From the IMG/VR virus record IMGVR_UViG_3300047157_000197, positions 62,001 to 126,000 of that record: a DNA stretch of 64,000 nucleotides, one strand, 5' to 3'. This document shows positions 1 to 64,000 of the stretch, piece by piece. The notes under the pieces are model-generated. The model saw nothing but the letters and a program-made list of their open reading frames with translations, did no database searches and had not been told where the DNA came from. A program made the translations under genes and the position numbers. This DNA is from a virus. Every line of letters starts with the position of its first letter. The stretch's first letter is position 1.

Positions 1-1
1 G

Positions 2-451
2 TTTGGTAAATTTTATCCAGACCAAGGAATTATAATTCTTAATCCATCTGCAGTTGAATCATCAATTGGTTCATCAATAGATAAAGATTCTAGTGATGGT
101 GGTGTATTAGGATATGGAATTTCTGCAGAAGCAAAAAATCATTTCTTATTATACAATGCAATTAAAGGTGGTGGAGATTTTGAAGCAAGAAGAACAGAAA
201 ACGTTTCTACTTCACATTACTTTATAAGAGCAACAAATAGAGAATTTAACTTTTCTAATAATCCATCATTTGTAACTGGTTCAGATAATTCATTTGTTGA
301 ATCATCTTTTGAAAAAGACCCAAAAACATTTATTACAACTATTGGATTATATAGTGATTCTAATGAAATGTTAGCAGTGGCTAAAACATCTCAACCAATT
401 GCTAAATCGTTTGATAAAGAAGTATTAATCAAAGTAAAACTTGATTTTTAA
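2..451 (+). CDS. C-terminal part of a virion structural protein (5' end outside window)
   Basis: The frame is open from base 2 and ends with TAA at 449-451, giving 149 residues without a start. The last ~75 residues (EFNFSNNPSFV, then TFITTIGLYSDSNEMLAV, ending in IKVKLDF) align by eye with the C-terminus of the next gene (EFNYSQNPSAVE, STIGLYDTDGDMIAVAK, FIVRFDV), so the two are tandem paralogues. This TIGLY...LAVAK ending is common in structural proteins of marine T4-like phages; I infer a baseplate or fibre-associated role. It is followed by a rho-independent terminator. Confidence is high that it is a real gene and moderate for a virion role. Confidence 0.8.
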   Translation, partial: FGKFYPDQGIIILNPSAVESSIGSSIDKDSSDGGVLGYGISAEAKNHFLLYNAIKGGGDFEARRTENVSTSHYFIRATNREFNFSNNPSFVTGSDNSFVESSFEKDPKTFITTIGLYSDSNEMLAVAKTSQPIAKSFDKEVLIKVKLDF

Positions 452-466
452 TAAATAACACAGAAC

Positions 467-520
467 GTTTGAGGTTGCAAACTTGAATGTTCACGAAAAA
501 ATTTAAAGAATGATATCATT
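467..520 (+). other. Intergenic hairpin and palindrome
   Basis: Between the two structural genes lies a short inverted repeat (GTTTG 467-471 with CAAAC 478-482) and a perfect 12-base palindrome AATGATATCATT at 509-520. Function is unknown; they could be RNA structure in the 3' UTR or a protein-binding site. Confidence 0.35.
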
Positions 521-526
521 TTTTAT

Positions 527-551
527 ACCCCACCACAAAGTGGGGTTTTTT
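527..551 (+). terminator. Rho-independent terminator
   Basis: A 7-bp stem ACCCCAC (527-533) / GTGGGGT (540-546) with a 6-base loop is followed directly by a run of T. It lies between the stop of the partial gene and the promoter-like box of the next gene, so it separates two transcription units. Confidence 0.9.
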
Positions 552-558
552 GTTTCCA

Positions 559-570
559 TATATTTATATA
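559..570 (+). promoter_or_regulatory. Recurrent promoter-like element TATATTTATATA
   Basis: This is the first of about 14 intergenic copies of TATATTTATATA or close variants, nearly all 16-40 bases before a start codon. Its left half fits the Bacteroidota -7 box TAnnTTTG; its reverse complement contains TATAAATA, the T4 late promoter sequence. Here it sits between a terminator and the GAGGAG ribosome site (571-576) of the next gene. Confidence 0.6.
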
Positions 571-586
571 GAGGAGTAACAATATT

Positions 587-1726
587 ATGTTAAAAACAAT
601 TCCAAAATCAAATATAAACCAAAGAACTTTTAAAGTTCACAAAAAGTTTGTACAAACTGAGGCTACTAACCCAATATATGTTGGGGAGTTAGCAAGTGAT
701 GGTGCGTTTGAATCTTCTTCTGCAGCCACTACAAATGGAATATCTAATCATTCTTTATATGCATCAATAAAACATAAGTATTATAGAAATGATGGTAATA
801 TTTTTAATACATTTGGTAAATACAATAATTTAGGTTTAATTTCATTTGAAAGACAACTTGAAAATAAAATAAGAGTTATCTCAATTCCACAATCTAAGAG
901 AGGTTTGGGAATCAAACCAGGTAGTATTGAATTATTAGATACTAATACGGATATAATATATAGAGATACTGCAGATGGTACGATTTCATCAGATACACCA
1001 CAATATACTATAACTGATTTAGATTTTGGTACGGGAGACATAACAATATTAGATTCCGATAACGAAACCTTTACAGGTACTATTACCTCATTGGATTTAG
1101 AATCGGGTATATCAACAATGACATTTGATGGAGATACTAATATAGTAGATATTGTTTTAATAGATTTAGAAAATGGTATTTTAAAAACAGCAGCACCTTT
1201 AGAGTTTGAGGGATTAGAAATTGATGAACCAAGATTCGGTAATATATTTTACTCAGATGGTTTAATCGTTTTAGGAGATTCTACAAACATTGTTTCATAC
1301 AATTTAGAATATCGTTCAACAGAAACTATAACAGAACAAGAAGTTTTAATTACGGCTAAAGCAGGTGAATTCAATTATTCACAAAACCCATCGGCGGTAG
1401 AAGTTCAAGTTAGTGGTTCTTATGATTTTGTAACAACTGCAATACCAAATGTTTCTCCTGCAAGAACAAGAAAAATAACAGAATACAATGATATTAAACG
1501 AAGAGAATTTTATTCTGGTTCGATTAATCACTCAATAAGTGGTAGTTGGAATGACTATCATGAATCATCATCGATTGATAAAATAGGTTCATATTTATCA
1601 ACATACATAAGTACAATAGGATTATATGATACAGATGGTGATATGATTGCAGTAGCAAAATTACCAAAACCAATAAAAAATCTACCTAATTATGATGTAA
1701 ACTTTATAGTTAGATTTGACGTATAA
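587..1726 (+). CDS. Virion structural protein, paralogue of the preceding gene
   Basis: A 379-residue protein with no signal peptide or membrane segment. The N-terminus (TIPKSNINQRTFKVHKKF) is followed by Ser/Thr-rich and beta-rich sequence, including an Asp/Thr-rich middle (about 125-215) with repeated SLDLESG/DFGTGDITILD-like phrases that suggest a beta-helix or beta-sandwich insertion. The C-terminus carries the TIGLYDTDGDMIAVAK motif shared with the upstream partial gene. The start is supported by a GAGGAG Shine-Dalgarno 10 bases upstream and the promoter-like box. A baseplate or fibre-connector role is inferred from family context, not shown. Confidence 0.75.
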   Translation: MLKTIPKSNINQRTFKVHKKFVQTEATNPIYVGELASDGAFESSSAATTNGISNHSLYASIKHKYYRNDGNIFNTFGKYNNLGLISFERQLENKIRVISIPQSKRGLGIKPGSIELLDTNTDIIYRDTADGTISSDTPQYTITDLDFGTGDITILDSDNETFTGTITSLDLESGISTMTFDGDTNIVDIVLIDLENGILKTAAPLEFEGLEIDEPRFGNIFYSDGLIVLGDSTNIVSYNLEYRSTETITEQEVLITAKAGEFNYSQNPSAVEVQVSGSYDFVTTAIPNVSPARTRKITEYNDIKRREFYSGSINHSISGSWNDYHESSSIDKIGSYLSTYISTIGLYDTDGDMIAVAKLPKPIKNLPNYDVNFIVRFDV

Positions 1727-1737
1727 TTAAAAAAAGT

Positions 1738-1749
1738 TATATTTATATA
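1738..1749 (+). promoter_or_regulatory. Promoter-like element TATATTTATATA
   Basis: An exact copy of the recurrent element, 17 bases before the ATG at 1767 and just upstream of AGGAG (1754-1758). Confidence 0.6.
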
Positions 1750-1766
1750 AAATAGGAGAAAACATT

Positions 1767-1982
1767 ATGGCATATCAAATTTTAAACATTGATAAAACAG
1801 TACAAGAGGATAATTTAGAATTATCAGAAGAGCAATTACAAGCATACCGCGATTCTGCAGAATTAAATTATTACATTTACGACAGTTATGAAGGAGAGAG
1901 TGACATCTTTTCCGTACTTTTAGAAGAAAAAGGTGAAGAAGGTTGTGCAGATATACGAATCATTAAATTAATAGAAGAATAA
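1767..1982 (+). CDS. Small acidic protein, unknown function
   Basis: A 71-residue, strongly acidic protein (ends IRIIKLIEE). The ATG has a good AGGAG Shine-Dalgarno at 1754-1758 and a promoter-like box. It lies 4 bases before the next gene, whose product has a similar size, acidity and end (...LISTIVEEDEE), so the two may be distant paralogues. I do not recognise a family. Small acidic phage proteins can be DNA mimics or chaperones, but nothing in the sequence decides this. Confidence 0.7.
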   Translation: MAYQILNIDKTVQEDNLELSEEQLQAYRDSAELNYYIYDSYEGESDIFSVLLEEKGEEGCADIRIIKLIEE

Positions 1983-1986
1983 AATT

Positions 1987-2193
1987 ATGGCAGCAATATA
2001 CAACATTAAAGACATAGACGGAAACATCATATCAGAGAATGTTTCAATAGAAGATATCAACGCTATTTTTGAAGGAGACCAAATAAATCTTTTTTGGGAT
2101 GACGAAGGTTTAGCTGAAAGATTAAAAGATTCAGAAGATGATACTTCAAACGTACAATTAATTTCAACAATTGTTGAAGAAGACGAAGAATAA
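1987..2193 (+). CDS. Small acidic protein, unknown function
   Basis: A 68-residue acidic protein (MAAIYNIKDIDGNIISEN...), separated by 4 bases from the preceding gene and 5 from the next, so probably one transcript. It has no membrane segment, cysteine pattern or recognisable motif. No clear Shine-Dalgarno; translation is likely coupled to the upstream gene. Confidence 0.65.
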   Translation: MAAIYNIKDIDGNIISENVSIEDINAIFEGDQINLFWDDEGLAERLKDSEDDTSNVQLISTIVEEDEE

Positions 2194-2198
2194 TCTAA

Positions 2199-2378
2199 AT
2201 GGCATCAATCGAAGATTTATACAAAGGTTCTGATTTTTCTAAACTACCAAACAAAAATGGAGATAAAACTCCTGTTGAATTGGATGGTGGTAAAGACCTA
2301 AGACAAGAATCAAAGTTAGAAAAAGCCAGAGGTGGTAAATTAAACCTTAAAAAATATTCAGATTCAATAGAACGATAA
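2199..2378 (+). CDS. 59-residue hydrophilic protein, unknown function
   Basis: ATG at 2199 opens a 59-codon frame (MASIEDLYKGSDFSKLPN...) ending with TAA at 2376-2378. It fits tightly between neighbours (5 bases after the previous stop, 10 before the next start), and the codon use matches them. The product is rich in Lys, Asp and Gly with no membrane segment. The phrase DGGKDLRQESKLEKARGG suggests a structured, conserved peptide; I suspect a small virion protein but cannot show it. Confidence 0.6.
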   Translation: MASIEDLYKGSDFSKLPNKNGDKTPVELDGGKDLRQESKLEKARGGKLNLKKYSDSIER

Positions 2379-2388
2379 ATTTCTAAAT

Positions 2389-2970
2389 TTGAGTTTATTA
2401 ATAAATCACCAATTAAAATGGGCATTCGTGCACATTCCAAAAACAGGTGGAACTTCAATTACAAGTATTTTATTAAAGGATGAAAACACCGAACAAATTT
2501 CGGTGCATGATTCCTTGCGATTGTTGGATTGTGATAATTCTTATTATATTTTTTCAATGGTAAGAAATCCGTTTACACGAATTTGTAGTGCGTTTGAAGA
2601 TGAATATAGAAAAGGAAACACTAAACATGATTTTGGTTATTACTTAAAAAATGTAGACCCAACCAATGTTTGGTTGTTACCACAAAGTTATTTTATCACT
2701 GCGGGAGAAACACAACATAAAAAAGTTTCATTTATAGGTAGATATGAGAACTATGTAAACGATTGCAACAAAATTTTTAACAAACTAAATTATATAAATA
2801 AACTTCCGCATCTTAACCGAAATCCCATATACGATAGACATTCAAATTTAAATCAAGAACAGTATTATAGTAAAATATATTACACAGAAGATTGGATGAA
2901 GGAATGGGTAATAGAAAGGTATCAAGATGATTTCAAAATATTTAACTATGACATGGACTTACCAAGGTAG
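2389..2970 (+). CDS. Sulfotransferase (PAPS-dependent, Sulfotransfer_2-like)
   Basis: A 193-residue protein with both PAPS-binding signatures: the 5'-phosphosulfate loop HIPKTGGTSI at residues 15-24 and the 3'-phosphate motif VRNPFTRICSAF at 58-69. These fit the carbohydrate-sulfotransferase superfamily, which moves sulfate from PAPS to a sugar or other hydroxyl or amine. It is short compared with typical members (250+ residues) but holds the whole cofactor site. The only plausible start is TTG at 2389, since no ATG exists in frame before the first motif. The substrate is unknown; the glycan island from 18.9 kb is the obvious candidate partner. Confidence 0.85.
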   Translation: MSLLINHQLKWAFVHIPKTGGTSITSILLKDENTEQISVHDSLRLLDCDNSYYIFSMVRNPFTRICSAFEDEYRKGNTKHDFGYYLKNVDPTNVWLLPQSYFITAGETQHKKVSFIGRYENYVNDCNKIFNKLNYINKLPHLNRNPIYDRHSNLNQEQYYSKIYYTEDWMKEWVIERYQDDFKIFNYDMDLPR

Positions 2971-3409
2971 AGTAATAAATGAACTACATGATATGCCAGA
3001 AGGTACACATGGGTTTATATACAAAATAACAAATGGATTAACTGGTGAATATTACATCGGTAAAAAACAAGTAACATCTACTCGTAAGAGAAAGTTTGGT
3101 AAAAAAGAGATTGCTAAATTAACTGATAAGAGAATGAAGCGATATGAAATGGTTACCAAAGAATCTAAATGGCAAGATTATCGTTCTTCAAATAAAACTG
3201 TTAGTGGTTGGTTTGATAAAGATGGAAGACCGAATCCAACTTCTAATGATAAACTTGAATTAAAAATACTTAAATTTTGTGGAAATAAGAAATCTTTAAC
3301 TTATTATGAGTTACAAGAACAGTTTTCACATAATGTATTGGGGGATGAACTATCTCTGAACGATAATCTTTTAGGTAAATTTTTTAGAAAAGATTTGGAT
3401 ATTACATAA
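2927..3409 (+). CDS. GIY-YIG family endonuclease
   Basis: A 160-residue protein with a GIY-YIG nuclease signature: GFIYKIT at residues 29-35 and YYIGKK at 42-47, then a basic stretch and ESKWQDYRSS, like the conserved W-x-x-Y-x-S-S of Seg-type phage nucleases. It overlaps the sulfotransferase gene by 44 bases. ATG 2927 has AAGG 7 bases upstream; ATG 2948 (residue 8, MTWTYQG) is an alternative with less overlap but no ribosome site. Such proteins act as homing or repair nucleases; no adjacent intron was seen. Confidence 0.75.
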   Translation: MISKYLTMTWTYQGRVINELHDMPEGTHGFIYKITNGLTGEYYIGKKQVTSTRKRKFGKKEIAKLTDKRMKRYEMVTKESKWQDYRSSNKTVSGWFDKDGRPNPTSNDKLELKILKFCGNKKSLTYYELQEQFSHNVLGDELSLNDNLLGKFFRKDLDIT

Positions 3410-3410
3410 A

Positions 3411-3427
3411 TTTTTCGTATATTTACA
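3411..3427 (+). promoter_or_regulatory. Promoter-like element, variant TTTTTCGTATATTTACA
   Basis: A variant of the recurrent box, 18 bases before the primase ATG. A near-identical 16-mer (TTTTCGTATATTTACA) occurs at 18843-18858 before the glycan island. The TTTTCG prefix and final ACA set these two apart from the other copies, perhaps marking early or middle genes. Confidence 0.55.
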
Positions 3428-3445
3428 ATGTTTTATAGGTAAATT

Positions 3446-4390
3446 ATGCTTTCACATCACGAGAAACAACAAGTTATAACAATATTAGATGAGGTATTAG
3501 GACCAGGTACATCTATGAAAAATGATGAACAGGCACACTTCTGTCCATTTTGTCATCATCATAAGAAAAAGTTACAAGTTAATATTAAAACACAATATTG
3601 GCATTGTTGGGTATGTGATGCAAAAGGTAGAAAGATACAGAGATTATTAAAAAGACTTCATGTAGATTCTCGTAAACAGAAAAAGTTATTTGAAATCTAT
3701 GGTGATGATTATATAGTTTACAATAAAGATACTGTTGATGAAAGAGTAGAGTTACGATTACCGAGTGAATTTAAATCACTTTTAAAAGTACCAACAGGTA
3801 AAGTAAAACCTGTTTATAGAAAGGCTCTCAAGTATGTTGAAGAAAGGGGTATTACTAAAGAAGATATTACGAGATATAATATCGGTTATTGTGATACTGG
3901 TATGTATTCCAATCGTATTATTATTCCTTCCTATGATTTGGATAATAGACTTAATTACTTCATTGCACGTTCTATACACGCTGAAGAAAAGTTTAAATAC
4001 AAGAATCCACCAGTTTCAAAAAATGTTATTATGTTTGAAAATCAAATAAATTGGAATGAACCAATAACCTTAGTAGAGGGTGCATTTGATGCAATTGCAG
4101 TAAAACGAAACGTAATACCAATATTAGGTAAATTTATTCCTAACAAATTAAATAATGCTATATTTAAAAATGAAGTAAAAAGTATCAATATCTTACTAGA
4201 TGAAGATGCTCAACAACAAGCGTTACGTTATACTATGCAATTTAGTAATCAAGGTATTTCTACAAAAAATATAATTCCAACAGATAAAGATGCATCTGAA
4301 ATGGGTTTCTCTAAAATTAATTCAAAATTAAAAAAAACAGAGGAAACTGATTTTGGTGACATCATATCACAAAAATTAAAAGGCATATGA
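3446..4390 (+). CDS. DnaG-type DNA primase (T4 gp61-like)
   Basis: A 314-residue protein that makes RNA primers for lagging-strand synthesis. The N-terminal zinc-binding domain has CPFC at 33-36 and CWVC at 54-57. The TOPRIM catalytic core follows, with EGAFDA at 211-216 (the invariant Glu), the acidic LLDEDA at 250-255 and KDASEMG at 281-287. The length is close to T4 gp61 (about 340). No helicase gene is seen nearby. It overlaps the next gene by 4 bases (ATGA), which suggests translational coupling. Confidence 0.92.
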   Translation: MLSHHEKQQVITILDEVLGPGTSMKNDEQAHFCPFCHHHKKKLQVNIKTQYWHCWVCDAKGRKIQRLLKRLHVDSRKQKKLFEIYGDDYIVYNKDTVDERVELRLPSEFKSLLKVPTGKVKPVYRKALKYVEERGITKEDITRYNIGYCDTGMYSNRIIIPSYDLDNRLNYFIARSIHAEEKFKYKNPPVSKNVIMFENQINWNEPITLVEGAFDAIAVKRNVIPILGKFIPNKLNNAIFKNEVKSINILLDEDAQQQALRYTMQFSNQGISTKNIIPTDKDASEMGFSKINSKLKKTEETDFGDIISQKLKGI

Positions 4391-5529
4391 TTCATGTAAT
4401 ACCACATCATATTGGAAAGGGTTCATACGCTGCTTGGTATGATATTATTGATTTTCAATCATCAACTCAAGAAGTTACTTTTCATAAGTTTGATACTAAA
4501 AATTTAATTGAAGATAAAAATATTATAGATGAACAACCACCTAATGATAATTATTTTAAATTATTACAATCTCATATAGAAGAAATAAAACCAAATATAA
4601 ACGATTGGATTGTATGTGATTTTCAGTATTTAAATTATGAAAACTTTCCAGATGCAGAGGTAACTGAGTTAGCAAAAAAATATCAAGTTAAGTTAGTGTT
4701 TATAGATGATGATAATTATCAGTCGTATAAAGATACTGAATATTTTACATATCATTCTAATAAATTTTATTTATTAGATGAAACTAAGGTTTTTAATTAT
4801 TACAGATATAGAATTTCTCATACTGAATTTTATAAAAATTTAGATAACATATTAACACCTTATGTAGAAAATATAAGAGAAAAAAAATTAAATATGTTTA
4901 TAGGAGTTGACAAACCAGAACGATTTGAGGTATTTAAACATACATATAATATTGGATTAGATAAAGATTCATATTTGGCATATAGTGGGTTTTCAAGTAC
5001 ATATTCTGATAATGATATATCGAGTGATTTGTTAAAATGGAAAAAACAACATATACCAAAAATATTAGATACACCATTTGAAGTAAGTTGTCATGGTGGA
5101 GTAAATCCAGATATACCACCATTACCATATTGTATGAATAGTTATGTTTCTTGTGTATTGGAAACACAACTCTTAATTGATATAGATGAAACAGAAATTC
5201 ATTTAAGTGAAAAAAGTTGGAATCCTTTTGCTTCTTTTAATATTCCTCTTTTATTATGTGCATATGGAACTCGAAAATATTTAAAAAGAAGAGGATTTTG
5301 GCTTGCAGATGATTTATTTGATGTAAGTGAAAAAACAACACAAAGAGGCATAATTGAACAATTTAAATCCAATTTAGATATTGTAAATAATATGTCTAAC
5401 TTAGAATTAAGAGAATACTATATGAAGCACATAACTCATTTAGATAGAAATTATAATAAATTAATGAATCAATCTTTTACATTTAATAAATTAAATTACA
5501 TTCAACCTAAATTTAAAAGTAATATTTAA
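4387..5529 (+). CDS. Putative glycosyltransferase-like protein, SEKxWxP family
   Basis: A 380-residue protein of unknown function. Its C-terminal region (LSEKSWNPFASFNIPLLLC, then LKRRGFWLADDLFDVS) matches the pattern SEK-x2-xP ... PF ... L..LGF-x-TF-x2-WDESYD found in three proteins at 27461, 31031 and 34725, so all four form one family. An E-K followed by a hydrophobic, proline-containing loop resembles the donor-binding part of GT-B enzymes such as GT10 fucosyltransferases; that is inference. This copy is the most divergent and lacks the exact WDESYD. It lies between primase and recombination genes, far from the sugar island. Confidence 0.6.
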   Translation: MIHVIPHHIGKGSYAAWYDIIDFQSSTQEVTFHKFDTKNLIEDKNIIDEQPPNDNYFKLLQSHIEEIKPNINDWIVCDFQYLNYENFPDAEVTELAKKYQVKLVFIDDDNYQSYKDTEYFTYHSNKFYLLDETKVFNYYRYRISHTEFYKNLDNILTPYVENIREKKLNMFIGVDKPERFEVFKHTYNIGLDKDSYLAYSGFSSTYSDNDISSDLLKWKKQHIPKILDTPFEVSCHGGVNPDIPPLPYCMNSYVSCVLETQLLIDIDETEIHLSEKSWNPFASFNIPLLLCAYGTRKYLKRRGFWLADDLFDVSEKTTQRGIIEQFKSNLDIVNNMSNLELREYYMKHITHLDRNYNKLMNQSFTFNKLNYIQPKFKSNI

Positions 5530-5538
5530 AATCATTTT

Positions 5539-8500
5539 ATGGTTATAAACAAAGTTTACCACCTTGCAGATTTACACATTAGAAATCTACAAAGACATAA
5601 AGAATACAAATTGGTATTCAAAAAATTCCTAAAAAAAGTTAAAGAAGATAAAATTGAGGATTCCCTCATTTATATTGCTGGTGATATTGCTCATGCTAAA
5701 ACTGAGATGTCACCCGAACTTGTACACGAAATAAGTTGGTTTCTCACCGAGTGTGCAAAGTTAAGAGAAACTGTGTTAATCACAGGTAACCACGATTGTA
5801 ATTTAAATAATTCCCACAGACTCGATGTTCTTACACCTATTATCGAAAATCTTGGAAATGATAGAATTCATTATCTTCGTGATACTGGTATTTACAATAT
5901 CCATAATCTTACTTTCTGTGTCTATTCTATATTGGATGATAAAGAAAATTGGCCTAAAGGAAATACCGTTGATGGAGAAAATACAATCTGTCTTTTTCAT
6001 GGACCAGTAAACAAAGCTCAAACAGATATTGGCTATACCGTTTCTTCAAATTCATTTCAAGTAAATATGTTTGATGGATTCGATATGGCCATGTTGGGTG
6101 ATATTCACAAACGACAAACGTTTGGAGATGGGTACGAACAAGTTGCTTATGCGGGTTCTATGATTCAACAAAATCATGGAGAGTTGTTAGAAAATCATGG
6201 TTATTTACTTTGGGATATACCAACACGAACTTTTACAGAACATCATATTCATAACGATTATGGATTCCTAACAGTTGATGTTGTTGATGGTAAAATACCT
6301 CAATGGGTTTATGATGAAGTTGGTGTAAAACTTCCAAAACACCCAAGATTAAGATTACGATTTACAAGGACTGAAGCTTCTGACATGAAAAGAAGAATAA
6401 CTGAACTAAAGAAGTTATTCAAAGTTGCTGAAGTTACTGTAACTAGAACTGATACAATTGGACAATTAAAAACAAATCAAAAGGTAAACAAAAACATTGT
6501 TGGTAACGTTAAAGATGAAACGTTTCAAAACCAATTAATCAGAGATTACTTAGAAAGACAATATCTTTTAGAAGATGAGGAATTAGATAAGATAGCAGAA
6601 ATAAATAAAGAACTTAACGGACATATTGATGATTCCGATTCAATGGGTAATATTTTATGGACACCAAAAGAATTTAAGTTTTCTAATATGTTTTCATATG
6701 GTGAAGATAATTTGATTAGATTCGATAAAGCACAAGGTGTTATGGGTATCTTTGCTCCAAACGCAAGTGGTAAATCATCTTTATTTGATGCATTATCTTT
6801 TTGTATATACGATAAAACTTCTCGTACCAATTCTTCAAAAAACATATTAAACAATAGAAAAGAAAACTTTTATTGTAAGTTTCATTTTGAAATAGATGGG
6901 GTTTCATATTTCATCGAGAGAACTGCTAAATGGACAAGAAAGAAATCTAACCTCAAAGTAGATGTAAACTTCTGGAAAGAGGATGCTGGCGTGATACAAT
7001 CACTTAATGGTGAACAACGTAGAGAAACTAATAAAAACGTTGAAAAATACTTAGGTAAATTTGAAGATTTTGTTTTAACTACTCTTTCTTTACAAGGAAA
7101 CAATGCACTCTTTATAGATAAATCACAATCTGAACGAAAGGAAATCTTATCTCAATTTATTGGAGTAGATATCTTTGATAAATTATATCAGAAGGCAGCA
7201 GATGAAAATAGAGATAATGCAACACTCATCAGAAAATTCAAGTCCGATGATTTTACTCAAAAACTAGCGGACATCGACGTTGATTTAAAAGAAAATAAAA
7301 ACCTCTACAAATTAACGGATTTAAATCAAAAAACATTAAAAGATGAAGAAGAAGTTTTTAATAAAAAGATTATATCCCTAAATGAAAAGATTGTAAAGTT
7401 AAATGCAGATAGTGGAGTATCTATCGAAGAACTTGAAAAACGATTAAAATTACTCGAAACGAAACGAGATACAATTCAATCGGATAAAAAATCTACACAA
7501 GATAGAATTACCCATAGAGAAGAATTACAAATCACTTTAGATGAAATCGTTGATAAATTTGATGAAGAAGAATTAGAAGATGGTATTGGTAAATTAAAAG
7601 ATTCGAAGGATAAACTAAGAGATATTGAATCTACAATTGATAAAATCAATATCAAAAAAGAATCTTTATATGAAAGAAAAGACCACTTAGATAAACACAA
7701 ATATAATGAAGAGTGTGATATTTGTATGGAAAATTCAGAAACGATTCTACAACAAAAAGAAAAGGTAGAAGCTGATATATCTCAATATCAAGAATTATTT
7801 TCAGATAATGATAAGACAAGATTACAATTGATGTTGGTGATTGATTCTTTAAAAGGATATGAAGATGAATGGAAAAATTACTTAGATGCAAAAGATAAAG
7901 AAGATAAGATTGATAGAGAGATATCACAACTTATTAACAAGTTATCAACAATTGAAACTGAGGAATTACGAAATAAACAACAAATTGCCCAACAAGACCA
8001 ACTTATAAAGGAATATTATAAGAATGAAAAACAAATTATAAAGAATAAAGAGATACGAACCGAAATACAATCGGTTAGAGAAAACTTGAATGTTACTAAA
8101 GATGATTTAAGAAAAGTAAATACTGATGTTCTTAAATTAAACGGTAAAGTATCAGCATTACAGAACCAAAAGGAAACTATTGAAGATAGAATTCACGAAG
8201 TAAAAGGGTTAGAAGAACAATCTAAATTATTTGATTTCTATCTAAACGCATTATCTAAAGATGGTGTATCATATGAGTTGATTGAAAAATCTCTACCAAT
8301 GATTGAAGGTGAGGTAAACAATATCCTTGCACAAATCGTTGAATTTGGAATGCAGTTAGAAATGGAAGGTAAAAACATTAACGCTTATTTAGTGTATGGA
8401 GACCAGAGATGGAGTTTAGAAATGTGTAGTGGAATGGAAAGATTCATTAGTGGATTGGCAATTCGAGTTGCACTTATAAATGTATGTAACCTACCAAGAC

Positions 8501-8697
8501 CCAATTTCCTTGTGATAGATGAAGGATTTGGTACTTTAGATAGTGAGAACTTACAATCCCTTTTTATGTTGTTCACATACCTTAAAACTCAATTTGATTT
8601 CGTAATGGTGATATCACACATTGACTCGATGAGAGATGTTTCAGATGGATTGATTGAGATTAAAAAAGAAAATGGATTCTCAAATGTTAAGTTTTAG
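5539..8697 (+). CDS. Single-chain Mre11-Rad50 (T4 gp47-gp46 / SbcD-SbcC) recombination nuclease
   Basis: A 1052-residue fusion of two proteins that are separate in T4. Residues 1-~330 are the Mre11-type phosphoesterase: DLH 11-13, GDI 48-50, GNHD 83-86, FHG 153-155 and GDIH 187-190. Residues ~375-1052 are the Rad50/SMC-type ATPase: Walker A GIFAPNASGKSS about 403-414, a long Lys/Glu-rich coiled coil with a zinc hook CDIC at 726-729 at its middle, signature CSGMERFISG from residue 963, and Walker B VIDEGFG from 992. It would resect double-strand ends for recombination-dependent replication. T4 gp47 plus gp46 total about 900 residues, so both halves are complete. There is no stop or frame change at the junction and no Shine-Dalgarno at the start. 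Confidence 0.93.
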   Translation: MVINKVYHLADLHIRNLQRHKEYKLVFKKFLKKVKEDKIEDSLIYIAGDIAHAKTEMSPELVHEISWFLTECAKLRETVLITGNHDCNLNNSHRLDVLTPIIENLGNDRIHYLRDTGIYNIHNLTFCVYSILDDKENWPKGNTVDGENTICLFHGPVNKAQTDIGYTVSSNSFQVNMFDGFDMAMLGDIHKRQTFGDGYEQVAYAGSMIQQNHGELLENHGYLLWDIPTRTFTEHHIHNDYGFLTVDVVDGKIPQWVYDEVGVKLPKHPRLRLRFTRTEASDMKRRITELKKLFKVAEVTVTRTDTIGQLKTNQKVNKNIVGNVKDETFQNQLIRDYLERQYLLEDEELDKIAEINKELNGHIDDSDSMGNILWTPKEFKFSNMFSYGEDNLIRFDKAQGVMGIFAPNASGKSSLFDALSFCIYDKTSRTNSSKNILNNRKENFYCKFHFEIDGVSYFIERTAKWTRKKSNLKVDVNFWKEDAGVIQSLNGEQRRETNKNVEKYLGKFEDFVLTTLSLQGNNALFIDKSQSERKEILSQFIGVDIFDKLYQKAADENRDNATLIRKFKSDDFTQKLADIDVDLKENKNLYKLTDLNQKTLKDEEEVFNKKIISLNEKIVKLNADSGVSIEELEKRLKLLETKRDTIQSDKKSTQDRITHREELQITLDEIVDKFDEEELEDGIGKLKDSKDKLRDIESTIDKINIKKESLYERKDHLDKHKYNEECDICMENSETILQQKEKVEADISQYQELFSDNDKTRLQLMLVIDSLKGYEDEWKNYLDAKDKEDKIDREISQLINKLSTIETEELRNKQQIAQQDQLIKEYYKNEKQIIKNKEIRTEIQSVRENLNVTKDDLRKVNTDVLKLNGKVSALQNQKETIEDRIHEVKGLEEQSKLFDFYLNALSKDGVSYELIEKSLPMIEGEVNNILAQIVEFGMQLEMEGKNINAYLVYGDQRWSLEMCSGMERFISGLAIRVALINVCNLPRPNFLVIDEGFGTLDSENLQSLFMLFTYLKTQFDFVMVISHIDSMRDVSDGLIEIKKENGFSNVKF

Positions 8698-8851
8698 AAA
8701 CTCTTAAAACATTTTTAGGTTTAGGTTGATTAATTCTTTGTTTTATCAATCGTTCAATTAATCCTGCTTTAGAATACCCATTCTCACAACAGTAATCGTG
8801 TAATTCCTTATATAACTCTCGTTTAACTTGTATTGTAGTGTATTTTCCCAT
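8687..8851 (-). CDS. Small ribbon-helix-helix (Arc/CopG-like) DNA-binding protein
   Basis: The only minus-strand gene found. It runs from ATG at 8851 to TAA at 8687-8689, 54 residues (MGKYTTIQVKRELYKELHDY...). A short beta strand (YTTIQVKREL) followed by two predicted helices (YKELHDYCCENG and SKAGLIERLIKQ) is the ribbon-helix-helix layout of small repressors. Its 3' end overlaps the end of the gp47-gp46 gene by 11 bases in convergent orientation. It diverges from the tail-fibre gene at 8929 across a 77-base promoter region with a perfect palindrome, so auto- or cross-regulation is plausible but unproven. Confidence 0.7.
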   Translation of the reverse strand: MGKYTTIQVKRELYKELHDYCCENGYSKAGLIERLIKQRINQPKPKNVLRVSKT

Positions 8852-8874
8852 AATCTATATAATTCTATATAATA

Positions 8875-8890
8875 TATATTTATAAATATA
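8875..8890. promoter_or_regulatory. Palindromic bidirectional promoter-like element
   Basis: TATATTTATAAATATA is a perfect 16-base palindrome carrying the recurrent box on both strands. It lies between the minus-strand repressor-like gene (start 8851) and the plus-strand fibre gene (start 8929), so each gene has a correctly oriented copy. It could also be an operator for the ribbon-helix-helix protein. Confidence 0.55.
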
Positions 8891-8897
8891 TTTAGAT

Positions 8898-8909
8898 AAT
8901 ATTTATATA
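8898..8909 (+). promoter_or_regulatory. Promoter-like element AATATTTATATA
   Basis: A second copy of the recurrent box, 19 bases before the tail-fibre ATG at 8929. Confidence 0.55.
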
Positions 8910-8928
8910 AGAAAACAAGGAATCTTAT

Positions 8929-11900
8929 ATGGCTATTATTAAAAAATTCGCACCCTTTCAGAACCTATCAAACTTTGAAGTATTTGAAAATGATACTTTA
9001 CCAAATTCTGAATACTTCAAAATCACAGAATTAAAAGAAACATTTACAGGTGGTAAAAATGGGTTTTTAATCGAAGGGTCTGAATATCTAAAAGAAACAT
9101 CAGAAGTAAAAATAGAAATTCTTGATGTTGATGGAAATCCAATATATTTTGAACCAGGTAAAGGTGCACCTGAATATTATGAAGGAAACTCTACTTTAGT
9201 TTCTATTCATGTATATGATGATACTCCAATTGGTATTGGTAAAATTACTATATTAGGAGAATTAAAAAACTTTATTGGCCAAGATGAGGTTTCAACACCA
9301 ATTCCTTTAGATTGGGATGGTATTTACAATGTTAAGTGGGAAAGAGAGATACAGGTAAATAAAAATATTGCAAACGAAACAATTGTAAGATTTTATAAAA
9401 GACCAACTGTAACCATATCAGAAATTGTAAAACCAATATTTAGTAAAACAATAAATGATACAACAGATACTGGTAATGTAAATGGATTCCCACTACAACC
9501 ACCATTGGGTCAAAATTTATCACAATGGAGAGCAGGAACAAATTATTTATTACAAAGAACTTCTGGTACATGGGATGCTGATGTTGATGAAAATGTTATA
9601 TCTATTCCATCACTAAATTATAATTCAACAATTATTGAAGTTTTAAACGATACGGATGTAATAGTTGATATACCCCACACCGATACAAATGGTAATGTTG
9701 CAAAGTTTTCATCAGAAGCATTTTCAGTATCATATCAAGATATAGAAAACGAAACAATAGGAGAAACTTCAATAACAGGTTCTTTTGCTAAGATAGATAT
9801 TAAACAATTAAAAACTTTTGTTGGTGATGTTGCCAGAGTTAAAATATTTAGAAAATCTAGAAATGCTGTTGGTGATTTTTCATTTGTTCAAGAAGCTAAA
9901 TTAGAATCACAAGAATTATTAAGAGATGTAACTACAACAACAGATACAGAAGTTTTTTATGGAAAACTAACAAATGATAATATTTCAAACTATTGGATTA
10001 CTTCAAATAATGACCATCCAATATCAGTAGATTCATCTGTATTATTTAAAGCAGTACATATTGATTATAATAACGATAGTGGAAGTGTTCAACAATTTAT
10101 AACATCTCGTTCACTAGAAATATCAAATGATGTAGAATATACATTAAATTTTAAAACTCTATTAAGTGGTTCAATAGATGATACAAATAAATCTGTAAGA
10201 GCATTTTTCAGCTCATCAGATTTTACACAAGATTTCCTAACAGTAAGTGGTTCGGCAATATATCAATCAAAACAAGATATATCTCAAAACATAATATCAA
10301 CAAATACTGGTAGTGCTAAATTGGTGTTTGAAGTTCAAGGTGATGATTGGTATATTTCAAATATATCTTTAAGAAACGCACAAGATACATCATTCTCACC
10401 AGATGAGTTTACTATTATACAAGATATACCAAGAAAAACAGCAACAGAAACATTTGATTTCAGATTTGAATTTTATGATGTAAATAATAATTTTATACCC
10501 GTCAATGTAGTTGCTACAAAAGAATTTGATGGTGGTAATGATTTTCCAACGAGTGGTAAATTATTCACCTTTGAATCAGATAGAAATGCATTTAGATTTT
10601 CAAGTGGTTCTATTGGAAATCCACCATTCCAACAAATACAATTTAAAACATCACAACAAAACTTAACAGGTTCAGTAACATTCGCATCTTCCGCATTTGA
10701 TGAAGATGGTAATTATATAGACCCAAGTTCTTATGGTGGTGATTATCCTGGTGGTTTAACGAGTATTACTCCCGCAGGTTCTATAATTACAATAGCAAAC
10801 TTTAGTGGTAGTGAAGATGATGTTGTAGTTGGTTCTATTATTTATACTGCATCTTTGGGTTCACTAGAAGAATTTGAAACAGTATATAGATTAGAAGATG
10901 GTGATAATGCACCTCAACTTATAGTAACTTCTAATGCAAATCAATTTATATACGAACCAACAACTCTTTCACCAAAACCAAGTGGACAAAGTATAACCGT
11001 AAGAGCACAGAGAAAAAACTTGGCTTCATTGATAACACCAATTGAAGTAAATAGTGGAAGTAATAGACCACCACTTAATTTTGTAGAAACTGTAAATGGT
11101 ATAGATACCTATACAATATCTGCAACAGATTTTTCAGAATCATTTTCAGCTAATTCTTTTGATGATGTAACTTATTCATTTACTGGTTCAGATGTTTTTG
11201 GAAATGAACAATCAGATGAAATAACTTTATCTAAAGTAATTAACTTTGATGCAGTTTCACTTGTACTTTCAAATGAATCAACATCTTTTCCAGCAAAATC
11301 AACTGGTGAAGTTTTAGGAAATTTAGTACCATCAAGTGGTTCGGTACAAATGTTCATTGGTTCTAATCAAATTACACACGATGATGAGTTGGGTGGTAGA
11401 ACTAAAAATACATTTAATATAACTTCATCTATTGGAGATAATGTAACACCAACAGATACAACACCAAATACCTCAAATTATTCTATATCAGCTTTTGAAA
11501 CAAGTAAAGATAGTGGTTCATTAACACTTACAATAGATTATTTAGCAGGAGATAATTCTACAACACAATCATTTGAAAAGATTGTATCTTATACAAAATC
11601 TAAAAAGGCAGTACCAACTGTTTTAACTAAAATATCTCCATCAACACAAACAATTAATTCAAGTTCAATAGGATATGATGCTCCACAAACAATGGAGGTG
11701 ATAGTACAAGAAGGTGGAGATGAATATACATTTGATACACAATCATTAAGTGGTGGTGGTGATGCACTTGCACAAAAATTTAACATTAATGGTTTATTTG
11801 TAGATTCTGGTTCAATCAGTAATTCAAATACAAAGACATTAACATTTGGTTCACTAACCTCATCTTTCAATAGTATAATAGGTTCTGCATCACTAGATTA

Positions 11901-14313
11901 TGTAGATTCAGAAGGAACATATGTAACTGGTAAAAAAGTAAGATTTGATTTAGCAGTATCTAAAATTGGTGTTGATGGTATAAATGGTGCAAGTGGTTCT
12001 AATGCAAGAGCAGTATCTTTATCTTCAACAAAATATGCAGTAGTATATGATGGTGATGGGGTTTTATTTCCAACATCACAACCATTTACATTAAGTGGTT
12101 CTGCACAAAACTTTTCAAATCCACAATTTCAATTTTTACAAAATGGAAGTGATATATCAGATGGATTTGGTTCAGTATCAGAATTGATAATACCAACTGA
12201 TACAGGTTCATTACCAACTGCAGGTGGAACAAATTTATATGAAGTAAGAGTTAGAGAAACAGGAGGAAGTTGGGATGATTTTAATGTACTTGATAATATC
12301 GATGTATTCGGAGTACAATCGGGTTCAGATGCATTTACAGTATTCTTAACAAATGAAGCTCATGTATTCTCTGCAACATCTGAATCAGTAGTAACAAGTG
12401 ATTTAGAAGATGGAGCATTTGAAGTAAGATTCTTTAGAGGAGCTGAACAATACAACTTTGGTACAACAGGTAAAACATATAGTATATCTGCAACTTCATC
12501 AAATATAGTATTAACACAATCTACAAACAGTAATCAAAGATTATTTACCCCATCATCAATAACTGCAGATAGTGGTAGTGCAACAATTGTAGTAACAGAT
12601 AACAATACAAGTCAAACATTTGATAAAAAATATTCATTTACATTATCCAAAGAAGGATTAGTTGGTGAAAGAGGTGCTGATGGGGCAAATGGAGCAACTG
12701 GTGTTGATGCTAAAGTGGTATCACTATCATCAACGAAATATGCAGTAGTATATGATGGAGATGGAACATTGTTCCCAACAGACCAAGATTTTAATTTATC
12801 TGGTTCTGCACAGAACTTTACAAACCCAGAATTTCAATTCTTAAGTGCGAGTGCAGTATTACACGATTTCGCATCAACATCAGAAGTTACTATTTCAAGT
12901 TCTGGTTATCCTGAAGCAGGAAATGCTACTTTATACGAAGTACGAGTTAGAGAAAATGGTGAATCGTATGATGGTGTATTTGATAACATTGATGTATTTG
13001 GTGTTCAATCAGGTTCAGATTCATTCACAACGTTTTTAACAAATGAAGCTCATGTATTTTCAGCAAACTCAGATGGAGTAGTAACATCTACATTATCAGA
13101 TGGTTCATTTGAAGTAAGATTCTTTAGAGGAGCAGACCAATATGATTTCGGTACAAGTGGTAAAACATATAGTGTTTCGGCTACATCATCAAGTATTGAA
13201 TTAATACAATCAACAAATAGTAATCAACGAAAATTCACACCAAGTTCTGTATCTGCAGATAGTGGAACTGCATCTATTATATTAACTGATAACAATACAG
13301 GACAAACTTTTCCAAAAACTTATACATTTACCAAATCTAAAAAAGGTGCACCTGTAACAACGATTGCAGCATCACCACAATCACAAACAATTACAAGTGG
13401 TAGTGGAGGTATAGGAACACCAACAGATATAACAATAACAGTAAATGAGGGTGGAAGTGATTATGGATATGATACTGGAGGAGCAATACCTGCAAATAAA
13501 TTTAGAATTACTGGTGTAACAAATGCTACAAATAATAATGATGGAACAATTTCACCAGATACTCCAACAAGTTCAACTCCAGTTGTTGGTGATGCTACTA
13601 TTAGTTACACCAATTCAGAGGGAACTGCATTTACAAGTAAAACAATTCCATTTGATGTAGGTGTTGCAGGATTAGGAGATACAGGTGCAGCAGGTTCAGC
13701 GGGTTCTGATTCTTTATCTATAAAATTAACTGCATCTCAATATGCTGTTTTATATAATGGAGAAGGAACTAAAACTGCAGTAGCAATTGTATTAACTGGT
13801 ACTCATCAAAACTTTAGTTCACCCCAATATAGATTTTTAGAAAATGGTACAGAAAGACAAGCATGGAGTACAACAAGTACATATACAATACCAAATTCAC
13901 AAGAAGCAGCTGCAAATACAACTGACCTTTGGAGAGTAGAAGTAAGAGAAGGTGGTAGTGGTACTTATGATGCATTTGATGAAGTAAATATTTATGGATT
14001 AAAACAAGGAACTGATGGTGACCAAGGAGACCCTGGTACTAATGGTGCAGATTCATATACTGTAATTTTAACAAATGAATCACATACACTTCCAACTACA
14101 AACACAGGTACAGTAACTTATACAGGTTCAGGTACATCAATTATTGTTTATAAAGGTTCGACTGAACTTAATAGTGTAACAAGTACACCATCTACAAATG
14201 AATTTAAAGTTACAGTTACATCAGATACTAATATAACAGTAGGTGCACAAACTGTAACTGGTAATCCAGCCGTATTTGCAGTTGCAAGTGCGTGTAATGC
14301 AAATGCTGGCTAA
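8929..14313 (+). CDS. Long tail fibre/adhesin with Ig-like and collagen-like segments
   Basis: 1794 residues, rich in Ser, Thr, Gly and Asn. The N-terminal ~300 residues (MAIIKKFAPFQNLSNFEVF...) probably attach it to the tail. Then come many beta-sandwich-like units and short collagen-like Gly-x-y stretches (GVDGINGASG, GERGADGANGATG, GDTGAAGSAG). A module starting SLSSTKYAVVYDGDG occurs near residues 1027 and 1262, with a diverged third copy near 1597. Each module is followed by a T(N)EAHVF-type Ig-like unit. The protein ends abruptly (ACNANAG) inside such a unit, whose missing strands appear in the next frame (ANIVFSVNIENE), so this and the next gene may be one protein split by a +1 frame change. 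Role: host binding, by composition and context. Confidence 0.85.
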   Translation: MAIIKKFAPFQNLSNFEVFENDTLPNSEYFKITELKETFTGGKNGFLIEGSEYLKETSEVKIEILDVDGNPIYFEPGKGAPEYYEGNSTLVSIHVYDDTPIGIGKITILGELKNFIGQDEVSTPIPLDWDGIYNVKWEREIQVNKNIANETIVRFYKRPTVTISEIVKPIFSKTINDTTDTGNVNGFPLQPPLGQNLSQWRAGTNYLLQRTSGTWDADVDENVISIPSLNYNSTIIEVLNDTDVIVDIPHTDTNGNVAKFSSEAFSVSYQDIENETIGETSITGSFAKIDIKQLKTFVGDVARVKIFRKSRNAVGDFSFVQEAKLESQELLRDVTTTTDTEVFYGKLTNDNISNYWITSNNDHPISVDSSVLFKAVHIDYNNDSGSVQQFITSRSLEISNDVEYTLNFKTLLSGSIDDTNKSVRAFFSSSDFTQDFLTVSGSAIYQSKQDISQNIISTNTGSAKLVFEVQGDDWYISNISLRNAQDTSFSPDEFTIIQDIPRKTATETFDFRFEFYDVNNNFIPVNVVATKEFDGGNDFPTSGKLFTFESDRNAFRFSSGSIGNPPFQQIQFKTSQQNLTGSVTFASSAFDEDGNYIDPSSYGGDYPGGLTSITPAGSIITIANFSGSEDDVVVGSIIYTASLGSLEEFETVYRLEDGDNAPQLIVTSNANQFIYEPTTLSPKPSGQSITVRAQRKNLASLITPIEVNSGSNRPPLNFVETVNGIDTYTISATDFSESFSANSFDDVTYSFTGSDVFGNEQSDEITLSKVINFDAVSLVLSNESTSFPAKSTGEVLGNLVPSSGSVQMFIGSNQITHDDELGGRTKNTFNITSSIGDNVTPTDTTPNTSNYSISAFETSKDSGSLTLTIDYLAGDNSTTQSFEKIVSYTKSKKAVPTVLTKISPSTQTINSSSIGYDAPQTMEVIVQEGGDEYTFDTQSLSGGGDALAQKFNINGLFVDSGSISNSNTKTLTFGSLTSSFNSIIGSASLDYVDSEGTYVTGKKVRFDLAVSKIGVDGINGASGSNARAVSLSSTKYAVVYDGDGVLFPTSQPFTLSGSAQNFSNPQFQFLQNGSDISDGFGSVSELIIPTDTGSLPTAGGTNLYEVRVRETGGSWDDFNVLDNIDVFGVQSGSDAFTVFLTNEAHVFSATSESVVTSDLEDGAFEVRFFRGAEQYNFGTTGKTYSISATSSNIVLTQSTNSNQRLFTPSSITADSGSATIVVTDNNTSQTFDKKYSFTLSKEGLVGERGADGANGATGVDAKVVSLSSTKYAVVYDGDGTLFPTDQDFNLSGSAQNFTNPEFQFLSASAVLHDFASTSEVTISSSGYPEAGNATLYEVRVRENGESYDGVFDNIDVFGVQSGSDSFTTFLTNEAHVFSANSDGVVTSTLSDGSFEVRFFRGADQYDFGTSGKTYSVSATSSSIELIQSTNSNQRKFTPSSVSADSGTASIILTDNNTGQTFPKTYTFTKSKKGAPVTTIAASPQSQTITSGSGGIGTPTDITITVNEGGSDYGYDTGGAIPANKFRITGVTNATNNNDGTISPDTPTSSTPVVGDATISYTNSEGTAFTSKTIPFDVGVAGLGDTGAAGSAGSDSLSIKLTASQYAVLYNGEGTKTAVAIVLTGTHQNFSSPQYRFLENGTERQAWSTTSTYTIPNSQEAAANTTDLWRVEVREGGSGTYDAFDEVNIYGLKQGTDGDQGDPGTNGADSYTVILTNESHTLPTTNTGTVTYTGSGTSIIVYKGSTELNSVTSTPSTNEFKVTVTSDTNITVGAQTVTGNPAVFAVASACNANAG
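12011..13340 (+). repeat. Tandem duplicated module inside the tail-fibre gene
   Basis: Two adjacent copies of about 700 bases encode nearly the same protein module. They are recognisable from AAATATGCAGTAGTATATGA near 12030 and 12736 and from AACAAATGAAGCTCATGTAT at 12348 and 13038 (offset about 690-706 bases). Such copies allow length change by homologous recombination. Confidence 0.8.
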
Positions 14314-16291
14314 TATTGTATTTAGTGTTAATATCGAAAATGAAGTAACTATTCCTAAAATACAAAGTTTTAGTAAATCAATAGAAGGTGCTGATGGAGA
14401 CCCAGGAGACCCAGGAGACCCAGGAGATAATGGAAGAAGAACTGCAACTGGTATGGTTCATTACAATGCTGCATCCTCTACTGCTCCAACTGGTCCTGAT
14501 GATGGTTCAACTACCTTTACATTTAGTACTGGTGTAATGAGTGGTATGAGAAATGGTTGGCAAATGGGAGCACCAACTTATGCATCTGGTAATAGTAACA
14601 AATATTGGTACGCAACTTTTAGTTCCTTAGAAGAAACAAGTTTAAATGGTACTGCACTTAATAGTAATAATGATTTTGGTTCAGTAACCCAAGCAATTGG
14701 ATTTAGTGGTTTGGTAACATTTACTGGAGGAAATTCTGAATCAATTGATAATGGTTCAGATTACTTAACATTTGGTACTGCAGGTACAACTAAAATTCAT
14801 GGAGATAATATTGCAACAGGTAAAATTATTTCAACAAATTATGTAACTGGTTCTGGTGATGGATTTACTGCAACTGGTTCATTATTTGATTTAGATGAAA
14901 GTACATTGGCAGCTCCAAAATTTAAGATAACAAAGAGTGGTGATGCAGTTTTTCAAGGAACAATTGATGGTGGAAATATAACAATAGGAACTGGAAGTTT
15001 TACAGTAAGTCCCGATGGAGCTGTGAATGCAACCAACGCAACCATACAAGGTAACGTTACTGCTACTGTTGGAACAATTGGTGGATTTGTAATAGGTACT
15101 AATTCATTAACAAATACAGCTGAAACAATACAACTTGTAAGTTCGGCTAATCCAGTTATTAAATTACAAAATAGTTCTAATGAAGATAAATTGGTTCTAA
15201 GTACCGCATCGGGTCTAACTCCTATTGGTACAACATTTACCACTCCTGCAATTGCAAATAATACAACTACTATAAATTCACAAACAACTCTAGCAACTGT
15301 TTCTGGAACAACTGGTGGTGCAACAAATACTAATACAAATCTTAGTAGTGGAACTGCTACAAGATTTCCAAACACTGGTACTTTGGATGCAGCTGCAGAT
15401 GGCCTTTCTGCATCAGGTACAATTACAGTAAATAACTGGACAGGTACCAATCAAGAAATTGCTAGAGTCACTATAACCATGGGGGCTGGTAATTATTTAA
15501 ATTATGCAGCTTTAACATATAGATATGGTATTCAAATATTTAAAAATGGTAGTACATTAATTCAAACAAAATCTACTCCAATAGAAACTGTAACATTTGG
15601 ACCTGGTTCGACTGAATTACAAACAGTACTAAAACATCCTGCTGGTGCTGAAGCCTTTGCATATTCATTTACAGCTGAAGGTGGTGCATATTATGAATTT
15701 AAAACATTTGTTGATTATTTAAATGTTTATGCTGACTTTAATCCAGACCTACTTTTGAATCGTAGTAATACCATTAAAATGAGACTTAATACTCCTAAAA
15801 TAACTGGTCAGGCTACTGCTAATTTAGCATCTGGTGGTAGTGTATCATTTGCAGAGATAAATCAAGGAGGACTTCAAGTAGTAACAACAGCTACTAAACT
15901 TGTAAGAAGTGATTTTAATAGTCTCGATGCATTTTCAGTAACAGGTTCACTTTCAGCAACTGGTAATATTACTGCATTCGCTTCTTCAGATAAAAGGTTA
16001 AAAGATAATATAGAACTTATACAAAATCCTCTTACTAAGGTAAATAAATTAAATGGTGTTACTTTTGATTGGAAAGATGGGTTTGATGATGTTCATGGTT
16101 TCAAAGGAAATGATATTGGGGTAATTGCACAAGATGTAGTACCTATAATACCAGAGATTACAAAATTAAATGAAATTAATGGTTACTATGGGGTAAAATA
16201 CGAAAAACTAACTCCTTTATTAATTGAAGCAGTAAAAGAACTTGCAAATAAAATTGAAAAATTAGAAAACAAATTAAAAGATAAAGAATAA
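14297..16291 (+). CDS. Tail fibre/spike with C-terminal S74 intramolecular chaperone
   Basis: 664 residues from ATG 14297 (ATG 14303 or TTG 14276 are other starts; the frame overlaps the previous gene by 17-38 bases). A collagen-like GADGDPGDPGDPGDNG run is followed by beta-helix-like repeats. A Peptidase_S74 (endosialidase-type) chaperone domain forms the last ~100 residues. It starts at SSDKRLKDNI, with the autocleavage Ser at about 564, and ends in a Leu-rich coiled coil. In this family the domain trimerises the fibre and then cuts itself off. The start of this frame (ANIVFSVNIENEVTIPK) looks like the end of the Ig-like unit truncated in the previous gene, so it may not be independently initiated. 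Confidence 0.85.
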   Translation: MQMLANIVFSVNIENEVTIPKIQSFSKSIEGADGDPGDPGDPGDNGRRTATGMVHYNAASSTAPTGPDDGSTTFTFSTGVMSGMRNGWQMGAPTYASGNSNKYWYATFSSLEETSLNGTALNSNNDFGSVTQAIGFSGLVTFTGGNSESIDNGSDYLTFGTAGTTKIHGDNIATGKIISTNYVTGSGDGFTATGSLFDLDESTLAAPKFKITKSGDAVFQGTIDGGNITIGTGSFTVSPDGAVNATNATIQGNVTATVGTIGGFVIGTNSLTNTAETIQLVSSANPVIKLQNSSNEDKLVLSTASGLTPIGTTFTTPAIANNTTTINSQTTLATVSGTTGGATNTNTNLSSGTATRFPNTGTLDAAADGLSASGTITVNNWTGTNQEIARVTITMGAGNYLNYAALTYRYGIQIFKNGSTLIQTKSTPIETVTFGPGSTELQTVLKHPAGAEAFAYSFTAEGGAYYEFKTFVDYLNVYADFNPDLLLNRSNTIKMRLNTPKITGQATANLASGGSVSFAEINQGGLQVVTTATKLVRSDFNSLDAFSVTGSLSATGNITAFASSDKRLKDNIELIQNPLTKVNKLNGVTFDWKDGFDDVHGFKGNDIGVIAQDVVPIIPEITKLNEINGYYGVKYEKLTPLLIEAVKELANKIEKLENKLKDKE

Positions 16292-18804
16292 TGGCATTAC
16301 CAGCATCAGGAGAAATATCAATGTCAATGATTAACCTAGAAATAGGGAATAGTGCAATTACTCAGATAGATTTTGAAGCAATTGCTCTTGAATATAATTT
16401 AGAAGGACCCAATTATAGTGATGGTGTAGCTGGTCTTTCATTGGGCGAATTATATGGATTAAATCCTGCAGCTGGAGATTTTATTTTTTCTGATGCATAT
16501 GGAATACCAAGTAACACAGGTTGGACTATCTATAATTATGGAGCTATTGATTTAAGCCCAACACCAGATGAAGGTACCAATAATACTATTGATGGTCTTA
16601 ATCCATTCACTTGGCGTAGCACAACATATACAAAAGTATTTAGTCCTATTACACGAACGGCAACTGTTGTTGTTGATATTCCCCAATATGATACTTTAAA
16701 TCAAGGATATAATAACTATCCAGGAACAGTAAGTGGTACAATTTCCACAATACAACCAGCGTATAATTTAACAACTGCTGATGTATCTACACAACTTACT
16801 AGTGTACGTTCTCAAACGGGAGAGGTTATTTGGTATGCAGGTAATGATTCAAATGGACCAGGTTCAGTAACTCAAAATTTTACGAAATCAAGTCCAAATA
16901 TAACAACAAATTTACCCGCGGGACAGGTAGGAATATCCGCAACAAATTATGGCATATTATCAACAACAGATAGTGTCCAATCAAGAACAGTAAATTTTTC
17001 AATAGGAGTTCCATCAGGTGCACCAGATGGTGTGAGTGGAAATGAATATGGAAACGTAGGAAGTACTCTTACAAAACCATCTGCTACGGTATCTCAATAT
17101 TCATCTGCTTCAATAGAAGTTGGACTTCAATCAAATGGTAATGTAATCGAGACTGCAGCTGGATTAGGTTCTATGACTTTTGAGTACAATGAATTTGGTT
17201 GGAGTAATAAAAAAAAATTAGATGTAGATATTCTTACCGGCTATAGTCCAAGTACTATGACTTGGGGGATTGCAATATCTGAAGGTAATGTTTCCAACGA
17301 TGGTACGGGTGGAGGTGGACCAGGACCTGGTACGTTTAAAGTTGCTACAGCAGACGCAAACCCTCAGTCGATGTTTTTGTCAGGAACTGGTCCAGTTGCT
17401 TACTACAATTCTAATATTTATGCACACCCAACTACGGAAAATACAACTAGTGCTCAAATTCAACATTACCTTATGTGTACAACAAATAATAATGGTGATT
17501 CACCTGGTGGAATATTTTACATCAATGTAAATCAAAATCCTAATATCACATTTAATACATCTCCCGTATCTAATACTACTATTACACTTGCTAATACGGC
17601 TGATAATTCTAATGTAATACTTGAAACTCCATTAGGATATCAAGCAGAAATTACAGGTAGTGGATTTAGTGTATATGATGGTGATAATGTTCAATCAGCT
17701 ACACCTGGTAATGAAATTACAGGAAATGTATCAGCTCCATCTAATACATTTACAGTTAATGCAACTGCAAATACAGGACCTGCAAGAAGTGGAACATTTA
17801 ATTTATGGGCAACATCATATGATTATCTTATTAAAACATTTATTATTCAACAAGCAGCAGGTCCTCTTAATGAAAAATTATATACGAATATTGGTGGTAG
17901 TTGGTCTCCACTTTTGTTTAGTACGTTCCCATACACAATTCAACAATCAGCAACTAGTCCATTTGCATTCCCAATAACCTCTTTTGGATTTGCACTCAAA
18001 ACAGATTATGTAGAATCATATTCTGTTAGTATAGATAGTGATGATTATTTAGATATTGGATTAACTAGTACAGGTGGTAGTACATCTCTTAGCAACATTG
18101 ATTCACAAACAACTACTCCAAGTTCAGAACAATTTTTTGTAAGTATTGGTGATAGTGGTGGACAATATTCTAATACTGTATTTAGAGAAACAGTAATAAG
18201 TGTTACCTTTGGGTTTGAAACCCATGTAGCATTCTCTCCTCTTACAATAAGATTACAAGGAAGTGGAACAAGTACACCACCTTCACCACCAGGTCCTGGT
18301 GACCCTGGAGTTCCAGATGGGCCATGTTTAATCTATGGAACTCAAGTTTCAATGATAGATGGAACTACAAAAGAAATACAAAACTTAGTAATCGGTGATA
18401 TTGTTAAAAGTATAAACATCGATACAATGCCTGATGGTGAAAGTGAATCACTAAATTGGAGTTCAGATACATTATCATATACATCAGCACAATCTGAGGT
18501 AGTAGGTACTACTGAATATAGTGTTGATACGATATATTCTTTCAACGCAGGATTAATAGAAGCATCAACGGAACATAATCACTTTATAAAAAGAAACAAT
18601 ACACATATGTTCTTGAGTTCTAATAATATTCAAGTAGGAGATTACTTCTTAAATGATGAAAATGTATTTGTAGAAATAACTTCAATAGAACAAAATTCTG
18701 ATTCAAATAACTTTGTTTATAAGATAGATGTTGAATCAAAAGATTTATTCTTTGCAAATGGAATAGTTACTCACAATGCTAAAGGAGGTGCACCTCCAGG
18801 ATAA
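16291..18804 (+). CDS. Tail adhesin with C-terminal Hint (intein-like/BIL) domain
   Basis: 837 residues; the ATG overlaps the previous stop (TAATG). The N-terminus MALPASGEISMSMINLEIG is a common opening in phage tail and adhesin proteins. Long Ser/Thr/Asn-rich beta sequence follows, then a Pro-Gly linker (about 662-678). A ~150-residue Hint domain spans Cys679 (CLIYGTQVSMIDGTTKEI, block A) to His828-Asn829 (FFANGIVTHN, blocks F/G), with the block-B-like STEHNHF near 766. After Asn829 comes Ala830 and only 8 residues (AKGGAPPG). The residue after HN is not Cys, Ser or Thr, so ordinary splicing is unlikely. The pattern fits bacterial intein-like domains that cleave or cross-link. The domain call is strong; the outcome is inference. 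Confidence 0.85.
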   Translation: MALPASGEISMSMINLEIGNSAITQIDFEAIALEYNLEGPNYSDGVAGLSLGELYGLNPAAGDFIFSDAYGIPSNTGWTIYNYGAIDLSPTPDEGTNNTIDGLNPFTWRSTTYTKVFSPITRTATVVVDIPQYDTLNQGYNNYPGTVSGTISTIQPAYNLTTADVSTQLTSVRSQTGEVIWYAGNDSNGPGSVTQNFTKSSPNITTNLPAGQVGISATNYGILSTTDSVQSRTVNFSIGVPSGAPDGVSGNEYGNVGSTLTKPSATVSQYSSASIEVGLQSNGNVIETAAGLGSMTFEYNEFGWSNKKKLDVDILTGYSPSTMTWGIAISEGNVSNDGTGGGGPGPGTFKVATADANPQSMFLSGTGPVAYYNSNIYAHPTTENTTSAQIQHYLMCTTNNNGDSPGGIFYINVNQNPNITFNTSPVSNTTITLANTADNSNVILETPLGYQAEITGSGFSVYDGDNVQSATPGNEITGNVSAPSNTFTVNATANTGPARSGTFNLWATSYDYLIKTFIIQQAAGPLNEKLYTNIGGSWSPLLFSTFPYTIQQSATSPFAFPITSFGFALKTDYVESYSVSIDSDDYLDIGLTSTGGSTSLSNIDSQTTTPSSEQFFVSIGDSGGQYSNTVFRETVISVTFGFETHVAFSPLTIRLQGSGTSTPPSPPGPGDPGVPDGPCLIYGTQVSMIDGTTKEIQNLVIGDIVKSINIDTMPDGESESLNWSSDTLSYTSAQSEVVGTTEYSVDTIYSFNAGLIEASTEHNHFIKRNNTHMFLSSNNIQVGDYFLNDENVFVEITSIEQNSDSNNFVYKIDVESKDLFFANGIVTHNAKGGAPPG
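18784..18797 (+). other. GC-rich perfect palindrome at gene end
   Basis: GGAGGTGCACCTCC is a perfect 14-base palindrome overlapping the last codons of the Hint-domain gene, notable in such AT-rich DNA. No T-run follows, so it is not a standard terminator; it may be a 3'-end hairpin or simply encode GGAPP. Confidence 0.3.
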
Positions 18805-18842
18805 CCCATAAAAATACAAATAAATTAGGATATATGAAATAA

Positions 18843-18858
18843 TTTTCGTATATTTACA
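18843..18858 (+). promoter_or_regulatory. Promoter-like element TTTTCGTATATTTACA
   Basis: The second copy of the TTTTCG-type variant (the other is at 3411-3427), 18 bases before the first gene of the glycan island. Confidence 0.55.
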
Positions 18859-18876
18859 CAAGTAAAGTTATAAAAA

Positions 18877-20067
18877 ATGGCTATATTAAAAAATAAAGAT
18901 AAAGATGATATCAAAAGTGGTATTGTCAATTATTTGTTACATTGTAATGAAACCGTAGATACTAATATTTTAGTAAATAAAATAAATAGTTATTTACCTT
19001 TCGAAGAACGATTAAAAGACCCTAGTATGTTTGAAACTAGTTTAAATATTTTAGTTACTACTGGTGCAGGTAATACAATTCAAGGTGGGGCTGATATATG
19101 GACAAATCATTTTTTAAAATTAATCTGGCCAGAATTGCCAAAAAGAAAAAACTGGAAATTATTAATAGATTCTAAACGACCAACGAACTTTGATACAAAA
19201 TCTTTACCAGAGGGATTAGACTTCCATTTTCATGGAGATGACCCAAGCAAAACAGAAAAGTGGTTATCGGAGTGTATGGGGATTTATTATCTACACTCTC
19301 ATTATCATAAAAGAGAATATATATGGAAATGGGAACGTAAATTTAAAACTATTTTTGTTCATGCATACCCAACAGAAATGGAAGAAGTTATAAATAAAGT
19401 ACCTGAATTAAAAAGATTACAATTTAATACAAAGGTTGATAGTGCATTTTACAATGAGTTTGTACAAAGTTTTAATAAAAGAATTTGGATAGGTAATAAT
19501 CCAAGTAAACTATTAGATGATTTTCCAAACTACACATATACTATACCAAATTTTTATAAATTTAAACATAATATAAGACCAAACGATGAAATTAATAATA
19601 AAATTGGATTTGCATCAAGAGCAGAATCAAGAAAATGTTTGCATTGGGTTCATGGTCATTCAGGCTTTGTTTTAACAGGTAAATATGATTTTGAAAACTT
19701 AAAAGAGAGTACCGGCTACTCATTCCCAGGTGTTAAATTTTATCAATGGAATCCCTCTATTCATGATAAGTTTATGAGAAAAGATTTTGATATATTTCAT
19801 GGAGCTTATTTTAAAGAACCATTTGGTTATTCTATATTTCAAGCAGTTGATTATGGAAAAATTCCAATTATTCATACTGATTGGGCAAAAGAAATAGATT
19901 ACAAATATAGAGCAAGTTCTAAAAATGAATTTGATAAGATGGTTAAAAAAATAATTGGTGATGATAAAAATACACGATTTCAAGAATTTTTTAAGCTAAA
20001 AACTTATATGATGACTTTTGATAATGTAGAAAATTGGTCTACAAAAATATTAGAAAAATTTATTTAA
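18877..20067 (+). CDS. GT-B glycosyltransferase (group 1-like)
   Basis: A 396-residue protein. The region from Glu314, EPFGYSIFQAVDYGKIPII, is the donor-binding E-P-F-G-x5-A-x3-G-x-P-I signature of GT-B enzymes of the GT4 type, where the first Glu binds the nucleotide-sugar ribose. The N-terminal half is unlike common GT4 proteins (AGNTIQGGADIWTNHFL near 65-81 may form the acceptor-side loop). It starts the sugar island behind its own promoter-like box and has no signal peptide. Donor and acceptor are unknown. Confidence 0.8.
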   Translation: MAILKNKDKDDIKSGIVNYLLHCNETVDTNILVNKINSYLPFEERLKDPSMFETSLNILVTTGAGNTIQGGADIWTNHFLKLIWPELPKRKNWKLLIDSKRPTNFDTKSLPEGLDFHFHGDDPSKTEKWLSECMGIYYLHSHYHKREYIWKWERKFKTIFVHAYPTEMEEVINKVPELKRLQFNTKVDSAFYNEFVQSFNKRIWIGNNPSKLLDDFPNYTYTIPNFYKFKHNIRPNDEINNKIGFASRAESRKCLHWVHGHSGFVLTGKYDFENLKESTGYSFPGVKFYQWNPSIHDKFMRKDFDIFHGAYFKEPFGYSIFQAVDYGKIPIIHTDWAKEIDYKYRASSKNEFDKMVKKIIGDDKNTRFQEFFKLKTYMMTFDNVENWSTKILEKFI

Positions 20068-20079
20068 TATATTTATATA
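20068..20079 (+). promoter_or_regulatory. Promoter-like element TATATTTATATA
   Basis: An exact copy starting immediately after the preceding stop codon, 15 bases before the methyltransferase ATG at 20095. Confidence 0.6.
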
Positions 20080-20094
20080 TACACAAAAGATACT

Positions 20095-20871
20095 ATGTCT
20101 ATTATTAACTATGTCTTAGTTAAAGAGTTTTTTACAAATAACTTCAAAATAAAAAAAGACACAAACGAAAAAGAGTTCAAAGAATTATCACCTGTTAAAT
20201 ACAGATGGACACATGGTGCAACTGATTTGCATCTTGGAGATGGTTTATTGATATATTCTGCTATCCAATACATGAGAGCAAAAATTTGTGTATGTTTAGG
20301 AAGTGGTGGTGGATTTATTCCAAGAATAATGTCACAAGCAAGAATGGATTTACATGACCAAAAAATATTTGACGGAGAAAAGTTAATGGAATGGGGTAAT
20401 GTAGGAACAACTATTTTAGTAGATGCATCAAATGGAGTTGGGGGATATACTGATTGGATAGAAAAAGATTCATTTTATAGAACACATTTTCCAAGTAGAG
20501 TAATATTAGATACAACAGAAAATGCATATTACAACTTTTTTGTTAAAGAAGATATAAAAATAGATTATCTTCATATAGATGCAGGACATTCATATGATGA
20601 TGTAAAGAAAGATTTTGAATTATACAGTAAAATACTAAACCCTAATGGTATTATATCTATTCATGATACTGATGAATCATTTGAAAAAGAACATATCATT
20701 ACAGATGATATATTAGATGATTTTCATCAAGAATATGCAAATGGACCAGCAAGGTTTGTTAAAGAGTTAAAAGAAAACAAAGAATGGGAAGTTTTTAATT
20801 TTTTTAATAATGGTATATTAAGAGATAAACCTTCTTCTACTGGTTTAACATTTATAAGAAGAAATGCATAA
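20095..20871 (+). CDS. Class I SAM-dependent methyltransferase (Methyltransf_24-like)
   Basis: A 258-residue protein. The SAM-binding glycine loop is CVCLGSGGG (65-73). The motif IDAGHSYDDVKKDFELY (from about 161) and the following NGIISIHDTD are typical of the small class I methyltransferases in sugar and antibiotic pathways (Methyltransf_24 and cephalosporin-hydroxylase-like). Its place between two glycosyltransferase genes suggests it methylates a sugar. It overlaps the next gene by 8 bases. Confidence 0.82.
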   Translation: MSIINYVLVKEFFTNNFKIKKDTNEKEFKELSPVKYRWTHGATDLHLGDGLLIYSAIQYMRAKICVCLGSGGGFIPRIMSQARMDLHDQKIFDGEKLMEWGNVGTTILVDASNGVGGYTDWIEKDSFYRTHFPSRVILDTTENAYYNFFVKEDIKIDYLHIDAGHSYDDVKKDFELYSKILNPNGIISIHDTDESFEKEHIITDDILDDFHQEYANGPARFVKELKENKEWEVFNFFNNGILRDKPSSTGLTFIRRNA

Positions 20872-21712
20872 AATAAATTTAGTTACAGTTGTTGGACACA
20901 ACACTACACTTCTACCACATATGATAAATCACTACAAAGATATTGTAGATGAGATTTATGTAGTAGTTTACAGACAACATACCTTAGATGGTATTTTAGA
21001 AGATGTAATTAATCTTGGTATCAAACCTTATAAGATAGTAACTGAAGAAAAATTTAATTGGGAAAGAGTAACTCAATTATATAATGAAGTCAAACAAACC
21101 AAACCAAACGAATGGTGGGTGGTTTCAGATGATGATGAATTTCATATATATCCAAAACCTTTACAAGAAATGATAAATGATTGTGAGGATAATGGGTGGG
21201 AATTTATCACAGGAGGATTCCTCGATAGGATAGGAGAGGAAGGAGAGTTTCCTTTGGTAACAAAAGAAACAAATATTTGGAAATCGTTTCCACTTGCAGG
21301 ATTTTTTAGATATCCGATGAGTGGGGCGATGCCAAACAAATGTTGTGTAATGAAAGGTTCGGTGGATGTAACACCTGGTCAACATTTCGCAGTAATTGGT
21401 GATACTGATACTTGGAGAGAACGAGGGTGGAATCACCCTAAAAGATACCCAATGGGTAGAGGTGAGGGATTTATACAAGTTCATCATTTCAAATGGGATT
21501 CAACCGTTCTTGAAAGATTAAAAGAAGTATCAGAAACAAAAAAAGATTATTCTTATTGGAAAGAATATAAAAAAATGTATAAAGCTATAGAAATAAATGA
21601 TTGGAAAATTGACATTAATAATCCTGAATTTATGTTTGAAAAAATGATTGATAATAATCATTGGGATTATATAAAATGGAATAGATTATTTAAGAAAATA
21701 ATTTCCGTTTAA
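20864..21712 (+). CDS. Glycosyltransferase, GT92/GT2-like
   Basis: A 282-residue protein. The N-terminus INLVTVVGHNTTLLPHMINHY, with EIYVVVYRQ following, is a GT-A opening. SDDDEF at 88-93 supplies the metal-binding D-x-D/E. HHFKWDSTVLERL near 209-221 resembles the conserved C-terminal His region of GT92/Glyco_tranf_2_4 enzymes. It has no membrane segment, so it acts in the cytoplasm. It is coupled to the upstream methyltransferase gene by overlap. Specificity is unknown. Confidence 0.72.
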   Translation: MHKINLVTVVGHNTTLLPHMINHYKDIVDEIYVVVYRQHTLDGILEDVINLGIKPYKIVTEEKFNWERVTQLYNEVKQTKPNEWWVVSDDDEFHIYPKPLQEMINDCEDNGWEFITGGFLDRIGEEGEFPLVTKETNIWKSFPLAGFFRYPMSGAMPNKCCVMKGSVDVTPGQHFAVIGDTDTWRERGWNHPKRYPMGRGEGFIQVHHFKWDSTVLERLKEVSETKKDYSYWKEYKKMYKAIEINDWKIDINNPEFMFEKMIDNNHWDYIKWNRLFKKIISV

Positions 21713-21722
21713 TCAATTTCTA

Positions 21723-21734
21723 TATATTTATATA
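21723..21734 (+). promoter_or_regulatory. Promoter-like element TATATTTATATA
   Basis: An exact copy, 32 bases before the 60-codon gene at 21767; it probably drives the GT7-LamG gene cluster. Confidence 0.55.
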
Positions 21735-21766
21735 TATTAACATTAATAATTAAAAATACAAACGTT

Positions 21767-21949
21767 ATGCCTGCAAAAAAAGATGAAACTGCACAACTTC
21801 TTGAAGAAAGAAAAGTTAAAGCTCTTGAAAAAATAGGGAATTCAATAGATGCACTTACTTTATGGTTTGAAGAAATTGATAAAGAGGAATGGGGACCAAG
21901 AATGGAATGGTACCTATCAGAGTGGTACGAAAACAAAATCAAAAAATAG
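21767..21949 (+). CDS. 60-residue protein, unknown function
   Basis: A small, charged, probably helical protein (MPAKKDETAQLLEERKVKALE...) with a Trp-rich C-terminal half (LWFEEIDKEEWGPRMEWYLSE). It sits right behind a promoter-like box and 3 bases before the first GT7-LamG gene, so it is translated from the same message. No family recognised; a helper or subunit of the glycosyltransferase is possible. Confidence 0.6.
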   Translation: MPAKKDETAQLLEERKVKALEKIGNSIDALTLWFEEIDKEEWGPRMEWYLSEWYENKIKK

Positions 21950-21952
21950 TAT

Positions 21953-23374
21953 ATGCCTAAACTCGGTATCATTGTTCCATATAGAAACCGAAGAACTCAT
22001 TTAAATCATTTTACTACTGCAATTAAAAACTATTTCAATAATTCAAATATTGATTATGAATTAGTAATAGTTGAACAAGCAGATAAAAAATCATTTAATC
22101 GTGGTGCATTATTAAACATTGGTGTAAAAAAAGCACAAGAATTAGAATGTACTTATGTTGCTTTACATGATGTTGATATGTTACCCGAAGATGTTGATTA
22201 TTCTGATGTAAGAGTTCCAACACACTTAGCAACAAATTTCATTTCAGAAAACAAAGAAATGAAACGAATTGTATTTGATGAGTATTTTGGTGGAGTAACC
22301 CTATTTCCAATAAATGATTACTTTCATGTAAATGGGTATTCTAATAAATATTGGGGATGGGGGTACGAGGATGATGATTTACTTTGGAGATGTAAAGAAA
22401 ATTTTATTGATTTTAACACAAAACAATTACCATCAAAAGCACATAGTAGTACAGCACTAAAATTCAATGGTCATACGAGTCAAGTAACAATTCCAAAACC
22501 ATTTAAATTAAAAAACTATACATTATTTTGCTCATTTAATCCAGCAGAGATTGAGTGTAATGAAGGATATATGTTTGATGAATACAATATTCTTGCTATA
22601 CCAGGTATGGATACTGGATTTACGTTTAATTCATATAAAAGATACAAATTTGAAACTTGGACAGCAGATAAAAGATGTATAAGTTTAAAATCAAATATTT
22701 CATCTCCAAAGCAAACTATATTATGTGCATCAATAAATCAAGATGAAGGTAAAGTAAAATTTTACCAAGATGGTGAACTTGTTGATGAGGCTGAATATGA
22801 GGGAAGAATATTACATTATAATAATGAAAAAAAAATATATTTAGGAAATTCACCATCTCTTGAACATAATAAAAGGAGACCGTTTAAAGGAACAATTGAC
22901 TATTTTGCATTATTTAATCATTCACTAGAACCCACACAGATAAAAGAAATATCTACTAACACAGGTCTTGGATTGACAGAATCATTTGGAGCTTATGTTG
23001 CACCACATACTTTAGAAATGTGTTATGATATGAGAAATTCTAGTCTTTCAACAATCATAGATACCTCACATAGAAAAAAGATAGCAGAAGTGAAAGATTG
23101 TGATAGGGTTTTTGTAAATCAAGTAGCTGATTTTGTTGAAATACCAATACCATATCGTAGAGAAAGTACTTTTAAACTTTTATATCATAAAGAAAATGGA
23201 TTTTATGAAAATAAATGGACATGGACCGAAACAAGAAAAAATCAGCTTTATTTTTATAACAAAGTTTTAAAAGGAAAATCTGATTACAAAAGAGATGGAG
23301 TTGATAATGTAAGATTTGAATTATTATCAGATACAAAAATGGATAATTATTATTTTATATCAGTTGAATTATGA
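21953..23374 (+). CDS. GT7-like (beta-1,4-galactosyltransferase type) transferase fused to a LamG domain
   Basis: 473 residues. Residues 1-~150 carry the full beta4GalT/GT7 signature set: VPYRNRRTHL 8-17, FNRGALLNIG 48-57, the metal motif HDVDMLPE 72-79, FGGVTLFP 112-119 and NGYSNKYWGWGYEDDDL 127-143. Residues ~160-340 look like a concanavalin-A/LamG jelly roll (TALKFNGHTSQVTIP, GTIDYFALFNHSL). The last ~90 residues (PYRRESTFKLLYH...YKRDGVDNVRFELL) recur in the paralogue at 23781. GT7 enzymes are mostly animal; this one has no membrane anchor and probably works in the cytoplasm. The LamG part may bind the acceptor glycan. Confidence 0.85.
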   Translation: MPKLGIIVPYRNRRTHLNHFTTAIKNYFNNSNIDYELVIVEQADKKSFNRGALLNIGVKKAQELECTYVALHDVDMLPEDVDYSDVRVPTHLATNFISENKEMKRIVFDEYFGGVTLFPINDYFHVNGYSNKYWGWGYEDDDLLWRCKENFIDFNTKQLPSKAHSSTALKFNGHTSQVTIPKPFKLKNYTLFCSFNPAEIECNEGYMFDEYNILAIPGMDTGFTFNSYKRYKFETWTADKRCISLKSNISSPKQTILCASINQDEGKVKFYQDGELVDEAEYEGRILHYNNEKKIYLGNSPSLEHNKRRPFKGTIDYFALFNHSLEPTQIKEISTNTGLGLTESFGAYVAPHTLEMCYDMRNSSLSTIIDTSHRKKIAEVKDCDRVFVNQVADFVEIPIPYRRESTFKLLYHKENGFYENKWTWTETRKNQLYFYNKVLKGKSDYKRDGVDNVRFELLSDTKMDNYYFISVEL

Positions 23375-23784
23375 TAGCAGAAAAATATGATGTAGGTATA
23401 ATTGCTGGAAACTTTGATGTAATACATCCAGGTTATATAAAAATGTTTAAAGAATGTAAATCATATTGTAAACAATTTATAGTTTTATTACATACAGACC
23501 CATCAATAGAAAGACCACATAAACTAAAACCAATTCTCACTAAAGAAGAACGAACTGAAATTTTAACTTCAATAAAGTATATAGATGGAATTGCATATTA
23601 TACTTATGAAAAAGAATTGGTAGATTTGATAGAAAGGTTATCACCCGATATCAGATTTTTAGGAGATGATTATCGTGGTAAAACATATACAGGGTTTGAA
23701 TTAGATGTACCAGTTCATTATTTAAACAGAGACCATGGTTGGAGTACAACTAAATTTAAAAAGTTAATAGCAGATACAATATGA
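23371..23784 (+). CDS. Cytidylyltransferase-like protein (TagD/RfaE family)
   Basis: A 137-residue nucleotidyltransferase of the glycerol-3-phosphate cytidylyltransferase type (about 130 residues in TagD). GNFDVIHPGYIKM at 13-25 is the HxGH-type nucleotide site and WSTTKFKK near the end is the RTEGISTT-like motif. The second His of HxGH is Tyr here (HPGY), which may reduce or alter activity. It would activate a phosphorylated polyol or sugar as a CDP derivative. It overlaps both GT7-LamG genes by 4 bases, so the three are co-translated. Confidence 0.8.
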   Translation: MIAEKYDVGIIAGNFDVIHPGYIKMFKECKSYCKQFIVLLHTDPSIERPHKLKPILTKEERTEILTSIKYIDGIAYYTYEKELVDLIERLSPDIRFLGDDYRGKTYTGFELDVPVHYLNRDHGWSTTKFKKLIADTI

Positions 23785-25250
23785 AGTTAGGAGTTTGTGT
23801 TCCGTATAGAAATAGAGAAGCTCACTTAAAAGAGTTTATACCAAAAGTTGGAAAATATTTAGATGCACAAGGCATTGATTACTGTATTTATTTTGCACAC
23901 CAAGTTGATGATAAATTATTCAACAGAGGGGCAACAAAAAATGTTGCAGCAAAACACGCATTTGAAGATGGATGTGATTATATAGTTTGGCATGATATAG
24001 ATATGATACCAGAAGAAGGGTGTGATTATTCATTTCCTAAAAAAACACCAATACATATTGCAACTTCAATATCACAAATGGATTACAAATTAAAGTATGA
24101 AGAATACTTTGGTGGTGCGGTTTTATTTTCAAAAGAACAGGTAGAAAAAACCAATGGATATTCAAATGATTATTGGGATTGGGGAATGGAAGATGATGAT
24201 TTATTTTGGAGATGTGTATTAGAAGGATATGCAGATGATACCTATATGGATTATCCAACTGATGACCAAACCTATTTAAATTTTAATGGTTTAAATTCTT
24301 TTATTAAAATAGATAAAGATGCTAAATTAAGAAACGTAACATCTCGTTCTCACACAGTTTCAATATTAGTTCGAGCATATCAACAAGAAGATAAAGTTAA
24401 TATTTGGTTGGTAGGTGATGATGAACGAAGATTTTGTGAATATCCAATAATTCGTAGACCAGGATATGATTGGGGATTGAGTTATAATAATTCAAGAGCA
24501 TATACTGCACAACTTTGGGATAATGAAAAAAATCATTTATATCAATGGATAAAAAGATATGAAGGCCAATGGACTTGGATAACTTTAAAAGTAGATTCTG
24601 CAACTCAAAAAATACATTTTTATTTAAATGGAAAAGAATCAGATGCAAGACATGGTCATGGTACACAATCTCCATTGTCATATGAGAATAGATTAAAATC
24701 TTATGGAATGGGTGATTGGTATATTGGAACTACTACATCTGCAAGAAAGAATGATATCAATCGTTGGTTAAAGGGAGATATTGGAAAAGTTTATGTATGG
24801 AATCGTAATTTAAGTGATGAGGAAATAAAAGATATTCATAAAAATGTACCTGAAAATAAATTGGTACTTCATTATGATTTTAATTCAGAACAACAAAAAA
24901 ACTCACCCTATACTGCAGTTGATTTAACTGGCAATGGATTACATGGTAGTATAAGAAATGCAGAATTAAAAAAAGGAAAAATTAAAATTCCTTATACAAT
25001 AATCCCACATAGAATACCTGGAAAACTAAAATGTTTACCTCACAAAGATGAGGGGTTGGTAAAAAACAAAGATGGAAAAGAAGTTTGGGCAAAAGGAGAA
25101 ACAACTGCAAGAAACGAAAGACGATATGTTCTTCAAATGCAACAAGGTACTTGGGATTATAAATCTGATGGTATTAAACAATTAAAATATGAATTAGTTG
25201 GAATTGAGGAAATAACTCCAAAAGCAAAACTAATAAATGTTAAATTCTAA
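23781..25250 (+). CDS. Second GT7-like transferase fused to a LamG domain
   Basis: 489 residues, paralogue of the gene at 21953. GT7 motifs are FNRGATKNVA 47-56, HDIDMIPE 71-78, FGGAVLFS 110-117 and NGYSNDYWDWGMEDDDL 125-141. The middle is a LamG-like fold (TYLNFNGLNSFIKI, YLNGKESD, GDIGKVYVWNRNLSDEEI). The C-terminal module resembles that of the first copy (WDYKSDGIKQLKYELV). Two such enzymes in tandem suggest two successive linkages or an alternating disaccharide. The two copies have diverged well beyond recent duplication. Confidence 0.85.
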   Translation: MKLGVCVPYRNREAHLKEFIPKVGKYLDAQGIDYCIYFAHQVDDKLFNRGATKNVAAKHAFEDGCDYIVWHDIDMIPEEGCDYSFPKKTPIHIATSISQMDYKLKYEEYFGGAVLFSKEQVEKTNGYSNDYWDWGMEDDDLFWRCVLEGYADDTYMDYPTDDQTYLNFNGLNSFIKIDKDAKLRNVTSRSHTVSILVRAYQQEDKVNIWLVGDDERRFCEYPIIRRPGYDWGLSYNNSRAYTAQLWDNEKNHLYQWIKRYEGQWTWITLKVDSATQKIHFYLNGKESDARHGHGTQSPLSYENRLKSYGMGDWYIGTTTSARKNDINRWLKGDIGKVYVWNRNLSDEEIKDIHKNVPENKLVLHYDFNSEQQKNSPYTAVDLTGNGLHGSIRNAELKKGKIKIPYTIIPHRIPGKLKCLPHKDEGLVKNKDGKEVWAKGETTARNERRYVLQMQQGTWDYKSDGIKQLKYELVGIEEITPKAKLINVKF

Positions 25251-25275
25251 TATATATTAATATACAAGAAATTCA

Positions 25276-26724
25276 ATGGCAGAATTAATAGCAAAACAAG
25301 AAGAAAAAAAGAGAAAAATTAACATAGATGACGATAGTCCATTTTACGTTGATATACGAACTTCACTAAACGATACAGGATCTGGTTTTTGTTTAGCTAA
25401 ATGGACACAAGTTACAATGCATTTGCAACTTGGACATACGCATTCTTGTCATCACCCAAAAACACACCAAATTCCATTAAGGGAATTAAAAAGAAATCCA
25501 ACTGCTCTTCACAATACAATGTATAAAAAGAGAAGAAGAAAAGAAATGTTGGAAGGACAACGACCTGAAGAATGTGATTATTGTTGGAATGTAGAAGATA
25601 GTTCTAATAGATTTTCAGATAGAACTTTTAAATCTGCTGAGAATTGGTCTTATCCGTATATGGATGAAATAAAACAATTAGGTTGGAGAGATGATTATAA
25701 TCCAAAATACGTTGAAGTTTCTTTTTCAAATGCATGTAATTTCAAATGTTCATATTGTGGACCTGCATTTTCAACTCAATGGATGGTAGAGGCTGAAAAA
25801 TATGGTGCATATCCAACAACAGATGGATTTAATGATATAGAGTATCTCAAGCTAGAAGGAAAAATGCCAATGCCAGTTACACAAGCAAATCCTTATGTAG
25901 ATGCTTTTTGGAATTGGTGGCCAAACCTTTACACCGATTTACATACTTTTAGAATTACAGGTGGAGAACCTTTAATGTCACAAGATACTTGGAAAGTTTT
26001 AGATTATATCTTAGAACACCCAAATCCAAATAAAAATTTAAATTTAGCAATTAACTCTAACTTAGGAGTACCTGATAAATTAGTTGATAGATTTATAGAA
26101 AAAGTACAAAAAATATGTGAGGAGGATAGAGTTAAAGAATTCGTAATCTTCACATCAGTAGATAGTTGGGGAGCACAAGCAGAATATATTAGAAATGGTT
26201 TAGAATTTAATAGATTTTGGGATAACTGTCATAAAGTTTTAGAAAAGTGTCCAAAGGTTATTTTAACTTATATGGTTACTTATAATGCATTATCAGTTCC
26301 AAACTATGACAAACTTATTAGAGGTGTTTATGATTTAAAAACACAATATGGTTCTGATGATAGATATTGGAATTCTGCTACATTTTTAGATACATCTTAT
26401 TTAAGACATCCAAAACATCAAACAGTTCAAGTATTAGAACCACATTGGGCAGATAAAATTTATGCAGATGCTCAGTTAGTAGATTTCTTAGGTGTTCCTT
26501 TATTTGAAAAAGAATATATCGGTTATTCTGATGTAGAGATTCAAAAATTAAAAAGAACATTTGATTGGATGAAATCACCAATACCGGAAAAACAACTTGA
26601 AACACAGAGAAGAAATTTTGGATATTATTTTAGAGCACACGATGAACGAAGAGGAACTGATTTTTGTGCAACATTCCCAGAATTAGAAGAATTTTATAGA
26701 AAATGCTTAGAAATTAAGATATGA
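25276..26724 (+). CDS. Radical SAM protein with additional cysteine motif (twitch-like)
   Basis: 482 residues. CNFKCSYC (Cys154, 158, 161) is the CxxxCxxC site for the 4Fe-4S cluster that splits SAM; FRITGGEP (about 223-230) is the conserved GGEP that binds SAM. An upstream CDYCWNVED (about 100-108) and SCHHPKTHQ (about 55-63) supply extra metal ligands, as in the phage-associated twitch-domain radical SAM group. Such enzymes rearrange, epimerise or cross-link sugars or peptides by radical chemistry. Here it lies among sugar genes, so a sugar-modifying role is likely but unproven. Confidence 0.88.
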   Translation: MAELIAKQEEKKRKINIDDDSPFYVDIRTSLNDTGSGFCLAKWTQVTMHLQLGHTHSCHHPKTHQIPLRELKRNPTALHNTMYKKRRRKEMLEGQRPEECDYCWNVEDSSNRFSDRTFKSAENWSYPYMDEIKQLGWRDDYNPKYVEVSFSNACNFKCSYCGPAFSTQWMVEAEKYGAYPTTDGFNDIEYLKLEGKMPMPVTQANPYVDAFWNWWPNLYTDLHTFRITGGEPLMSQDTWKVLDYILEHPNPNKNLNLAINSNLGVPDKLVDRFIEKVQKICEEDRVKEFVIFTSVDSWGAQAEYIRNGLEFNRFWDNCHKVLEKCPKVILTYMVTYNALSVPNYDKLIRGVYDLKTQYGSDDRYWNSATFLDTSYLRHPKHQTVQVLEPHWADKIYADAQLVDFLGVPLFEKEYIGYSDVEIQKLKRTFDWMKSPIPEKQLETQRRNFGYYFRAHDERRGTDFCATFPELEEFYRKCLEIKI

Positions 26725-27455
26725 TAGAACTTACAGGAGACAACGCATTCTTTGTCCCACCAAAAAATAGATACGGATTATCTAAAAAAGAAACATTTGA
26801 TTTAACGGAAAAAGATTTTACATTTACTGTTAAAGTAAAAATTAATTGGAAATCAATGATACCTGGAACTGCAACTCACGAAGGTGGTATTGTTGCAAAA
26901 AACGGTAGACATTGTGGATTAAGTGCAATTAAAACTGGTGATAATCAATGTTACATAAAAGCACAATTTTGGACATGGGTGAGTAGAGAAGTGGGAGTTG
27001 AATTTCACGATACATGGATTGATGTAAAGGAAAATGAAGATTGGATGTCCATTGCAATGATTCATGATAAAAGTAAAAAAATAGTAACTTGTTATGTTGA
27101 TGGTCAAGAATCAAAAATTTCATATTCAGGTGAAATAATTGATTATAGAGATTCTTGGATTTGGATTGGGTGTAATAATTCACTTGATAGTTGTTCACCA
27201 GAACATAGAGGATTTCTTTCAGGCTCCATTAAACACCTATCTATTTTTGATAGTGCATTAAATATATCCGATATTGAAGAAACTTTTAAAATCGAAGAAT
27301 TTTCAGATATAGATTTTAGTAAATCTCCTTGTGGTATTTATTCTTTTAATCCAAAATGGCAAACACCTTATAAAGTTATGGATATTACAAATAATGGTAA
27401 TTCTATGATATTATTTGATAAAAAGTGGATGGCAACAGAAACACAATTATTATAA
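26721..27455 (+). CDS. Stand-alone LamG/concanavalin-A-like protein
   Basis: A 244-residue protein resembling the LamG part of the two GT7 fusions: FTFTVKVKINWKSM, CYVDGQESKIS, SWIWIGCNNS and GSIKHLSIFDSALNISDIE match the jelly-roll pattern with its terminal decoration helix. No catalytic residues of a glycoside hydrolase are evident. It overlaps the radical SAM gene by 4 bases. It probably binds a carbohydrate and may present it to the neighbouring enzymes, or it could be a virion decoration protein. Confidence 0.75.
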   Translation: MIELTGDNAFFVPPKNRYGLSKKETFDLTEKDFTFTVKVKINWKSMIPGTATHEGGIVAKNGRHCGLSAIKTGDNQCYIKAQFWTWVSREVGVEFHDTWIDVKENEDWMSIAMIHDKSKKIVTCYVDGQESKISYSGEIIDYRDSWIWIGCNNSLDSCSPEHRGFLSGSIKHLSIFDSALNISDIEETFKIEEFSDIDFSKSPCGIYSFNPKWQTPYKVMDITNNGNSMILFDKKWMATETQLL

Positions 27456-27460
27456 CTCAA

Positions 27461-28888
27461 ATGAAAAAGTATATTCATTTTGTATATGATTTTAAATTTC
27501 CAAATGGTTACTTACAATTTGGATACACTAAAAGTACGATAAAAGATAATTTTTTTTATCAAACAGAAAATACTCAAGAAGATGTTGTTCTTTTAGCAAG
27601 TCCACATGCTCCCTCTAATTTACGACCACAAGTTGGTATGTTTGCTGATGAGTATGTTAGTACAAACAAAAATTGGAACAAATTGGGTGTAAATCAAATT
27701 CAAGATATTATCGATAGAAAACATTACGATTCTAAGAAAACTTATTTTTTTATCACTTTAGAAGCAACAACAATATCAAATTTTTTTGAATATTATTTAA
27801 ATCCTAATTTGAATTTTGATGATATAATATCTCCAAAACTTTTAAATTATTTTAAAACAAGAGATGAGTTTAAAATAATTTTAATGGATAATAGAGAAGG
27901 TAGTTATCCCCATGATGTAAAGTTATTTACTAAATTTAGTAAATGGTTGGATAAACATAATGTAAATGCTAATAATAAAATTATTATTTCAACTTGTAAT
28001 GAAAAAATAAATAATATCAAATTAAATGACAAAAGAATAGTTGTTTACAATAATGATTATTATGTTTATTATGCAGGTAAATTCATACAAGAATGTGAAG
28101 AACAAAATAATATAATTAGAGAACATGGTAAAGAGTATCAGTATTCATTACAAGAAAATTTAAAATTTAATAAAAAAGAAAAATATTTTTTAAATTATAA
28201 TAGAAATTCTGCAAGGTGGCATAGACCCTTTTTAGTAAATGAATTATATAAACATAATATTTTAGAGAAAGGTATAGTTTCATTATTAAAAACAGATGAT
28301 TTTGACAAGAATCTTGGTGAAATTAAAAATGATTTTGAAAACTATGATTTAAAAAATGGTTTAAAATTAAATAATACTGATTATAAAGAATTATATTCCA
28401 ATCATAAAAAATGGTATCCTTTAGTTATTGAAAATGCAAACGAAGAAGAAGTTGCGTGGTATCATAATTTTTTAAGTAGAAAGGATGAATATGAAAAAAC
28501 ATATTTTTCAATAGTTTCTGAAACAAATGCAACTAGTTGGTATCTATTTATAACAGAAAAAACATTAAAACCAATAATGAATTTACATCCATTTTTAATA
28601 AATGGAAATCCATATACAATAAAACATCTAAAAAAATTAGGATTTCAAACTTTTGATAAATGGTGGGATGAAAGTTATGATAATGAAACAAATTATAAAA
28701 AAAGAACAGAGTTGTTAGTAAAACAAATTGAAATTCTTTGTAATAAAACACATGAAGAATGGATAGTAATGTTACAAGAAATGCAACCAATTTTACATTA
28801 TAATAAAAATCTTTTAAAAGAAAAATATACTAGTAAATCTTATGAAAAAAATTTACTAAATCAATTTAATAAAAATACAATGCTATGA
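27461..28888 (+). CDS. Putative glycosyltransferase-like protein, WDESYD family
   Basis: 475 residues from ATG 27461, which lies 5 bases after the previous stop (an earlier in-frame ATG at 27425 would overlap that gene). The C-terminal region FITEKTLKPIMNLHPFLING ... LKKLGFQTFDKWWDESYD is shared with the proteins at 31031 and 34725 and more weakly with the one at 4387. The N-terminal halves are very different, as if acceptor domains vary while a donor domain is kept. It is very rich in Asn, Lys and Tyr. No catalytic assignment can be made with confidence. Confidence 0.65.
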   Translation: MKKYIHFVYDFKFPNGYLQFGYTKSTIKDNFFYQTENTQEDVVLLASPHAPSNLRPQVGMFADEYVSTNKNWNKLGVNQIQDIIDRKHYDSKKTYFFITLEATTISNFFEYYLNPNLNFDDIISPKLLNYFKTRDEFKIILMDNREGSYPHDVKLFTKFSKWLDKHNVNANNKIIISTCNEKINNIKLNDKRIVVYNNDYYVYYAGKFIQECEEQNNIIREHGKEYQYSLQENLKFNKKEKYFLNYNRNSARWHRPFLVNELYKHNILEKGIVSLLKTDDFDKNLGEIKNDFENYDLKNGLKLNNTDYKELYSNHKKWYPLVIENANEEEVAWYHNFLSRKDEYEKTYFSIVSETNATSWYLFITEKTLKPIMNLHPFLINGNPYTIKHLKKLGFQTFDKWWDESYDNETNYKKRTELLVKQIEILCNKTHEEWIVMLQEMQPILHYNKNLLKEKYTSKSYEKNLLNQFNKNTML

Positions 28889-29850
28889 AAATTCTAATCA
28901 CAGGTGGTTCAGGTTATTTAGGTTCAGTTATTACAGAGAAGTTATTAAATAAAAACTATGAAGTTACAATCTTAGATAACTTAATGTATAATCAAACATC
29001 ATCAATTACATTTACACATAACCCCAATTTTAATTTTATTTATGGAGATGTTAGAGATAAATCATTACTAAAATCATTAGTAAATACTTTTGATGTAATT
29101 ATACCACTTGCAGCGATTGTAGGATTTCCCGCATGTGATAGAGATAAAGATTTAGCAACTGCAATTAATTACGAGCACGTAAGATATATTTGTGAGTTAG
29201 TAAATGGAACAAAAATAAGGGTGGTTTATCCGAACACGAATAGTGGATATGGGATAGGAGAGAGTGGTGAGTGTACTGAAGAAAGTCCACTTAACCCAAT
29301 ATCACATTATGGTGTAACGAAAGTAAAAGCTGAAGGAGAGGTTCTTGGGATAGGAGGGATTTCTGTTAGATTAGCAACTGTATTTGGTACATCACCAAGA
29401 ATGAGAATGGATTTATTAGTAAACGAATTTGTTTACAAAGCCCTAACAGATAAATACATTACAATATTCGAAAAAGATTTTGTAAGAAATTACATTCATA
29501 TTAGAGATGTTGCAAATGTATTTTTATTTATGATTGAAAACTATGAAAAACATAGTGGAGAAGTTTTCAATGTAGGATTATCAGATGCCAATTTATCAAA
29601 AGAACAATTGGTAGAAAAAATAAAAGGATATGTACCTGATTTTGCAATAACATATTCAGATTATTATTCAGACCCTGATAAAAGAGATTATATAGTATCT
29701 AATGAAAAAATCGAATCAGTAGGTTGGGTTGCAGAGCATTCATTGGATAATGGAATAGAAGAATTAATTAAAACATATACCATTCTTATACAAGATTTAA
29801 GCTCTAAGTATAGAAATGGTTTCCCATTAGGTTATGGCAAAAGGACGTAG
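28885..29850 (+). CDS. NAD-dependent nucleotide-sugar epimerase/dehydratase (SDR)
   Basis: A 321-residue extended SDR. It has GGSGYLG (7-13) for NAD binding, IPLAAIVGFPACD in the middle, the catalytic Y-G-V-T-K following PISHYG, and VRNYIHIRDVA late in the protein, as in UDP-glucose 4-epimerase/dTDP-glucose 4,6-dehydratase relatives. It overlaps both neighbours. It probably makes the sugar nucleotide used by the island's transferases. Confidence 0.85.
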   Translation: MKILITGGSGYLGSVITEKLLNKNYEVTILDNLMYNQTSSITFTHNPNFNFIYGDVRDKSLLKSLVNTFDVIIPLAAIVGFPACDRDKDLATAINYEHVRYICELVNGTKIRVVYPNTNSGYGIGESGECTEESPLNPISHYGVTKVKAEGEVLGIGGISVRLATVFGTSPRMRMDLLVNEFVYKALTDKYITIFEKDFVRNYIHIRDVANVFLFMIENYEKHSGEVFNVGLSDANLSKEQLVEKIKGYVPDFAITYSDYYSDPDKRDYIVSNEKIESVGWVAEHSLDNGIEELIKTYTILIQDLSSKYRNGFPLGYGKRT

Positions 29851-30418
29851 TATATTTTATAAACAAAGAGATTGGGATGATTTTCATTTTTATCATGGGT
29901 CAACTTTAAATGAAGTTAAAGTAGTACAACCATCGATATATTATGAACAACGAGGTTCAATATCTACAACATATCATTCGGATTATTATGATAGAATCTT
30001 ACCAGCAAACGATAGAAATAATGGTTTAAAATTTAAACACGATAGATTTTCAAAATCAAAAAAGAATGTGTTGAGAGGATTACATTATGATGATAAAACT
30101 TGGAAACTTGTTAATTGCTTACATGGTAAGATTTATTTAGTTGTATTAGATTTAAGACCTAAACAAGATAACTATGGTAAATGGGAATCATTTATCCTCT
30201 CACCAGAAACAGCAACACAAGTTTTAATTCCACCAATGTTTGCAAACGGTCATTATGTATTTGAAGATGATTCTATCTTTAGTTATAAATTGGCATACCA
30301 AGGGGAATTTAACGATGTAGATAAACAACAAACAATAAAATGGAATAGTACAAAGTTCAACATCGATTGGCCGTGTACAACTCCTATAATATCAAAAAGA
30401 GATGCAAATGGAAATTAA
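29834..30418 (+). CDS. dTDP-4-dehydrorhamnose 3,5-epimerase-like cupin (RmlC-like)
   Basis: A 194-residue protein with the RmlC cupin signature: VLRGLHYDDKTWKLVNCLHG (the LRGLH motif holds the catalytic His), then IYLVVLDLRP and VLIPPMFANGHYVFED. The length is normal for the family (about 180). It epimerises C3/C5 of a 4-keto-6-deoxy sugar, fitting the SDR genes on either side. It overlaps the upstream SDR by 17 bases and the downstream gene by 17. Confidence 0.88.
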   Translation: MAKGRSIFYKQRDWDDFHFYHGSTLNEVKVVQPSIYYEQRGSISTTYHSDYYDRILPANDRNNGLKFKHDRFSKSKKNVLRGLHYDDKTWKLVNCLHGKIYLVVLDLRPKQDNYGKWESFILSPETATQVLIPPMFANGHYVFEDDSIFSYKLAYQGEFNDVDKQQTIKWNSTKFNIDWPCTTPIISKRDANGN

Positions 30419-31046
30419 AAATTTAGATTATCACAAAGATAGATGGGTAGATGGCAACTGGTCAAAACAAGATTTAATTGATTTTGAGGATGATATTATT
30501 TCTCATTGGGAAAATGGAGAAATCACAGGCCCTATACATTTATCAAATGGTAATGAAGAACAACTTATAAAAATATTTAACAAAATTGGTATTAATGATT
30601 GGGTATTTTCAACTTGGAGGTCTCATTATCATGCACTACTACATGGTGTAGAACCACAAGTGTTAAAACAAAAAATATTAGAAGGAAAATCTATTACAAT
30701 AATTGATAAGGAATCTAATTTCTACTCATCAGCAATTGTAACAGGTATTTTACCTATTGCATTAGGTGTTGCAAAAGGAATAAAAGAAAAAGGTAGTGAT
30801 GAAAAGGTATGGTGTTTTATTGGAGATATGACATTTGAAACTGGTATATTCTATGAAGTACACAAGTACGCTAGAAATTTTAATTTACCACTTTATTTTG
30901 TAGTAGAAGATAATGAAGTTTCTACCAATACACCAACTTCACATACTTGGAATGAAATTCAAAGAGAAATTCCAGAAGATGTAATTTATTACAAATATAA
31001 ATCTAAATATCCTCACTATGGGACAGGAAAATGGGTAGTATTTTAA
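30402..31046 (+). CDS. Thiamine-diphosphate enzyme, E1-alpha/transketolase N-domain-like subunit
   Basis: A 214-residue protein like the diphosphate-binding half of E1-alpha dehydrogenases and transketolases. WRSHYHALLHG (about 73-83) matches the E1-alpha R-x-H loop, and GDMTFETG at 141-148 followed by VVEDNEVST is the GDG-x(25-30)-N thiamine-diphosphate motif. It is shorter than usual E1-alpha (over 320). Its partner, the pyrimidine-binding half, is encoded separately at 34187. Together they could form a minimal ketol- or acyl-transfer enzyme in sugar synthesis. Confidence 0.78.
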   Translation: MQMEIKNLDYHKDRWVDGNWSKQDLIDFEDDIISHWENGEITGPIHLSNGNEEQLIKIFNKIGINDWVFSTWRSHYHALLHGVEPQVLKQKILEGKSITIIDKESNFYSSAIVTGILPIALGVAKGIKEKGSDEKVWCFIGDMTFETGIFYEVHKYARNFNLPLYFVVEDNEVSTNTPTSHTWNEIQREIPEDVIYYKYKSKYPHYGTGKWVVF

Positions 31047-32233
31047 ATTTTGTTTTTTTGTTTGATGAAGTCTCTCAACCTAGTTGGTATATGAATGGGC
31101 CATTTTCTGATTATATTTCAATAAACTATAATTACACAGTTGGTATTGAGTTTGATAGTAATCTTAATAACATTATTGTATTAGAAACACACGAACATTT
31201 CAAAGGAACTCATCAAAATTTAGAAACACAAATTTTTGGAACAACAATACTTGAAATATTGAAAAACAATGACGTAAAAATAATATTTGCTTCAATCGCA
31301 GACCCACCTGATGATAGAGAAACTGTTAAATTAAAAAATAAAATTGAAAAAGCAGGATTAACTAATAAAGTTTATTATATAGAAAGTTCTATAAACAATC
31401 GAAATAAAAAGAATACATTTTGTTATCACCATTTCTTAGAAGAACCAGTTGTTCATAAATTAAAGAATGGAGAATGGAACTTTTTTAATAATTATACCAA
31501 TGAATTGGGATATAAAAGTACAGATATTCAAGAAACTGAAATAAATGAATATAGAGAAAAGAAATTTTTATCCTTTAATAGAACAATAGATAAGTTTAAT
31601 AGATGGAGTTTATTACACACTTACTTAGAAAATGATTTTTCGGATTCATATTTTAGTTTTTTAAACTTTTCAAATGATTACTCATCAAAAATAACTCATG
31701 AAAATGCACCAATATATTGTAAAACTCCTAGATTAGCATTTGAAGAATATACTAGTAGAATACCAATAGAACTTGATACACAAAATATAAAATCAAATAC
31801 TGATTTATCAAGATTTAAAACAAGTGATACTTTTAAAAAGAATTTGTTTTTAAACTCATGTATCAATATTGTAACTGAAACAACATTTAGAGAAAATGAA
31901 GTGTTCCTATCAGAAAAAATTATAAAGCCTCTTATAGGATATCAACCATTTATTGTTCTAGGCCCATATCAATATCTTAAAGAATTAAAAAATTTAGGAT
32001 ATAAAACTTTTTCTGAATTTTGGGATGAAAGTTATGATGAAATAGAAAACGCAGAAGAACGATATTTTGCAGTAGAAAAAATAATATTAGAATTAAATAA
32101 AAAAAATATTGATGAAATAAACGAAATTTATCAAAAAATTAAAAATATATGTATATATAATAGAAAGGTATTTGATAATTACGATATAGATTCGATTCCA
32201 AATATAATAAAACAAATAGAAAATGAAAAATAA
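31031..32233 (+). CDS. Putative glycosyltransferase-like protein, WDESYD family
   Basis: 400 residues, overlapping the thiamine enzyme gene by 16 bases and the next by 11. FLSEKIIKPLIGYQPFIVLG ... LKNLGYKTFSEFWDESYD is the clearest form of the family motif. Upstream is FLSFNRTIDKFNRWSLLHTYL, a pattern like FLNYNRNSARWHRPFLV in the 27461 protein and LCLNRRLAPHRIILISWL in the 34725 protein. So the conserved core spans roughly the last 220 residues and includes a basic Asn-Arg motif that could bind phosphate. Function unknown; glycosyltransferase inferred from context. Confidence 0.65.
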   Translation: MGSILNFVFLFDEVSQPSWYMNGPFSDYISINYNYTVGIEFDSNLNNIIVLETHEHFKGTHQNLETQIFGTTILEILKNNDVKIIFASIADPPDDRETVKLKNKIEKAGLTNKVYYIESSINNRNKKNTFCYHHFLEEPVVHKLKNGEWNFFNNYTNELGYKSTDIQETEINEYREKKFLSFNRTIDKFNRWSLLHTYLENDFSDSYFSFLNFSNDYSSKITHENAPIYCKTPRLAFEEYTSRIPIELDTQNIKSNTDLSRFKTSDTFKKNLFLNSCINIVTETTFRENEVFLSEKIIKPLIGYQPFIVLGPYQYLKELKNLGYKTFSEFWDESYDEIENAEERYFAVEKIILELNKKNIDEINEIYQKIKNICIYNRKVFDNYDIDSIPNIIKQIENEK

Positions 32234-33188
32234 AAAGGTTTTGATAACAGGTGCCAACGGATTGGTTGGTAATTACATGGTTCAAAAATGTATCGATAGA
32301 GGTGCATTTGTAACGGCGGTTGATATAAGACAACCAGACAATCAACTAGAAAAATATAAAGATGAAAATTACCAATTCATTAATGCAGATTTAAGAGAGT
32401 TCTCCTCGTGTAAAAGAGTTGTAGAGGGTCAAGATATCATATTTCATATTGCAGGTGTTAAGGGTTCTCCTAAGAGGGCAATGGAACAACCTGCTGATTA
32501 CTTTGTACCTATGTTACAATTTAATACCAATATGATGGAAGCAGCAAGATTAGAAGATGTAGAATGGTATGTGTACACTTCAACTGTTGGAGTATATCAA
32601 CCAGCTGAGGTATTTTATGAAGATGATGTATGGAAAACATTCCCATCAGAAAAAGATAAGTATGCTGGATGGGCAAAGAGATTAGGTGAATTACAAGCTG
32701 AAGTTTATTCTGTATCATTTGATTGGAATAAGGCATCGGTTGTAAGACCAGCAAACATTTATGGTAGACATGATAACTTCGGACCAGAATCAACAGTAAT
32801 TGCATCACTTATTAAAAGATTATTTGGTGAAAAGGAACATCCACTAATTTGTTGGGGAGATGGTTCACCAATCAGAGATTTTATTTATGCTGGTGATGTT
32901 GCTGATGGTATCATAAAATCATACGAACAAAAATTAACACAACCAATCAACTTAGGTAGTGGTACTGGTGTTACCATTAGAGAACTTGCTGAAACTCTTG
33001 TAGATATTTACGAAGAAATGTATGGAGTTAAGGTTGGTATCGAATGGGATAGTACAAAACCAAATGGAGATGCTAAAAGATTGATGAGTACAGAAAGAGC
33101 AGAATCTTTCGGAGTTATTCAACAAGTATCTTTAAGAGAAGGATTAAAAGAAACAATAGATTATTATTTAAACGAATTTACAAAATAA
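32223..33188 (+). CDS. SDR nucleotide-sugar reductase/epimerase (GDP-fucose-synthase-like)
   Basis: A 321-residue extended SDR. GANGLVGNYM (10-19) binds the nucleotide cofactor. YTSTVGVYQP supplies the active-site Ser/Thr, RPANIYGRHDNF and WGDGSPIRDFIYAGD bind substrate, and PNGDAKRLM resembles the GDP-L-fucose synthase C-terminus. In the YAGWAKRLGE segment the Tyr is five rather than four positions before the Lys, so the classic YxxxK is not clearly present. It is probably a step in making a deoxy sugar. Confidence 0.82.
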   Translation: MKNKKVLITGANGLVGNYMVQKCIDRGAFVTAVDIRQPDNQLEKYKDENYQFINADLREFSSCKRVVEGQDIIFHIAGVKGSPKRAMEQPADYFVPMLQFNTNMMEAARLEDVEWYVYTSTVGVYQPAEVFYEDDVWKTFPSEKDKYAGWAKRLGELQAEVYSVSFDWNKASVVRPANIYGRHDNFGPESTVIASLIKRLFGEKEHPLICWGDGSPIRDFIYAGDVADGIIKSYEQKLTQPINLGSGTGVTIRELAETLVDIYEEMYGVKVGIEWDSTKPNGDAKRLMSTERAESFGVIQQVSLREGLKETIDYYLNEFTK

Positions 33189-33194
33189 AAAGTT

Positions 33195-34187
33195 ATGAAA
33201 AAAACAGACAAAATATTAGTTACAGGAGCAAGTGGATTTATAGGTTCACGATTAGTTAAATCACTTTATGAAGGTGGATTTACAGATATAAGAGCAACAT
33301 CTTGGAGTAGAGATTTAAGAAATGATTTCGAAGGATGTGAAAATGTAGAATTTTTAAAAGGAAATTTACAAGATGCAGATTTTTGTGAAATCGTATCAAA
33401 AGATATTGATGTAATTTTTCATTGTGCAGCTAACACTTCAAATGCTTTGGATACAAAATTTAATCCATTACTTCATGTTACACCAAATATTGAAATGAAT
33501 GTAAATCTTATGGAACAAAGTTGGAGAAACAAAGTTCGTAAGTTTATGTTTATATCATCTAATACAACATATCCTGATATGGGAGATGTTCCTTGTACTG
33601 AAGATATAGAAGTTCAAACACCAGATATTGTACCTGTATATAAAGCAGTGGGTAATATGAAAAGATATTGTGAAACACTTTGTGATTTCTTTTCAAATCA
33701 GATTCACGACCCAATGCAGTGTATTATTATCAGACCTTCTAATGCATTTGGACCAAATGATAAATTTGATTTTGAAAAATGTCATGTTACACCAGCAAAC
33801 ATTAGAAAAGTAGCAGATAATTTAAATCCTATTCCTGTATGGGGAGATGGAACTGAAGTAAGAGATGTTATTCATGTTGATGATATGGTAGGTGGGTTTA
33901 TTACAGTTGCAGAAAAAGTTGATACATACGATATTTACAATGTATCCTATGGTTCAGGTTATACTGTAATGGAAGTACTTGATAAAATTAAAGAAATAGA
34001 AGGAAACACAAATCCGGTAGAATTTGTTAATAACAAAGCACCGATGATACCTGTAAGACTTCTTGGTAACGATAAACTTGTTGCACTTGGATGGAAACCT
34101 AAATATGATTTAGATAGTGGATTGAGAGATGCACTTAAGTGGTATAAAGCAAACAAAGACCAGTTTAATCCAAATTCAAGACCATAA
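33195..34187 (+). CDS. SDR nucleotide-sugar reductase/epimerase (GDP-fucose-synthase-like)
   Basis: A 330-residue extended SDR, related to the preceding gene and 6 bases after it. It has GASGFIGSRL (11-20) for cofactor binding, FISSNTTYPD with the catalytic Ser/Thr, IIRPSNAFGPNDKFD, CHVTPANIRKV and WGDGTEVRDVIHVDDM. The segment YKAVGNMKRYCE keeps the Lys but lacks a Tyr four residues before it. The next gene starts within its stop codon (overlap of 1 base), indicating coupled translation. Confidence 0.83.
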   Translation: MKKTDKILVTGASGFIGSRLVKSLYEGGFTDIRATSWSRDLRNDFEGCENVEFLKGNLQDADFCEIVSKDIDVIFHCAANTSNALDTKFNPLLHVTPNIEMNVNLMEQSWRNKVRKFMFISSNTTYPDMGDVPCTEDIEVQTPDIVPVYKAVGNMKRYCETLCDFFSNQIHDPMQCIIIRPSNAFGPNDKFDFEKCHVTPANIRKVADNLNPIPVWGDGTEVRDVIHVDDMVGGFITVAEKVDTYDIYNVSYGSGYTVMEVLDKIKEIEGNTNPVEFVNNKAPMIPVRLLGNDKLVALGWKPKYDLDSGLRDALKWYKANKDQFNPNSRP

Positions 34188-34738
34188 TGGCAGAACCAAA
34201 ATTTACACCATATTTAGATGCTTTAACAGAAGCAATGAAATTAAGTATGGAAAATGATAACACAATATTCATCGGACAGCAGATAGTTTATTATGGCAAC
34301 CCAATGAGTAAAACCATTGAAGGATTGCCAAAAGAACGAATGATTGAAACTCCTGTAATGGAAGAAGTTCAAATGGGAATGACTTTAGGGTTAGCAATGT
34401 ATGGTCATTCAGTAATTAGTTTTTATCCAAGATGGGATTTTGTTATATGTGCTGCAAATCAATTAGTAAATCATTTAGATAAAATAAATGTAATGTCTGA
34501 TGGTGCATGGAATCCAAATATAATTATTCGAGTTGGTAAGGGAAGTGATACACCACTTGACCCTGGTCATCAACACAAAGCAGATTATACAGAAGAATTT
34601 TCATCTATGTTAAAACATACAAATGTAGTAAAACTTGATACTCATGAAAAAATACTTCCAGCTTATAAAGAAGCATTAACAAATGGTGGTATTTGGGTGA
34701 TGGTTGAATATCCTCAATTATACTATGAAGATAAATAG
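34187..34738 (+). CDS. Thiamine-diphosphate enzyme, E1-beta/transketolase pyrimidine-domain-like subunit
   Basis: A 183-residue protein matching only the pyrimidine-binding domain of E1-beta/transketolase. ETPVMEEVQMGMTLGLAMYG (about 50-69) holds the Glu that activates thiamine, and SFYPRWDFVICAANQLVNHL (about 75-94) is the F-x-x-F region of E1-beta. The C-terminal transketolase domain of E1-beta (total about 325) is missing. It is the natural partner of the 30402 product, although three genes separate them. Substrate unknown. Confidence 0.8.
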   Translation: MAEPKFTPYLDALTEAMKLSMENDNTIFIGQQIVYYGNPMSKTIEGLPKERMIETPVMEEVQMGMTLGLAMYGHSVISFYPRWDFVICAANQLVNHLDKINVMSDGAWNPNIIIRVGKGSDTPLDPGHQHKADYTEEFSSMLKHTNVVKLDTHEKILPAYKEALTNGGIWVMVEYPQLYYEDK

Positions 34739-36179
34739 AGTATTTGATATTATTGGACCACGAGGACCAGTGCCAAATGGTTTAAATTGGAATTTTACTG
34801 ATACGTTTTGGGATTACGATTTTTATATCTATCATAAACTTATTGATAAATTTAATGAATCATATACACAAATATCTGTTTATGATTGTAATTTAAATTT
34901 ACCACAAGATATTATAAAAAACTATCATATAAGTGATTTACATTTTGATGAAAATGCAAAAGAAATCACAAACAAAAAAGAAAATTATTTTTTTACCATA
35001 CATCCATTTGGTAACATTCACATTTCTACTGGATTAGATACGAGCTATCACGAAGGTAGACATAGTTTTGATTTTATATCAAAGAAAACAAAATCATATT
35101 CTAAAGCTTCAAATTTTTGGTTTATATATGATTATAGTAGTGAAGGTGATATTAACGAATATATATTTGAATCATTACATCTTGCGTGTGAACGAAACAA
35201 TATAAATCCCTCAAAAATTATTGTAATAACTGCATCTGAAAATACTTTTGATATTTACAAAAAATATTTAGATAAAAATCCACAAGATAATTTATTATAT
35301 ACAGCATTTTATCCATGGTCACTTCTTGGAAAAGCAAAAGATACAAATTCCATTTTGTTTGAAAATAAAATAATAAATTTTCATGGGTTTAAAAATAAAA
35401 ATTCTGTAATGTTAGATGAAGAATTTGATAATCTAACTCAACGAGAATCTCATGCACTTTGTTTAAATAGAAGATTGGCACCTCATAGAATAATATTAAT
35501 AAGTTGGTTACTTGAAACTAAACTTTTTGATAAAACAAAAACTTCTTTTGATATAAATCTGTTACACTCACATGATGCCGGATTAGATTTAATATCAGGC
35601 AGTGGACATGATGAAGAGGGCTATATTAAAACACAGCCTATTAAAAATCTAATAATGGGTGGTTATCGAAAAATGATAAAGAAAGAAAAAAGTATTATAG
35701 ATTTTGAAGATATAGAAAATGTTTGGGGATTTGCATTTGAAAACTCAGAAAACTATAAATCAACCTATTTTTCAATTGTAACAGAAACTCTTTTTTATGA
35801 GTTTGGAAATTATTTATCTGAAAAAACTTGGAAACCAATTGCACACTTACATCCATTTATTTTTGTTGGTAGACCTGGTATGTTGAAGTTTTTACATAGT
35901 TTAGGATTTAAAACTTTTAGTGAGTATTGGGATGAAAGTTATGATACTGTCGAATCAAACTCATTAAGAATGGAAAAGATATTTGAAGTTACTACAACAC
36001 TATTATCTAAAAGTAAAGATGAGTGGGATTTATTAAATAAAAAATTAAAACCTATACTTATTTATAACAGAAATTTACTTTTATCATTTCAAGAAGAAAA
36101 GGTAGGTAATGCTTATAAAAATAAATTATTTAATTTAATTAAACATGAACCTAATCAAGAAAATTATTACTTACTTTAA
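34725..36179 (+). CDS. Putative glycosyltransferase-like protein, WDESYD family
   Basis: 484 residues from ATG 34725, overlapping the previous stop by 14 bases (a TTG at 34704 is possible but less likely). C-terminal LSEKTWKPIAHLHPFIFVG ... LHSLGFKTFSEYWDESYD is the canonical family motif, with LCLNRRLAPHRIILISWL upstream. The N-terminal 230 residues share little with the other members. This gene closes the sugar island. Function inferred only. Confidence 0.65.
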   Translation: MKINRVFDIIGPRGPVPNGLNWNFTDTFWDYDFYIYHKLIDKFNESYTQISVYDCNLNLPQDIIKNYHISDLHFDENAKEITNKKENYFFTIHPFGNIHISTGLDTSYHEGRHSFDFISKKTKSYSKASNFWFIYDYSSEGDINEYIFESLHLACERNNINPSKIIVITASENTFDIYKKYLDKNPQDNLLYTAFYPWSLLGKAKDTNSILFENKIINFHGFKNKNSVMLDEEFDNLTQRESHALCLNRRLAPHRIILISWLLETKLFDKTKTSFDINLLHSHDAGLDLISGSGHDEEGYIKTQPIKNLIMGGYRKMIKKEKSIIDFEDIENVWGFAFENSENYKSTYFSIVTETLFYEFGNYLSEKTWKPIAHLHPFIFVGRPGMLKFLHSLGFKTFSEYWDESYDTVESNSLRMEKIFEVTTTLLSKSKDEWDLLNKKLKPILIYNRNLLLSFQEEKVGNAYKNKLFNLIKHEPNQENYYLL

Positions 36180-36261
36180 AAATAGAAAAAGAGAAAAAAT
36201 CTATAAAAAAAAGTTAGAAGAACTTAGAAAAAGAGACCCCTTTATCTATAAGAATCATTAA
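36145..36261 (+). CDS. 38-residue basic peptide ending RDPFIYKNH
   Basis: ATG 36145 opens a 38-codon frame overlapping the 3' end of the preceding gene by 35 bases and ending with TAA at 36259-36261. The product is highly basic and helical (MNLIKKIITYFKNRKREKIY..., then KLEELRKRDPFIYKNH). I have a general recollection of small marine-phage peptides ending in KRDPFIYK, which would support it; a search is needed to confirm. It fills an otherwise empty gap of over 100 bases. It may be membrane-associated through the amphipathic N-terminus. Function unknown. Confidence 0.55.
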   Translation: MNLIKKIITYFKNRKREKIYKKKLEELRKRDPFIYKNH

Positions 36262-36274
36262 TTATAAATTCTAC

Positions 36275-36286
36275 CATATTTATATA
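36275..36286 (+). promoter_or_regulatory. Promoter-like element CATATTTATATA
   Basis: A copy of the recurrent box 19 bases before the giant multidomain gene; AAGGTG (36292-36297) is the likely ribosome site. Confidence 0.6.
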
Positions 36287-36305
36287 CTGATAAGGTGTAC
36301 CGAAT

Positions 36306-39300
36306 ATGAATAAACTTTCCAAATTTCTCGTAGAGAGTATAATGGAGGATGCGAATCCTATTAAAAAAACCGTAGTTGTCTATGTGGGTAGGTTTCAACC
36401 TATGCATAAAGGACATGCTGGTACTTACCAACACCTTGTCAAAAAGTTCGGTAAGGATAATGTTTATGTTGGTACATCTGATAAGGTACAATTACCTAAA
36501 TCACCTTTTAACTTTAAAGAAAAGGTAAAAATTATGACTACTATGTTTGGAATTCCAAAATCCAAAATACATAAAGTCAAGAATCCATACAAACCCACAG
36601 AAATTCTTAAAAAGTTTGATGAAGAAACAACTGCATTCGTAACTGTTGTTGGTGAGAAAGATAAAAACCGATTAGGTGGTAAATACTTTCAACCATATAA
36701 GGGAGAACCATCTGTGGGATATAGAGATGGTGGGTATGTTTATGCAGCTCCAATGACTGGTGGTTCAGTAAGTGGTACAGAAGTACGAAATGGATTATCA
36801 GTTGGTTCTGATGAACAGAAAAAGAATTTCTTTAAGAAACGAGCATATGGAAAGTTTAATGCAACTATTTTTAGTATGATTACTGATAAACTCGATGAGG
36901 GAATTGAAATTTCTAAAGAGATGATTGAGGAGTGGTTGTTAAACGAGGGTTCTAAGATGGGAAGTGGTCAAGCAGATGACGGACCTAACTTTATGTTTCC
37001 AAATTATGATGTTTTCTCTAAGATAAATGTAGATAGAGCAAAAAGAATTGGTTATGAAGTGGTAAATATGATTACTAACAAAGAGTTAGAAGATTACTAT
37101 GACCATCCAACATACCCAAATGGACCTGTTAAAGCAGTAACTCCATTTCCAGCAGGTGTACTTGGTACAACAACTGCAACTAACCAAGTTGATATCTATT
37201 CATCAGATGCTTATTCTAAATGGTTTAAGCACGTAACTCGTAAAGCAGCATTAGTTGGTTACGAATTAGTAAAAGGATTAGATACTAATAAAGATGAAAA
37301 AGAACAATCATTAGATTCTCAAAAAGGTGATAAAAAATCACAAGAAGAATACGAAGCATCTTTAAATGAAAATATAGTACTACCAATTAAAGTTGGCGAT
37401 ACCATTATGACTGGTAGATTTAAGAACAAGAAAACAGTTGTTAAATCAATCGGTAAAGATGAACATGGAATGCCAACAATCAATGGTAGAAAAGTAGTTA
37501 CCTTTAGAATGGTTAAAGAAGGATTCATTTCAGAACTTGCAGGAACAGAAGTAAAGTGTGAAAAATGTAATCACCAATGGGAAATCGAATCTGATGATAG
37601 TGAAAAGTATTTATGTCATTCATGTGGATGGGATTCTCAAAAAGGAGAATACGATTTTGATGCATTTGATTCGTGGCAAGAGAAAATGGGTATATCCGAA
37701 GATGTAGATGTAGAAGAAAGTAAAGGTAGATTAAGACCCGCCGCATTACTTAGAAGAAAAGCAGCGATGGCTGGAAAACGAGCTCAAATTGCAAGAAGGA
37801 GAGCAAGAACAATGAAGAGAAGAAAACCTCTTTCTAAACTTAAAAAGATTGCATACAAAAAAGCATACCTACAAGTTTATGATGAGTTTATGAAAGATTT
37901 GTTTCCTGGTAAAAAGAAAAATGAATTATCTATCGCACAGGCTAAAGTAGTTCATAAGAATGTATTAAGAAAAAAAGGTAGAGTTAGGAAAAGAGCCAAG
38001 TTTAGATTCTTGCCAGCATTAAGAGATGCAGAAGTACAGAAGTTTGGTAAAAAAGATGATACTAATGAATTGATGATTGGATATGCTGGACCTGAAGATA
38101 TGAAAAGGTTCGATAAAAGAAATAAGGAATATAGAAAAGATTCTGATTCTAATAAAGAATATCAATACGATACTATAAAGGAAGTTAATGAATTCTTTTA
38201 TATGGATTTCAAAAAGTATGTTTACAAAAACAGAAAACAAATCAATCAAAAACTAAAAGGATTATCTTATAGAAAAAAGGCAGAGTTCTTAGAGTTACTT
38301 TGGAAAAAACAAGTTGGTAAAGGATTCGGTAAAGATGCTGATGGTAGAGATATACATTACAAACTTAAATCAGATAAAGTAATTAAGGAATCGTTACCAA
38401 CAAAGGTAACAGATAAGTTTAAATCTGTAAAGAGTAGTAAACCTTCATCAGAAGCTGAAAAGGATTTTAATAAACATCATACATATTCATCATATGCAAA
38501 AAGAGGTTCAATAGCTGAACCAGATACAATTGATTTTGATGATGATGATAAAAAAGGTGGACATCAAGAGAAAGAAAAGGATACTAAGAAAAGAGGATAT
38601 GAACCAATTGAAGAAAGTTTAAAAGATTTAGGAATAAAAGATTTTAAATCGTTATTTAAGAAAATGCCTTCTGATTTACAAAAGAGAGTTTACAATCTAA
38701 AAAACTTTGGACAGAGAGTAGATAAACATCCTGAAGGAAATGTTCTTAAACACACAATCGTAGTTGTAAATCGTTCAATCAAAGAAGATGATATTGATAT
38801 TGCAATAGCAGCAATGTTCCATGATATAGGAAAAGATGAAACTGCAGGTATTCATCCAAAGAAAGGACACATTACACACTTTGGACATGAGAAAGTATCG
38901 GCATCTTTAGTAAAGAAGTATAAAAAGTTTATAGAATCAGTTGGTGGTAATCCAGCAAATGTATTTTACATTGTTAAAAACCATATGAGATACAAACAAC
39001 TATCTGTAATGACTCCTAAAAAAGTAAATAAACTAAAATCATTCAGAGCATTTGATAAATTAGGTAAATTCTCAAAACACGATAGAAGTGGATTAGATGA
39101 GAACAAAGCAACAAGAACTAAATTTAGTTTATCTGTACCATCTGATATTAAAAAACTTCAAAAGGCATTTAAAAAGAATAAAAAACAACTTTATGTTGTA
39201 GGTGGAGCAGTTAGAGATGCACTTATGGGTAATTCCCCAAAAGATTTCGATTTAACAACAGATGCAACACCAGAAGAAATGATTAAGATTGCTAAACAAG

Positions 39301-41513
39301 GTAATTTTAAACATTCAACAAATAACGTAAACTCAAATCTTGGATTGGGTAGTATAATCATAAATGGACACGAGGTAACTACATTTAGAGAAGATATTGG
39401 TAAAGGTAGAAGGCCTGATAAAGTAAAGTGGTGTGATATTTCAACTGATTCTAAAAGAAGAGATTTAACTTGTAACTCATTATACTATGATATTGATAAA
39501 AAAGAGATTATTGATTTTCATGGTGGAGTAGAAGATTTAAAAAAGGGTGTTGTTAAAACAGTTGGTAAAGCATCAGAACGATTTGATGAAGACCCATTAA
39601 GAAAATTAAGAGCAGTAAGGTTTGAAACTAGATTAGGTGGTAAACTTGATAAAGAAACATTAACTGCACTTAAAAAAGATAACAACATATCACAACTTTC
39701 AGGTGAAAGAATCATGAGAGAGTTTAGAAGTGCAATCAAACAATCAAAAAACACTAAAGTTTATTTAGAAAGATGTGATGAGATTGGATTTACTAAACAA
39801 ATCCTACCAGGTCTTAAAGTAAGTAAACCATATCCACACGATAATAACTATCTTACATTTATTGCATTTATTTTAAGAGATAATGACCCGAGTAAAGTAG
39901 GAAACGTATTAAATAAAATTAATTATAGTAATAATGATAAAGATGATATTACATTTTTAATATCATTAAAGGATTTCACACCAGAAAAGATTATCCAATT
40001 TAAAAAACAACATGAAAATGTAAAATCAATATCTGATAAAGATATTTTAGAATTTGGTAAACGAATTGGTAAAAAACTTGATAAGTTTGTAAAATTTAAG
40101 TTATCTGTAAAGGGAAGTGATATACCAAAAGATATACCTAATGGACCAGAACGAGGTAATTGGATTAAAAATCAAGAAAAGGAAAAGTTTATGAATGAAA
40201 TAGAACAATTAATAAGTGATATTGATAATAAAATAGTTGAAATGTTTTTACCAAACACTAAAACACCACAACAACTAATCAAAGAAAACATAAACGAAAC
40301 CAAATTACTACAAGAGGGTGGTGCGTATGGACACATGTCTCATCCATTTGATACTGATATCAATTTAACCTTTGGACAACTTAAAGATATCGTAAATCGT
40401 GCTTTAGAAGGTACACTTGAGTTCACACGAGAGAAAACAGATGGTCAAGCACTAGCTATTTCATGGAGAGATGGTAGGTTAGTAGCCGCAAGAAACAAAG
40501 GACACCTTAAAAACAAAGGTGAGAACGCTTTAGATATCAAAGGTGTATCAGATAAGTTCCAAGGTAGAGGTGGATTGAGTGATGCTTACAATTATGCAAT
40601 GAAAGACTTATCGAATGCTATCAAATCCCTTTCAGATAAACAAAGAGATAAGATTTTTAAACAAGGTGCGTGTTTTATGAACCTTGAAGTGATATATCCA
40701 ACATCAGTAAACGTTATTCCTTATGGTCAAGCATTACTTGTGTTCCATGGTACTATGGAATTCAACATGGATGGTGTTGCAATTGGAGAGAATGGTGATG
40801 CGGCTAGAATATTAGCTGGTATGATTAAACAAGTTAACAAAGATGTACAAGATAATTACACTATTCAAGGACCTCCTATTGTAAAATTACCAAAATCACA
40901 AGATTTATCTACTAAACGTAGTAAATACTCATCAATGATATCCAAATTGCAGAGTGAGTTTAGTTTAAAAGATACTGATGGTGTTGCAAACTATCACCAA
41001 TCATGGTGGGAACAATGGGTTGATAAGAATTCTCCATCATCACTTGATAATAAAACCAAAATGGGGTTAGTTAAGAGATGGGCATTCATGGATAAGAAGT
41101 TTAGATTAGATAAAAAGAACATTACTGATGAAAAAACATTAGAATGGGCTAAGAAAATAGATAAAGAAGACCAAAAGAAGATTAGTAAAAAGAACTTAAT
41201 GAAGTTTGAACAAATATTCTTAGGTTTAGGTGCAGAAGTGTTAGAGTTTACCTCATCTGCACTAACAGTTAATGCTGATGGAGCAGTTCGTGATATGAAA
41301 AAACGAATTGATAAGACAATTAAAGATGTTAAGAAATCAGGTGACCCAAAAAAGATAGAAAAACTTAAATTAGAACTTGGTAGATTAAAATCTATCGGTG
41401 GTTCTAAAAAAATTGTACCGAATGAAGGTATTGTGTTCTTATATAAAGGAAATACTTTTAAACTTACAGGTACATTCGCATCCGTAAATCAGATACTAGG
41501 TATTTTCTTTTAA
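36306..41513 (+). CDS. Giant multidomain nucleotidyltransferase/HD/CCA-adding/ligase-like protein
   Basis: 1735 residues in one frame. Parts in order: N-terminal amphipathic segment MNKLSKFLVESIMEDA; NMNAT/cytidylyltransferase-like domain ~20-190 (YVGRFQPMHKGH 26-37); zinc ribbon CEKC 418-421/CHSC 437-440; very basic region ~460-700; HD domain ~800-900 (AMFHDIGKDE from 836, later a second conserved His region); CCA-adding/poly(A)-polymerase head ~960-1170 (GGAVRD 966-971, DFD 980-982, RRDLTCNSLYYD 1051-1062, DEDPLRKLRAVRF 1094-1106); and a covalent nucleotidyltransferase (RNA/DNA ligase-like) domain ~1340-1600 (REKTDGQAL from 1375 carries a K-x-D-G motif). (L/I)-x-E sites between the parts (LLNEGS ~211, SLNEN ~352, LLQEGG ~1334) resemble prohead-protease sites. 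A combined RNA and NAD repair role is inferred. Confidence 0.8.
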   Translation: MNKLSKFLVESIMEDANPIKKTVVVYVGRFQPMHKGHAGTYQHLVKKFGKDNVYVGTSDKVQLPKSPFNFKEKVKIMTTMFGIPKSKIHKVKNPYKPTEILKKFDEETTAFVTVVGEKDKNRLGGKYFQPYKGEPSVGYRDGGYVYAAPMTGGSVSGTEVRNGLSVGSDEQKKNFFKKRAYGKFNATIFSMITDKLDEGIEISKEMIEEWLLNEGSKMGSGQADDGPNFMFPNYDVFSKINVDRAKRIGYEVVNMITNKELEDYYDHPTYPNGPVKAVTPFPAGVLGTTTATNQVDIYSSDAYSKWFKHVTRKAALVGYELVKGLDTNKDEKEQSLDSQKGDKKSQEEYEASLNENIVLPIKVGDTIMTGRFKNKKTVVKSIGKDEHGMPTINGRKVVTFRMVKEGFISELAGTEVKCEKCNHQWEIESDDSEKYLCHSCGWDSQKGEYDFDAFDSWQEKMGISEDVDVEESKGRLRPAALLRRKAAMAGKRAQIARRRARTMKRRKPLSKLKKIAYKKAYLQVYDEFMKDLFPGKKKNELSIAQAKVVHKNVLRKKGRVRKRAKFRFLPALRDAEVQKFGKKDDTNELMIGYAGPEDMKRFDKRNKEYRKDSDSNKEYQYDTIKEVNEFFYMDFKKYVYKNRKQINQKLKGLSYRKKAEFLELLWKKQVGKGFGKDADGRDIHYKLKSDKVIKESLPTKVTDKFKSVKSSKPSSEAEKDFNKHHTYSSYAKRGSIAEPDTIDFDDDDKKGGHQEKEKDTKKRGYEPIEESLKDLGIKDFKSLFKKMPSDLQKRVYNLKNFGQRVDKHPEGNVLKHTIVVVNRSIKEDDIDIAIAAMFHDIGKDETAGIHPKKGHITHFGHEKVSASLVKKYKKFIESVGGNPANVFYIVKNHMRYKQLSVMTPKKVNKLKSFRAFDKLGKFSKHDRSGLDENKATRTKFSLSVPSDIKKLQKAFKKNKKQLYVVGGAVRDALMGNSPKDFDLTTDATPEEMIKIAKQGNFKHSTNNVNSNLGLGSIIINGHEVTTFREDIGKGRRPDKVKWCDISTDSKRRDLTCNSLYYDIDKKEIIDFHGGVEDLKKGVVKTVGKASERFDEDPLRKLRAVRFETRLGGKLDKETLTALKKDNNISQLSGERIMREFRSAIKQSKNTKVYLERCDEIGFTKQILPGLKVSKPYPHDNNYLTFIAFILRDNDPSKVGNVLNKINYSNNDKDDITFLISLKDFTPEKIIQFKKQHENVKSISDKDILEFGKRIGKKLDKFVKFKLSVKGSDIPKDIPNGPERGNWIKNQEKEKFMNEIEQLISDIDNKIVEMFLPNTKTPQQLIKENINETKLLQEGGAYGHMSHPFDTDINLTFGQLKDIVNRALEGTLEFTREKTDGQALAISWRDGRLVAARNKGHLKNKGENALDIKGVSDKFQGRGGLSDAYNYAMKDLSNAIKSLSDKQRDKIFKQGACFMNLEVIYPTSVNVIPYGQALLVFHGTMEFNMDGVAIGENGDAARILAGMIKQVNKDVQDNYTIQGPPIVKLPKSQDLSTKRSKYSSMISKLQSEFSLKDTDGVANYHQSWWEQWVDKNSPSSLDNKTKMGLVKRWAFMDKKFRLDKKNITDEKTLEWAKKIDKEDQKKISKKNLMKFEQIFLGLGAEVLEFTSSALTVNADGAVRDMKKRIDKTIKDVKKSGDPKKIEKLKLELGRLKSIGGSKKIVPNEGIVFLYKGNTFKLTGTFASVNQILGIFF

Positions 41514-41535
41514 AATTTCGGTTTCTCTATTTTTA

Positions 41536-41547
41536 TATATTTATATA
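41536..41547 (+). promoter_or_regulatory. Promoter-like element TATATTTATATA
   Basis: An exact copy, 27 bases before the gene at 41575, at the start of the DNA-packaging and head module. Confidence 0.6.
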
Positions 41548-41574
41548 TGTAACAATATAACCTAATATGTAAAA

Positions 41575-42234
41575 ATGGGTAAAGAATTCAAGAAGAAGTA
41601 TATGCACCCAACTCGTAGAAAGTTGGTAGATATGGTACAAACTGGTGAGTATGATAAAAATACTACCATTGGGTATGATAAAATAAAAGAAACTCGTAAT
41701 GTTGGTGATGTTTGGGAAGATGAGCATAATAGATACGAGAAAAAAGAAGGATACATCCTAAAGACAGGAAAAAACTCTGAAGCTTTTCAAGAAATTAGAA
41801 ATTACCTTCAAGAAAAAACAAGTTGTAAAAATTCTGAATGTAAAACCATTAAGAAAACCGATAAAGATTTAAAATTTATCCAACGAGGTGGATTTTGTAT
41901 GGAATGTACTATTGATAAAGAACATCAAATACGAACTGCTGGTTTATGGGAAGAATATCAAAATTATAAAGTTTGGACAAAGATGATTGTGTATGGAAAA
42001 GCTAAATTAGATTCATATAAACAATCAATAGATGAACTTAAAGAAGAATATGAAATGATAGGTTCAGATGGTAAGGTTACCGAAACATGGAAGTTACCAA
42101 AACCAATTAGTGAAGTTAAAGCCGAGATACAAGAACTTATTGATTACGGCGAAAACGAAATTAAAGAATTAGAAGTCAAAAGAGAAGAAGCTTTTGATAA
42201 ATTAAGGGAAAAAAATTATGAGCATTATATTTAG
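41575..42234 (+). CDS. Conserved-type phage protein with zinc-ribbon-like cysteines
   Basis: A 219-residue hydrophilic protein. It begins MGKEFKKKYMHPTRRKLVDM and has four cysteines in two pairs (CKNSECKT near 83-90 and CMEC near 108-111) that could bind zinc. The long Glu/Lys-rich C-terminal half (about 150-215) is probably coiled coil. It sits one gene before the large terminase, where T4-like phages put packaging genes, so a small-terminase or packaging accessory role is possible. I do not recognise the fold. It overlaps the next gene by 17 bases. Confidence 0.65.
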   Translation: MGKEFKKKYMHPTRRKLVDMVQTGEYDKNTTIGYDKIKETRNVGDVWEDEHNRYEKKEGYILKTGKNSEAFQEIRNYLQEKTSCKNSECKTIKKTDKDLKFIQRGGFCMECTIDKEHQIRTAGLWEEYQNYKVWTKMIVYGKAKLDSYKQSIDELKEEYEMIGSDGKVTETWKLPKPISEVKAEIQELIDYGENEIKELEVKREEAFDKLREKNYEHYI

Positions 42235-42907
42235 TTTATTGATTAAACGATGGAGGGAAGTAGTAATCCTTCTTTTATTAGGAATTATTTTATTTTTAAG
42301 AGGGTGTGGAGAAGATTATGGAGATAAGACTCTTGTAGAAGTAGATGGAGAACAATATGAGTTATTAGAATCAAAAACTGATACGATATATGTAGAAAAA
42401 GAAGTTAAAGTAACAAAGTATGTACCGAAGTATATTACAAAAGAAGTAATTAAGGAAGTAGAGATACCAGTTGATGTAGATTCACTTGCAATTATTAAAG
42501 ATTACTTTTCAAAGGTAACAGTCAAAGATACATTAAGTTTAGCATATGATTTTCCTGATGTAGTTACTGATTCAGTAGGTAACAAACCAAGTGGAGATTT
42601 AGGATTTGGTATTCTTACTGATGTTATTTCACAAAACAGAATTGAATCAAGAGAAATCGATTGGTATTTCAAGATTCCAACAGTTTATAATACTACAATA
42701 GTAAAAGAATTACCAAAGAATGAATTTTATATTGGATTTGGAACAGGAATAGACCAAACCAATGGATTAAATAATCTTAGTGGTAATGTTTTATTTAAAA
42801 CAAAGAAATTAAACATCTATGGTTTAAATCTTGGTATATCAAATCAACTTGGTGAGTATAAACCATTTGTTGGTGGTTCTATGTATTGGAAACTAGGAAA
42901 AAAATAG
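42218..42907 (+). CDS. Single-pass membrane protein, possible lysis (spanin-like) or envelope protein
   Basis: 229 residues with one N-terminal hydrophobic segment (EVVILLLLGIILFL, about 14-27) followed directly by RGC. Then comes a charged stretch with repeated VEKEVKVTKYVPKYITKEV, and a C-terminal region of alternating polar and hydrophobic residues (FYIGFGTGIDQ, YKPFVGGSMYWKL) like outer-membrane beta strands. An inner-membrane anchor plus periplasmic rod and outer-membrane-like end would suit a one-protein spanin. No endolysin or holin is adjacent, so this is a guess. It could also be a packaging-site anchor. Confidence 0.55.
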   Translation: MSIIFSLLIKRWREVVILLLLGIILFLRGCGEDYGDKTLVEVDGEQYELLESKTDTIYVEKEVKVTKYVPKYITKEVIKEVEIPVDVDSLAIIKDYFSKVTVKDTLSLAYDFPDVVTDSVGNKPSGDLGFGILTDVISQNRIESREIDWYFKIPTVYNTTIVKELPKNEFYIGFGTGIDQTNGLNNLSGNVLFKTKKLNIYGLNLGISNQLGEYKPFVGGSMYWKLGKK

Positions 42908-42908
42908 A

Positions 42909-44501
42909 ATGGCTAAACAAAGTTTAAAAGAAATAATAAAACTTGAGTATCAGAAATGTGCTCAAGACCCTATATACTTCATGAAGAAGTACTGTATGAT
43001 ACAACATCCAGTTAGGGGGAAAATTCCTTTTCACTTATATCAGTTTCAAGAAAGAACTTTAGACCAATTCGCAGAACACAGATACAACATCATTCTTAAA
43101 TCTCGACAAACGGGTATCTCAACCTTAACTGCGGGATTTTCACTTTGGAAGATGTTATTCAATCAAGATTTTAATGTATTGGTAATTGCAACTAAACAAG
43201 AAGTTGCCAAGAACCTTGTAACGAAGGTTCGTGTAATGAATCAATATTTACCATCATGGTTAAAACAAAATACAGTAGAGGATAACAAACTATCCTTAAG
43301 ATACTCGAATGGTTCTCAGATAAAAGCAACTTCAGCCGCTGGTGATGCTGGTCGTTCTGAAGCATTATCTTTATTAGTATTTGATGAGGCAGCATTTATT
43401 GATAAGATTGAAGATATTTGGGTATCGGCACAATCAACACTATCGACTGGGGGTAATGCAATTATCCTATCTACTCCAAATGGTGTAGGAAACTTTTTTC
43501 ACAAAACTTGGGTAGGTGCAGAAGAAGAAACAAATACTTTTAACACTATTAGATTACATTGGAGTGTACATCCAGAAAGAGACCAAGATTGGAGAGATGA
43601 ACAAGAAGTTTTATTAGGACCAAAAGGAGCAGCACAAGAATGTGATTGTGATTTTGTATCTTCGGGTGATACTGTGATAGACCCACAACTCCTTATGTTC
43701 TATAAAGAATCATTTATCCAAGAACCAGTTGAAAAGACTGGATTCGATGGAAATCTTTGGAAGTGGGAATATCCAAACTATCAGAAATCTTATATGGTAG
43801 TTGCCGATGTTGCTCGTGGTGATGCTGCCGATTTCTCGGCATGTCATGTTATTGATATAGAAGAATCATCTCAAGTTGCAGAATATAAAGGTAAATTAGA
43901 TACAAAAGATTTTGGAAATTTTCTTGTATCTCTTGCAACCGATTATAACAATGCATTACTAGTAGTTGAGAACGCAAATATTGGTTGGGCAGTAATTCAA
44001 CAAGTAATTGATAGAGGATATGGAAACCTTTTCTATATGAGTAAAGATTTAAAGTATGTAGATGTAGAGAATCAATTAACAAACAAATACAGAGCACAAG
44101 ATAGAGGGTTAACTGCAGGTTTTAGTACAACATCTAAAACAAGACCTCTAATCATATCTAAATTAGAACAATACATTAGAGAAAAATCCGTTACAATTCG
44201 TTCACAAAGAACAATAGATGAATTATTTACATTTATATGGAATGGTAATAGAGCAGAAGCAATGAGGGGTTATAATGATGATTTAACGATGTCCCTTGCA
44301 ATATCGTTGTGGGTTAGAGATACTGCTTTGAGATTAAGACAAGAAGGAATTGATTTAACAAAACAGGCATTAGGTGGAATTGGAGCACATCAATTGGATG
44401 TTGCTGGAATGGGATTTGGTGGTAATGCTTCTATGGATGAAAACCCATGGAAAATGCGGGTTGGGGATAGTAATGAAGATTTAACTTGGTTAATTAAATA
44501 A
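42909..44501 (+). CDS. Terminase large subunit (T4 gp17-like)
   Basis: 530 residues; the ATP-driven DNA-packaging motor and nuclease. ATPase: Walker A-like SRQTGIST (about 65-72) and Walker B LLVFDEAAFI (about 131-140) followed by the coupling motif LSTPNG. Nuclease (RNase-H-like): VADVARGDAADFSA with the first Asp, VVENANIG with the central Glu, and NDDLTMSLAI with the final Asp. The length is near T4 gp17 (610). It starts one base after the previous stop and ends just before a promoter-like box. Confidence 0.95.
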   Translation: MAKQSLKEIIKLEYQKCAQDPIYFMKKYCMIQHPVRGKIPFHLYQFQERTLDQFAEHRYNIILKSRQTGISTLTAGFSLWKMLFNQDFNVLVIATKQEVAKNLVTKVRVMNQYLPSWLKQNTVEDNKLSLRYSNGSQIKATSAAGDAGRSEALSLLVFDEAAFIDKIEDIWVSAQSTLSTGGNAIILSTPNGVGNFFHKTWVGAEEETNTFNTIRLHWSVHPERDQDWRDEQEVLLGPKGAAQECDCDFVSSGDTVIDPQLLMFYKESFIQEPVEKTGFDGNLWKWEYPNYQKSYMVVADVARGDAADFSACHVIDIEESSQVAEYKGKLDTKDFGNFLVSLATDYNNALLVVENANIGWAVIQQVIDRGYGNLFYMSKDLKYVDVENQLTNKYRAQDRGLTAGFSTTSKTRPLIISKLEQYIREKSVTIRSQRTIDELFTFIWNGNRAEAMRGYNDDLTMSLAISLWVRDTALRLRQEGIDLTKQALGGIGAHQLDVAGMGFGGNASMDENPWKMRVGDSNEDLTWLIK

Positions 44502-44504
44502 CTA

Positions 44505-44515
44505 TATATTTATAA
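44505..44515 (+). promoter_or_regulatory. Promoter-like element TATATTTATAA
   Basis: A copy of the recurrent box 17 bases before the ATG at 44533, followed by AAGGAG (44519-44524). Confidence 0.6.
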
Positions 44516-44532
44516 TATAAGGAGAAATAACT

Positions 44533-44922
44533 ATGATATCATTAAAAAATTTACTTAACGAAGAAATACACACAGAAGAATATACTGTGGAAAATTATCA
44601 CGATATAAAAGAATTCTGTGAATTCATGAAAGAATACAAATCTGATATGAATGAAGCTGAGTATCAAGGTAGAACAGTTAAACTTGGAAAACCAATGCAA
44701 GGTGATACTAAGAAATTCAAAGTATATGTCAAAAACCCCAAAGGTAATGTAGTAAAAGTAAACTTTGGACATGGAGGAAGTTCAGCAAAGAAATCAGGAG
44801 AAAAAACAATGTCTATTCGAAAGAATAATCCAGATGCAAGAAAAGCATTTAGAGCTAGACACAATTGTGATTCACCAGGTCCAAGACACAAAGCAAGATA
44901 CTGGTCTTGTAGAAAATGGTAA
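44533..44922 (+). CDS. Probable internal head protein with C-terminal RYWSCRKW domain
   Basis: 129 residues. The N-terminus MISLKNLLNEEI is a short amphipathic segment with an L-x-E site, like T4 capsid-targeting sequences; a second site, DMNEAE, lies near residue 40. The C-terminal ~85 residues form a basic domain (KFKVYVKNPKGNVVKVNFG, ... RKAFRARHNCDSPGPRHKAR, then YWSCRKW) with two conserved-looking cysteines, similar in style to small DNA-associated proteins of phages. It lies between terminase and portal genes with a strong Shine-Dalgarno. Packaging in the capsid is inferred, not shown. Confidence 0.7.
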   Translation: MISLKNLLNEEIHTEEYTVENYHDIKEFCEFMKEYKSDMNEAEYQGRTVKLGKPMQGDTKKFKVYVKNPKGNVVKVNFGHGGSSAKKSGEKTMSIRKNNPDARKAFRARHNCDSPGPRHKARYWSCRKW

Positions 44923-44963
44923 AACAAAAACAAATAAAGGTTATAATTTAAATTAGGAACAAA

Positions 44964-46700
44964 ATGGCAGATACTTCATTTTTTGGTAGATTAACGAAAC
45001 TCTTTCGTACTCAAGCAGTTGTTACTGTTGATAAAGAGGGTAAGAGAAAAGTAATTGATACCGATGAAAGACAACAAACTAACTTATCTTCTTTAAGAGA
45101 TAGGTACACGAAACTACAAAAAGGTTTCTATGAACAAGCAGGTGGTGCTCAATCAATGGCATACCAACAAGTTCGTAGAGAAGTTTTTAGAGATTTTGAT
45201 GCAATGGATAATGACCCAATATTAGCATCAGCTCTTGATATATACGCAGATGAATCAACACTAAAAAATGAATTTGGTGATACTCTTGGAATTGTATCTG
45301 ATAATCAACAAGTACAAGAAATATTAAGAAACTTATTTTATGATGTTCTTAATATTGAATTCAACTTATGGCCATGGGTAAGAAATATGTGTAAGTATGG
45401 AGATTTCTTCTTAGGTTTAGAAATCGCTGAAGGTAAAGGTATTGTTAACGTTACACCTCATTCAGTTTACAACACAGAAAGATTAGAAAGAACAGACCCA
45501 TCGAATCCAAACTCAGTAAAGTTTAAAATTACTGAAGACCCAAATGGAAAAGAACAATACGAAAACTTTGAAGTTGCTCACTTTAGATTATTAGCAGATA
45601 CAAACTGGTTACCATATGGTAAATCTATGATTGAGAATGGACGAAGATTGTGGAAACAATTATCTTTAATGGAAGATGCAATGTTAATCCATAGAATTAT
45701 GAGAGCACCTGAAAAGAGAGTTTTCAAAGTAGATATAGGAAACATACCTCCAACAGAAGTAGATAACTATATGCAAAGAATTATGAACAAGATGAAGAAA
45801 GTTCCTTTTGTTGATAGAAATACTGGTGATTACAACTTAAAGTACAATATGCAAAACCTAACAGAAGATTTTTATCTACCTGTTCGTGGTGGTGATAGTG
45901 GAACCAATATTGAAAATCTTGCTGGTTTAGAATATGCAAGTATTGAGGATATTGATTATCTAAAAAACAAATTATTTGCAGCTCTAAAGATTCCAAAAGC
46001 TTATTTAGGATATGAAGAAAATGTAGGTGGTAAAGCAACTCTTGCTGCAGAAGATGTTAGATTCGCAAGAACAATAGAAAGAATACAAAGAACCGTAGTA
46101 TCTGAATTAACTAAAATTGCAATAGTACATTTATATGCACAAGGAGTTACTGATTCAGAAATGACAAACTTTGAATTACAATTAGTAAATCCATCTTTTA
46201 TTTACGAACAAGAAAAATTAAATCTTTGGAGTGAAAAAATTAGATTAGCTCAAGATATACAAGGTCTTAATATGTTATCTAAAGATTGGGTATATGATAA
46301 TGTATTTAAATTATCAGATGGAGAATCCGATGAACAAAGAGTTCAGATGTTAGATGATTTAAAAGATAGATATAGATTCCGTTCTATTGAAGATGAGGGT
46401 AATGACCCTGCACAAGAAGATGAAGAGCCAGATGATATTGAGGAATCAATTGAAAAACTAAAACAAGAAATAAAAGATAAAGGTGGTAGACCGAAAGAAG
46501 GTGGAACATATGGAAAAGATAAACACCCATATGGAAGAGACCCTTTAGGAGATAAAGAAAGAAAAGATGCTAAAAGAAACACAACTTCTGAAGAAAAAGC
46601 TATACAATATATTAATGGTATTGCATCAAAAAGAAAATATTTACATGAATTAAAAGGTATGTTAGATGAGGAGAATATCCTCAAAGATACTGAAAATTAA
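44964..46700 (+). CDS. Portal vertex protein (T4 gp20-like)
   Basis: 578 residues (T4 gp20 is 524). The dodecameric portal is the entry for DNA and the starting point of prohead assembly. Diagnostic stretches are FDAMDNDPILASALDIYADE, EFNLWPWVRNMCKYGDFFLG, HRIMRAPEKRVFKVDIGNI and LKIPKAYLGYEENVGGKATL, all typical of gp20 of T4-like phages. The C-terminal tail is highly charged (EEPDDIEESIEKLKQEIKDKGG) and longer than usual. It stands in the expected place after the terminase and before prohead-core genes. Confidence 0.93.
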   Translation: MADTSFFGRLTKLFRTQAVVTVDKEGKRKVIDTDERQQTNLSSLRDRYTKLQKGFYEQAGGAQSMAYQQVRREVFRDFDAMDNDPILASALDIYADESTLKNEFGDTLGIVSDNQQVQEILRNLFYDVLNIEFNLWPWVRNMCKYGDFFLGLEIAEGKGIVNVTPHSVYNTERLERTDPSNPNSVKFKITEDPNGKEQYENFEVAHFRLLADTNWLPYGKSMIENGRRLWKQLSLMEDAMLIHRIMRAPEKRVFKVDIGNIPPTEVDNYMQRIMNKMKKVPFVDRNTGDYNLKYNMQNLTEDFYLPVRGGDSGTNIENLAGLEYASIEDIDYLKNKLFAALKIPKAYLGYEENVGGKATLAAEDVRFARTIERIQRTVVSELTKIAIVHLYAQGVTDSEMTNFELQLVNPSFIYEQEKLNLWSEKIRLAQDIQGLNMLSKDWVYDNVFKLSDGESDEQRVQMLDDLKDRYRFRSIEDEGNDPAQEDEEPDDIEESIEKLKQEIKDKGGRPKEGGTYGKDKHPYGRDPLGDKERKDAKRNTTSEEKAIQYINGIASKRKYLHELKGMLDEENILKDTEN

Positions 46701-46717
46701 TTAATCTTATATAATTT

Positions 46718-46729
46718 TATATTTATATA
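46718..46729 (+). promoter_or_regulatory. Promoter-like element TATATTTATATA
   Basis: An exact copy between the portal gene and the next gene, 37 bases before the ATG at 46767. Confidence 0.6.
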
Positions 46730-46766
46730 AGGGAAATTTACTATATCATAATAGGAAAAAATAACG

Positions 46767-47639
46767 ATGAAAAAAATAAAACACTCAAAATTTAAGAATA
46801 CTGGTTTTCTTTTTGAGCTTTTAACTCGACAAATTACCATGGAAATACTAAATGGTAGTGAGGAAAAGGCTAAAGGAATAATTAAAGAATTCTATGGCAG
46901 AGGAACAGAATTATCTAAAGAACTTAGATTATTTAACCTTTTAATAAATGAAAGATATAATACAGAATCAAAGGCTGAAAAGTTTATTGATGCTATTTTA
47001 GAAGCACATACTAAAATAAATTATAAAACAATTCAACGAGAAAAATATAATCTTATTAAATCTATTAAAGAAAATTTTGAAATAAATAATTTTTTATCAT
47101 CTCCCGTAACAAATTATAAAATTTTAGCATCAATTCATAAATTATTTGAAGGTAAAAAGAATAATATTCTTGATGTTAAAGATGTATTTAATTCTAAAAT
47201 AACTATTGTAGAGCACATTTCATCGAATTCCCAAATTACAAAAAATGCTAAACAAGATAAATTAGTTGAAGAATACAAAAAACAAGAAAAAGACCTTAGA
47301 TTGTTGACATATAAGATTCTTGTTGAAACTTTTAACAAAAAATATACTACTTTAGATAAATCACAAAAAGGATTATTAAGAGAGTATATTAATAATGTTA
47401 CTAACACATCAAAGTTTAATGAATATTTTGAATCTCAGTTAATTGAAACAATCACATCTTTACATTCAATGTATAAAGGTATGAAAGATAAGATTACAAA
47501 AATAAAGTTGAGAGAAACAATAAATGTTTTGAAAAAACAGAAAATCGGTAAGAAAATTACAGATGAACAAGTTTCAGCTTTAATGATGTCTTATGAGTTG
47601 ATTAAGGAGATAAAAAATGTCAATGGAACAAAATCTTAA
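46767..47639 (+). CDS. Conserved-type head-module protein, possibly prohead core
   Basis: A 290-residue, Lys-rich, mostly helical protein beginning MKKIKHSKFKNTGFLFELLT. The position directly after the portal is where T4 has core genes 67 and 68. The KHSKFKNTG.LFELL opening is a pattern I associate with hypothetical proteins next to the portal in marine T4-like phages. No enzymatic motif is seen. The next gene begins 23 bases before its stop. Confidence 0.65.
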   Translation: MKKIKHSKFKNTGFLFELLTRQITMEILNGSEEKAKGIIKEFYGRGTELSKELRLFNLLINERYNTESKAEKFIDAILEAHTKINYKTIQREKYNLIKSIKENFEINNFLSSPVTNYKILASIHKLFEGKKNNILDVKDVFNSKITIVEHISSNSQITKNAKQDKLVEEYKKQEKDLRLLTYKILVETFNKKYTTLDKSQKGLLREYINNVTNTSKFNEYFESQLIETITSLHSMYKGMKDKITKIKLRETINVLKKQKIGKKITDEQVSALMMSYELIKEIKNVNGTKS

Positions 47640-49164
47640 TAAATTTTTAGAAGAACTTATCCAAGAAGTTGAAAAAGAATTGGATGAGGCAACTGCAACA
47701 GGCAATGTAGCTGGGTATAATGTACCTGGTGCATTTTCTAATGGTGGTGCTAAAGATAAGAAGCGTAAGAAAAAGATTTCAACTCAATTCGGTATGAAGA
47801 TAGTTGGTAAGGTGGATGAAGATTCAGTAAACGAATCAATAATTACTGAAAAACAATTAAAAGGATTAGATGGAATTGATTCTAAAACTCATCTAAAAAA
47901 AATCTCAGATAAACAAAAATTAAAAATCATACAAGGGAATGGAAATATTATTTCATTTAAAGTTCCAAAGGGAAGTAGTAGAAATTTTTGGCAAGTAATA
48001 GTAAAAGGTAAAATTAAAAAAACAAGAAATCTTCAAGGATATGTAAGGTATATTGTACCTGGTAAAATGATAAATTCTCCTTTTTTTAAATCTGAGAAAG
48101 ATTTAATTAATGGTGTTGATTGGGATTCTGTTGAACAAACTCGTAGATTTAACGAATCAGTAAAAGAAGCAACATTCAGACCAAATTCAGGTACTATGAG
48201 TGGTGGTACATATGGTTTAGATAAAAGAAAGTATGAATTAAAAAGAGATGTTAAAGGTGTACAAATCGGTGATTATACAAATGTAACATTACCTAAAGGA
48301 ACTATTATATATAACTTACCAGGTGGAGTATTTGCACACCATCGTTCATTAAAAAGCTATGAAGCTGGAATGAATAAATATTTTAATAAACCTACATTCA
48401 GAGGAATATCAATTAGAAGAGAAAAAAATGTTATTCTTTCAATAGAAAAAAATTCAAAGATATTAGAATCAGTAAACGAAATATTAGTAATAGTAGATAA
48501 GTTTGATAAAAGGAAACAAGATTACGATAAAGTTTATTACCAAGATGGTGGTAAAAGACCAGGTGATGGAGATATCAACAAAGCACAAAAAGAATTTGCT
48601 AAGTTAAGTAAGAAACATAAAGGTTTAACTCTTATATCTGTTGATAGAAACAGTAAGATGTATGATGTAAATGAATCGGTAAACGAAGCAAAAAAAACTG
48701 ACCAATGGACACTTGATGTAATAGACCACTTAGAATACTTAAAATATCCAAAAAAAGATATAGATTATATAATGGATTTTGAGAAAAAGAAGATTAAAGG
48801 ATGGAAAAGAAAAAAAGTAAATCCAACTTCGGTGGGGCAACAATTAAATATTATTCTTAAAAAACTCAGAAGGAACGAAGCAATAGAATCAGTAAACGAA
48901 GCTAAAGTAAAAAGACCAGTAAATCGTTGGTTAGAATTAAAAAACGATGATTCAATGCATGCTCATAAGAAAATGGCTATGGGATTGAAAGAACTTAAAT
49001 ATCAACTTAGAGAAACAGAAAAATTCTTTAATTGGTATAATAAGATTAAAACAATGAATGAGTTAGATTCTGATAACTATTGGAAAAGAACAAACAAACA
49101 TATTTATAAGATAAAGGAGAGATTGATAAACATCGCTCGAACTATACAGGAGATAGAAAAATGA
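47617..49164 (+). CDS. Modular internal head polyprotein with repeated SVNE sites
   Basis: 515 residues; the start is supported by AAGGAG 8 bases upstream. The N-terminus (NLNKFLEELIQEVEKELDE) is an amphipathic helix ending in LDEATATG at 22-29, the same octapeptide found at the predicted cleavage site of the major capsid protein (59-66). Further sites split the chain into about six modules of 60-110 residues: DSVNES, FNESVKEA, LESVNEI, NESVNEA and IESVNEA. One module holds GTIIYNLPGGVFAHH and another KYPKKDIDYIMDFEKKKI. The pattern fits a cargo protein cut by the gp21-like protease and packaged with DNA. The modules are of unknown function. Confidence 0.7.
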   Translation: MSMEQNLNKFLEELIQEVEKELDEATATGNVAGYNVPGAFSNGGAKDKKRKKKISTQFGMKIVGKVDEDSVNESIITEKQLKGLDGIDSKTHLKKISDKQKLKIIQGNGNIISFKVPKGSSRNFWQVIVKGKIKKTRNLQGYVRYIVPGKMINSPFFKSEKDLINGVDWDSVEQTRRFNESVKEATFRPNSGTMSGGTYGLDKRKYELKRDVKGVQIGDYTNVTLPKGTIIYNLPGGVFAHHRSLKSYEAGMNKYFNKPTFRGISIRREKNVILSIEKNSKILESVNEILVIVDKFDKRKQDYDKVYYQDGGKRPGDGDINKAQKEFAKLSKKHKGLTLISVDRNSKMYDVNESVNEAKKTDQWTLDVIDHLEYLKYPKKDIDYIMDFEKKKIKGWKRKKVNPTSVGQQLNIILKKLRRNEAIESVNEAKVKRPVNRWLELKNDDSMHAHKKMAMGLKELKYQLRETEKFFNWYNKIKTMNELDSDNYWKRTNKHIYKIKERLINIARTIQEIEK

Positions 49165-49442
49165 AAATAACAAGAGAAGCATTAAAAAACATAGTTAAAG
49201 AAACTATGATTGAAGAATCTGAATATCAAGAATTTTTCAAAAGAGCCTTAGAAAAAGCAGGTAAATCTATTCCTTCTATGTCTGATGAAGAAAAGAAGGC
49301 ATTCTTTAACAAGATTGAAAAAACTTGGAAAGGTAGAGGAGCAAAAAAAGAACAAGTTTCTGAATTAACAGATGCTCAGAAAAAACTACCACCAGCACTT
49401 CAAAAGGCAATAGAGAAAAAAGATAGTAAGAAGAAAGACTAA
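49161..49442 (+). CDS. Small helical head-module protein
   Basis: 93 residues beginning MKITREALKNIVKETMIEES, another amphipathic start with acidic end, followed by a compact domain (YQEFFKRALEKAGKSIPSMS, then EEKKAFFNKIEKTWKG). It overlaps the previous gene by 4 bases and precedes the 58-codon gene by one base. The place before the prohead protease matches T4 gp67/gp68 prohead-core genes. VSEL near residue 66 is a weak possible protease site. Function inferred from position. Confidence 0.65.
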   Translation: MKITREALKNIVKETMIEESEYQEFFKRALEKAGKSIPSMSDEEKKAFFNKIEKTWKGRGAKKEQVSELTDAQKKLPPALQKAIEKKDSKKKD

Positions 49443-49443
49443 A

Positions 49444-49620
49444 GTGACTAAAAAAGAATTGTATGATATAATCAATGAGGAAATCGTTAACTTCAAAAAA
49501 GGAAAAATTAACGAAGACCTTAATGAGTCTGATAAAGATTTAATAAGAAAAATCATCAGACAAGAGGTATCAGCAATCTTTTTTGATTTATTTAAAAAAC
49601 GTAAAAGTTGGGGAGCATAA
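49444..49620 (+). CDS. 58-residue head-module protein (GTG start)
   Basis: GTG at 49444 starts a 58-codon frame (MTKKELYDIINEEIVNFKKG...) ending in TAA at 49618-49620, whose last base is the first base of the protease ATG. The C-terminus RKIIRQEVSAIFFDLFKKRK is an amphipathic helix with a hydrophobic face, and KINEDLNE carries two possible I/L-x-E sites. Tight packing, one base after the previous stop and overlapping the next start, supports a real gene. It probably belongs to the prohead core. Confidence 0.65.
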   Translation: MTKKELYDIINEEIVNFKKGKINEDLNESDKDLIRKIIRQEVSAIFFDLFKKRKSWGA

Positions 49621-50201
49621 TGGCAAATTTATTAATAGAAACAAACCTATTCGAAGGTAGAGTAAACGAGGACGAGAGTGGAAGAACTATCGTTAAGGGT
49701 ATTTTACAAAGAGCAGGTGCAGAAAATCAAAATGGAAGGATATATCCTAAACCAATTTTGATGAGAGAAGCTAAGAAATACGAAACACTTATTAAAGAAA
49801 GAAGAGCACTTGGTGAATTAGACCATCCAGATTCTTCTGTAATCAATCTAAAGAATGTATCTCATAACGTAAGAGAGATTCATTGGGATAACGATGATTT
49901 AGTAGGAACAGTTGAGATATTACCTACCCCATCTGGTAACATCTTAAAAGAACTACTTAAAGCAGGAATCCTTTTAGGTATATCATCAAGAGGTATGGGT
50001 TCAGTAGAACCTCTATCAGGTGGTAAAGTACAAGTAGGTGAAGATTTTGAATTGATAGGTTGGGATTTTGTTTCTAATCCATCAACACATGGAGCATTTA
50101 TGACTCCGATGAACGAATCTGTTAACAAACAAGGTGAAGTTTGTAACGAGTGGTGTAAATCACAAGATTTAATGAGAGAAATTATAACAGAATTAAACTA
50201 A
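49620..50201 (+). CDS. Prohead core protease (T4 gp21-like)
   Basis: 193 residues from ATG 49620 (TAATG overlap; a TTG 12 bases upstream is less likely). It is the serine protease that matures the T4-type prohead. Family features are ILQRAGAENQNGRIYP near the N-terminus, the catalytic His in GELDHPDSS (about 60-68) and the catalytic Ser in GISSRGMGS (about 119-127), followed by DFELIGWDFVSNPS. Its C-terminal part contains NESVNKQ, nearly the same as the SVNE sites in neighbouring proteins, suggesting self-processing. Length is close to T4 gp21 (212). Confidence 0.92.
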   Translation: MANLLIETNLFEGRVNEDESGRTIVKGILQRAGAENQNGRIYPKPILMREAKKYETLIKERRALGELDHPDSSVINLKNVSHNVREIHWDNDDLVGTVEILPTPSGNILKELLKAGILLGISSRGMGSVEPLSGGKVQVGEDFELIGWDFVSNPSTHGAFMTPMNESVNKQGEVCNEWCKSQDLMREIITELN

Positions 50202-50204
50202 GTT

Positions 50205-50393
50205 ATGGCATTTGATATAAAAAAATATTTAGGTGATAATGATATTAAATTAGGAACAGTAACAAGAAACGTTGCAAGTGTTCCATTTAAAGGTGGTCAC
50301 AACGATATAAGAAAAACTAATTATGATGTTAAGATTACCGAAGATGGTAAACTTGATTTATATACTCTTAAAAAGGAGACAAAGAAATTATGA
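50205..50393 (+). CDS. 62-residue protein, unknown function
   Basis: A small Lys-rich protein (MAFDIKKYLGDNDIKLGTVT...) starting 3 bases after the protease stop and overlapping the next gene by 4 bases (ATGA). SVPFKGGHNDIRKTNYDVKI looks like a beta-hairpin. No family recognised. By position it is probably a minor head or core component. Confidence 0.6.
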   Translation: MAFDIKKYLGDNDIKLGTVTRNVASVPFKGGHNDIRKTNYDVKITEDGKLDLYTLKKETKKL

Positions 50394-52204
50394 TTAAACT
50401 AACTGATTTATTACAAGAACAAGATTCATTTACTGCAATCAACAAAAGTAGTGGTAACGTAACTGCATTTAAATCAAAAGATGCAAGAGACTCTGCAGTT
50501 AAATCAGGTACTCATGATAAAAATAAAGATTCAGAAGATGATGATGATAAAAAAGATACTCCTAAAGTAAACATCTTTAAAAGGGATAATGATTCCGACT
50601 CAAAGAAAAATCTTCAGAAAATGAAAAAAGATAAAAGTGGAACTCAAAAATCTTTATTTCCTGATGAGAAACCAGATTCAAAACCAACTGGTGATTCTAA
50701 TAAAATAAAAGACCCAAAAGGAATGTCAAAGGTTGTTCCTAAAGATATTGGAACAGACCCTGATAAGATGGAAGCTTGGCTATTTGATGAAGATGGTGCA
50801 ATTGGAGATGGTCAAAGTTTCGGAATGAGTGATAAAAACGCAGATGAACTTTACAATTTACATGGTAAATATGATGATGCAAAAAAAGCTGGTGATAAAA
50901 AAGAAATTGAACGAACTAAGAAAGAGTACATTGAATTTGTTTATAACAATTTAGAAAAAAATCAAAACAAACCAAAAGAACCTGAAACAAACGATTATTG
51001 GAACAAGGATAAAGATGCACCTAAGAGAGATGATAACACCGATACACAGATAGATGATGTTCAAAATAATATTGGTGATTTAGATGGCGATGAAATGAGA
51101 GATTATGCAGAATCAGATATATTCCCATATCTTAAAGGGAAAGATTTAGAAATTGCAAAATCATTAGTAGATGATATTGAAGATTCTGGTTCAGATTTTG
51201 TTAGAAGTGCTGATGTAAGGGCAGATTTAAAAGATTTATTTGATAAGAAAATGACTTTAGATTCTCCAAAAATAAAACCTTTTGCTCCAAAACCATCTAA
51301 AATTGTACTAAAGAACCTTGATACATTAGGTGACATGGCGATTGGTGATAAACCAGCATTAAATCCAAAAGATATGGGTGATGCAGAATATGAAAGAACA
51401 ATGTTACGAATGATACATAATTCATTAGAAGATTCAAACTATCATACGGCTAACAGATTTATCTTTGCAGATTTAGAAGGTAATAAAGAAAAAAGAAAGA
51501 AAGCTGATTTCAGAAATGCTCCAGATTTAGGTTCGCCTGATTATAAAGATTGGACAGAAAAAAACACTATCTATACAAAAGATTTTAATGCAGGATTTAA
51601 TAGAAAAAATGAAAGAGATGATTTATTTGATAAAGTTTCAATTGAAGCTGCTCAAAAATCAGGACATGATGGTGGACAAATTCTTGCTGGTTATCTTGTA
51701 AAACTAAGAAAAGATGGTAAAGAAGATTTAGCAAATAGAATTCAAAAATCATTTGAAGATGCTGAAAAATCTATGGATGAGGGTAAACTTAGTATCACAT
51801 CTCTTGTTAAAGAATCTATATTTATAAAAAATTTAATCAACGAAGGAACTCGTTCTCAAGTTGGTGTGATTGGTAGAAATGGTAAGATTGTTTCTGCATA
51901 CGTTCATTTCGATGGTTATCCATCAAATATGAAACCAGGTTTAAAACATCACATGAAGAACGAAAAAGATGTTCTTAAACTAATCAAGATGGGTGGGGCA
52001 AGAGGAATCTTTGATGATAAAGAAATTGAATATTACAAAAAAAGTGGTCAACCATTAAAAGGTGATTCTAAAGATATTAAATCATATATTAACGATGCTG
52101 GAGTTGAGGCTGGAGCAGAATATGTATATTTATACAATATAAAGGATAAGAAATGGTATTTCGCCGATGTATATGGTAAAAAAGAACTAAAAAAATTATT
52201 TTAA
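50390..52204 (+). CDS. Internal head polyprotein with conserved-looking C-terminal domain
   Basis: 604 residues. It begins MIKLTDLLQEQDSF, a capsid-targeting-like segment with an LLQE site. A long low-complexity Asp/Lys region (about 25-220) is followed by helical sequence. LINEGTRSQVGVI marks a probable cut, releasing a ~125-residue C-terminal domain (AYVHFDGYPSNMKPGLKHH, ... DVLKLIKMGGARGIFDDKE). The acidic-basic low-complexity part is typical of packaged internal proteins. It overlaps the upstream gene by 4 bases. Function unknown. Confidence 0.68.
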   Translation: MIKLTDLLQEQDSFTAINKSSGNVTAFKSKDARDSAVKSGTHDKNKDSEDDDDKKDTPKVNIFKRDNDSDSKKNLQKMKKDKSGTQKSLFPDEKPDSKPTGDSNKIKDPKGMSKVVPKDIGTDPDKMEAWLFDEDGAIGDGQSFGMSDKNADELYNLHGKYDDAKKAGDKKEIERTKKEYIEFVYNNLEKNQNKPKEPETNDYWNKDKDAPKRDDNTDTQIDDVQNNIGDLDGDEMRDYAESDIFPYLKGKDLEIAKSLVDDIEDSGSDFVRSADVRADLKDLFDKKMTLDSPKIKPFAPKPSKIVLKNLDTLGDMAIGDKPALNPKDMGDAEYERTMLRMIHNSLEDSNYHTANRFIFADLEGNKEKRKKADFRNAPDLGSPDYKDWTEKNTIYTKDFNAGFNRKNERDDLFDKVSIEAAQKSGHDGGQILAGYLVKLRKDGKEDLANRIQKSFEDAEKSMDEGKLSITSLVKESIFIKNLINEGTRSQVGVIGRNGKIVSAYVHFDGYPSNMKPGLKHHMKNEKDVLKLIKMGGARGIFDDKEIEYYKKSGQPLKGDSKDIKSYINDAGVEAGAEYVYLYNIKDKKWYFADVYGKKELKKLF

Positions 52205-52214
52205 GGAGAGTACA

Positions 52215-52967
52215 ATGATTAAATTAACCCAACTAATGAACGAATCAGAAGAAAAGAGACCTCTTTCTAATGAAGTTAAAAAACACTTCTTAGAAATCGT
52301 TTCTACTTACAACAAGTACCAAGAATCAATGGATAGAAAATCTGATATTACTCAAGTAGCAGAAACACTTGGTGGTATTACAGAAGCAGCTAGAACATTA
52401 GCAATTCACGAAGGAGATGATTGGTTTGATAAACACACCATTAAAAGAAACATGAGTGAATTGGATAAGTTGGGTAAACAATTCGATAAAGTTGCTCTTG
52501 AAGCTAAGGCACTTGACCAAAGAATGGGTGGATTATATGAAGATATGGGACACATACTTTCAAGGTACTACAAGATTGGTGAGATTTCAGAAGACCAGAT
52601 GAAAGAACGTTTAGGAATGAACGAATCTAAAGAAGATTGTGGTTGTGGATGTAATGGAACAACTCCAGGTGGATGTAATGAATCTTTAAACGAAGAACCT
52701 GTTGCAGTATCAATGAGAAACGATGATGGTTCTATCACTACTACAATAAAAGAAGTAAATGAATTAAATGAACAAGAAACTGCATTATATGAGTTTGGCC
52801 AAAAGGTTGAAACTCTAATGGAGAAAAATTGTCCAACTGATTCAAGTAAATGGAGTTCTTACAAATCACAAGCAAAAAAGAAATTTGATGTTTATCCATC
52901 AGCATATGCTAATGGTTGGGCAGCTAAGAAATATAAAGCAGCAGGTGGAGGATGGAAGAAATGCTAA
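52215..52967 (+). CDS. Head-module protein with Cys cluster and C-terminal GWAAKKYK domain
   Basis: 250 residues. The N-terminus MIKLTQLMNESEEKRPL repeats the LMNE-type start of its neighbour. A helical domain follows (about 20-135), then a cysteine cluster CGCGCNGTTPGGC (about 144-156) that could bind zinc, a pair of sites (NESLNEEP, ELNEQE), and a C-terminal ~50-residue domain CPTDSSKWSSYKSQAKKKFD, then VYPSAYANGWAAKKYK, rich in aromatic and basic residues. The last domain is compact and looks nucleic-acid binding. It overlaps the next gene by 16 bases. Confidence 0.68.
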   Translation: MIKLTQLMNESEEKRPLSNEVKKHFLEIVSTYNKYQESMDRKSDITQVAETLGGITEAARTLAIHEGDDWFDKHTIKRNMSELDKLGKQFDKVALEAKALDQRMGGLYEDMGHILSRYYKIGEISEDQMKERLGMNESKEDCGCGCNGTTPGGCNESLNEEPVAVSMRNDDGSITTTIKEVNELNEQETALYEFGQKVETLMEKNCPTDSSKWSSYKSQAKKKFDVYPSAYANGWAAKKYKAAGGGWKKC

Positions 52968-53983
52968 TCAACGAAAGATTTAAATCTCCAAACAAAGAAT
53001 TTGAAAAAGTATTCAATCTTTTTAGAAAGAAAGATTACTTTGATGAAAAGAGTCAGGTCAAGAAAAAACAAGAAGAGTTTGTACGATTCTTGAAAAAAGG
53101 TGACCCTATGGCAACCAAAGTTTTCAAACAAAATAAAGAGGATATGAAATCTTCATTATCTTTTATTGAAGATATGGTAATGGACTATAATAAGAAAAAT
53201 CATTTTGAAGCTTTTCAAATATTTTCAAAAGCAGTAAATAATATTGAAATGAAAGATTCTAAATCAGCTGAAAAATCTGGTAACTTCATTAAAAGTAAAA
53301 TTCACAACAACTCACAAAAATACTCATTGGCAATTTATAGTGCAATTCGTAAACAAAAATTTAACAACTATAAAGATGTTCATAAAGATGTAGATGAATT
53401 GGTTTCTAAGAACGAATCAGTAAACGAAGGTAAAACAATATCTTCTTCTAAAATATCTATGATGGGTGCAAGAGTTCTTAATAAAATTAGCATCGGTACT
53501 ATATTTAATACAGAAGATGGAAAGTATGAAATTACGGATTATGGCCGACAGGCAAATGCATTTAAAGAATTTGAAGCAGAACATAATGGTAAAAAAGTAA
53601 AGGTAAAATTAACTGCAATGTATGGTGTTGAGTTAGAAGTAACTAACGATGTACGCAGCACTAGATTTAATAAAAAAGTAAAGCTAAATTCTATTATTTT
53701 AGAATCAGTAAACGAAGGTAAGAAAAGATTCAAAAGACAAGATGGTATTGGTAAAGCAAAATACACAATCTCTTTCCATGATGGAAAAAAGAAACATAAA
53801 GATGGTAGTGATTTCTTTGATATCAAAATTTTCAAAAACAAAAAAGATTTAAGTGATTTCGTTGGAACACTTGCAAAACAAGGATACAAACTAACAAGAG
53901 AATCAGTAGTTACTGAAGGTTATCAGTATTTCAAAGGCAAAATGGCTAGAGACCTTAAAGGTGACTCTGGTCGTCAAGTTTAA
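52952..53983 (+). CDS. Modular internal head polyprotein with SVNE sites
   Basis: 343 residues (MEEMLINERFKSP; ATG 52961 is an alternative start). Sites LINE, NESVNEG (about 153-159), LESVNEG (about 250-256) and ESVVTEG (about 315-321) cut it into modules of about 60-150 residues. One carries MMGARVLNKISIGTIFNTED and another KKRFKRQDGIGKAKYTISFH. The stop TAA (53981-53983) is followed in the +1 frame by VKFKKGTKVTL, so the gene may once have continued into, or may frameshift into, the next one. Packaged cargo is inferred. Confidence 0.65.
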   Translation: MEEMLINERFKSPNKEFEKVFNLFRKKDYFDEKSQVKKKQEEFVRFLKKGDPMATKVFKQNKEDMKSSLSFIEDMVMDYNKKNHFEAFQIFSKAVNNIEMKDSKSAEKSGNFIKSKIHNNSQKYSLAIYSAIRKQKFNNYKDVHKDVDELVSKNESVNEGKTISSSKISMMGARVLNKISIGTIFNTEDGKYEITDYGRQANAFKEFEAEHNGKKVKVKLTAMYGVELEVTNDVRSTRFNKKVKLNSIILESVNEGKKRFKRQDGIGKAKYTISFHDGKKKHKDGSDFFDIKIFKNKKDLSDFVGTLAKQGYKLTRESVVTEGYQYFKGKMARDLKGDSGRQV

Positions 53984-54368
53984 AAAAGGAACTAAGGTTA
54001 CTTTAGAAATTCAGCCCAACTATTATATTATTTATGGACCTAATAGAAAACAAATCAGTTTAGATAAACAAGATTTTGATTCAGAGACATTACAACAGTA
54101 TGTTATATATGAATCAGCAAACCAAGAAGTACCACAAGGATATAATCCAGTGGTAGAAGATAAAAAACAAATCAAAGATTTAGTAAAAAAAGTTAAACAC
54201 GAAAAACTATTTTACGATGTACTTGATACCATGGAAAAAAAGTATGGTAAAAACAAATACAGAATTTGGTTAGAAAAATCCCTAAAAGATTTTGGAGTAA
54301 ATCCAAAACATTACGATTACAGAACCAATGCTGGTGCAGAAGAAAAATTATTCCAATTAGGTAAGTAA
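53961..54368 (+). CDS. Head-module protein, unknown function (GTG start)
   Basis: 135 residues from GTG 53961, overlapping the previous gene by 23 bases in the +1 frame. The first third is a small beta unit (KFKKGTKVTLEIQPNYYIIY, GPNRKQISLD). The rest is helical and basic (KKVKHEKLFYDVLDTMEKKY, WLEKSLKDFG). There is no clear ribosome site, which suits translational coupling or a frameshift product of the upstream gene. It abuts the next gene (overlap of one base). Confidence 0.55.
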   Translation: MTLVVKFKKGTKVTLEIQPNYYIIYGPNRKQISLDKQDFDSETLQQYVIYESANQEVPQGYNPVVEDKKQIKDLVKKVKHEKLFYDVLDTMEKKYGKNKYRIWLEKSLKDFGVNPKHYDYRTNAGAEEKLFQLGK

Positions 54369-54712
54369 TGAGATTACAAAATATCATAGACGAGATATTT
54401 GAAGAAACCACAAATGAAGATTTGAGAAACTGGTTTAAATCCAAGTGGGTTAACATCGGTAAAAAAGATAAAAGTGGTAAACACCCCCCATGTGGTACAA
54501 GTGGTAAGAAAAAAGGATATGCAAAATGTGTTCCTGCCAAGAAAGCCGCATCTATGAGTAAGAAAGAAAAAGAATCTGCAACTCGTAGAAAAAGAGCAGC
54601 ACAAAACAAATCCAATAGAGGTGGTAAATCATCTGCAGGACAGGGTAAAAAACCTATCAATGTTTCTACACATACCAAAGGAAGAAAATCAGGAACTGGT
54701 AAAGGTTCTTAA
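54368..54712 (+). CDS. Very basic KHPPCG-motif phage protein
   Basis: 114 residues, extremely rich in Lys, Arg, Ser and Gly. NWFKSKWVNIGKKDKSGKHP followed by PCGTSGKKKGYAKCVPAKKA is a pattern I associate with a small conserved phage/viral domain with paired cysteines (DUF6321-type; the number is from memory). SMSKKEKESATRRKRAAQN follows. The N-terminus MRLQNIIDEIFEETTNE again resembles a targeting segment with acidic sites. It could bind DNA inside the capsid. It is the last gene before the bS21 promoter box. Confidence 0.68.
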   Translation: MRLQNIIDEIFEETTNEDLRNWFKSKWVNIGKKDKSGKHPPCGTSGKKKGYAKCVPAKKAASMSKKEKESATRRKRAAQNKSNRGGKSSAGQGKKPINVSTHTKGRKSGTGKGS

Positions 54713-54724
54713 ATTAAAATTATA

Positions 54725-54736
54725 TATACTTATATA
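54725..54736 (+). promoter_or_regulatory. Promoter-like element TATACTTATATA
   Basis: A one-mismatch copy of the recurrent box, 27 bases before the bS21 start. Confidence 0.5.
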
Positions 54737-54763
54737 AAATAACGTTACACTAAAATTAGGAGA

Positions 54764-55072
54764 ATGAGTAAAAAGAAATCAATTGTTTCTGTTAAGGTAA
54801 TCAAAGGAGATATCAACAGAGCATTAAAAAAATTAAAAAGAAGAACCATTGACTCTGGTCATCTTCTAGAACTAAGAGAAAGAAAATATTATATAAAACC
54901 CACAACAGTTCGTAGAAGAGAAAAACAATTAGCAGTTAGAGAACAAGAAAAGGAAACTATACTTGGTAAAATAGCAGATGGTGATACTAAATTAAGATTT
55001 TATACTAAAAAACCTAAAAGAAAAGGTAACAAAAACGATAAAAATAAGAATAATGAAAAAAAAGATAAGTAA
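54764..55072 (+). CDS. rpsU: Phage-encoded small ribosomal subunit protein bS21
   Basis: 102 residues. VIKGDINRALKKLKRRTIDS followed by GHLLELRERKYYIKPTTVRR matches bacterial bS21: a conserved basic helix with ALKKLKR, then the R-E-R-K/R-x-Y-x-K-P-T-T-x-R signature. A Lys/Asn-rich tail of about 35 residues is longer than in cellular copies (about 65-70 total). bS21 sits near the anti-Shine-Dalgarno of 16S rRNA, and phage copies are known from marine viruses. The gene has its own AGGAG (54758-54762), only one base from ATG. It could exchange into host ribosomes and favour phage messages (inference). Confidence 0.88.
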   Translation: MSKKKSIVSVKVIKGDINRALKKLKRRTIDSGHLLELRERKYYIKPTTVRRREKQLAVREQEKETILGKIADGDTKLRFYTKKPKRKGNKNDKNKNNEKKDK

Positions 55073-55096
55073 AATTATCTTTTAAAATATATATTC

Positions 55097-55108
55097 TATA
55101 TTTATATA
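55097..55108 (+). promoter_or_regulatory. Promoter-like element TATATTTATATA with long leader
   Basis: An exact copy, but 147 bases before the scaffold ATG instead of the usual 15-40, leaving a long untranslated leader. Confidence 0.55.
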
Positions 55109-55114
55109 CTGAAT

Positions 55115-55207
55115 AACCTACCCAATGTAGGTTCTTACTAAGGTTAATGAATACCCACGATTCTTATGTGAGGTGACTAAAAAACCGTTTTACAATAATC
55201 ATTATTG
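55115..55207 (+). promoter_or_regulatory. Structured leader upstream of the scaffold and capsid genes
   Basis: It starts with a 7-bp hairpin AACCTAC (55115-55121) / GTAGGTT (55127-55133) and ends with a perfect inverted repeat CAATAAT-C-ATTATTG (55193-55207). Between them are two similar segments (GGTTCTTACTAAGGTTAATG and GATTCTTATGTGAGGTGACT) and a possible 9-codon peptide (55147-55176). The 183-base gap is the longest true gap in the window. I see no terminator; it may control the amount or timing of scaffold and capsid synthesis. Confidence 0.4.
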
Positions 55208-55255
55208 AAAATCCCTAAATATTTTCACGAACACAAAACGAAAAGGTAAACTATT

Positions 55256-56413
55256 ATGGCAAACTCAAATTTGTTAAAAGAAGCTATCGCTGATGCAAAA
55301 GCTGTTAGAGAAACTGCAATTGCAAATGCTAAAATAGCTTTGGAAGAAGCTTTTACACCTCGTTTACAATCTATTCTATCTCAGAAACTTCAACAAGAAA
55401 TTGAAGAAGGTGAAGAGGAAGAAGAAAAGGTTGAAGAAAACGAAGTAGTAGAAGAAACTGAAACAGTAGTAGAAGCTGAAGTAACTGAAGACGAAGATAA
55501 AGAAGAAGTTGAAGAATCAACTGAAACTGAAACTGTATCTGAAGAAGAAGTAACTGAAGGTGAAGACGCTGAAGAAGAAAAAGAAGTAAAAGAAGAAACT
55601 GAAGTTGTTGCTGAAGAAGAATCAGAAGAAGAATCGAAAGATGAAGTATCTGAGGAAGCTGAAGAAGAAGAACAAGAAGTATCTGAAGAAGAAGATGAAG
55701 ATGAACTTGACTTAGAATCAATCATTAAAGAATTAGAAGCTGAATTAGACGAAGACTCTCACGAGGAAGAAGCTGATGAAGTTGAAGAAGAACTTGATGG
55801 TGAGGAAGAAGAACAAGTATCTGACATCGCATCTGATGAAATCGAATCTCACGAAGATGAACATCACTCTGAAGAAGAAGTATCTGAAGAAGGTGAAGAA
55901 CACTCCGAAGAAGAAGATGACATAGATGAAGAAATCGACTTAGACGAAATCCTAAAAGAAATGGGATACGGAGAAGAAGATGAATCTGATGAAGAAGAAG
56001 TTTCTGAAGAAGTTGTAGAAGAAACTAACGAACTTGAAGAAGTAAAATCAGAGCTTACAGAAGCAATGAGTACAATCAAGGAACTTAAATCTACAATCAA
56101 CGAAGTAAATTTATTGAACGCTAAATTACTTTACACTAACAAACTATTCCGTTCTTATGATTTAAACAATGACCAGAAAATGAAAGTTGTTGAAACATTA
56201 GATAGAACTAAGAATGTTAGAGAAGTAAAATTAGTATTTAGTACATTAGCAGAATCACTAAAAATTGGTGGAACTGCAAAAAAACAAAAACAAGCTAAAA
56301 TCAACGAATCATTCGCATCTAAACCAGTTGCAAGTACTGCTCCTACAAAGGAAGTAATTACTGAATCAACTAACACGATGGCAGAAAGATTTAAGAAATT
56401 AGCAAATATTTAA
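55256..56413 (+). CDS. Prohead core scaffolding protein (T4 gp22-like)
   Basis: 385 residues. The N-terminal ~50 residues (MANSNLLKEAIADAKAVRET, then ANAKIALEEAFTPRLQSILS) are typical of gp22-type scaffolds in marine T4-like phages. Residues ~50-265 are an extreme Glu/Asp-rich low-complexity region of EEE, VEE and SEEEVSEE repeats. The last 120 residues are helical (STINEVNLLNAKLLYTNKLF, KMKVVETLDRTKNVREVKLV). T4 gp22 (269 residues) is also acidic and is degraded by gp21. LTEAM and INESF are possible cut sites. The position right before the capsid gene agrees. Confidence 0.88.
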   Translation: MANSNLLKEAIADAKAVRETAIANAKIALEEAFTPRLQSILSQKLQQEIEEGEEEEEKVEENEVVEETETVVEAEVTEDEDKEEVEESTETETVSEEEVTEGEDAEEEKEVKEETEVVAEEESEEESKDEVSEEAEEEEQEVSEEEDEDELDLESIIKELEAELDEDSHEEEADEVEEELDGEEEEQVSDIASDEIESHEDEHHSEEEVSEEGEEHSEEEDDIDEEIDLDEILKEMGYGEEDESDEEEVSEEVVEETNELEEVKSELTEAMSTIKELKSTINEVNLLNAKLLYTNKLFRSYDLNNDQKMKVVETLDRTKNVREVKLVFSTLAESLKIGGTAKKQKQAKINESFASKPVASTAPTKEVITESTNTMAERFKKLANI

Positions 56414-56448
56414 AAATTTAATTAACCCAAAAAAAAGGAAAAATAAAA

Positions 56449-58056
56449 ATGGCAAATTTTGATTTATCTAAATTAATGGAAGGAAAGAACCCACAACAAG
56501 TGATGCTAGCTGAAACTAGAGAACTTAAAGGTAAATGGGAACAAACTGGACTTCTTGAAGGTTTAGGAGAGAGAGAACAATCACAGGTATCTGTATTGTT
56601 AGAAAACCAAGCAAAACAATTGCTTGATGAAGCTACTGCTACCGGTACAGGTGGTGGAAATGAAGAGTGGAGTGGAGTAGCTCTACCATTAGTAAGACGT
56701 ATCTTCGGTGAAATTGCATCGAAAGAATTCGTTAGTGTACAACCAATGAACTTACCATCTGGACTAATCTTTTATCTAGATTTCAAATACGGTTCAGCTC
56801 AACCAGGAAACCCATCATTCAGCGGAAATTCACTTTTCGGTGGTACAGGTGCAGACCTTGGTTCAACTGATTCTGCTGTAAATGGTCTTTATGGTGAAGG
56901 TAGATTTGCATATACTGCAAATGACGTATCTGATTCAGTAGGTAATAGTGATTTAACTATCGCTTCTGCTTCTTGGGCAGATGTAAATTATGATGCATCA
57001 TTATCAGCTTCAGTTGCTGATGGTTCATTAGCTAGTATTAAATTTAACGCATCTGAATTAGTAAGACCTGATTTAGACGGTGTAAGAAGTTTTTACATCT
57101 CATCTTCAGATTTCGCATCTGCAGATTCTTATTACCCAGCACACTCTAGTGTTTCTGGTGTTGTAGGTTCAGAAGTAATTACTACATTCGCAAAAATCTC
57201 ATCTTTAGGTGGTGATTTAGCAGTTAAACATTCACAACAACCAATCGCTGCAAACAGAGGAGACTTCGAAGATGCTTCTCCATCTGAACCTGCAACTGAT
57301 ATAGGTATTCCAGAAGTTGATTTAGAACTTAAGTCTGAAGCAATTGTTGCTAAGACAAGAAAACTAAAGGCTGTATGGACACCTGAATTGGCTCAAGATT
57401 TAAATGCATACCACAGTATTGATGCTGAGGCTGAATTAACTTCAATGTTATCTGAGTACATCTCATTAGAGATTGACCTAGAAATCCTTGATATGTTAAA
57501 GTCTAACGCGTTAACAACTGAATACTGGTCTGTATCTTTAGGTGAAGAGTATGATGCAAACACAAGTGGTTGGGTTGCTGGAAGTAATTCTGCAGCTTAT
57601 ACTAAAAACTCTTGGTTCCAAACTTTAGGAGCTAAGTTGAATAAAGTATCTAACAAGATACACCAATTAACTTTAAGAGGTGGAGCTAACTTCGTTGTTG
57701 CTTCTCCTGACGTATGTACAATTTTAGAATCTATTCCAGGATTTGCAGTTTCAGCTGATAAAGATGCTTCATCTTTCGCTGCAGGTGTAACTACTGTTGG
57801 TTCTTTATCAAACAGATATACAGTTTACAAGAACCCTTATATGACTTCTAACGAAATCTTATTAGGATTCAAAGGAAGTAATTTCCTTGAGACTGGAGCT
57901 GTTTATGCACCATATGTACCGTTAATTATGACTCCACTTGTATATGACCCAACTAACTTTACACCAAGAAGAGGTGTAATGACTAGATACGCTAAGAAAA
58001 TGGTAAGACCAGAATTCTATGGTAAAATCTATGTTAAAGATTTAAACAACTTATAG
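56449..58056 (+). CDS. Major capsid protein (T4 gp23-like)
   Basis: 535 residues (T4 gp23 is 521). SGVALPLVRRIFGEIASKEF followed by VSVQPMNLPSGLIFYLDFKY is the signature of gp23, and EAELTSMLSEYISLEIDLEI and MVRPEFYGKIYVKDL are further conserved parts. LLDEATATG at 58-66 fits a prohead-protease site; cutting after Glu61 would match T4, where gp23 is cut after residue 65. The same LDEATATG is found near the N-terminus of the 47617 product. A rho-independent terminator follows. AAAAAGG upstream is the ribosome site. Confidence 0.96.
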   Translation: MANFDLSKLMEGKNPQQVMLAETRELKGKWEQTGLLEGLGEREQSQVSVLLENQAKQLLDEATATGTGGGNEEWSGVALPLVRRIFGEIASKEFVSVQPMNLPSGLIFYLDFKYGSAQPGNPSFSGNSLFGGTGADLGSTDSAVNGLYGEGRFAYTANDVSDSVGNSDLTIASASWADVNYDASLSASVADGSLASIKFNASELVRPDLDGVRSFYISSSDFASADSYYPAHSSVSGVVGSEVITTFAKISSLGGDLAVKHSQQPIAANRGDFEDASPSEPATDIGIPEVDLELKSEAIVAKTRKLKAVWTPELAQDLNAYHSIDAEAELTSMLSEYISLEIDLEILDMLKSNALTTEYWSVSLGEEYDANTSGWVAGSNSAAYTKNSWFQTLGAKLNKVSNKIHQLTLRGGANFVVASPDVCTILESIPGFAVSADKDASSFAAGVTTVGSLSNRYTVYKNPYMTSNEILLGFKGSNFLETGAVYAPYVPLIMTPLVYDPTNFTPRRGVMTRYAKKMVRPEFYGKIYVKDLNNL

Positions 58057-58107
58057 TAGTTGATTAAAACTTGTTAAATAGGTCATTACAAATGTGATGA
58101 TAAAACT

Positions 58108-58143
58108 AAGAGAGATTCCGAAAGGTTTCTCTCTTTTTTTTTA
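58108..58143 (+). terminator. Rho-independent terminator after the capsid gene
   Basis: Stem AAGAGAGA (58108-58115) / TCTCTCTT (58128-58135), with an inner CC-GAAA-GG tetraloop hairpin, is followed by a long T-run up to 58142. It ends the scaffold-capsid transcript. Confidence 0.92.
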
Positions 58144-58161
58144 CTTCCTTTTGAATAAATT

Positions 58162-58172
58162 TATATTTATAA
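58162..58172 (+). promoter_or_regulatory. Promoter-like element TATATTTATAA
   Basis: A copy of the recurrent box after the capsid terminator, 33 bases before the neck gene ATG; AAGGAG lies at 58190-58195. Confidence 0.6.
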
Positions 58173-58205
58173 GAGTATAATTGTATAATAAGGAGTTAAG
58201 AAAAT

Positions 58206-59357
58206 ATGTCACAAGCAAGAATTTGGACAGGTTCAGCTGATTTTTCATCAGGTTCCTCTACACCATTTGGTACTTATGATTCAGATATAGTATTTCAATC
58301 AGATGCACCTAAGATAGCATCATGGTGTGCTAAAAGATTAGGATATCCAATCATTGATATTGAATTAGAAGGTGAAAACTTTTTCGCAGTATTTGAAGAA
58401 GCAGTAAGTGAATATTCTTCACAAGTAAATCAATTTAATATAAGAAATAATCTTGGTTCGTTAGAAGGTCAACCAACCGGTGCTAATTATCAAGGTAGTT
58501 CGGTACAAGGTTCAGAACTAAATAATACAGTAACTATTGCAGAAACTTATGGTAACTTTGCAAACGTTGGTGGTAGAACTGATATCAAAAAAGGTTCAAT
58601 AGATGTAACTACTGCTTCCCAAACATATGATTTACAGGCTCTTTATGGAGATGTATCTGAAAGTGGTGAAAGAATTGATGTAACTAAAGTATTTTACGAA
58701 ACAACTCCAGCAATTAACAGATTCTTTGACCCATATTCAGTTAGTGGACAAGGAACACTTAACTTAGTTGATGAATTTGGATTTGGTTCATTCTCACCAG
58801 CGGCACAATTTATAATGATGCCAATTTATGAGGATATGTTAAGGATTCAACAGATTGAATTCAATGACCAAATGAGAAAATCTGCACATTCATTCAATAT
58901 AGTAAACAATAAAATAACAATTTTACCAAAACCTGCATCAGATTACAAACTTTGGTTTGAATATCAAGTTGTAAAAGATAGAAGAGAAAACTCTACTATT
59001 ATAGTTCCAAACGTAGTATCAGATTATTCAAATATTGGATATAACTTTGCAGAATATTCTAAAATAAATGATGTTGGTAAACAATGGGTTAGAAAATATA
59101 CTCTTGCACTTGCAAAAGAGATGTTAGGTGCAGTTAGAGAAAAATATAGTACAATTCCAATACCAGGTTCAGAAGTTTCTTTAGATGGTTCTGCATTAAG
59201 AGCTGAGGCACAAACAGAAAAAGATGCTCTTATAGAACAACTAAGAGAAAATCTTAATGAAGTAAGTAAAAAAGTAAGAATAGAGAACGAAGCTTCTATG
59301 GTTGACCAACAACAAACAATCATAAACAAAGTTCCACTAGCAATTTATATAGGATAA
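58206..59357 (+). CDS. Neck protein, T4 gp13-like
   Basis: 383 residues. Characteristic stretches are DAPKIASWCAKRLGYPIIDI, FEEAVSEYSSQVNQFNIRNN, AAQFIMMPIYEDMLRIQQIE and WVRKYTLALAKEMLGAVREK, as in proteins called neck or head-completion gp13 in marine T4-like phages. It would close the filled head and join the tail. T4 gp13 is shorter (309). The gene order capsid, gp13, gp14, gp15 supports the call. A Ser/Gly-rich insertion lies near residues 85-115. Confidence 0.7.
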   Translation: MSQARIWTGSADFSSGSSTPFGTYDSDIVFQSDAPKIASWCAKRLGYPIIDIELEGENFFAVFEEAVSEYSSQVNQFNIRNNLGSLEGQPTGANYQGSSVQGSELNNTVTIAETYGNFANVGGRTDIKKGSIDVTTASQTYDLQALYGDVSESGERIDVTKVFYETTPAINRFFDPYSVSGQGTLNLVDEFGFGSFSPAAQFIMMPIYEDMLRIQQIEFNDQMRKSAHSFNIVNNKITILPKPASDYKLWFEYQVVKDRRENSTIIVPNVVSDYSNIGYNFAEYSKINDVGKQWVRKYTLALAKEMLGAVREKYSTIPIPGSEVSLDGSALRAEAQTEKDALIEQLRENLNEVSKKVRIENEASMVDQQQTIINKVPLAIYIG

Positions 59358-59361
59358 CGAT

Positions 59362-59925
59362 ATGCCGAAGTTTTTTAATTCACGAGATTTGGATTTCATA
59401 AAAACTATCTCCGAGGAGGTAGTAGATTATGTAGTAGAACAAGCAGTAACCTTGTTCAAGGTATCTGTGGGTGAAACTAAAACTAATTTATATGGTGAAT
59501 CTCTTGGTAAAGTATGGAGAGCACCTTCTACTATTATGGCGATAGTAGATAGAGAACCAATGAATGTAGTTTACGAAGGATTTGGTGCAGATAAACAACA
59601 AGCAGTTGAATTTAGGTTCAATAGAGAACGATTAAGAGAAACTTCACACTCAGTTCCTAAAATTAGAGATGTAAACGGTACATTAATACCAACAGAAGCA
59701 ATACAAAACTTATCAGTTGGTTATCCTGAGATTGGAGATGTTATTTTATTTGATGGTATCTATTATGAAATGGATAACATACGAGAAAACCAAAGAATTG
59801 GTGGACAACCTCAAATTTACGATAAAGAAACAAATACATTCCAAAATTCTAACAATACACTTATTGGTGTTGGATTTATGGTAAGAAGAAGTCAAATTCA
59901 AATAGATGAAAGGATATATCACTAA
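59362..59925 (+). CDS. Probable neck/head-tail connector protein (gp14-like)
   Basis: 187 residues, 4 bases after the gp13-like gene. DLDFIKTISEEVVDYVVEQA at the start, VEFRFNRERLRE, and SVGYPEIGDVILFDGIYYEM near residues 122-141 form a beta-rich connector-like protein. The place fits T4 gp14, and the length is somewhat shorter (T4 gp14 is 256). I rely on position more than on recognised sequence. It overlaps the next gene by one base. Confidence 0.6.
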   Translation: MPKFFNSRDLDFIKTISEEVVDYVVEQAVTLFKVSVGETKTNLYGESLGKVWRAPSTIMAIVDREPMNVVYEGFGADKQQAVEFRFNRERLRETSHSVPKIRDVNGTLIPTEAIQNLSVGYPEIGDVILFDGIYYEMDNIRENQRIGGQPQIYDKETNTFQNSNNTLIGVGFMVRRSQIQIDERIYH

Positions 59926-61085
59926 TGGCAATCGACCCATTAAAAAATATAAAACAGAATAAAGCTCTTCAATATAAAAAAGAAAGTATTGAACAAGGAA
60001 AGGGTGTAAAATTATATGATGTGGATATGGCAATTGCCGAACACATGATAGATACCGTATTACCTACTGTTGAAATCTTCCAAGAGAAACAAAAGATACC
60101 AGTTGTGTATGGAAATCCTGAAAGATGGAAATCTGTACAAAAAGATGGGTATTTAAGAGATAAAAAAGGAGTATTACAAATTCCATTGGTAATGTTTAAA
60201 AGAAACTCTATTAATAGAGATGATGCGTTATCAAATACAATGAATAGACACGTTTCATACCCTTCAGTATCAAGATATTCAAAAAAACACAGATATGATA
60301 AGTTTTCAGCAATGACTGGAACACAAAAACCAGTTGAATTATATGATATTGTAATACCTGATTATGTAAACATTACATATGAAGTAATCATTTGGACTGA
60401 TTTTACAGAACACATGAATAAAATTGTTGAAGCCTTCCAATATGCAACAGATGAGTATTGGGGAGATAAGGGTGGATTTAAATTTAGAGTAAAAATAGAT
60501 TCATTTGATAATACAACCGAAGTAAGTGAAGGTTCTCAGAGAATAGTTAGAACTAATTTTACAATGGCAGTTTATGCTTATCTTTTACCAGAACAATTCG
60601 ATAATCAATCTACTCATAAAAAATCAATGAGTGCCAAAAAAGTAGTTTGGGGAATGGAAACCGATTTAACTGGTTTAAGTGGTGGTAATGTTACTAATTC
60701 TTCAATTAAACAGAATTTAGTTAATGAATATGCAGATGCAATAGATTTTTTATCAATTAGAGGTTCAAAACAAGGTTCATTTGTAGATGCAGATACTATG
60801 AAACTTACAAACGTAGAACTACCAAAACTTCCACCCGAATTAATTGGTACGTTTGATGAGGATGAGTGGTTTAGAGTTTACATCAATGGAGTATTTATTC
60901 CAAAAACAAAATACAATTTTGTACATGGGGATTCTGTTGATGAAATCGTATTTAATTTCGCAACAGGTTCACTTTCAGTAGGTGGAACATATCCTACTGA
61001 TTTACAATCAACTCAAACTGAGTTAGGATATATTTTAGAAAATACAGATGAATTTGGTATAACTGGTAAATTTATAGAATTATAA
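59925..61085 (+). CDS. Probable tail completion/sheath-stabiliser protein (gp15-like)
   Basis: 386 residues. IPVVYGNPERWKSV, LQIPLVMFKRNSI and YVNITYEVIIWTDFTEHMNK, with WGDKGGFKFRVKIDSF and IVRTNFTMAVYAYLLPE, resemble the gp15-like proteins that cap the tail in T4-type phages. The C-terminal 100 residues (about 285-386), with LPPELIGTFDEDEWFRVYIN, are an extra domain absent from T4 gp15 (272 residues). Position after gp13- and gp14-like genes supports it, but the sheath and tube genes are not in this window. Confidence 0.58.
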   Translation: MAIDPLKNIKQNKALQYKKESIEQGKGVKLYDVDMAIAEHMIDTVLPTVEIFQEKQKIPVVYGNPERWKSVQKDGYLRDKKGVLQIPLVMFKRNSINRDDALSNTMNRHVSYPSVSRYSKKHRYDKFSAMTGTQKPVELYDIVIPDYVNITYEVIIWTDFTEHMNKIVEAFQYATDEYWGDKGGFKFRVKIDSFDNTTEVSEGSQRIVRTNFTMAVYAYLLPEQFDNQSTHKKSMSAKKVVWGMETDLTGLSGGNVTNSSIKQNLVNEYADAIDFLSIRGSKQGSFVDADTMKLTNVELPKLPPELIGTFDEDEWFRVYINGVFIPKTKYNFVHGDSVDEIVFNFATGSLSVGGTYPTDLQSTQTELGYILENTDEFGITGKFIEL

Positions 61086-61414
61086 TGGCATTAAAAGATT
61101 TACAAAAAATATTACAACAAGTACATGAACCCGATGAATATCAGTTGGTTGCTCACGACCTGACTCACGAGTATTATTGGATATGGAAACTTGAAAATGG
61201 TAAGATGAAAGATTTAGATTTAAATTTAAGACAGTTTAGGCCGGAACATGCAAGATTTGATATATTTATTAATGGTCAATATATTTTAGAAGATGATTAT
61301 ATTCAAGAACATAGTGGAAAAAATCTACTTGTAAAGTTTAAAAAGTCAAATTTTGATTTTATTTTAGAAGAAGATGATGTTATAAAGATAGAAGGAGATA
61401 TACAAGTAGGATGA
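61085..61414 (+). CDS. Small structural protein, unknown function
   Basis: 109 residues, acidic, with alternating beta-like sequence (ARFDIFINGQYILEDDYIQE, FDFILEEDDVIKIEGDIQV). The phrase FINGQYILEDDY resembles the C-terminal extra domain of the preceding protein (YINGVFIPKTKYNFVHG), so it may be a related fibre-attachment unit. It overlaps both neighbours by 1 and 4 bases, so it belongs to the same message. Confidence 0.6.
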   Translation: MALKDLQKILQQVHEPDEYQLVAHDLTHEYYWIWKLENGKMKDLDLNLRQFRPEHARFDIFINGQYILEDDYIQEHSGKNLLVKFKKSNFDFILEEDDVIKIEGDIQVG

Positions 61415-61779
61415 GTTCAAGAAAAAAACCAAATATTGTAACCCCATTTGATGATAAACAAAGGTTTAAAAATTTAATACAAGATGTATTTAATGATATG
61501 GAAATCTTCAGTCATGTACCAGATTCTATTAGTTTAAATGGTGTTTTATTTACATTAACTCTTAGTAATAAGAAATTTGTATATGAAGAGGTAAGTGTAG
61601 ACAACTTATCTGACTATATTGATATTTATTTACAAGGAATAAAGAAGATGGCAAGTACATATTCAGTTACAGATAATGGAACAGATATAGTAATTAATTT
61701 TACTGAAAATATAACACTTGTCCCTGCTGATATAGTGAATACAGATTTTTCAGTAAAAGGAAAGATAGTGAGTAGATAA
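61411..61779 (+). CDS. Small structural protein, unknown function
   Basis: 122 residues. After a charged start (MSSRKKPNIVTPFDDKQRFK) it turns beta-rich with SNKKFVYEEVSVDNLSDYID, and the second half (YLQGIKKMASTYSVTDNGTD, then DIVINFTENITLVPADI) resembles a receptor-binding or fibre N-terminal unit. It ends 2 bases before the long fibre gene, so an adaptor that joins the fibre to the tail is plausible. No family recognised. Confidence 0.58.
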   Translation: MSSRKKPNIVTPFDDKQRFKNLIQDVFNDMEIFSHVPDSISLNGVLFTLTLSNKKFVYEEVSVDNLSDYIDIYLQGIKKMASTYSVTDNGTDIVINFTENITLVPADIVNTDFSVKGKIVSR

Positions 61780-61781
61780 GA

Positions 61782-64000
61782 ATGGCAACATTAATTCAAA
61801 GTAAACAGGTACAAGGGGTAGTAACCGCATCGGTAATCGAGGGGGATTTCGCTGTAAACGCAGGTTCGGTTAACTTAGCAGCTGCAAGTGGTGTAACTGG
61901 TTCATTTAGTGGTTCATTCGTTGGTGATGGTAGTGGATTACAAGGAATAGATTATTCTCAAATAATTAATACACCTGTATTTCTACCAGGAAACAATATA
62001 ACAATCACATCTGGTAGTAATATCATTACTATAACTTCAACTGCAAGTGGTGGAGGTGGTTCAAACGAATCTTTAAACTCATTTACTGCATCATACTATA
62101 CAGATTCTTCATCATTTGATTCAAGAATTGTAGGTATTTCTGCAAGTGGTAGTGGTGCTGATTGGAATACTAATTTACAAAATATTCCAAATGGAATTAT
62201 TAGTGGTTCTATTCAAATTCTTGGTGGAACTGATATTATTAGTAGTTCTGCTCAAATATCATCTTTAGGATTTTTAACATCATCACATACAGATATATCA
62301 TCTTTAAATGATTATACTGCATCAAATGATTTAAGATTAACTAATTTAGAATCAACAACTTCTTCATTAGATACACGAATAACTCAATTATCAGATACGA
62401 CTGGTTCTTATGAAACAATAGGTAGAGGGATAATAAGTTCATCAGAACAATTCCCAAGTGGTATTGTTTCAAGTTCGGTTCAAATATTAGGTGGGACAGG
62501 AATCCTTAGTGGTTCACATAGTGATTTATCATCATTAAATACATACACATCATCTACTGATGAAAGATTATCAAATATAGAAGCTGCAACTGGTTCTTAC
62601 TTAACAAGTGATAGTGATTCTCAAACACTTTCTATAAGTGGAGACCAATTAACAATATCAAGTGGTAATGTTGTAACTATACCAACTGGTTCAAGTGCAG
62701 TAGAAGGAACTATTAGTGGTTCACAACAAATAACTGATTTAGGATTCATTTCTTCATCACATACAGATGTAACTCATTTAAATACGTTTACTTCATCAAT
62801 ACAAACCGAAGTAGATGCATTATCTGCAGCAACATCATCGTATTTAACAAGTGAAACTGATTCTCAAACACTTTCTATAAGTGGAGACCAACTTACAATA
62901 TCAAGTGGTAATACAATAACAATACCAAGTGGTAGTAGTGGTACAACAGATTATACTCAACTTACAAATGTTCCAAGTGGATTAGTAAGTGGTTCATCTC
63001 AAGTAGATTATGATGTTCTAACTGGTGGTAAAGGATTACTTAGTGGTTCTCATACAGATATAAGTTCATTAAATGATTATACATCATCAACCGATACACG
63101 ATTAAGTGGTATAGATTCAATAACTTCTTCTTTAGAACAAAGAGTTAGTGAAATTGAATCAAATACAGGTTCATATGATGATTTAACAAATATAACACAC
63201 TTAAATACATTTACATCTTCTTATTATACTGATTCTGCATCATTTGATACTCAGATATCAACTGAAAAGGGTAGAATAGATAATATACTAAGTGGTGCTA
63301 ATGCAGATTACGACCAATTCGTAGAAATTGTTAATTTAGTTAACTCAACTGATACAGAAAACGATACGGCATTTGCAAACCATTATACTTCAAGTAGACA
63401 AAGGTTAACTGCTCTTGAAACATTCACATCATCAATAGATACAAGTATAAAATCTAAATTAGATTCTGATGGTGTATTTAGTGGTTCATTAGTTGCAGGT
63501 GAAAATATAACAATAAATGTAGATGGTAGTAACTATATTATATCATCTTCTGCAAGTGGTGGTAGTTCAAGTGTAACTGTTTCAGATTCTGCACCAAGTT
63601 CTCCATCACAAGGAGATTTATGGTGGAAATCAGATGATGGTAATCTTTATGTTTACTATGATGGGTATTGGGTAATTTCACTTGATACTACATCTACTTT
63701 ACCAAGTGGTGTAATTAGTGGTTCATCTCAATTAACTTCTTCTTATGATACAAGATATTCTTTAAGTGGTTCAAGTGGTGTATCTGATTATACTGATTTA
63801 ACAAATATACCTACTAATATTATTAGTGGTTCACAACAAATTACTGATTTAGGATTTATATCCTCATCACATACTGTAATTGACTCGTTAAATACATTTA
63901 CTTCATCAATACAAACAGAAGTAAATGCTATATCTGCTCAAACATCATCTTACCTAACAGAACTTCCTGATGGATTAGTTTCTGGTTCTGTTCTTAGAAC
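61782..64000 (+). CDS. Long repetitive tail fibre (3' end outside window)
   Basis: Open from ATG 61782 (MATLIQSKQVQGVVTASVIE) to the window end, 739 residues seen. The sequence is built of repeats with the pattern (I/V)SGSxQI-x3-LGF(I/L)SSSHTD-x3-LN-x-(F/Y)TSS, plus units like DSQTLSISGDQLTISSGN. Ser, Gly and Thr dominate. ASGVTGSFSGSFVGDGSGLQ near the start is a motif common in phage fibres. It is a distal tail fibre or adhesin by composition and position. The end and any chaperone or binding tip lie outside the window. Confidence 0.85.
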   Translation, partial: MATLIQSKQVQGVVTASVIEGDFAVNAGSVNLAAASGVTGSFSGSFVGDGSGLQGIDYSQIINTPVFLPGNNITITSGSNIITITSTASGGGGSNESLNSFTASYYTDSSSFDSRIVGISASGSGADWNTNLQNIPNGIISGSIQILGGTDIISSSAQISSLGFLTSSHTDISSLNDYTASNDLRLTNLESTTSSLDTRITQLSDTTGSYETIGRGIISSSEQFPSGIVSSSVQILGGTGILSGSHSDLSSLNTYTSSTDERLSNIEAATGSYLTSDSDSQTLSISGDQLTISSGNVVTIPTGSSAVEGTISGSQQITDLGFISSSHTDVTHLNTFTSSIQTEVDALSAATSSYLTSETDSQTLSISGDQLTISSGNTITIPSGSSGTTDYTQLTNVPSGLVSGSSQVDYDVLTGGKGLLSGSHTDISSLNDYTSSTDTRLSGIDSITSSLEQRVSEIESNTGSYDDLTNITHLNTFTSSYYTDSASFDTQISTEKGRIDNILSGANADYDQFVEIVNLVNSTDTENDTAFANHYTSSRQRLTALETFTSSIDTSIKSKLDSDGVFSGSLVAGENITINVDGSNYIISSSASGGSSSVTVSDSAPSSPSQGDLWWKSDDGNLYVYYDGYWVISLDTTSTLPSGVISGSSQLTSSYDTRYSLSGSSGVSDYTDLTNIPTNIISGSQQITDLGFISSSHTVIDSLNTFTSSIQTEVNAISAQTSSYLTELPDGLVSGSVLR
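62601..63930 (+). repeat. Internal DNA repeats in the long fibre gene
   Basis: A unit TTAACAAGTGA...TTCTCAAACACTTTCTATAA...GGAGACCAA recurs from 62601 and 62843 (offset about 242). A second unit GTGGTTCACAACAAAT..ACTGATTTAGGATT...TTTACTTCATCAATACAAAC recurs near 62718 and 63828 (offset about 1110). Confidence 0.75.

Follow-up and report, generated by a model that had tools for sequence, protein, structure and literature searches.

Organization of the polyprotein gene and its locus

The analysed window is a 64,000-nucleotide stretch that runs from base 62001 to base 126000 of a virus record 275,970 bases long, and all features given below by window coordinates lie on its plus (+) strand. An open reading frame with an ATG start at 36306..41513 encodes a polyprotein of 1735 aa. 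It was aligned by cassette with 46 non-redundant full-length homologues of 1001-2463 aa, onto each of which the reference cassettes were mapped; these proteins fall into two lineages. The frame is uninterrupted across its whole length. Every motif quoted in the preliminary description, which had placed NMNAT-like, zinc ribbon, HD, CCA-like and ligase-like domains in this single frame, is indeed present: GRFQPMHKGH (aa 28-37), CxxC...CxxC (within aa 410-466), FHDIGKDE (aa 838-845), GGAVRD (aa 966-971), DFD (aa 980-982), DEDPLRKLRAVRF (E1095/D1096) and REKTDGQAL (K1377). The NMNAT, HD and CCA domains are borne out by sequence and fold. Several enzymatic domains of unrelated kinds stand within one polypeptide, as in polyvalent proteins, and no processing peptidase domain was found in the 1735 aa by Pfam and PHROG searches.

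The chain starts with the leader MNKLSKFLVE/SIME/DANP (aa 1-18, 36306..36359; slashes mark cut or candidate cut positions throughout), and a leader is present in the full-length homologues as well. In T4, gp21 has the specificity L/I-x-E and the capsid-targeting sequence (CTS) leaders comprise 10-19 residues (PMC9026906). The leader here carries I-M-E at aa 12-14, and sequence comparison revealed the same plan as in the start of T4 IPII/IPIII, MKTYQEFIAE/A. The N-terminus had been called capsid-like; the leader itself is real, but it is better described as capsid-targeting-sequence-like. It takes the form MNELSKFLVESIMED... or MNKLTEWLTKPFLEE... across the full-length homologues and is kept ahead of whichever cassette stands first.

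Six further cassettes lie between the NMNAT-type and HD cassettes. The first (aa 217-353, 36954..37364) is conserved in 28/28 lineage-1 proteins and is poorly modelled. It is followed by a small cassette, VGDTIMTGRFKNKKTVVKSIGKDEHG..., that looks SH3/KOW-like by eye (aa 354-408, 37365..37529), by the CxxC...CxxC zinc-ribbon cassette, called from sequence with sub-threshold HypA/Zn_ribbon matches (aa 410-466, 37533..37703), and by a highly basic, mobile cassette bounded by breakpoints (aa 468-586, 37707..38063). Cassette mapping further defined the short cassettes G, NELMIGYAGPEDMKRF... (aa 587-626, 38064..38183), and H, FFYMDFKKYVYKNRKQIN... (aa 629-700, 38190..38405). A linker at 40200..40304 offers the candidate cut sites MNE/, IVE/, IKE/ and INE/, plus LQE/ at aa 1337.

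A head module lies downstream. The terminase large subunit gene (42909..44501; Pfam Terminase_6N, 4.6e-14) is the conserved neighbour: in 129 of the 130 loci with enough sequence, it follows the polyprotein gene at a distance of at most 5 kb. Then follow a stand-alone protein with the CTS-like leader MISLKNLLNE/E (44533..44922), a T4 gp20-type portal (44964..46700; Pfam Portal_T4, 2.5e-69) and a head-module protein whose leader ends in ELDE/ATATG and which has repeated ESVNE/A and ESVNE/G sites (47617..49164). The prohead protease gene, 8 kb downstream of the polyprotein, encodes a Peptidase_S77 of the T4 gp21 type (49608..50201; Pfam 8e-26; PHROG head maturation protease, 5e-49). Next to it are a stand-alone CTS-bearing protein (50390..52204), a CTS-bearing head-module protein with the leader MIKLTQLMNE/SEE (52215..52967) and a head-module protein with internal ESVNE/G sites (52952..53983). 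The gp23-type major capsid protein (MCP; 56449..58056; Pfam Gp23, 6.9e-76) has a putative site LLDE/ATATG (cf. T4 LTE/AEIGG). An acidic scaffold-like protein is also encoded in this module.

Enzymatic cassettes of the polyprotein

The first cassette (aa 19-205, 36360..36920) is an NMNAT-type (HxGH) nucleotidyltransferase. Its region matched Pfam CTP_transf_like with E=3.9e-5, a profile of 40 sequences found the archaeal NMNAT MJ0541 at 3.8e-7, and the predicted fold matched the NMNAT of M. thermoautotrophicum (1m8j) in Foldseek with an E value of 3e-5 and a probability of 1.00; the related adenylyltransferases PPAT and NadD also matched this fold. Both motifs of the NadM type, GRFQPxHxGH and SGTxxR, occur in the polyprotein within a HIGH-superfamily fold. 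Among the relatives, SGT...R is kept in 40/40 sequences and HxGH in 25/39, while the other 14 of the 39, all of lineage 2, have GxHH. The cassette is present in 45 of the 46 full-length proteins, and the exception, L102, carries NMNAT in the adjacent upstream ORF. No nicotinamide phosphoribosyltransferase (NAPRTase) was found in the 275,970-base record, which may be a partial genome, and the idea of an NAD salvage operon was dropped for that reason. As NAPRTase was not found and lineage 2 has GxHH, NAD synthesis may be proposed for lineage 1 only. Hence, of the NAD-making function claimed beforehand, the NMNAT-type domain stands and the synthesis itself is uncertain; the sequence evidence points weakly to an NAD role, in which this piece could restore NAD.

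An HD phosphohydrolase cassette occupies aa 771-932 (38616..39101; Pfam HD, 3.4e-7). Its profile matched the HD domain of the CCA/poly(A)-type enzyme 3wfp at 2e-4, which is the nearest kind. It is followed by the CCA cassette (aa 936-1298, 39111..40199), for which Pfam gave the PolyA_pol head with E=4.6e-27 and PHROG a tRNA nucleotidyltransferase at 1.4e-53, and CCA-adding enzymes topped the PDB list at about 1e-26. The motifs GGAVRD, DxD, RRD and EDPLR are invariant across homologues and give the GG-DxD, RRD and EDxxR pattern of class II. The cassette can therefore be assigned by sequence to the class II CCA-adding/poly(A) polymerase type, a class within which CCA and poly(A) specificity are inseparable on the present evidence. 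The His and Asp residues of the HD motif are likewise invariant. Loss of catalytic residues among homologues, a possibility raised beforehand, was not seen in three of the domains: those of the CCA and HD cassettes are conserved, and the ligase-like motif residues are kept in 41/41.

The C-terminal 402 aa (aa 1334-1735, 40305..41510) form a ligase-like, putative covalent nucleotidyltransferase domain, with KTDG, a glutamate at the motif-III position, EGIVF and then a lysine. K1377, D1379, G1380, E1461, E1707, G1708 and K1719 are each present in 41/41 homologues of 36-92% identity, which gives the whole set of KxDG, E (III), EG (IV) and K (V); between the two lineages the domains are roughly half identical. 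No Pfam family was assigned; PF09414 (RNA_ligase) appeared weakly in 28/41 sequences, below the cut-off and confined to motif I. In the structural model (pLDDT 75), a helical insertion of ~200 residues separates the presumed motif IIIa from the presumed motif IV. RNA ligases took 21 of the top 22 places in a PDB fold search and the remaining place went to an annotated ATP-dependent DNA ligase, all of them insignificant (best E 0.14), and searching PDB sequences with the ligase profile returned spurious matches only. In profile-profile comparisons with the T4 Rnl2 family and with the cyanophage DUF6267, the scores did not exceed column-shuffled controls, and no ligase membership is claimed from them. 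A ligase fold is therefore probable, though not significant by any single test. This is the weakest domain call: the ligase-like domain proposed earlier holds up in its invariant motif residues and stays below significance in its sequence and fold matches. No second RNA ligase (PF09414) was found in the genome.

Cassette shuffling and stand-alone counterparts

At least 300 relatives of the polyprotein were found in marine viral contigs, the scans of which picked up 185 stretches akin to the C-terminal domain and 304 akin to the protein of Microcystis phage Mel-JY01. About 21 cassette types in 27 orders were found in the 46 full-length proteins, whose only constant parts are the short leader and the ligase-like domain at the C-terminus. 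Composition ranges from little beyond NMNAT and the ligase-like domain up to at least ten cassettes. The order of CCA and HD swaps, being HD-CCA here and CCA...HD in L013 and L090. Lineage 2 has gained a P-loop kinase, its NMNAT cassette is shifted inward, and in most of its members the KOW-like cassette stands directly after or near the leader. A metallopeptidase-like HELVH cassette is present in 5 of the 46 relatives, and ParB-like and further cassettes in some. The preliminary description had viewed the protein as an all-in-one machine and had suggested a search for its domain order in other phages. The multi-cassette fusion does recur, but its order is not fixed, and composition and order vary too widely for one invariable entity. 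Because composition varies, the polyprotein is a string of swappable cargo rather than one enzyme.

Cassettes have also been exchanged with stand-alone genes. The N-terminal part of the leader-bearing gene at 50390 corresponds to a cassette of L013 (BLASTP 36% over ~100 aa, E 6e-8), and the same relation was found in about 20 loci. In the present genome, the kinase that lineage 2 has as a cassette is encoded on its own, by a leader-bearing gene of 272 aa (L181:18764-19582); it shares 38-53% identity with 29 lineage-2 locus ORFs, and the similarity begins only after the leader. This kinase is nearest to L-seryl-tRNA kinase (PSTK) and weakly matches bacterial Pnkp kinase entries, as we take those labelled metallophosphoesterase to be. 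The cassette at 581-703 of L082 matches a separate gene of Flavobacterium phage immuto (53%), the ligase-like domain stands alone in the huge phage LR756500 behind the leader MKFLKSYEEFLNE/N, and many short genes with leaders are found in the head module of LR756508.

Candidate prohead protease sites at cassette borders

Cassette borders were defined independently, by homology breakpoints between proteins, and repeated junction sequences were removed. The strict T4 motif [LI]xE was then scored within 10 aa of each junction and compared with random positions (2000 draws). In lineage 1, the motif was found at 40 of 79 distinct junctions versus 12.7±3.3 at random (maximum 26), and in lineage 2 at 23 of 47 versus 6.9±2.4 (maximum 15), counts in which the junctions of each lineage still share ancestry. 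Unfiltered and [LIV] versions of the count were computed as well. Two of the control motifs, [LI]xD and [LI]xK, were flat; for the others, namely [LI]xQ, [KRDE]xE and the reversed motif, z was 2.6 at most. Meanwhile, the density of [LIV][NST]E[AGSNT] in the 1735-aa polyprotein (3 sites) showed no excess over shuffles. The cut-site signal thus lies in position, at the cassette borders, and not in overall density.

At roughly half of the distinct junctions, no [LI]xE was found in the 10-aa range, so that either the breakpoints are blurred or some borders are uncut. For this reason, and because the motif is also found inside domains, exposure must decide which sites are used.

The border peptides are of the same type as the cut site of the MCP. 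N-terminal comparison gave LDE/A here, VSE/A in immuto, ISE/A in Mel-JY01 and LKE/A in LR756508 at the positions that match LTE/A, which we take to be where the T4 capsid protein is processed. Given this resemblance, it is plausible that the phage protease cuts, as in T4, after L/I-x-E. As to the claim that the protein may be packaged, cut and injected, border sites, the S77 protease, CTS-like leaders and stand-alone CTS cassettes make packaging and cutting a well supported reading of the sequence comparisons, and injection would follow by extrapolation from T4 and cyanophages.

Proposed function and alternative explanations

Taken together, we put the probability at roughly 70% that this is a modular head-cargo polyprotein, packaged by its leader, diced by a gp21-type protease and injected, probably for the repair of tRNA or other RNA ends. 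The leader would take the entire chain into the core of the prohead, in the way that the CTS acts on T4 internal proteins. The gp21-type S77 protease would then cut at [LI]xE between cassettes, as suggested by the site statistics and the presence of its gene, and free separate enzymes in the head, which, by analogy with T4 and with the virion cytidylyltransferases of cyanophages, may be ejected into the host with the DNA. Here, the cargo would consist of NMNAT-type, class II CCA-type, HD and ligase-like enzymes with small pieces resembling nucleic-acid-binding ones, and the PSTK/Pnkp-like kinase would be supplied separately under its own leader. Its likeliest job would be the end-healing and sealing of RNA that has been cut, probably tRNA, perhaps along with NAD buffering, with the action timed to the first minutes of infection, ahead of phage gene expression. 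Because the border peptide would double as the cut site, any cassette could come, go or change place with no need for redesign, so that the cargo could follow local host defences.

A CCA-type enzyme, an HD domain, the kinase and a ligase-type active site together are what a system for healing and sealing RNA ends would need. The RNA-repair flavour proposed at the outset accords with the CCA head, the CCA-type HD and the PSTK/Pnkp-like kinase, which is a cassette in lineage 2 and a stand-alone gene here. With tRNA as the obvious substrate, a repair role is moderately supported by these sequence assignments.

The same cargo could instead be packaged and diced for enzymes that alter host molecules or nucleotide signals and serve mainly for something other than RNA repair. 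For example, the CCA-type enzyme might extend or block host tRNAs, the ligase-like one nucleotidylate a protein, and the HD cassette destroy cyclic nucleotides. The strongly varying content, with its metallopeptidase-like HELVH and ParB-like cassettes, would suit such a role, as would the many host-directed effectors carried by polyvalent proteins (PMC5512222). We nevertheless regard it as unlikely, about a one-in-five prospect, since the CCA head, the HD domain of CCA type, the PSTK/Pnkp-like kinase and the ligase-type site make a coherent end-healing set and the CCA and HD cassettes keep their catalytic residues.

Somewhat more doubtful is the idea of one huge multidomain enzyme that is kept intact, in which the borders are flexible linkers and [LI]xE merely reflects their acidic, unstructured composition. 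The linkers do contain much E, K, S and D, [KRDE]xE shows a mild excess (z about 2.3-2.4), and polyvalent proteins of the N4 vRNAP type are packaged uncut (PMC5512222). But the enrichment is specific to hydrophobic-x-E in each lineage separately, with [LI]xD and [LI]xK flat and the reversed motif weak; moreover, the borders resemble the MCP cut site and the cassettes also occur as separate leader-bearing genes.

We give still less credence to an unpackaged protein near the terminase, either cytoplasmic and late or structural and tail-associated, whose leader serves assembly or is incidental. T4-like phages can indeed have genes of other function beside terminase, but the CTS-like leader is kept before any first cassette, stand-alone counterparts with like leaders lie in the head module, and cytidylyltransferases were detected in cyanophage virions. 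An assembly or annotation artefact is negligible, and a fusion of genes by frameshift or chimera was excluded, because the same uninterrupted fusion recurs in dozens of independent contigs with differing orders and the sequenced isolate Mel-JY01 has a relative (WWT39297.1, NMNAT plus ligase-like) that was annotated as one gene.

We thus return to the packaged and diced repair cargo. In its broader form, which on balance we also favour, marine T4-like phages, probably of Bacteroidota, would possess a 'plug-in' ejectome: one leader-tagged polyprotein of protease-site-bordered RNA-repair and NAD cassettes, freed for injection by the capsid-ripening protease and recombining with stand-alone leader-bearing genes. 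If so, enzymes that protect tRNA and NAD would be in the cell when the DNA arrives, before anticodon nucleases or NADases act, and the rapid change of injected cargo in T4-like phages would be explained. It would be a natural case of a maturation protease freeing a multi-enzyme payload. The cargo would also be readable from genomes, every leader-led, [LI]xE-bordered cassette being a candidate injected effector, and the hundreds of marine contigs would offer many new counter-defence candidates.

Comparison with known systems

In concept, the polyvalent protein comes closest, and in mechanism the T4 CTS system does. Polyvalent proteins are large and multidomain, and their packaging or injection and their processing are predicted (Iyer et al. 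2017, PMC5512222), the latter mostly by a built-in zincin peptidase or a C-terminal assemblin-like one. A processing peptidase domain is common among them (about 36%) but optional, and the Pol-beta nucleotidyltransferases among them belong to conjugative elements only (PMC5512222). The present family shares with them its disparate enzymatic domains and, in some relatives, the metallopeptidase-like and ParB-like cassettes. It differs in its NMNAT/CCA/HD/kinase/ligase-like enzyme set and in its processing, which would occur in trans, by a T4 gp21-type protease at repeated [LI]xE borders. As with IPI-IPIII and Alt of T4 (PMC9026906), there is a short leader that ends in a gp21-type site, an S77 protease, a varied cargo and a presumed ejection. 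However, T4 uses one gene and one leader per protein, whereas here one leader serves a string with internal sites. In phiKZ and SPN3US, the gp21-like gp175 and gp245 cut inner-body or ejection proteins after glutamate, with multiple propeptide sites (PMC10052503, PMC9026906); there propeptides are removed, while here several enzymes would be freed from one chain.

Cytidylyltransferases were found in purified virions of the cyanophages S-SM1 (PMC3037559) and S-CREM2 (3 peptides; PMC10665884). Like the polyprotein, T4-like cyanophages thus have an NMNAT-type enzyme (T4-GC190), there detected in the virion, and these cases support, by analogy, the virion delivery of such enzymes. Sequence similarity to the polyprotein family is weak (E 0.08), and the cyanophage enzymes, unlike the polyprotein, are separate genes. 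The cytidylyltransferase gene follows the gene for DUF6267 (T4-GC71), often overlapping or almost touching it. DUF6267 is a KxDG protein of about 300-400 aa that resembles the ligase-like domain by motif, although profile-profile comparison did not reveal homology between them.

The bacterial CCA-adding enzyme with HD, Pnkp-type repair and T4 Pnk/Rnl represent the activities expected of the CCA, HD, kinase and ligase-like cassettes, but here these are separable and reordered cassettes of probable virion cargo. In the open-access literature, no prior description of a polyprotein with a leader and [LI]xE-bordered cassettes was found, nor any virion proteomics for immuto.

The nearest annotated relatives of the MCP are those of an uncultured huge phage (57%), Mel-JY01 (53%), immuto (51%) and Rhodothermus phage RM378 (39%). 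Together with contig L215 of a Flavobacteriales MAG, these relatives point weakly to Bacteroidota as the host. The phage carries a few tRNA genes.

Further cargo-like and nucleotidyltransferase-like genes

Two head-module proteins, encoded at window positions 47617-49164 and 52952-53983, carry repeated ESVNE-A/G sites (putative cut after the last E); both resemble additional, smaller strings of cargo or scaffold that would be cut up. A second set of short leader-bearing proteins, among them ones starting MIKLKNILSES... and MIKLTSILNEG..., lies distant from the head module at L181:4528-10300 (another stretch of the same genome; contig about 230.5-236.3 kb) and 18764-19582. It also includes a HAD-like protein (DFDDTLVKT) and a kinase (L181:18764-19582), and its members are possibly additional head cargo. 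A second NMNAT-like nucleotidyltransferase gene (L181:13503-13904, GRWQPLHKGH) has no leader.

GxHH replaces HxGH in the NMNAT cassettes of lineage 2, the sister lineage of polyprotein homologues, and in Mel-JY01, an unusual departure from the HIGH-superfamily signature. In five cyanophages (L217-L221), the cytidylyltransferase (T4-GC190) immediately follows DUF6267 (T4-GC71). From its KxDG and EGxV...K motifs, DUF6267 looks like a covalent nucleotidyltransferase that has so far escaped recognition.

The cultured Flavobacterium phage immuto (gp088 and gp087, L085:236-3560) offers a distant, tractable analogue. Its 907-aa protein, encoded 9 kb upstream of terminase, has an NTase-like start, an NMNAT-like part and a HEMIHH peptidase-like part; its 5'-nucleotidase carries a CTS-like leader.

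In LR756508, intein-like and homing-endonuclease-like insertions appear to split the portal and prohead-protease genes. The product of window 34187-34738 resembles a transketolase/E1-beta fragment; its gene adjoins an NAD-epimerase-like gene within a sugar/glycosyltransferase-like cluster.

What the first reader, a model, noticed from the sequence alone, without database searches (positions are those of the whole stretch)
54764..55072. Ribosomal protein bS21 gene inside the capsid operon region
The bS21 signature (ALKKLKRR..., RERKYYIKPTTVRR) is clear, with an extended Lys/Asn tail, and the gene sits directly before scaffold and capsid with its own promoter-like box. bS21 contacts the anti-Shine-Dalgarno region, and many phage genes here lack a Shine-Dalgarno while others have a strong one. 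Phage bS21 may switch host ribosomes toward phage messages. The AGGAG is only one base from the ATG, which is odd.
Basis: partly seen in the sequence, partly recalled or inferred. Interest (0 to 1): 0.66.

Follow-up and report, generated by a model that had tools for sequence, protein, structure and literature searches.

The report
Phage ribosomal protein for late translation
A large phage carries its own copy of ribosomal protein bS21 next to its capsid gene, and sequence comparisons suggest it may make the host ribosome, which normally ignores Shine-Dalgarno signals, read the signals that the phage puts in front of its late virion genes.

Summary
54764-55072 encodes a 102-aa bS21 (PF01165, E 6e-12) in the head module of a T4-like phage (record 276 kb), followed by a scaffold-like gene and the gp23 capsid gene. 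It has a late-promoter-like box, and an AGGAG one base from the ATG that is kept in 10 of 11 closest relatives. Phage bS21 is already published. What I did not find published: (1) residue 59, aligned with the Tyr54 that locks the anti-Shine-Dalgarno (ASD) in Bacteroidia, is Arg, while 30 of 30 Flavobacteriales bS21 read here are aromatic; (2) SD motifs concentrate in late genes (25/54) and are near background in replication genes (5/53); genes behind Bacteroidota-type promoters have 1/16, behind late promoters 15/27; (3) related phages with aromatic-54 bS21 have 0/63 SD in orthologous late genes, the window's subclade 62/95. Not settled: exceptions exist (aromatic-54 phages with SD, non-aromatic ones without, hosts unknown), independent transitions are few, and nothing was tested biochemically.

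The parts
54764..55072 (+). phage bS21 (rpsU-like), 102 aa; bS21 domain residues 9-61 plus a phage-specific basic C-terminal tail
   Evidence: Pfam PF01165 E 6.1e-12 over residues 9-61; PHROG 21469; PDB sequence matches are bS21; AF2 model of three helices, pLDDT 77.6; the 12 Foldseek matches are mito- or chloro-ribosome entries at weak E-values, best 0.046
54938..54940 (+). codon of Arg59, the position aligned with F. johnsoniae Tyr54 that holds the 16S 3' tail
   Evidence: phmmer coordinates to 7jil: query 16-59 to chain 11-54; profile alignment places Tamlana Tyr in the same column
54758..54762 (+). AGGAG one base before the ATG, kept in 10 of 11 closest relatives
   Evidence: duplex of the leader with the 16S tail -7.3 kcal/mol
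54725..54734 (+). TATACTTATA, late-promoter-like box (variant of TATATTTATA)
   Evidence: box or variant upstream of 27 genes, 15 of them with SD; kept in relatives
54368..54712 (+). small basic protein with weak DUF5872 similarity; lies just before bS21 here and in record G005
   Evidence: DUF5872 22 bits, below the cut-off of 27.5; PHROG 23735 E 2.7e-16; similar neighbour in G005; tblastn match in 8 of the 22 Y54-type loci
55256..56413 (+). acidic scaffold-like protein (385 aa), by position
   Evidence: no Pfam or PHROG hit; position before MCP as in Mel-JY01 and immuto
56449..58056 (+). major capsid protein gp23, with SD
   Evidence: Pfam Gp23 E 6.9e-76; SD listed
49608..50201 (+). prohead protease, with SD
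   Evidence: Pfam Peptidase_S77 E 8e-26; SD before its ATG start at 49620 (record 111620) listed
42909..44501 (+). terminase large subunit, with SD
   Evidence: tblastn homologues across the Y54-type loci; SD; the name rests on position and homology, no family search was run on it
44964..46700 (+). portal protein, with SD
   Evidence: position after terminase; tblastn homologues; SD; no family search was run on it
3413..3424 (+). Bacteroidota-type early promoter core TTTCGTATATTT (one of 20 in the record; second one in the window at 18844)
   Evidence: 20 sense and 0 antisense copies in the record

Best explanation
The gene makes a late phage copy of bS21 that competes with host bS21 on the 30S subunit. 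In Bacteroidia, bS21 (Tyr54) with bS18 and bS6 holds the 16S 3' tail, so ribosomes ignore SDs. The phage protein has Arg there (E. coli bS21 also has a basic residue), so ribosomes carrying it should leave the ASD free. Early genes use Bacteroidota-type promoters and no SD (host mode); late genes use phage promoters and ordinary SDs (phage mode). bS21 has a late-type promoter and no usable SD, so unmodified ribosomes can make it, after which the ribosomes prefer late SD mRNAs. Shown here: protein identity, residue change, promoter and SD patterns, comparative contrast. Inferred: incorporation, ASD release, preference for late mRNAs. The AGGAG one base from the ATG may brake bS21 synthesis once ASD-free ribosomes build up (speculative).
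For: bS21 identity. Arg at position 54 in the window (as L019) and L001-L009, 10 of 10; Flavobacteriales bS21 26 Tyr, 3 His, 1 Phe of 30 read, out of 59 matches in 60 genomes. SD in 25/54 genes of the structural region against 38/256 elsewhere (Fisher 1.4e-6) and 5/53 in the replication region (mock 2/53); holds for ORFs of 170 aa or more, 18/34 against 22/126. By promoter: 1/16 early against 15/27 late, p 0.0012; 14 of 25 late SD genes lack a late-promoter motif and several abut the gene before, so SD is not just a by-product of the promoter. Late-SD pairing energies resemble T4's (median -4.5; subclade loci -6.6; T4 -5.6). Host: 20 sense and 0 antisense TTTCGTATATTT boxes, part of them with full TTTG/TANNTTTG. 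Orthologous late genes: window subclade 62/95, aromatic-54 phages 0/63, immuto (no bS21 in its record) 1/18. Other Bacteroidota phages: immuto 6/209, FCL-2 2/51, phiST 0/50; jumbo G093 with Y54 6/228, Tamlana genes 2/78. In print: bS21 Y54A ribosomes of F. johnsoniae gave 3-fold more protein from a strong-SD mRNA (PMC9976891, passages).
Against: Aromatic-54 bS21 with SD: L093 11/16, L102 14/24, L118 9/23, L110 4/12 (hosts unresolved, no Bacteroidota-type promoter seen in the records of L118 and L102). Non-aromatic with little SD: LR756508 4/54, L116 1/35, L076 1/19, L052 3/20; sisters G005 and G047 (Arg) only 8/33 and 4/15 late. bS21 not found in the 48-kb record G028 although SD is 23/50 in 40 kb of it. 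The bS21-negative clade has 25/109 late SD. In Mel-JY01 and G066 (basic 54) SD is not confined to late genes. On the MCP tree only 5 independent pairs, not significant. Late bias also occurs in G050 and G052, whose other genes use SD too. In vitro Y54A did not help a weak-SD mRNA and autoregulation needed pairing below -13 kcal/mol (PMC9976891), while no late SD here reaches -13. The host is inferred from promoters and capsid kinship only; 11 of the 20 boxes end TATATTTAC, not TTTG. HTVC008M bS21 made E. coli ribosomes nearly inactive (PMC6375957, passage).
Confidence: 0.48

Rival explanations
1. General hijack as proposed in print: phage bS21 replaces host bS21 late in infection and favours phage mRNAs through its N-terminal helix or basic tail, without freeing the ASD; the late SDs arose for another reason.
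For: Published model for Bacteroidetes bS21 phages, which keep an aromatic at 54 (PMC9723584); late-type box at bS21; long basic tail here.
Against: Does not explain why SDs concentrate in late genes here and are absent in aromatic-54 relatives.
Confidence: 0.22
2. Host effect: the phage infects a bacterium that tolerates or uses SDs, and bS21 is an ordinary spare ribosomal protein that boosts initiation; SD follows host, not bS21.
For: Several bS21-bearing relatives (G052, G050) use SD across the whole contig and show no Bacteroidota-type promoters.
Against: In the window's phage early genes are near background and have Bacteroidota-type promoters; T4 with an SD-using host is uniform, 38/78 in an early and 28/51 in a late region.
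Confidence: 0.18
3. bS21 acts mainly off the ribosome or in the virion (RNA binding, packaging with capsid-targeted proteins), which is why it sits in the head module.
For: Position between head genes in the MCP-related loci; virion delivery suggested in PMC9723584.
Against: The core bS21 domain is conserved; G005 has bS21 away from the capsid gene.
Confidence: 0.07
4. The AGGAG next to the ATG is not a translation signal but a remnant, or an operator for another regulator.
For: Spacing is useless for normal SD pairing; absent from bS21 of sisters G005, L044, L046.
Against: Conserved in 10 of 11 close relatives while neighbouring leader bases change.
Confidence: 0.05

Closest known systems
bS21-encoding Bacteroidetes myoviruses of Chen et al. 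2022 (PMC9723584; abstract, results part 1 and discussion read)
   Same: bS21 beside terminase, portal, protease and capsid; Bacteroidetes hosts; late role proposed
   Different: Their bS21 all have an aromatic at position 54 (61 of 61) and lie on the opposite strand; here Arg, same strand as the capsid operon, and late genes carry SDs
Pelagibacter phage HTVC008M bS21 (Mizuno et al. 2019, PMC6375957; passages read)
   Same: Myovirus bS21, shown to enter E. coli ribosomes
   Different: Alphaproteobacterial host; no late-SD pattern reported in the passages read
F. johnsoniae bS21 and rpsU autoregulation (McNutt et al. 2023, PMC9976891; passages read)
   Same: bS21 as gatekeeper of the ASD; Y54A raises translation of strong-SD reporters
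   Different: Host gene, aromatic at 54, extended SD; the phage gene has Arg and an SD one base from ATG
Microcystis phage Mel-JY01 bS21 (PP395634)
   Same: Same operon place before scaffold and capsid, basic residue at 54, SDs in its genes
   Different: SDs occur outside the late region too

Membership tests
Ribosomal protein bS21 (PF01165) | Sequence match over the curated cut-off | tested here: met
   45.5 bits against 27
Ribosomal protein bS21 (PF01165) | All-helical bS21 fold | tested here: inconclusive
   AF2 three helices, pLDDT 77.6, pTM 0.41; 12 Foldseek matches, mitochondrial or chloroplast ribosome entries, best E 0.046
Ribosomal protein bS21 (PF01165) | Incorporation into 30S subunits | not testable with these tools
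   needs ribosome proteomics
Bacteroidia-type bS21 that sequesters the ASD | Aromatic residue at position 54 | tested here: not met
   Arg59 aligns with Tyr54; Flavobacteriales bS21 30 of 30 aromatic
bS21 phage clades of Chen et al. 2022 | bS21 within the head/packaging module | tested here: met
bS21 phage clades of Chen et al. 2022 | bS21 on the strand opposite to the structural genes | tested here: not met
   same strand here; opposite in most of L198-L217
bS21 phage clades of Chen et al. 2022 | Bacteroidota host | tested here: inconclusive
   Bacteroidota-type promoters and capsid kin with a Flavobacterium phage; no direct host link
T4-like myoviruses | gp23 capsid, S77 protease, head-tail adaptor and other T4-type head genes | tested here: met
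Extended-SD rpsU autoregulation of Bacteroidota | Very strong SD (below -13 kcal/mol) before rpsU | tested here: not met
   -7.3 kcal/mol and 1-nt spacing; Tamlana rpsU leader -17.6

The most novel reading that the evidence does not exclude
The phage turns SD-blind Bacteroidota ribosomes into SD-reading ones halfway through infection by exchanging one protein, so that host and early phage mRNAs (no SD) and late phage mRNAs (SD) are read in two different initiation modes; and it limits its own switch protein with an AGGAG placed so close to the ATG that ASD-free ribosomes pair there unproductively, the inverse of host rpsU autoregulation.
Probability: 0.3. Interest if true: 0.88.

Novelty: new variant of a known kind. 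Interest (0 to 1): 0.66.

Why it matters
Why phages carry bS21 is an open question, and why Bacteroidia hide a conserved anti-SD is another. A phage that lacks the hiding residue and uses SDs mainly in late genes would tie the two together and make both testable with one point mutation (Arg59 to Tyr) and existing F. johnsoniae reporters. It would be a case of a virus re-specialising ribosomes in time, and could give a tool to switch on SD-dependent translation in Bacteroidota.

Tried and rejected
Simple rule 'phage bS21 implies SD use': loci with bS21 have more SD (40 loci, median 0.48) than loci where it was not found (16 loci, median 0.11; p 1.8e-5), but host is a confounder: G052 and G050 use SD across the contig, have no Bacteroidota-type promoter, and probably infect SD-using hosts. 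On the capsid tree only 5 independent pairs exist and the test is not significant. I therefore rest on the within-genome contrast.

Simple rule 'non-aromatic 54 implies SD use': broken by LR756508, L116, L076 and L052.

Start-codon miscalls as cause of the early/late difference: rejected, since it holds for ORFs of at least 100, 170 and 250 aa. SD as part of the late promoter: rejected as sole cause.

An alternative downstream start for bS21 or an upstream reading frame that would make the AGGAG spacing normal: none seen by reading the sequence; the N-terminus is conserved in close relatives.

bS21 search in the phage collection by tblastn gave no match at 1e-3 although Mel-JY01 carries one annotated as RpsU, so that search is insensitive here. 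The genome-contig scan found only 3 loci and says little about the gene's origin. tRNA genes gave no host hint.

Rows dropped or limited before counts: loci with fewer than 8 ORFs were left out of the test, and loci cut off less than 3.5 kb upstream of the capsid gene without a bS21 were treated as unknown there; L197 carries a near-host bS21 (His54) and may be host DNA, but is kept among the 22 aromatic-54 loci; several of those 22 are near-identical copies of one phage, so the effective number is smaller. Of 59 host bS21 matches only 30 were read.

Full report
WHAT IS THERE. The window is bases 62,001-126,000 of a 275,970-base viral record. The ORF at 54764-55072 encodes 102 residues; residues 9-61 match Pfam Ribosomal_S21 (E 6.1e-12) and PHROG 21469. 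Sequence matches among solved structures are bS21 chains. It lies between a small DUF5872-like protein gene and an acidic scaffold-like ORF, then the gp23 capsid gene. The capsid protein is nearest to an uncultured 484-kb phage (57%), Mel-JY01 (53%), the Flavobacterium phages immuto (51%) and Rhodothermus phage RM378 (39%). An AF2 model gives three helices (pLDDT 77.6) and its weak Foldseek matches are mitochondrial and chloroplast ribosome entries.

HOW COMMON. In 80 capsid-related viral loci a bS21 gene was found near the capsid gene in 38, and in one more record (G005) about 100 kb away. Many loci are cut short upstream of the capsid gene, so this is a lower bound. Phage bS21 as such is known (PMC6375957, passages; PMC7162821, passages; PMC9723584, abstract, results part 1, discussion).

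THE RESIDUE THAT DIFFERS. In Bacteroidia, bS21 Tyr54 stacks on A1534 and helps to hide the anti-SD; the Y54A mutant of F. johnsoniae raises translation of strong-SD mRNAs about 3-fold (PMC9976891, passages). In this phage the aligned residue is Arg59, also in L001-L009. Of 30 Flavobacteriales bS21 read here 26 have Tyr, 3 His, 1 Phe. Chen et al. report an aromatic in all 61 of their phage bS21. So this protein is a member of bS21 but fails the defining test for the ASD-sequestering Bacteroidia type.

SD USE FOLLOWS PHASE. I called ORFs of at least 60 aa and scored AGGA, GGAG or GAGG starting -17 to -7. In the structural region (104-172 kb of the record) 25 of 54 genes have it, elsewhere 38 of 256, in the replication region 5 of 53 (mock position 2 of 53); p 1.4e-6 and 2.7e-5. 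The stretches 0-40, 80-100, 180-220 and 240-276 kb are near the mock level. SD also appears in the 40-80 kb stretch (11/32), where a baseplate wedge and a tail fibre gene lie, and in 220-240 kb (12/30), which holds unknown genes. Two promoter classes exist: a box TTTCGTATATTT (20 sense, 0 antisense copies), often with TTTG upstream and G after it, which then fits the Bacteroidota -33/-7 promoter TTTG/TANNTTTG (PMC6847099, passages), and TATATTTATA before late genes. SD follows the first class in 1 of 16 genes and the second in 15 of 27, p 0.0012. Replication genes named by PHROGs (UvsX, both ribonucleotide reductase subunits, DNA polymerase, a helicase) carry no SD. T4 run through the same procedure gives 38/78 in an early region and 28/51 in a late one.

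COMPARISON. Orthologues of the window phage's structural-region genes have SD in 62/95 in the window's subclade (loci L001-L009, L041-L043, L045, L049), 0/63 in 22 phage loci with aromatic-54 bS21, 1/18 in immuto (no bS21 in its record), 25/109 in 13 loci without bS21, 8/33 in G005 and 4/15 in G047. Cultured Bacteroidota phages FCL-2 and phiST also lack SD: 2/51 and 0/50. Jumbo record G093, with Tyr54 bS21 and Bacteroidota-type promoters, has 6/228 in the stretches read; Tamlana genes 2/78. Mel-JY01 and G066, with basic residue 54 and Bacteroidota-type promoters, have 64/228 and 63/140, but spread over the genome, not only late.

WHAT DOES NOT FIT. Four loci with aromatic 54 have many SDs (L093, L102, L118, L110); one more, L048, has few (4/26). 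Four with non-aromatic 54 have few (LR756508, L116, L076, L052). The host of most is unknown; in records G080 (L118) and G071 (L102) no Bacteroidota-type promoter was seen. G028 has 23/50 SD and no bS21 in its 48-kb record. Tree-corrected association between bS21 and SD is not significant. Phage late SDs are of ordinary strength, none below -13 kcal/mol, while published stimulation needed exceptionally strong SDs, and Y54A did not help a weak-SD mRNA (PMC9976891). So if the mechanism is right, phage bS21 must free the tail more fully than Y54A does.

THE AGGAG AT THE START. Its one-base spacing is kept in 10 of 11 closest relatives, not in sisters G005, L044, L046. It cannot place the ATG in the P site while paired (established SD geometry, inference). 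Translation without SD, by unmodified ribosomes, is therefore expected; a brake by ASD-free ribosomes is a possible reading, untested.

MECHANISM, STEP BY STEP. Shown: bS21 gene, residue change, two promoter classes, late-biased SDs, contrast to aromatic-54 relatives. From literature: phage bS21 can enter ribosomes (PMC6375957, passages). Inferred only: the ASD is freed; late mRNAs profit. Confidence 0.48.

LITERATURE SEARCHED. (full-text library). I saw no paper in these listings that links the residue at position 54 of phage bS21 to SD use of phage late genes; the library lacks most subscription journals, and only five papers were opened, in passages or sections.

Noticed in passing
L038, L185-L194 (Mel-JY01, PP395634): Recorded host is Microcystis elabens, but 21 sense intergenic TTG-N17-21-TANNTTTG sites (0.8 expected) look like Bacteroidota promoters; the host label may be wrong.
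   Followed up: partly
L032:14616-16232 (record position 254616-256232): The phage encodes a GroEL chaperonin (PHROG 5725, E 4e-172).
   Followed up: no
window 54368-54712: DUF5872-like gene travels with bS21: a similar gene lies just before the relocated bS21 in G005, and tblastn finds it in 8 of 22 aromatic-54 loci.
   Followed up: partly
window 50390-52204, 52215-52967, 54368-54712 and record 220-245 kb: Many proteins start with similar N-termini such as MIKLTDLLxE or MIKLTQLMNE, which may be capsid-targeting peptides cut by the prohead protease.
   Followed up: no
G092 (Tamlana fucoidanivorans): This Flavobacteriaceae genome has two bS21 genes.
   Followed up: no
L197: bS21 in this viral contig is nearly identical to Flavobacteriales bS21 with His54; may be host DNA or a recent capture.
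   Followed up: no
records G052, G080, G066, G050, G093 and immuto: The late motif ATATTTAT(A) is shared across these divergent phages, pointing to a common late promoter system.
   Followed up: no
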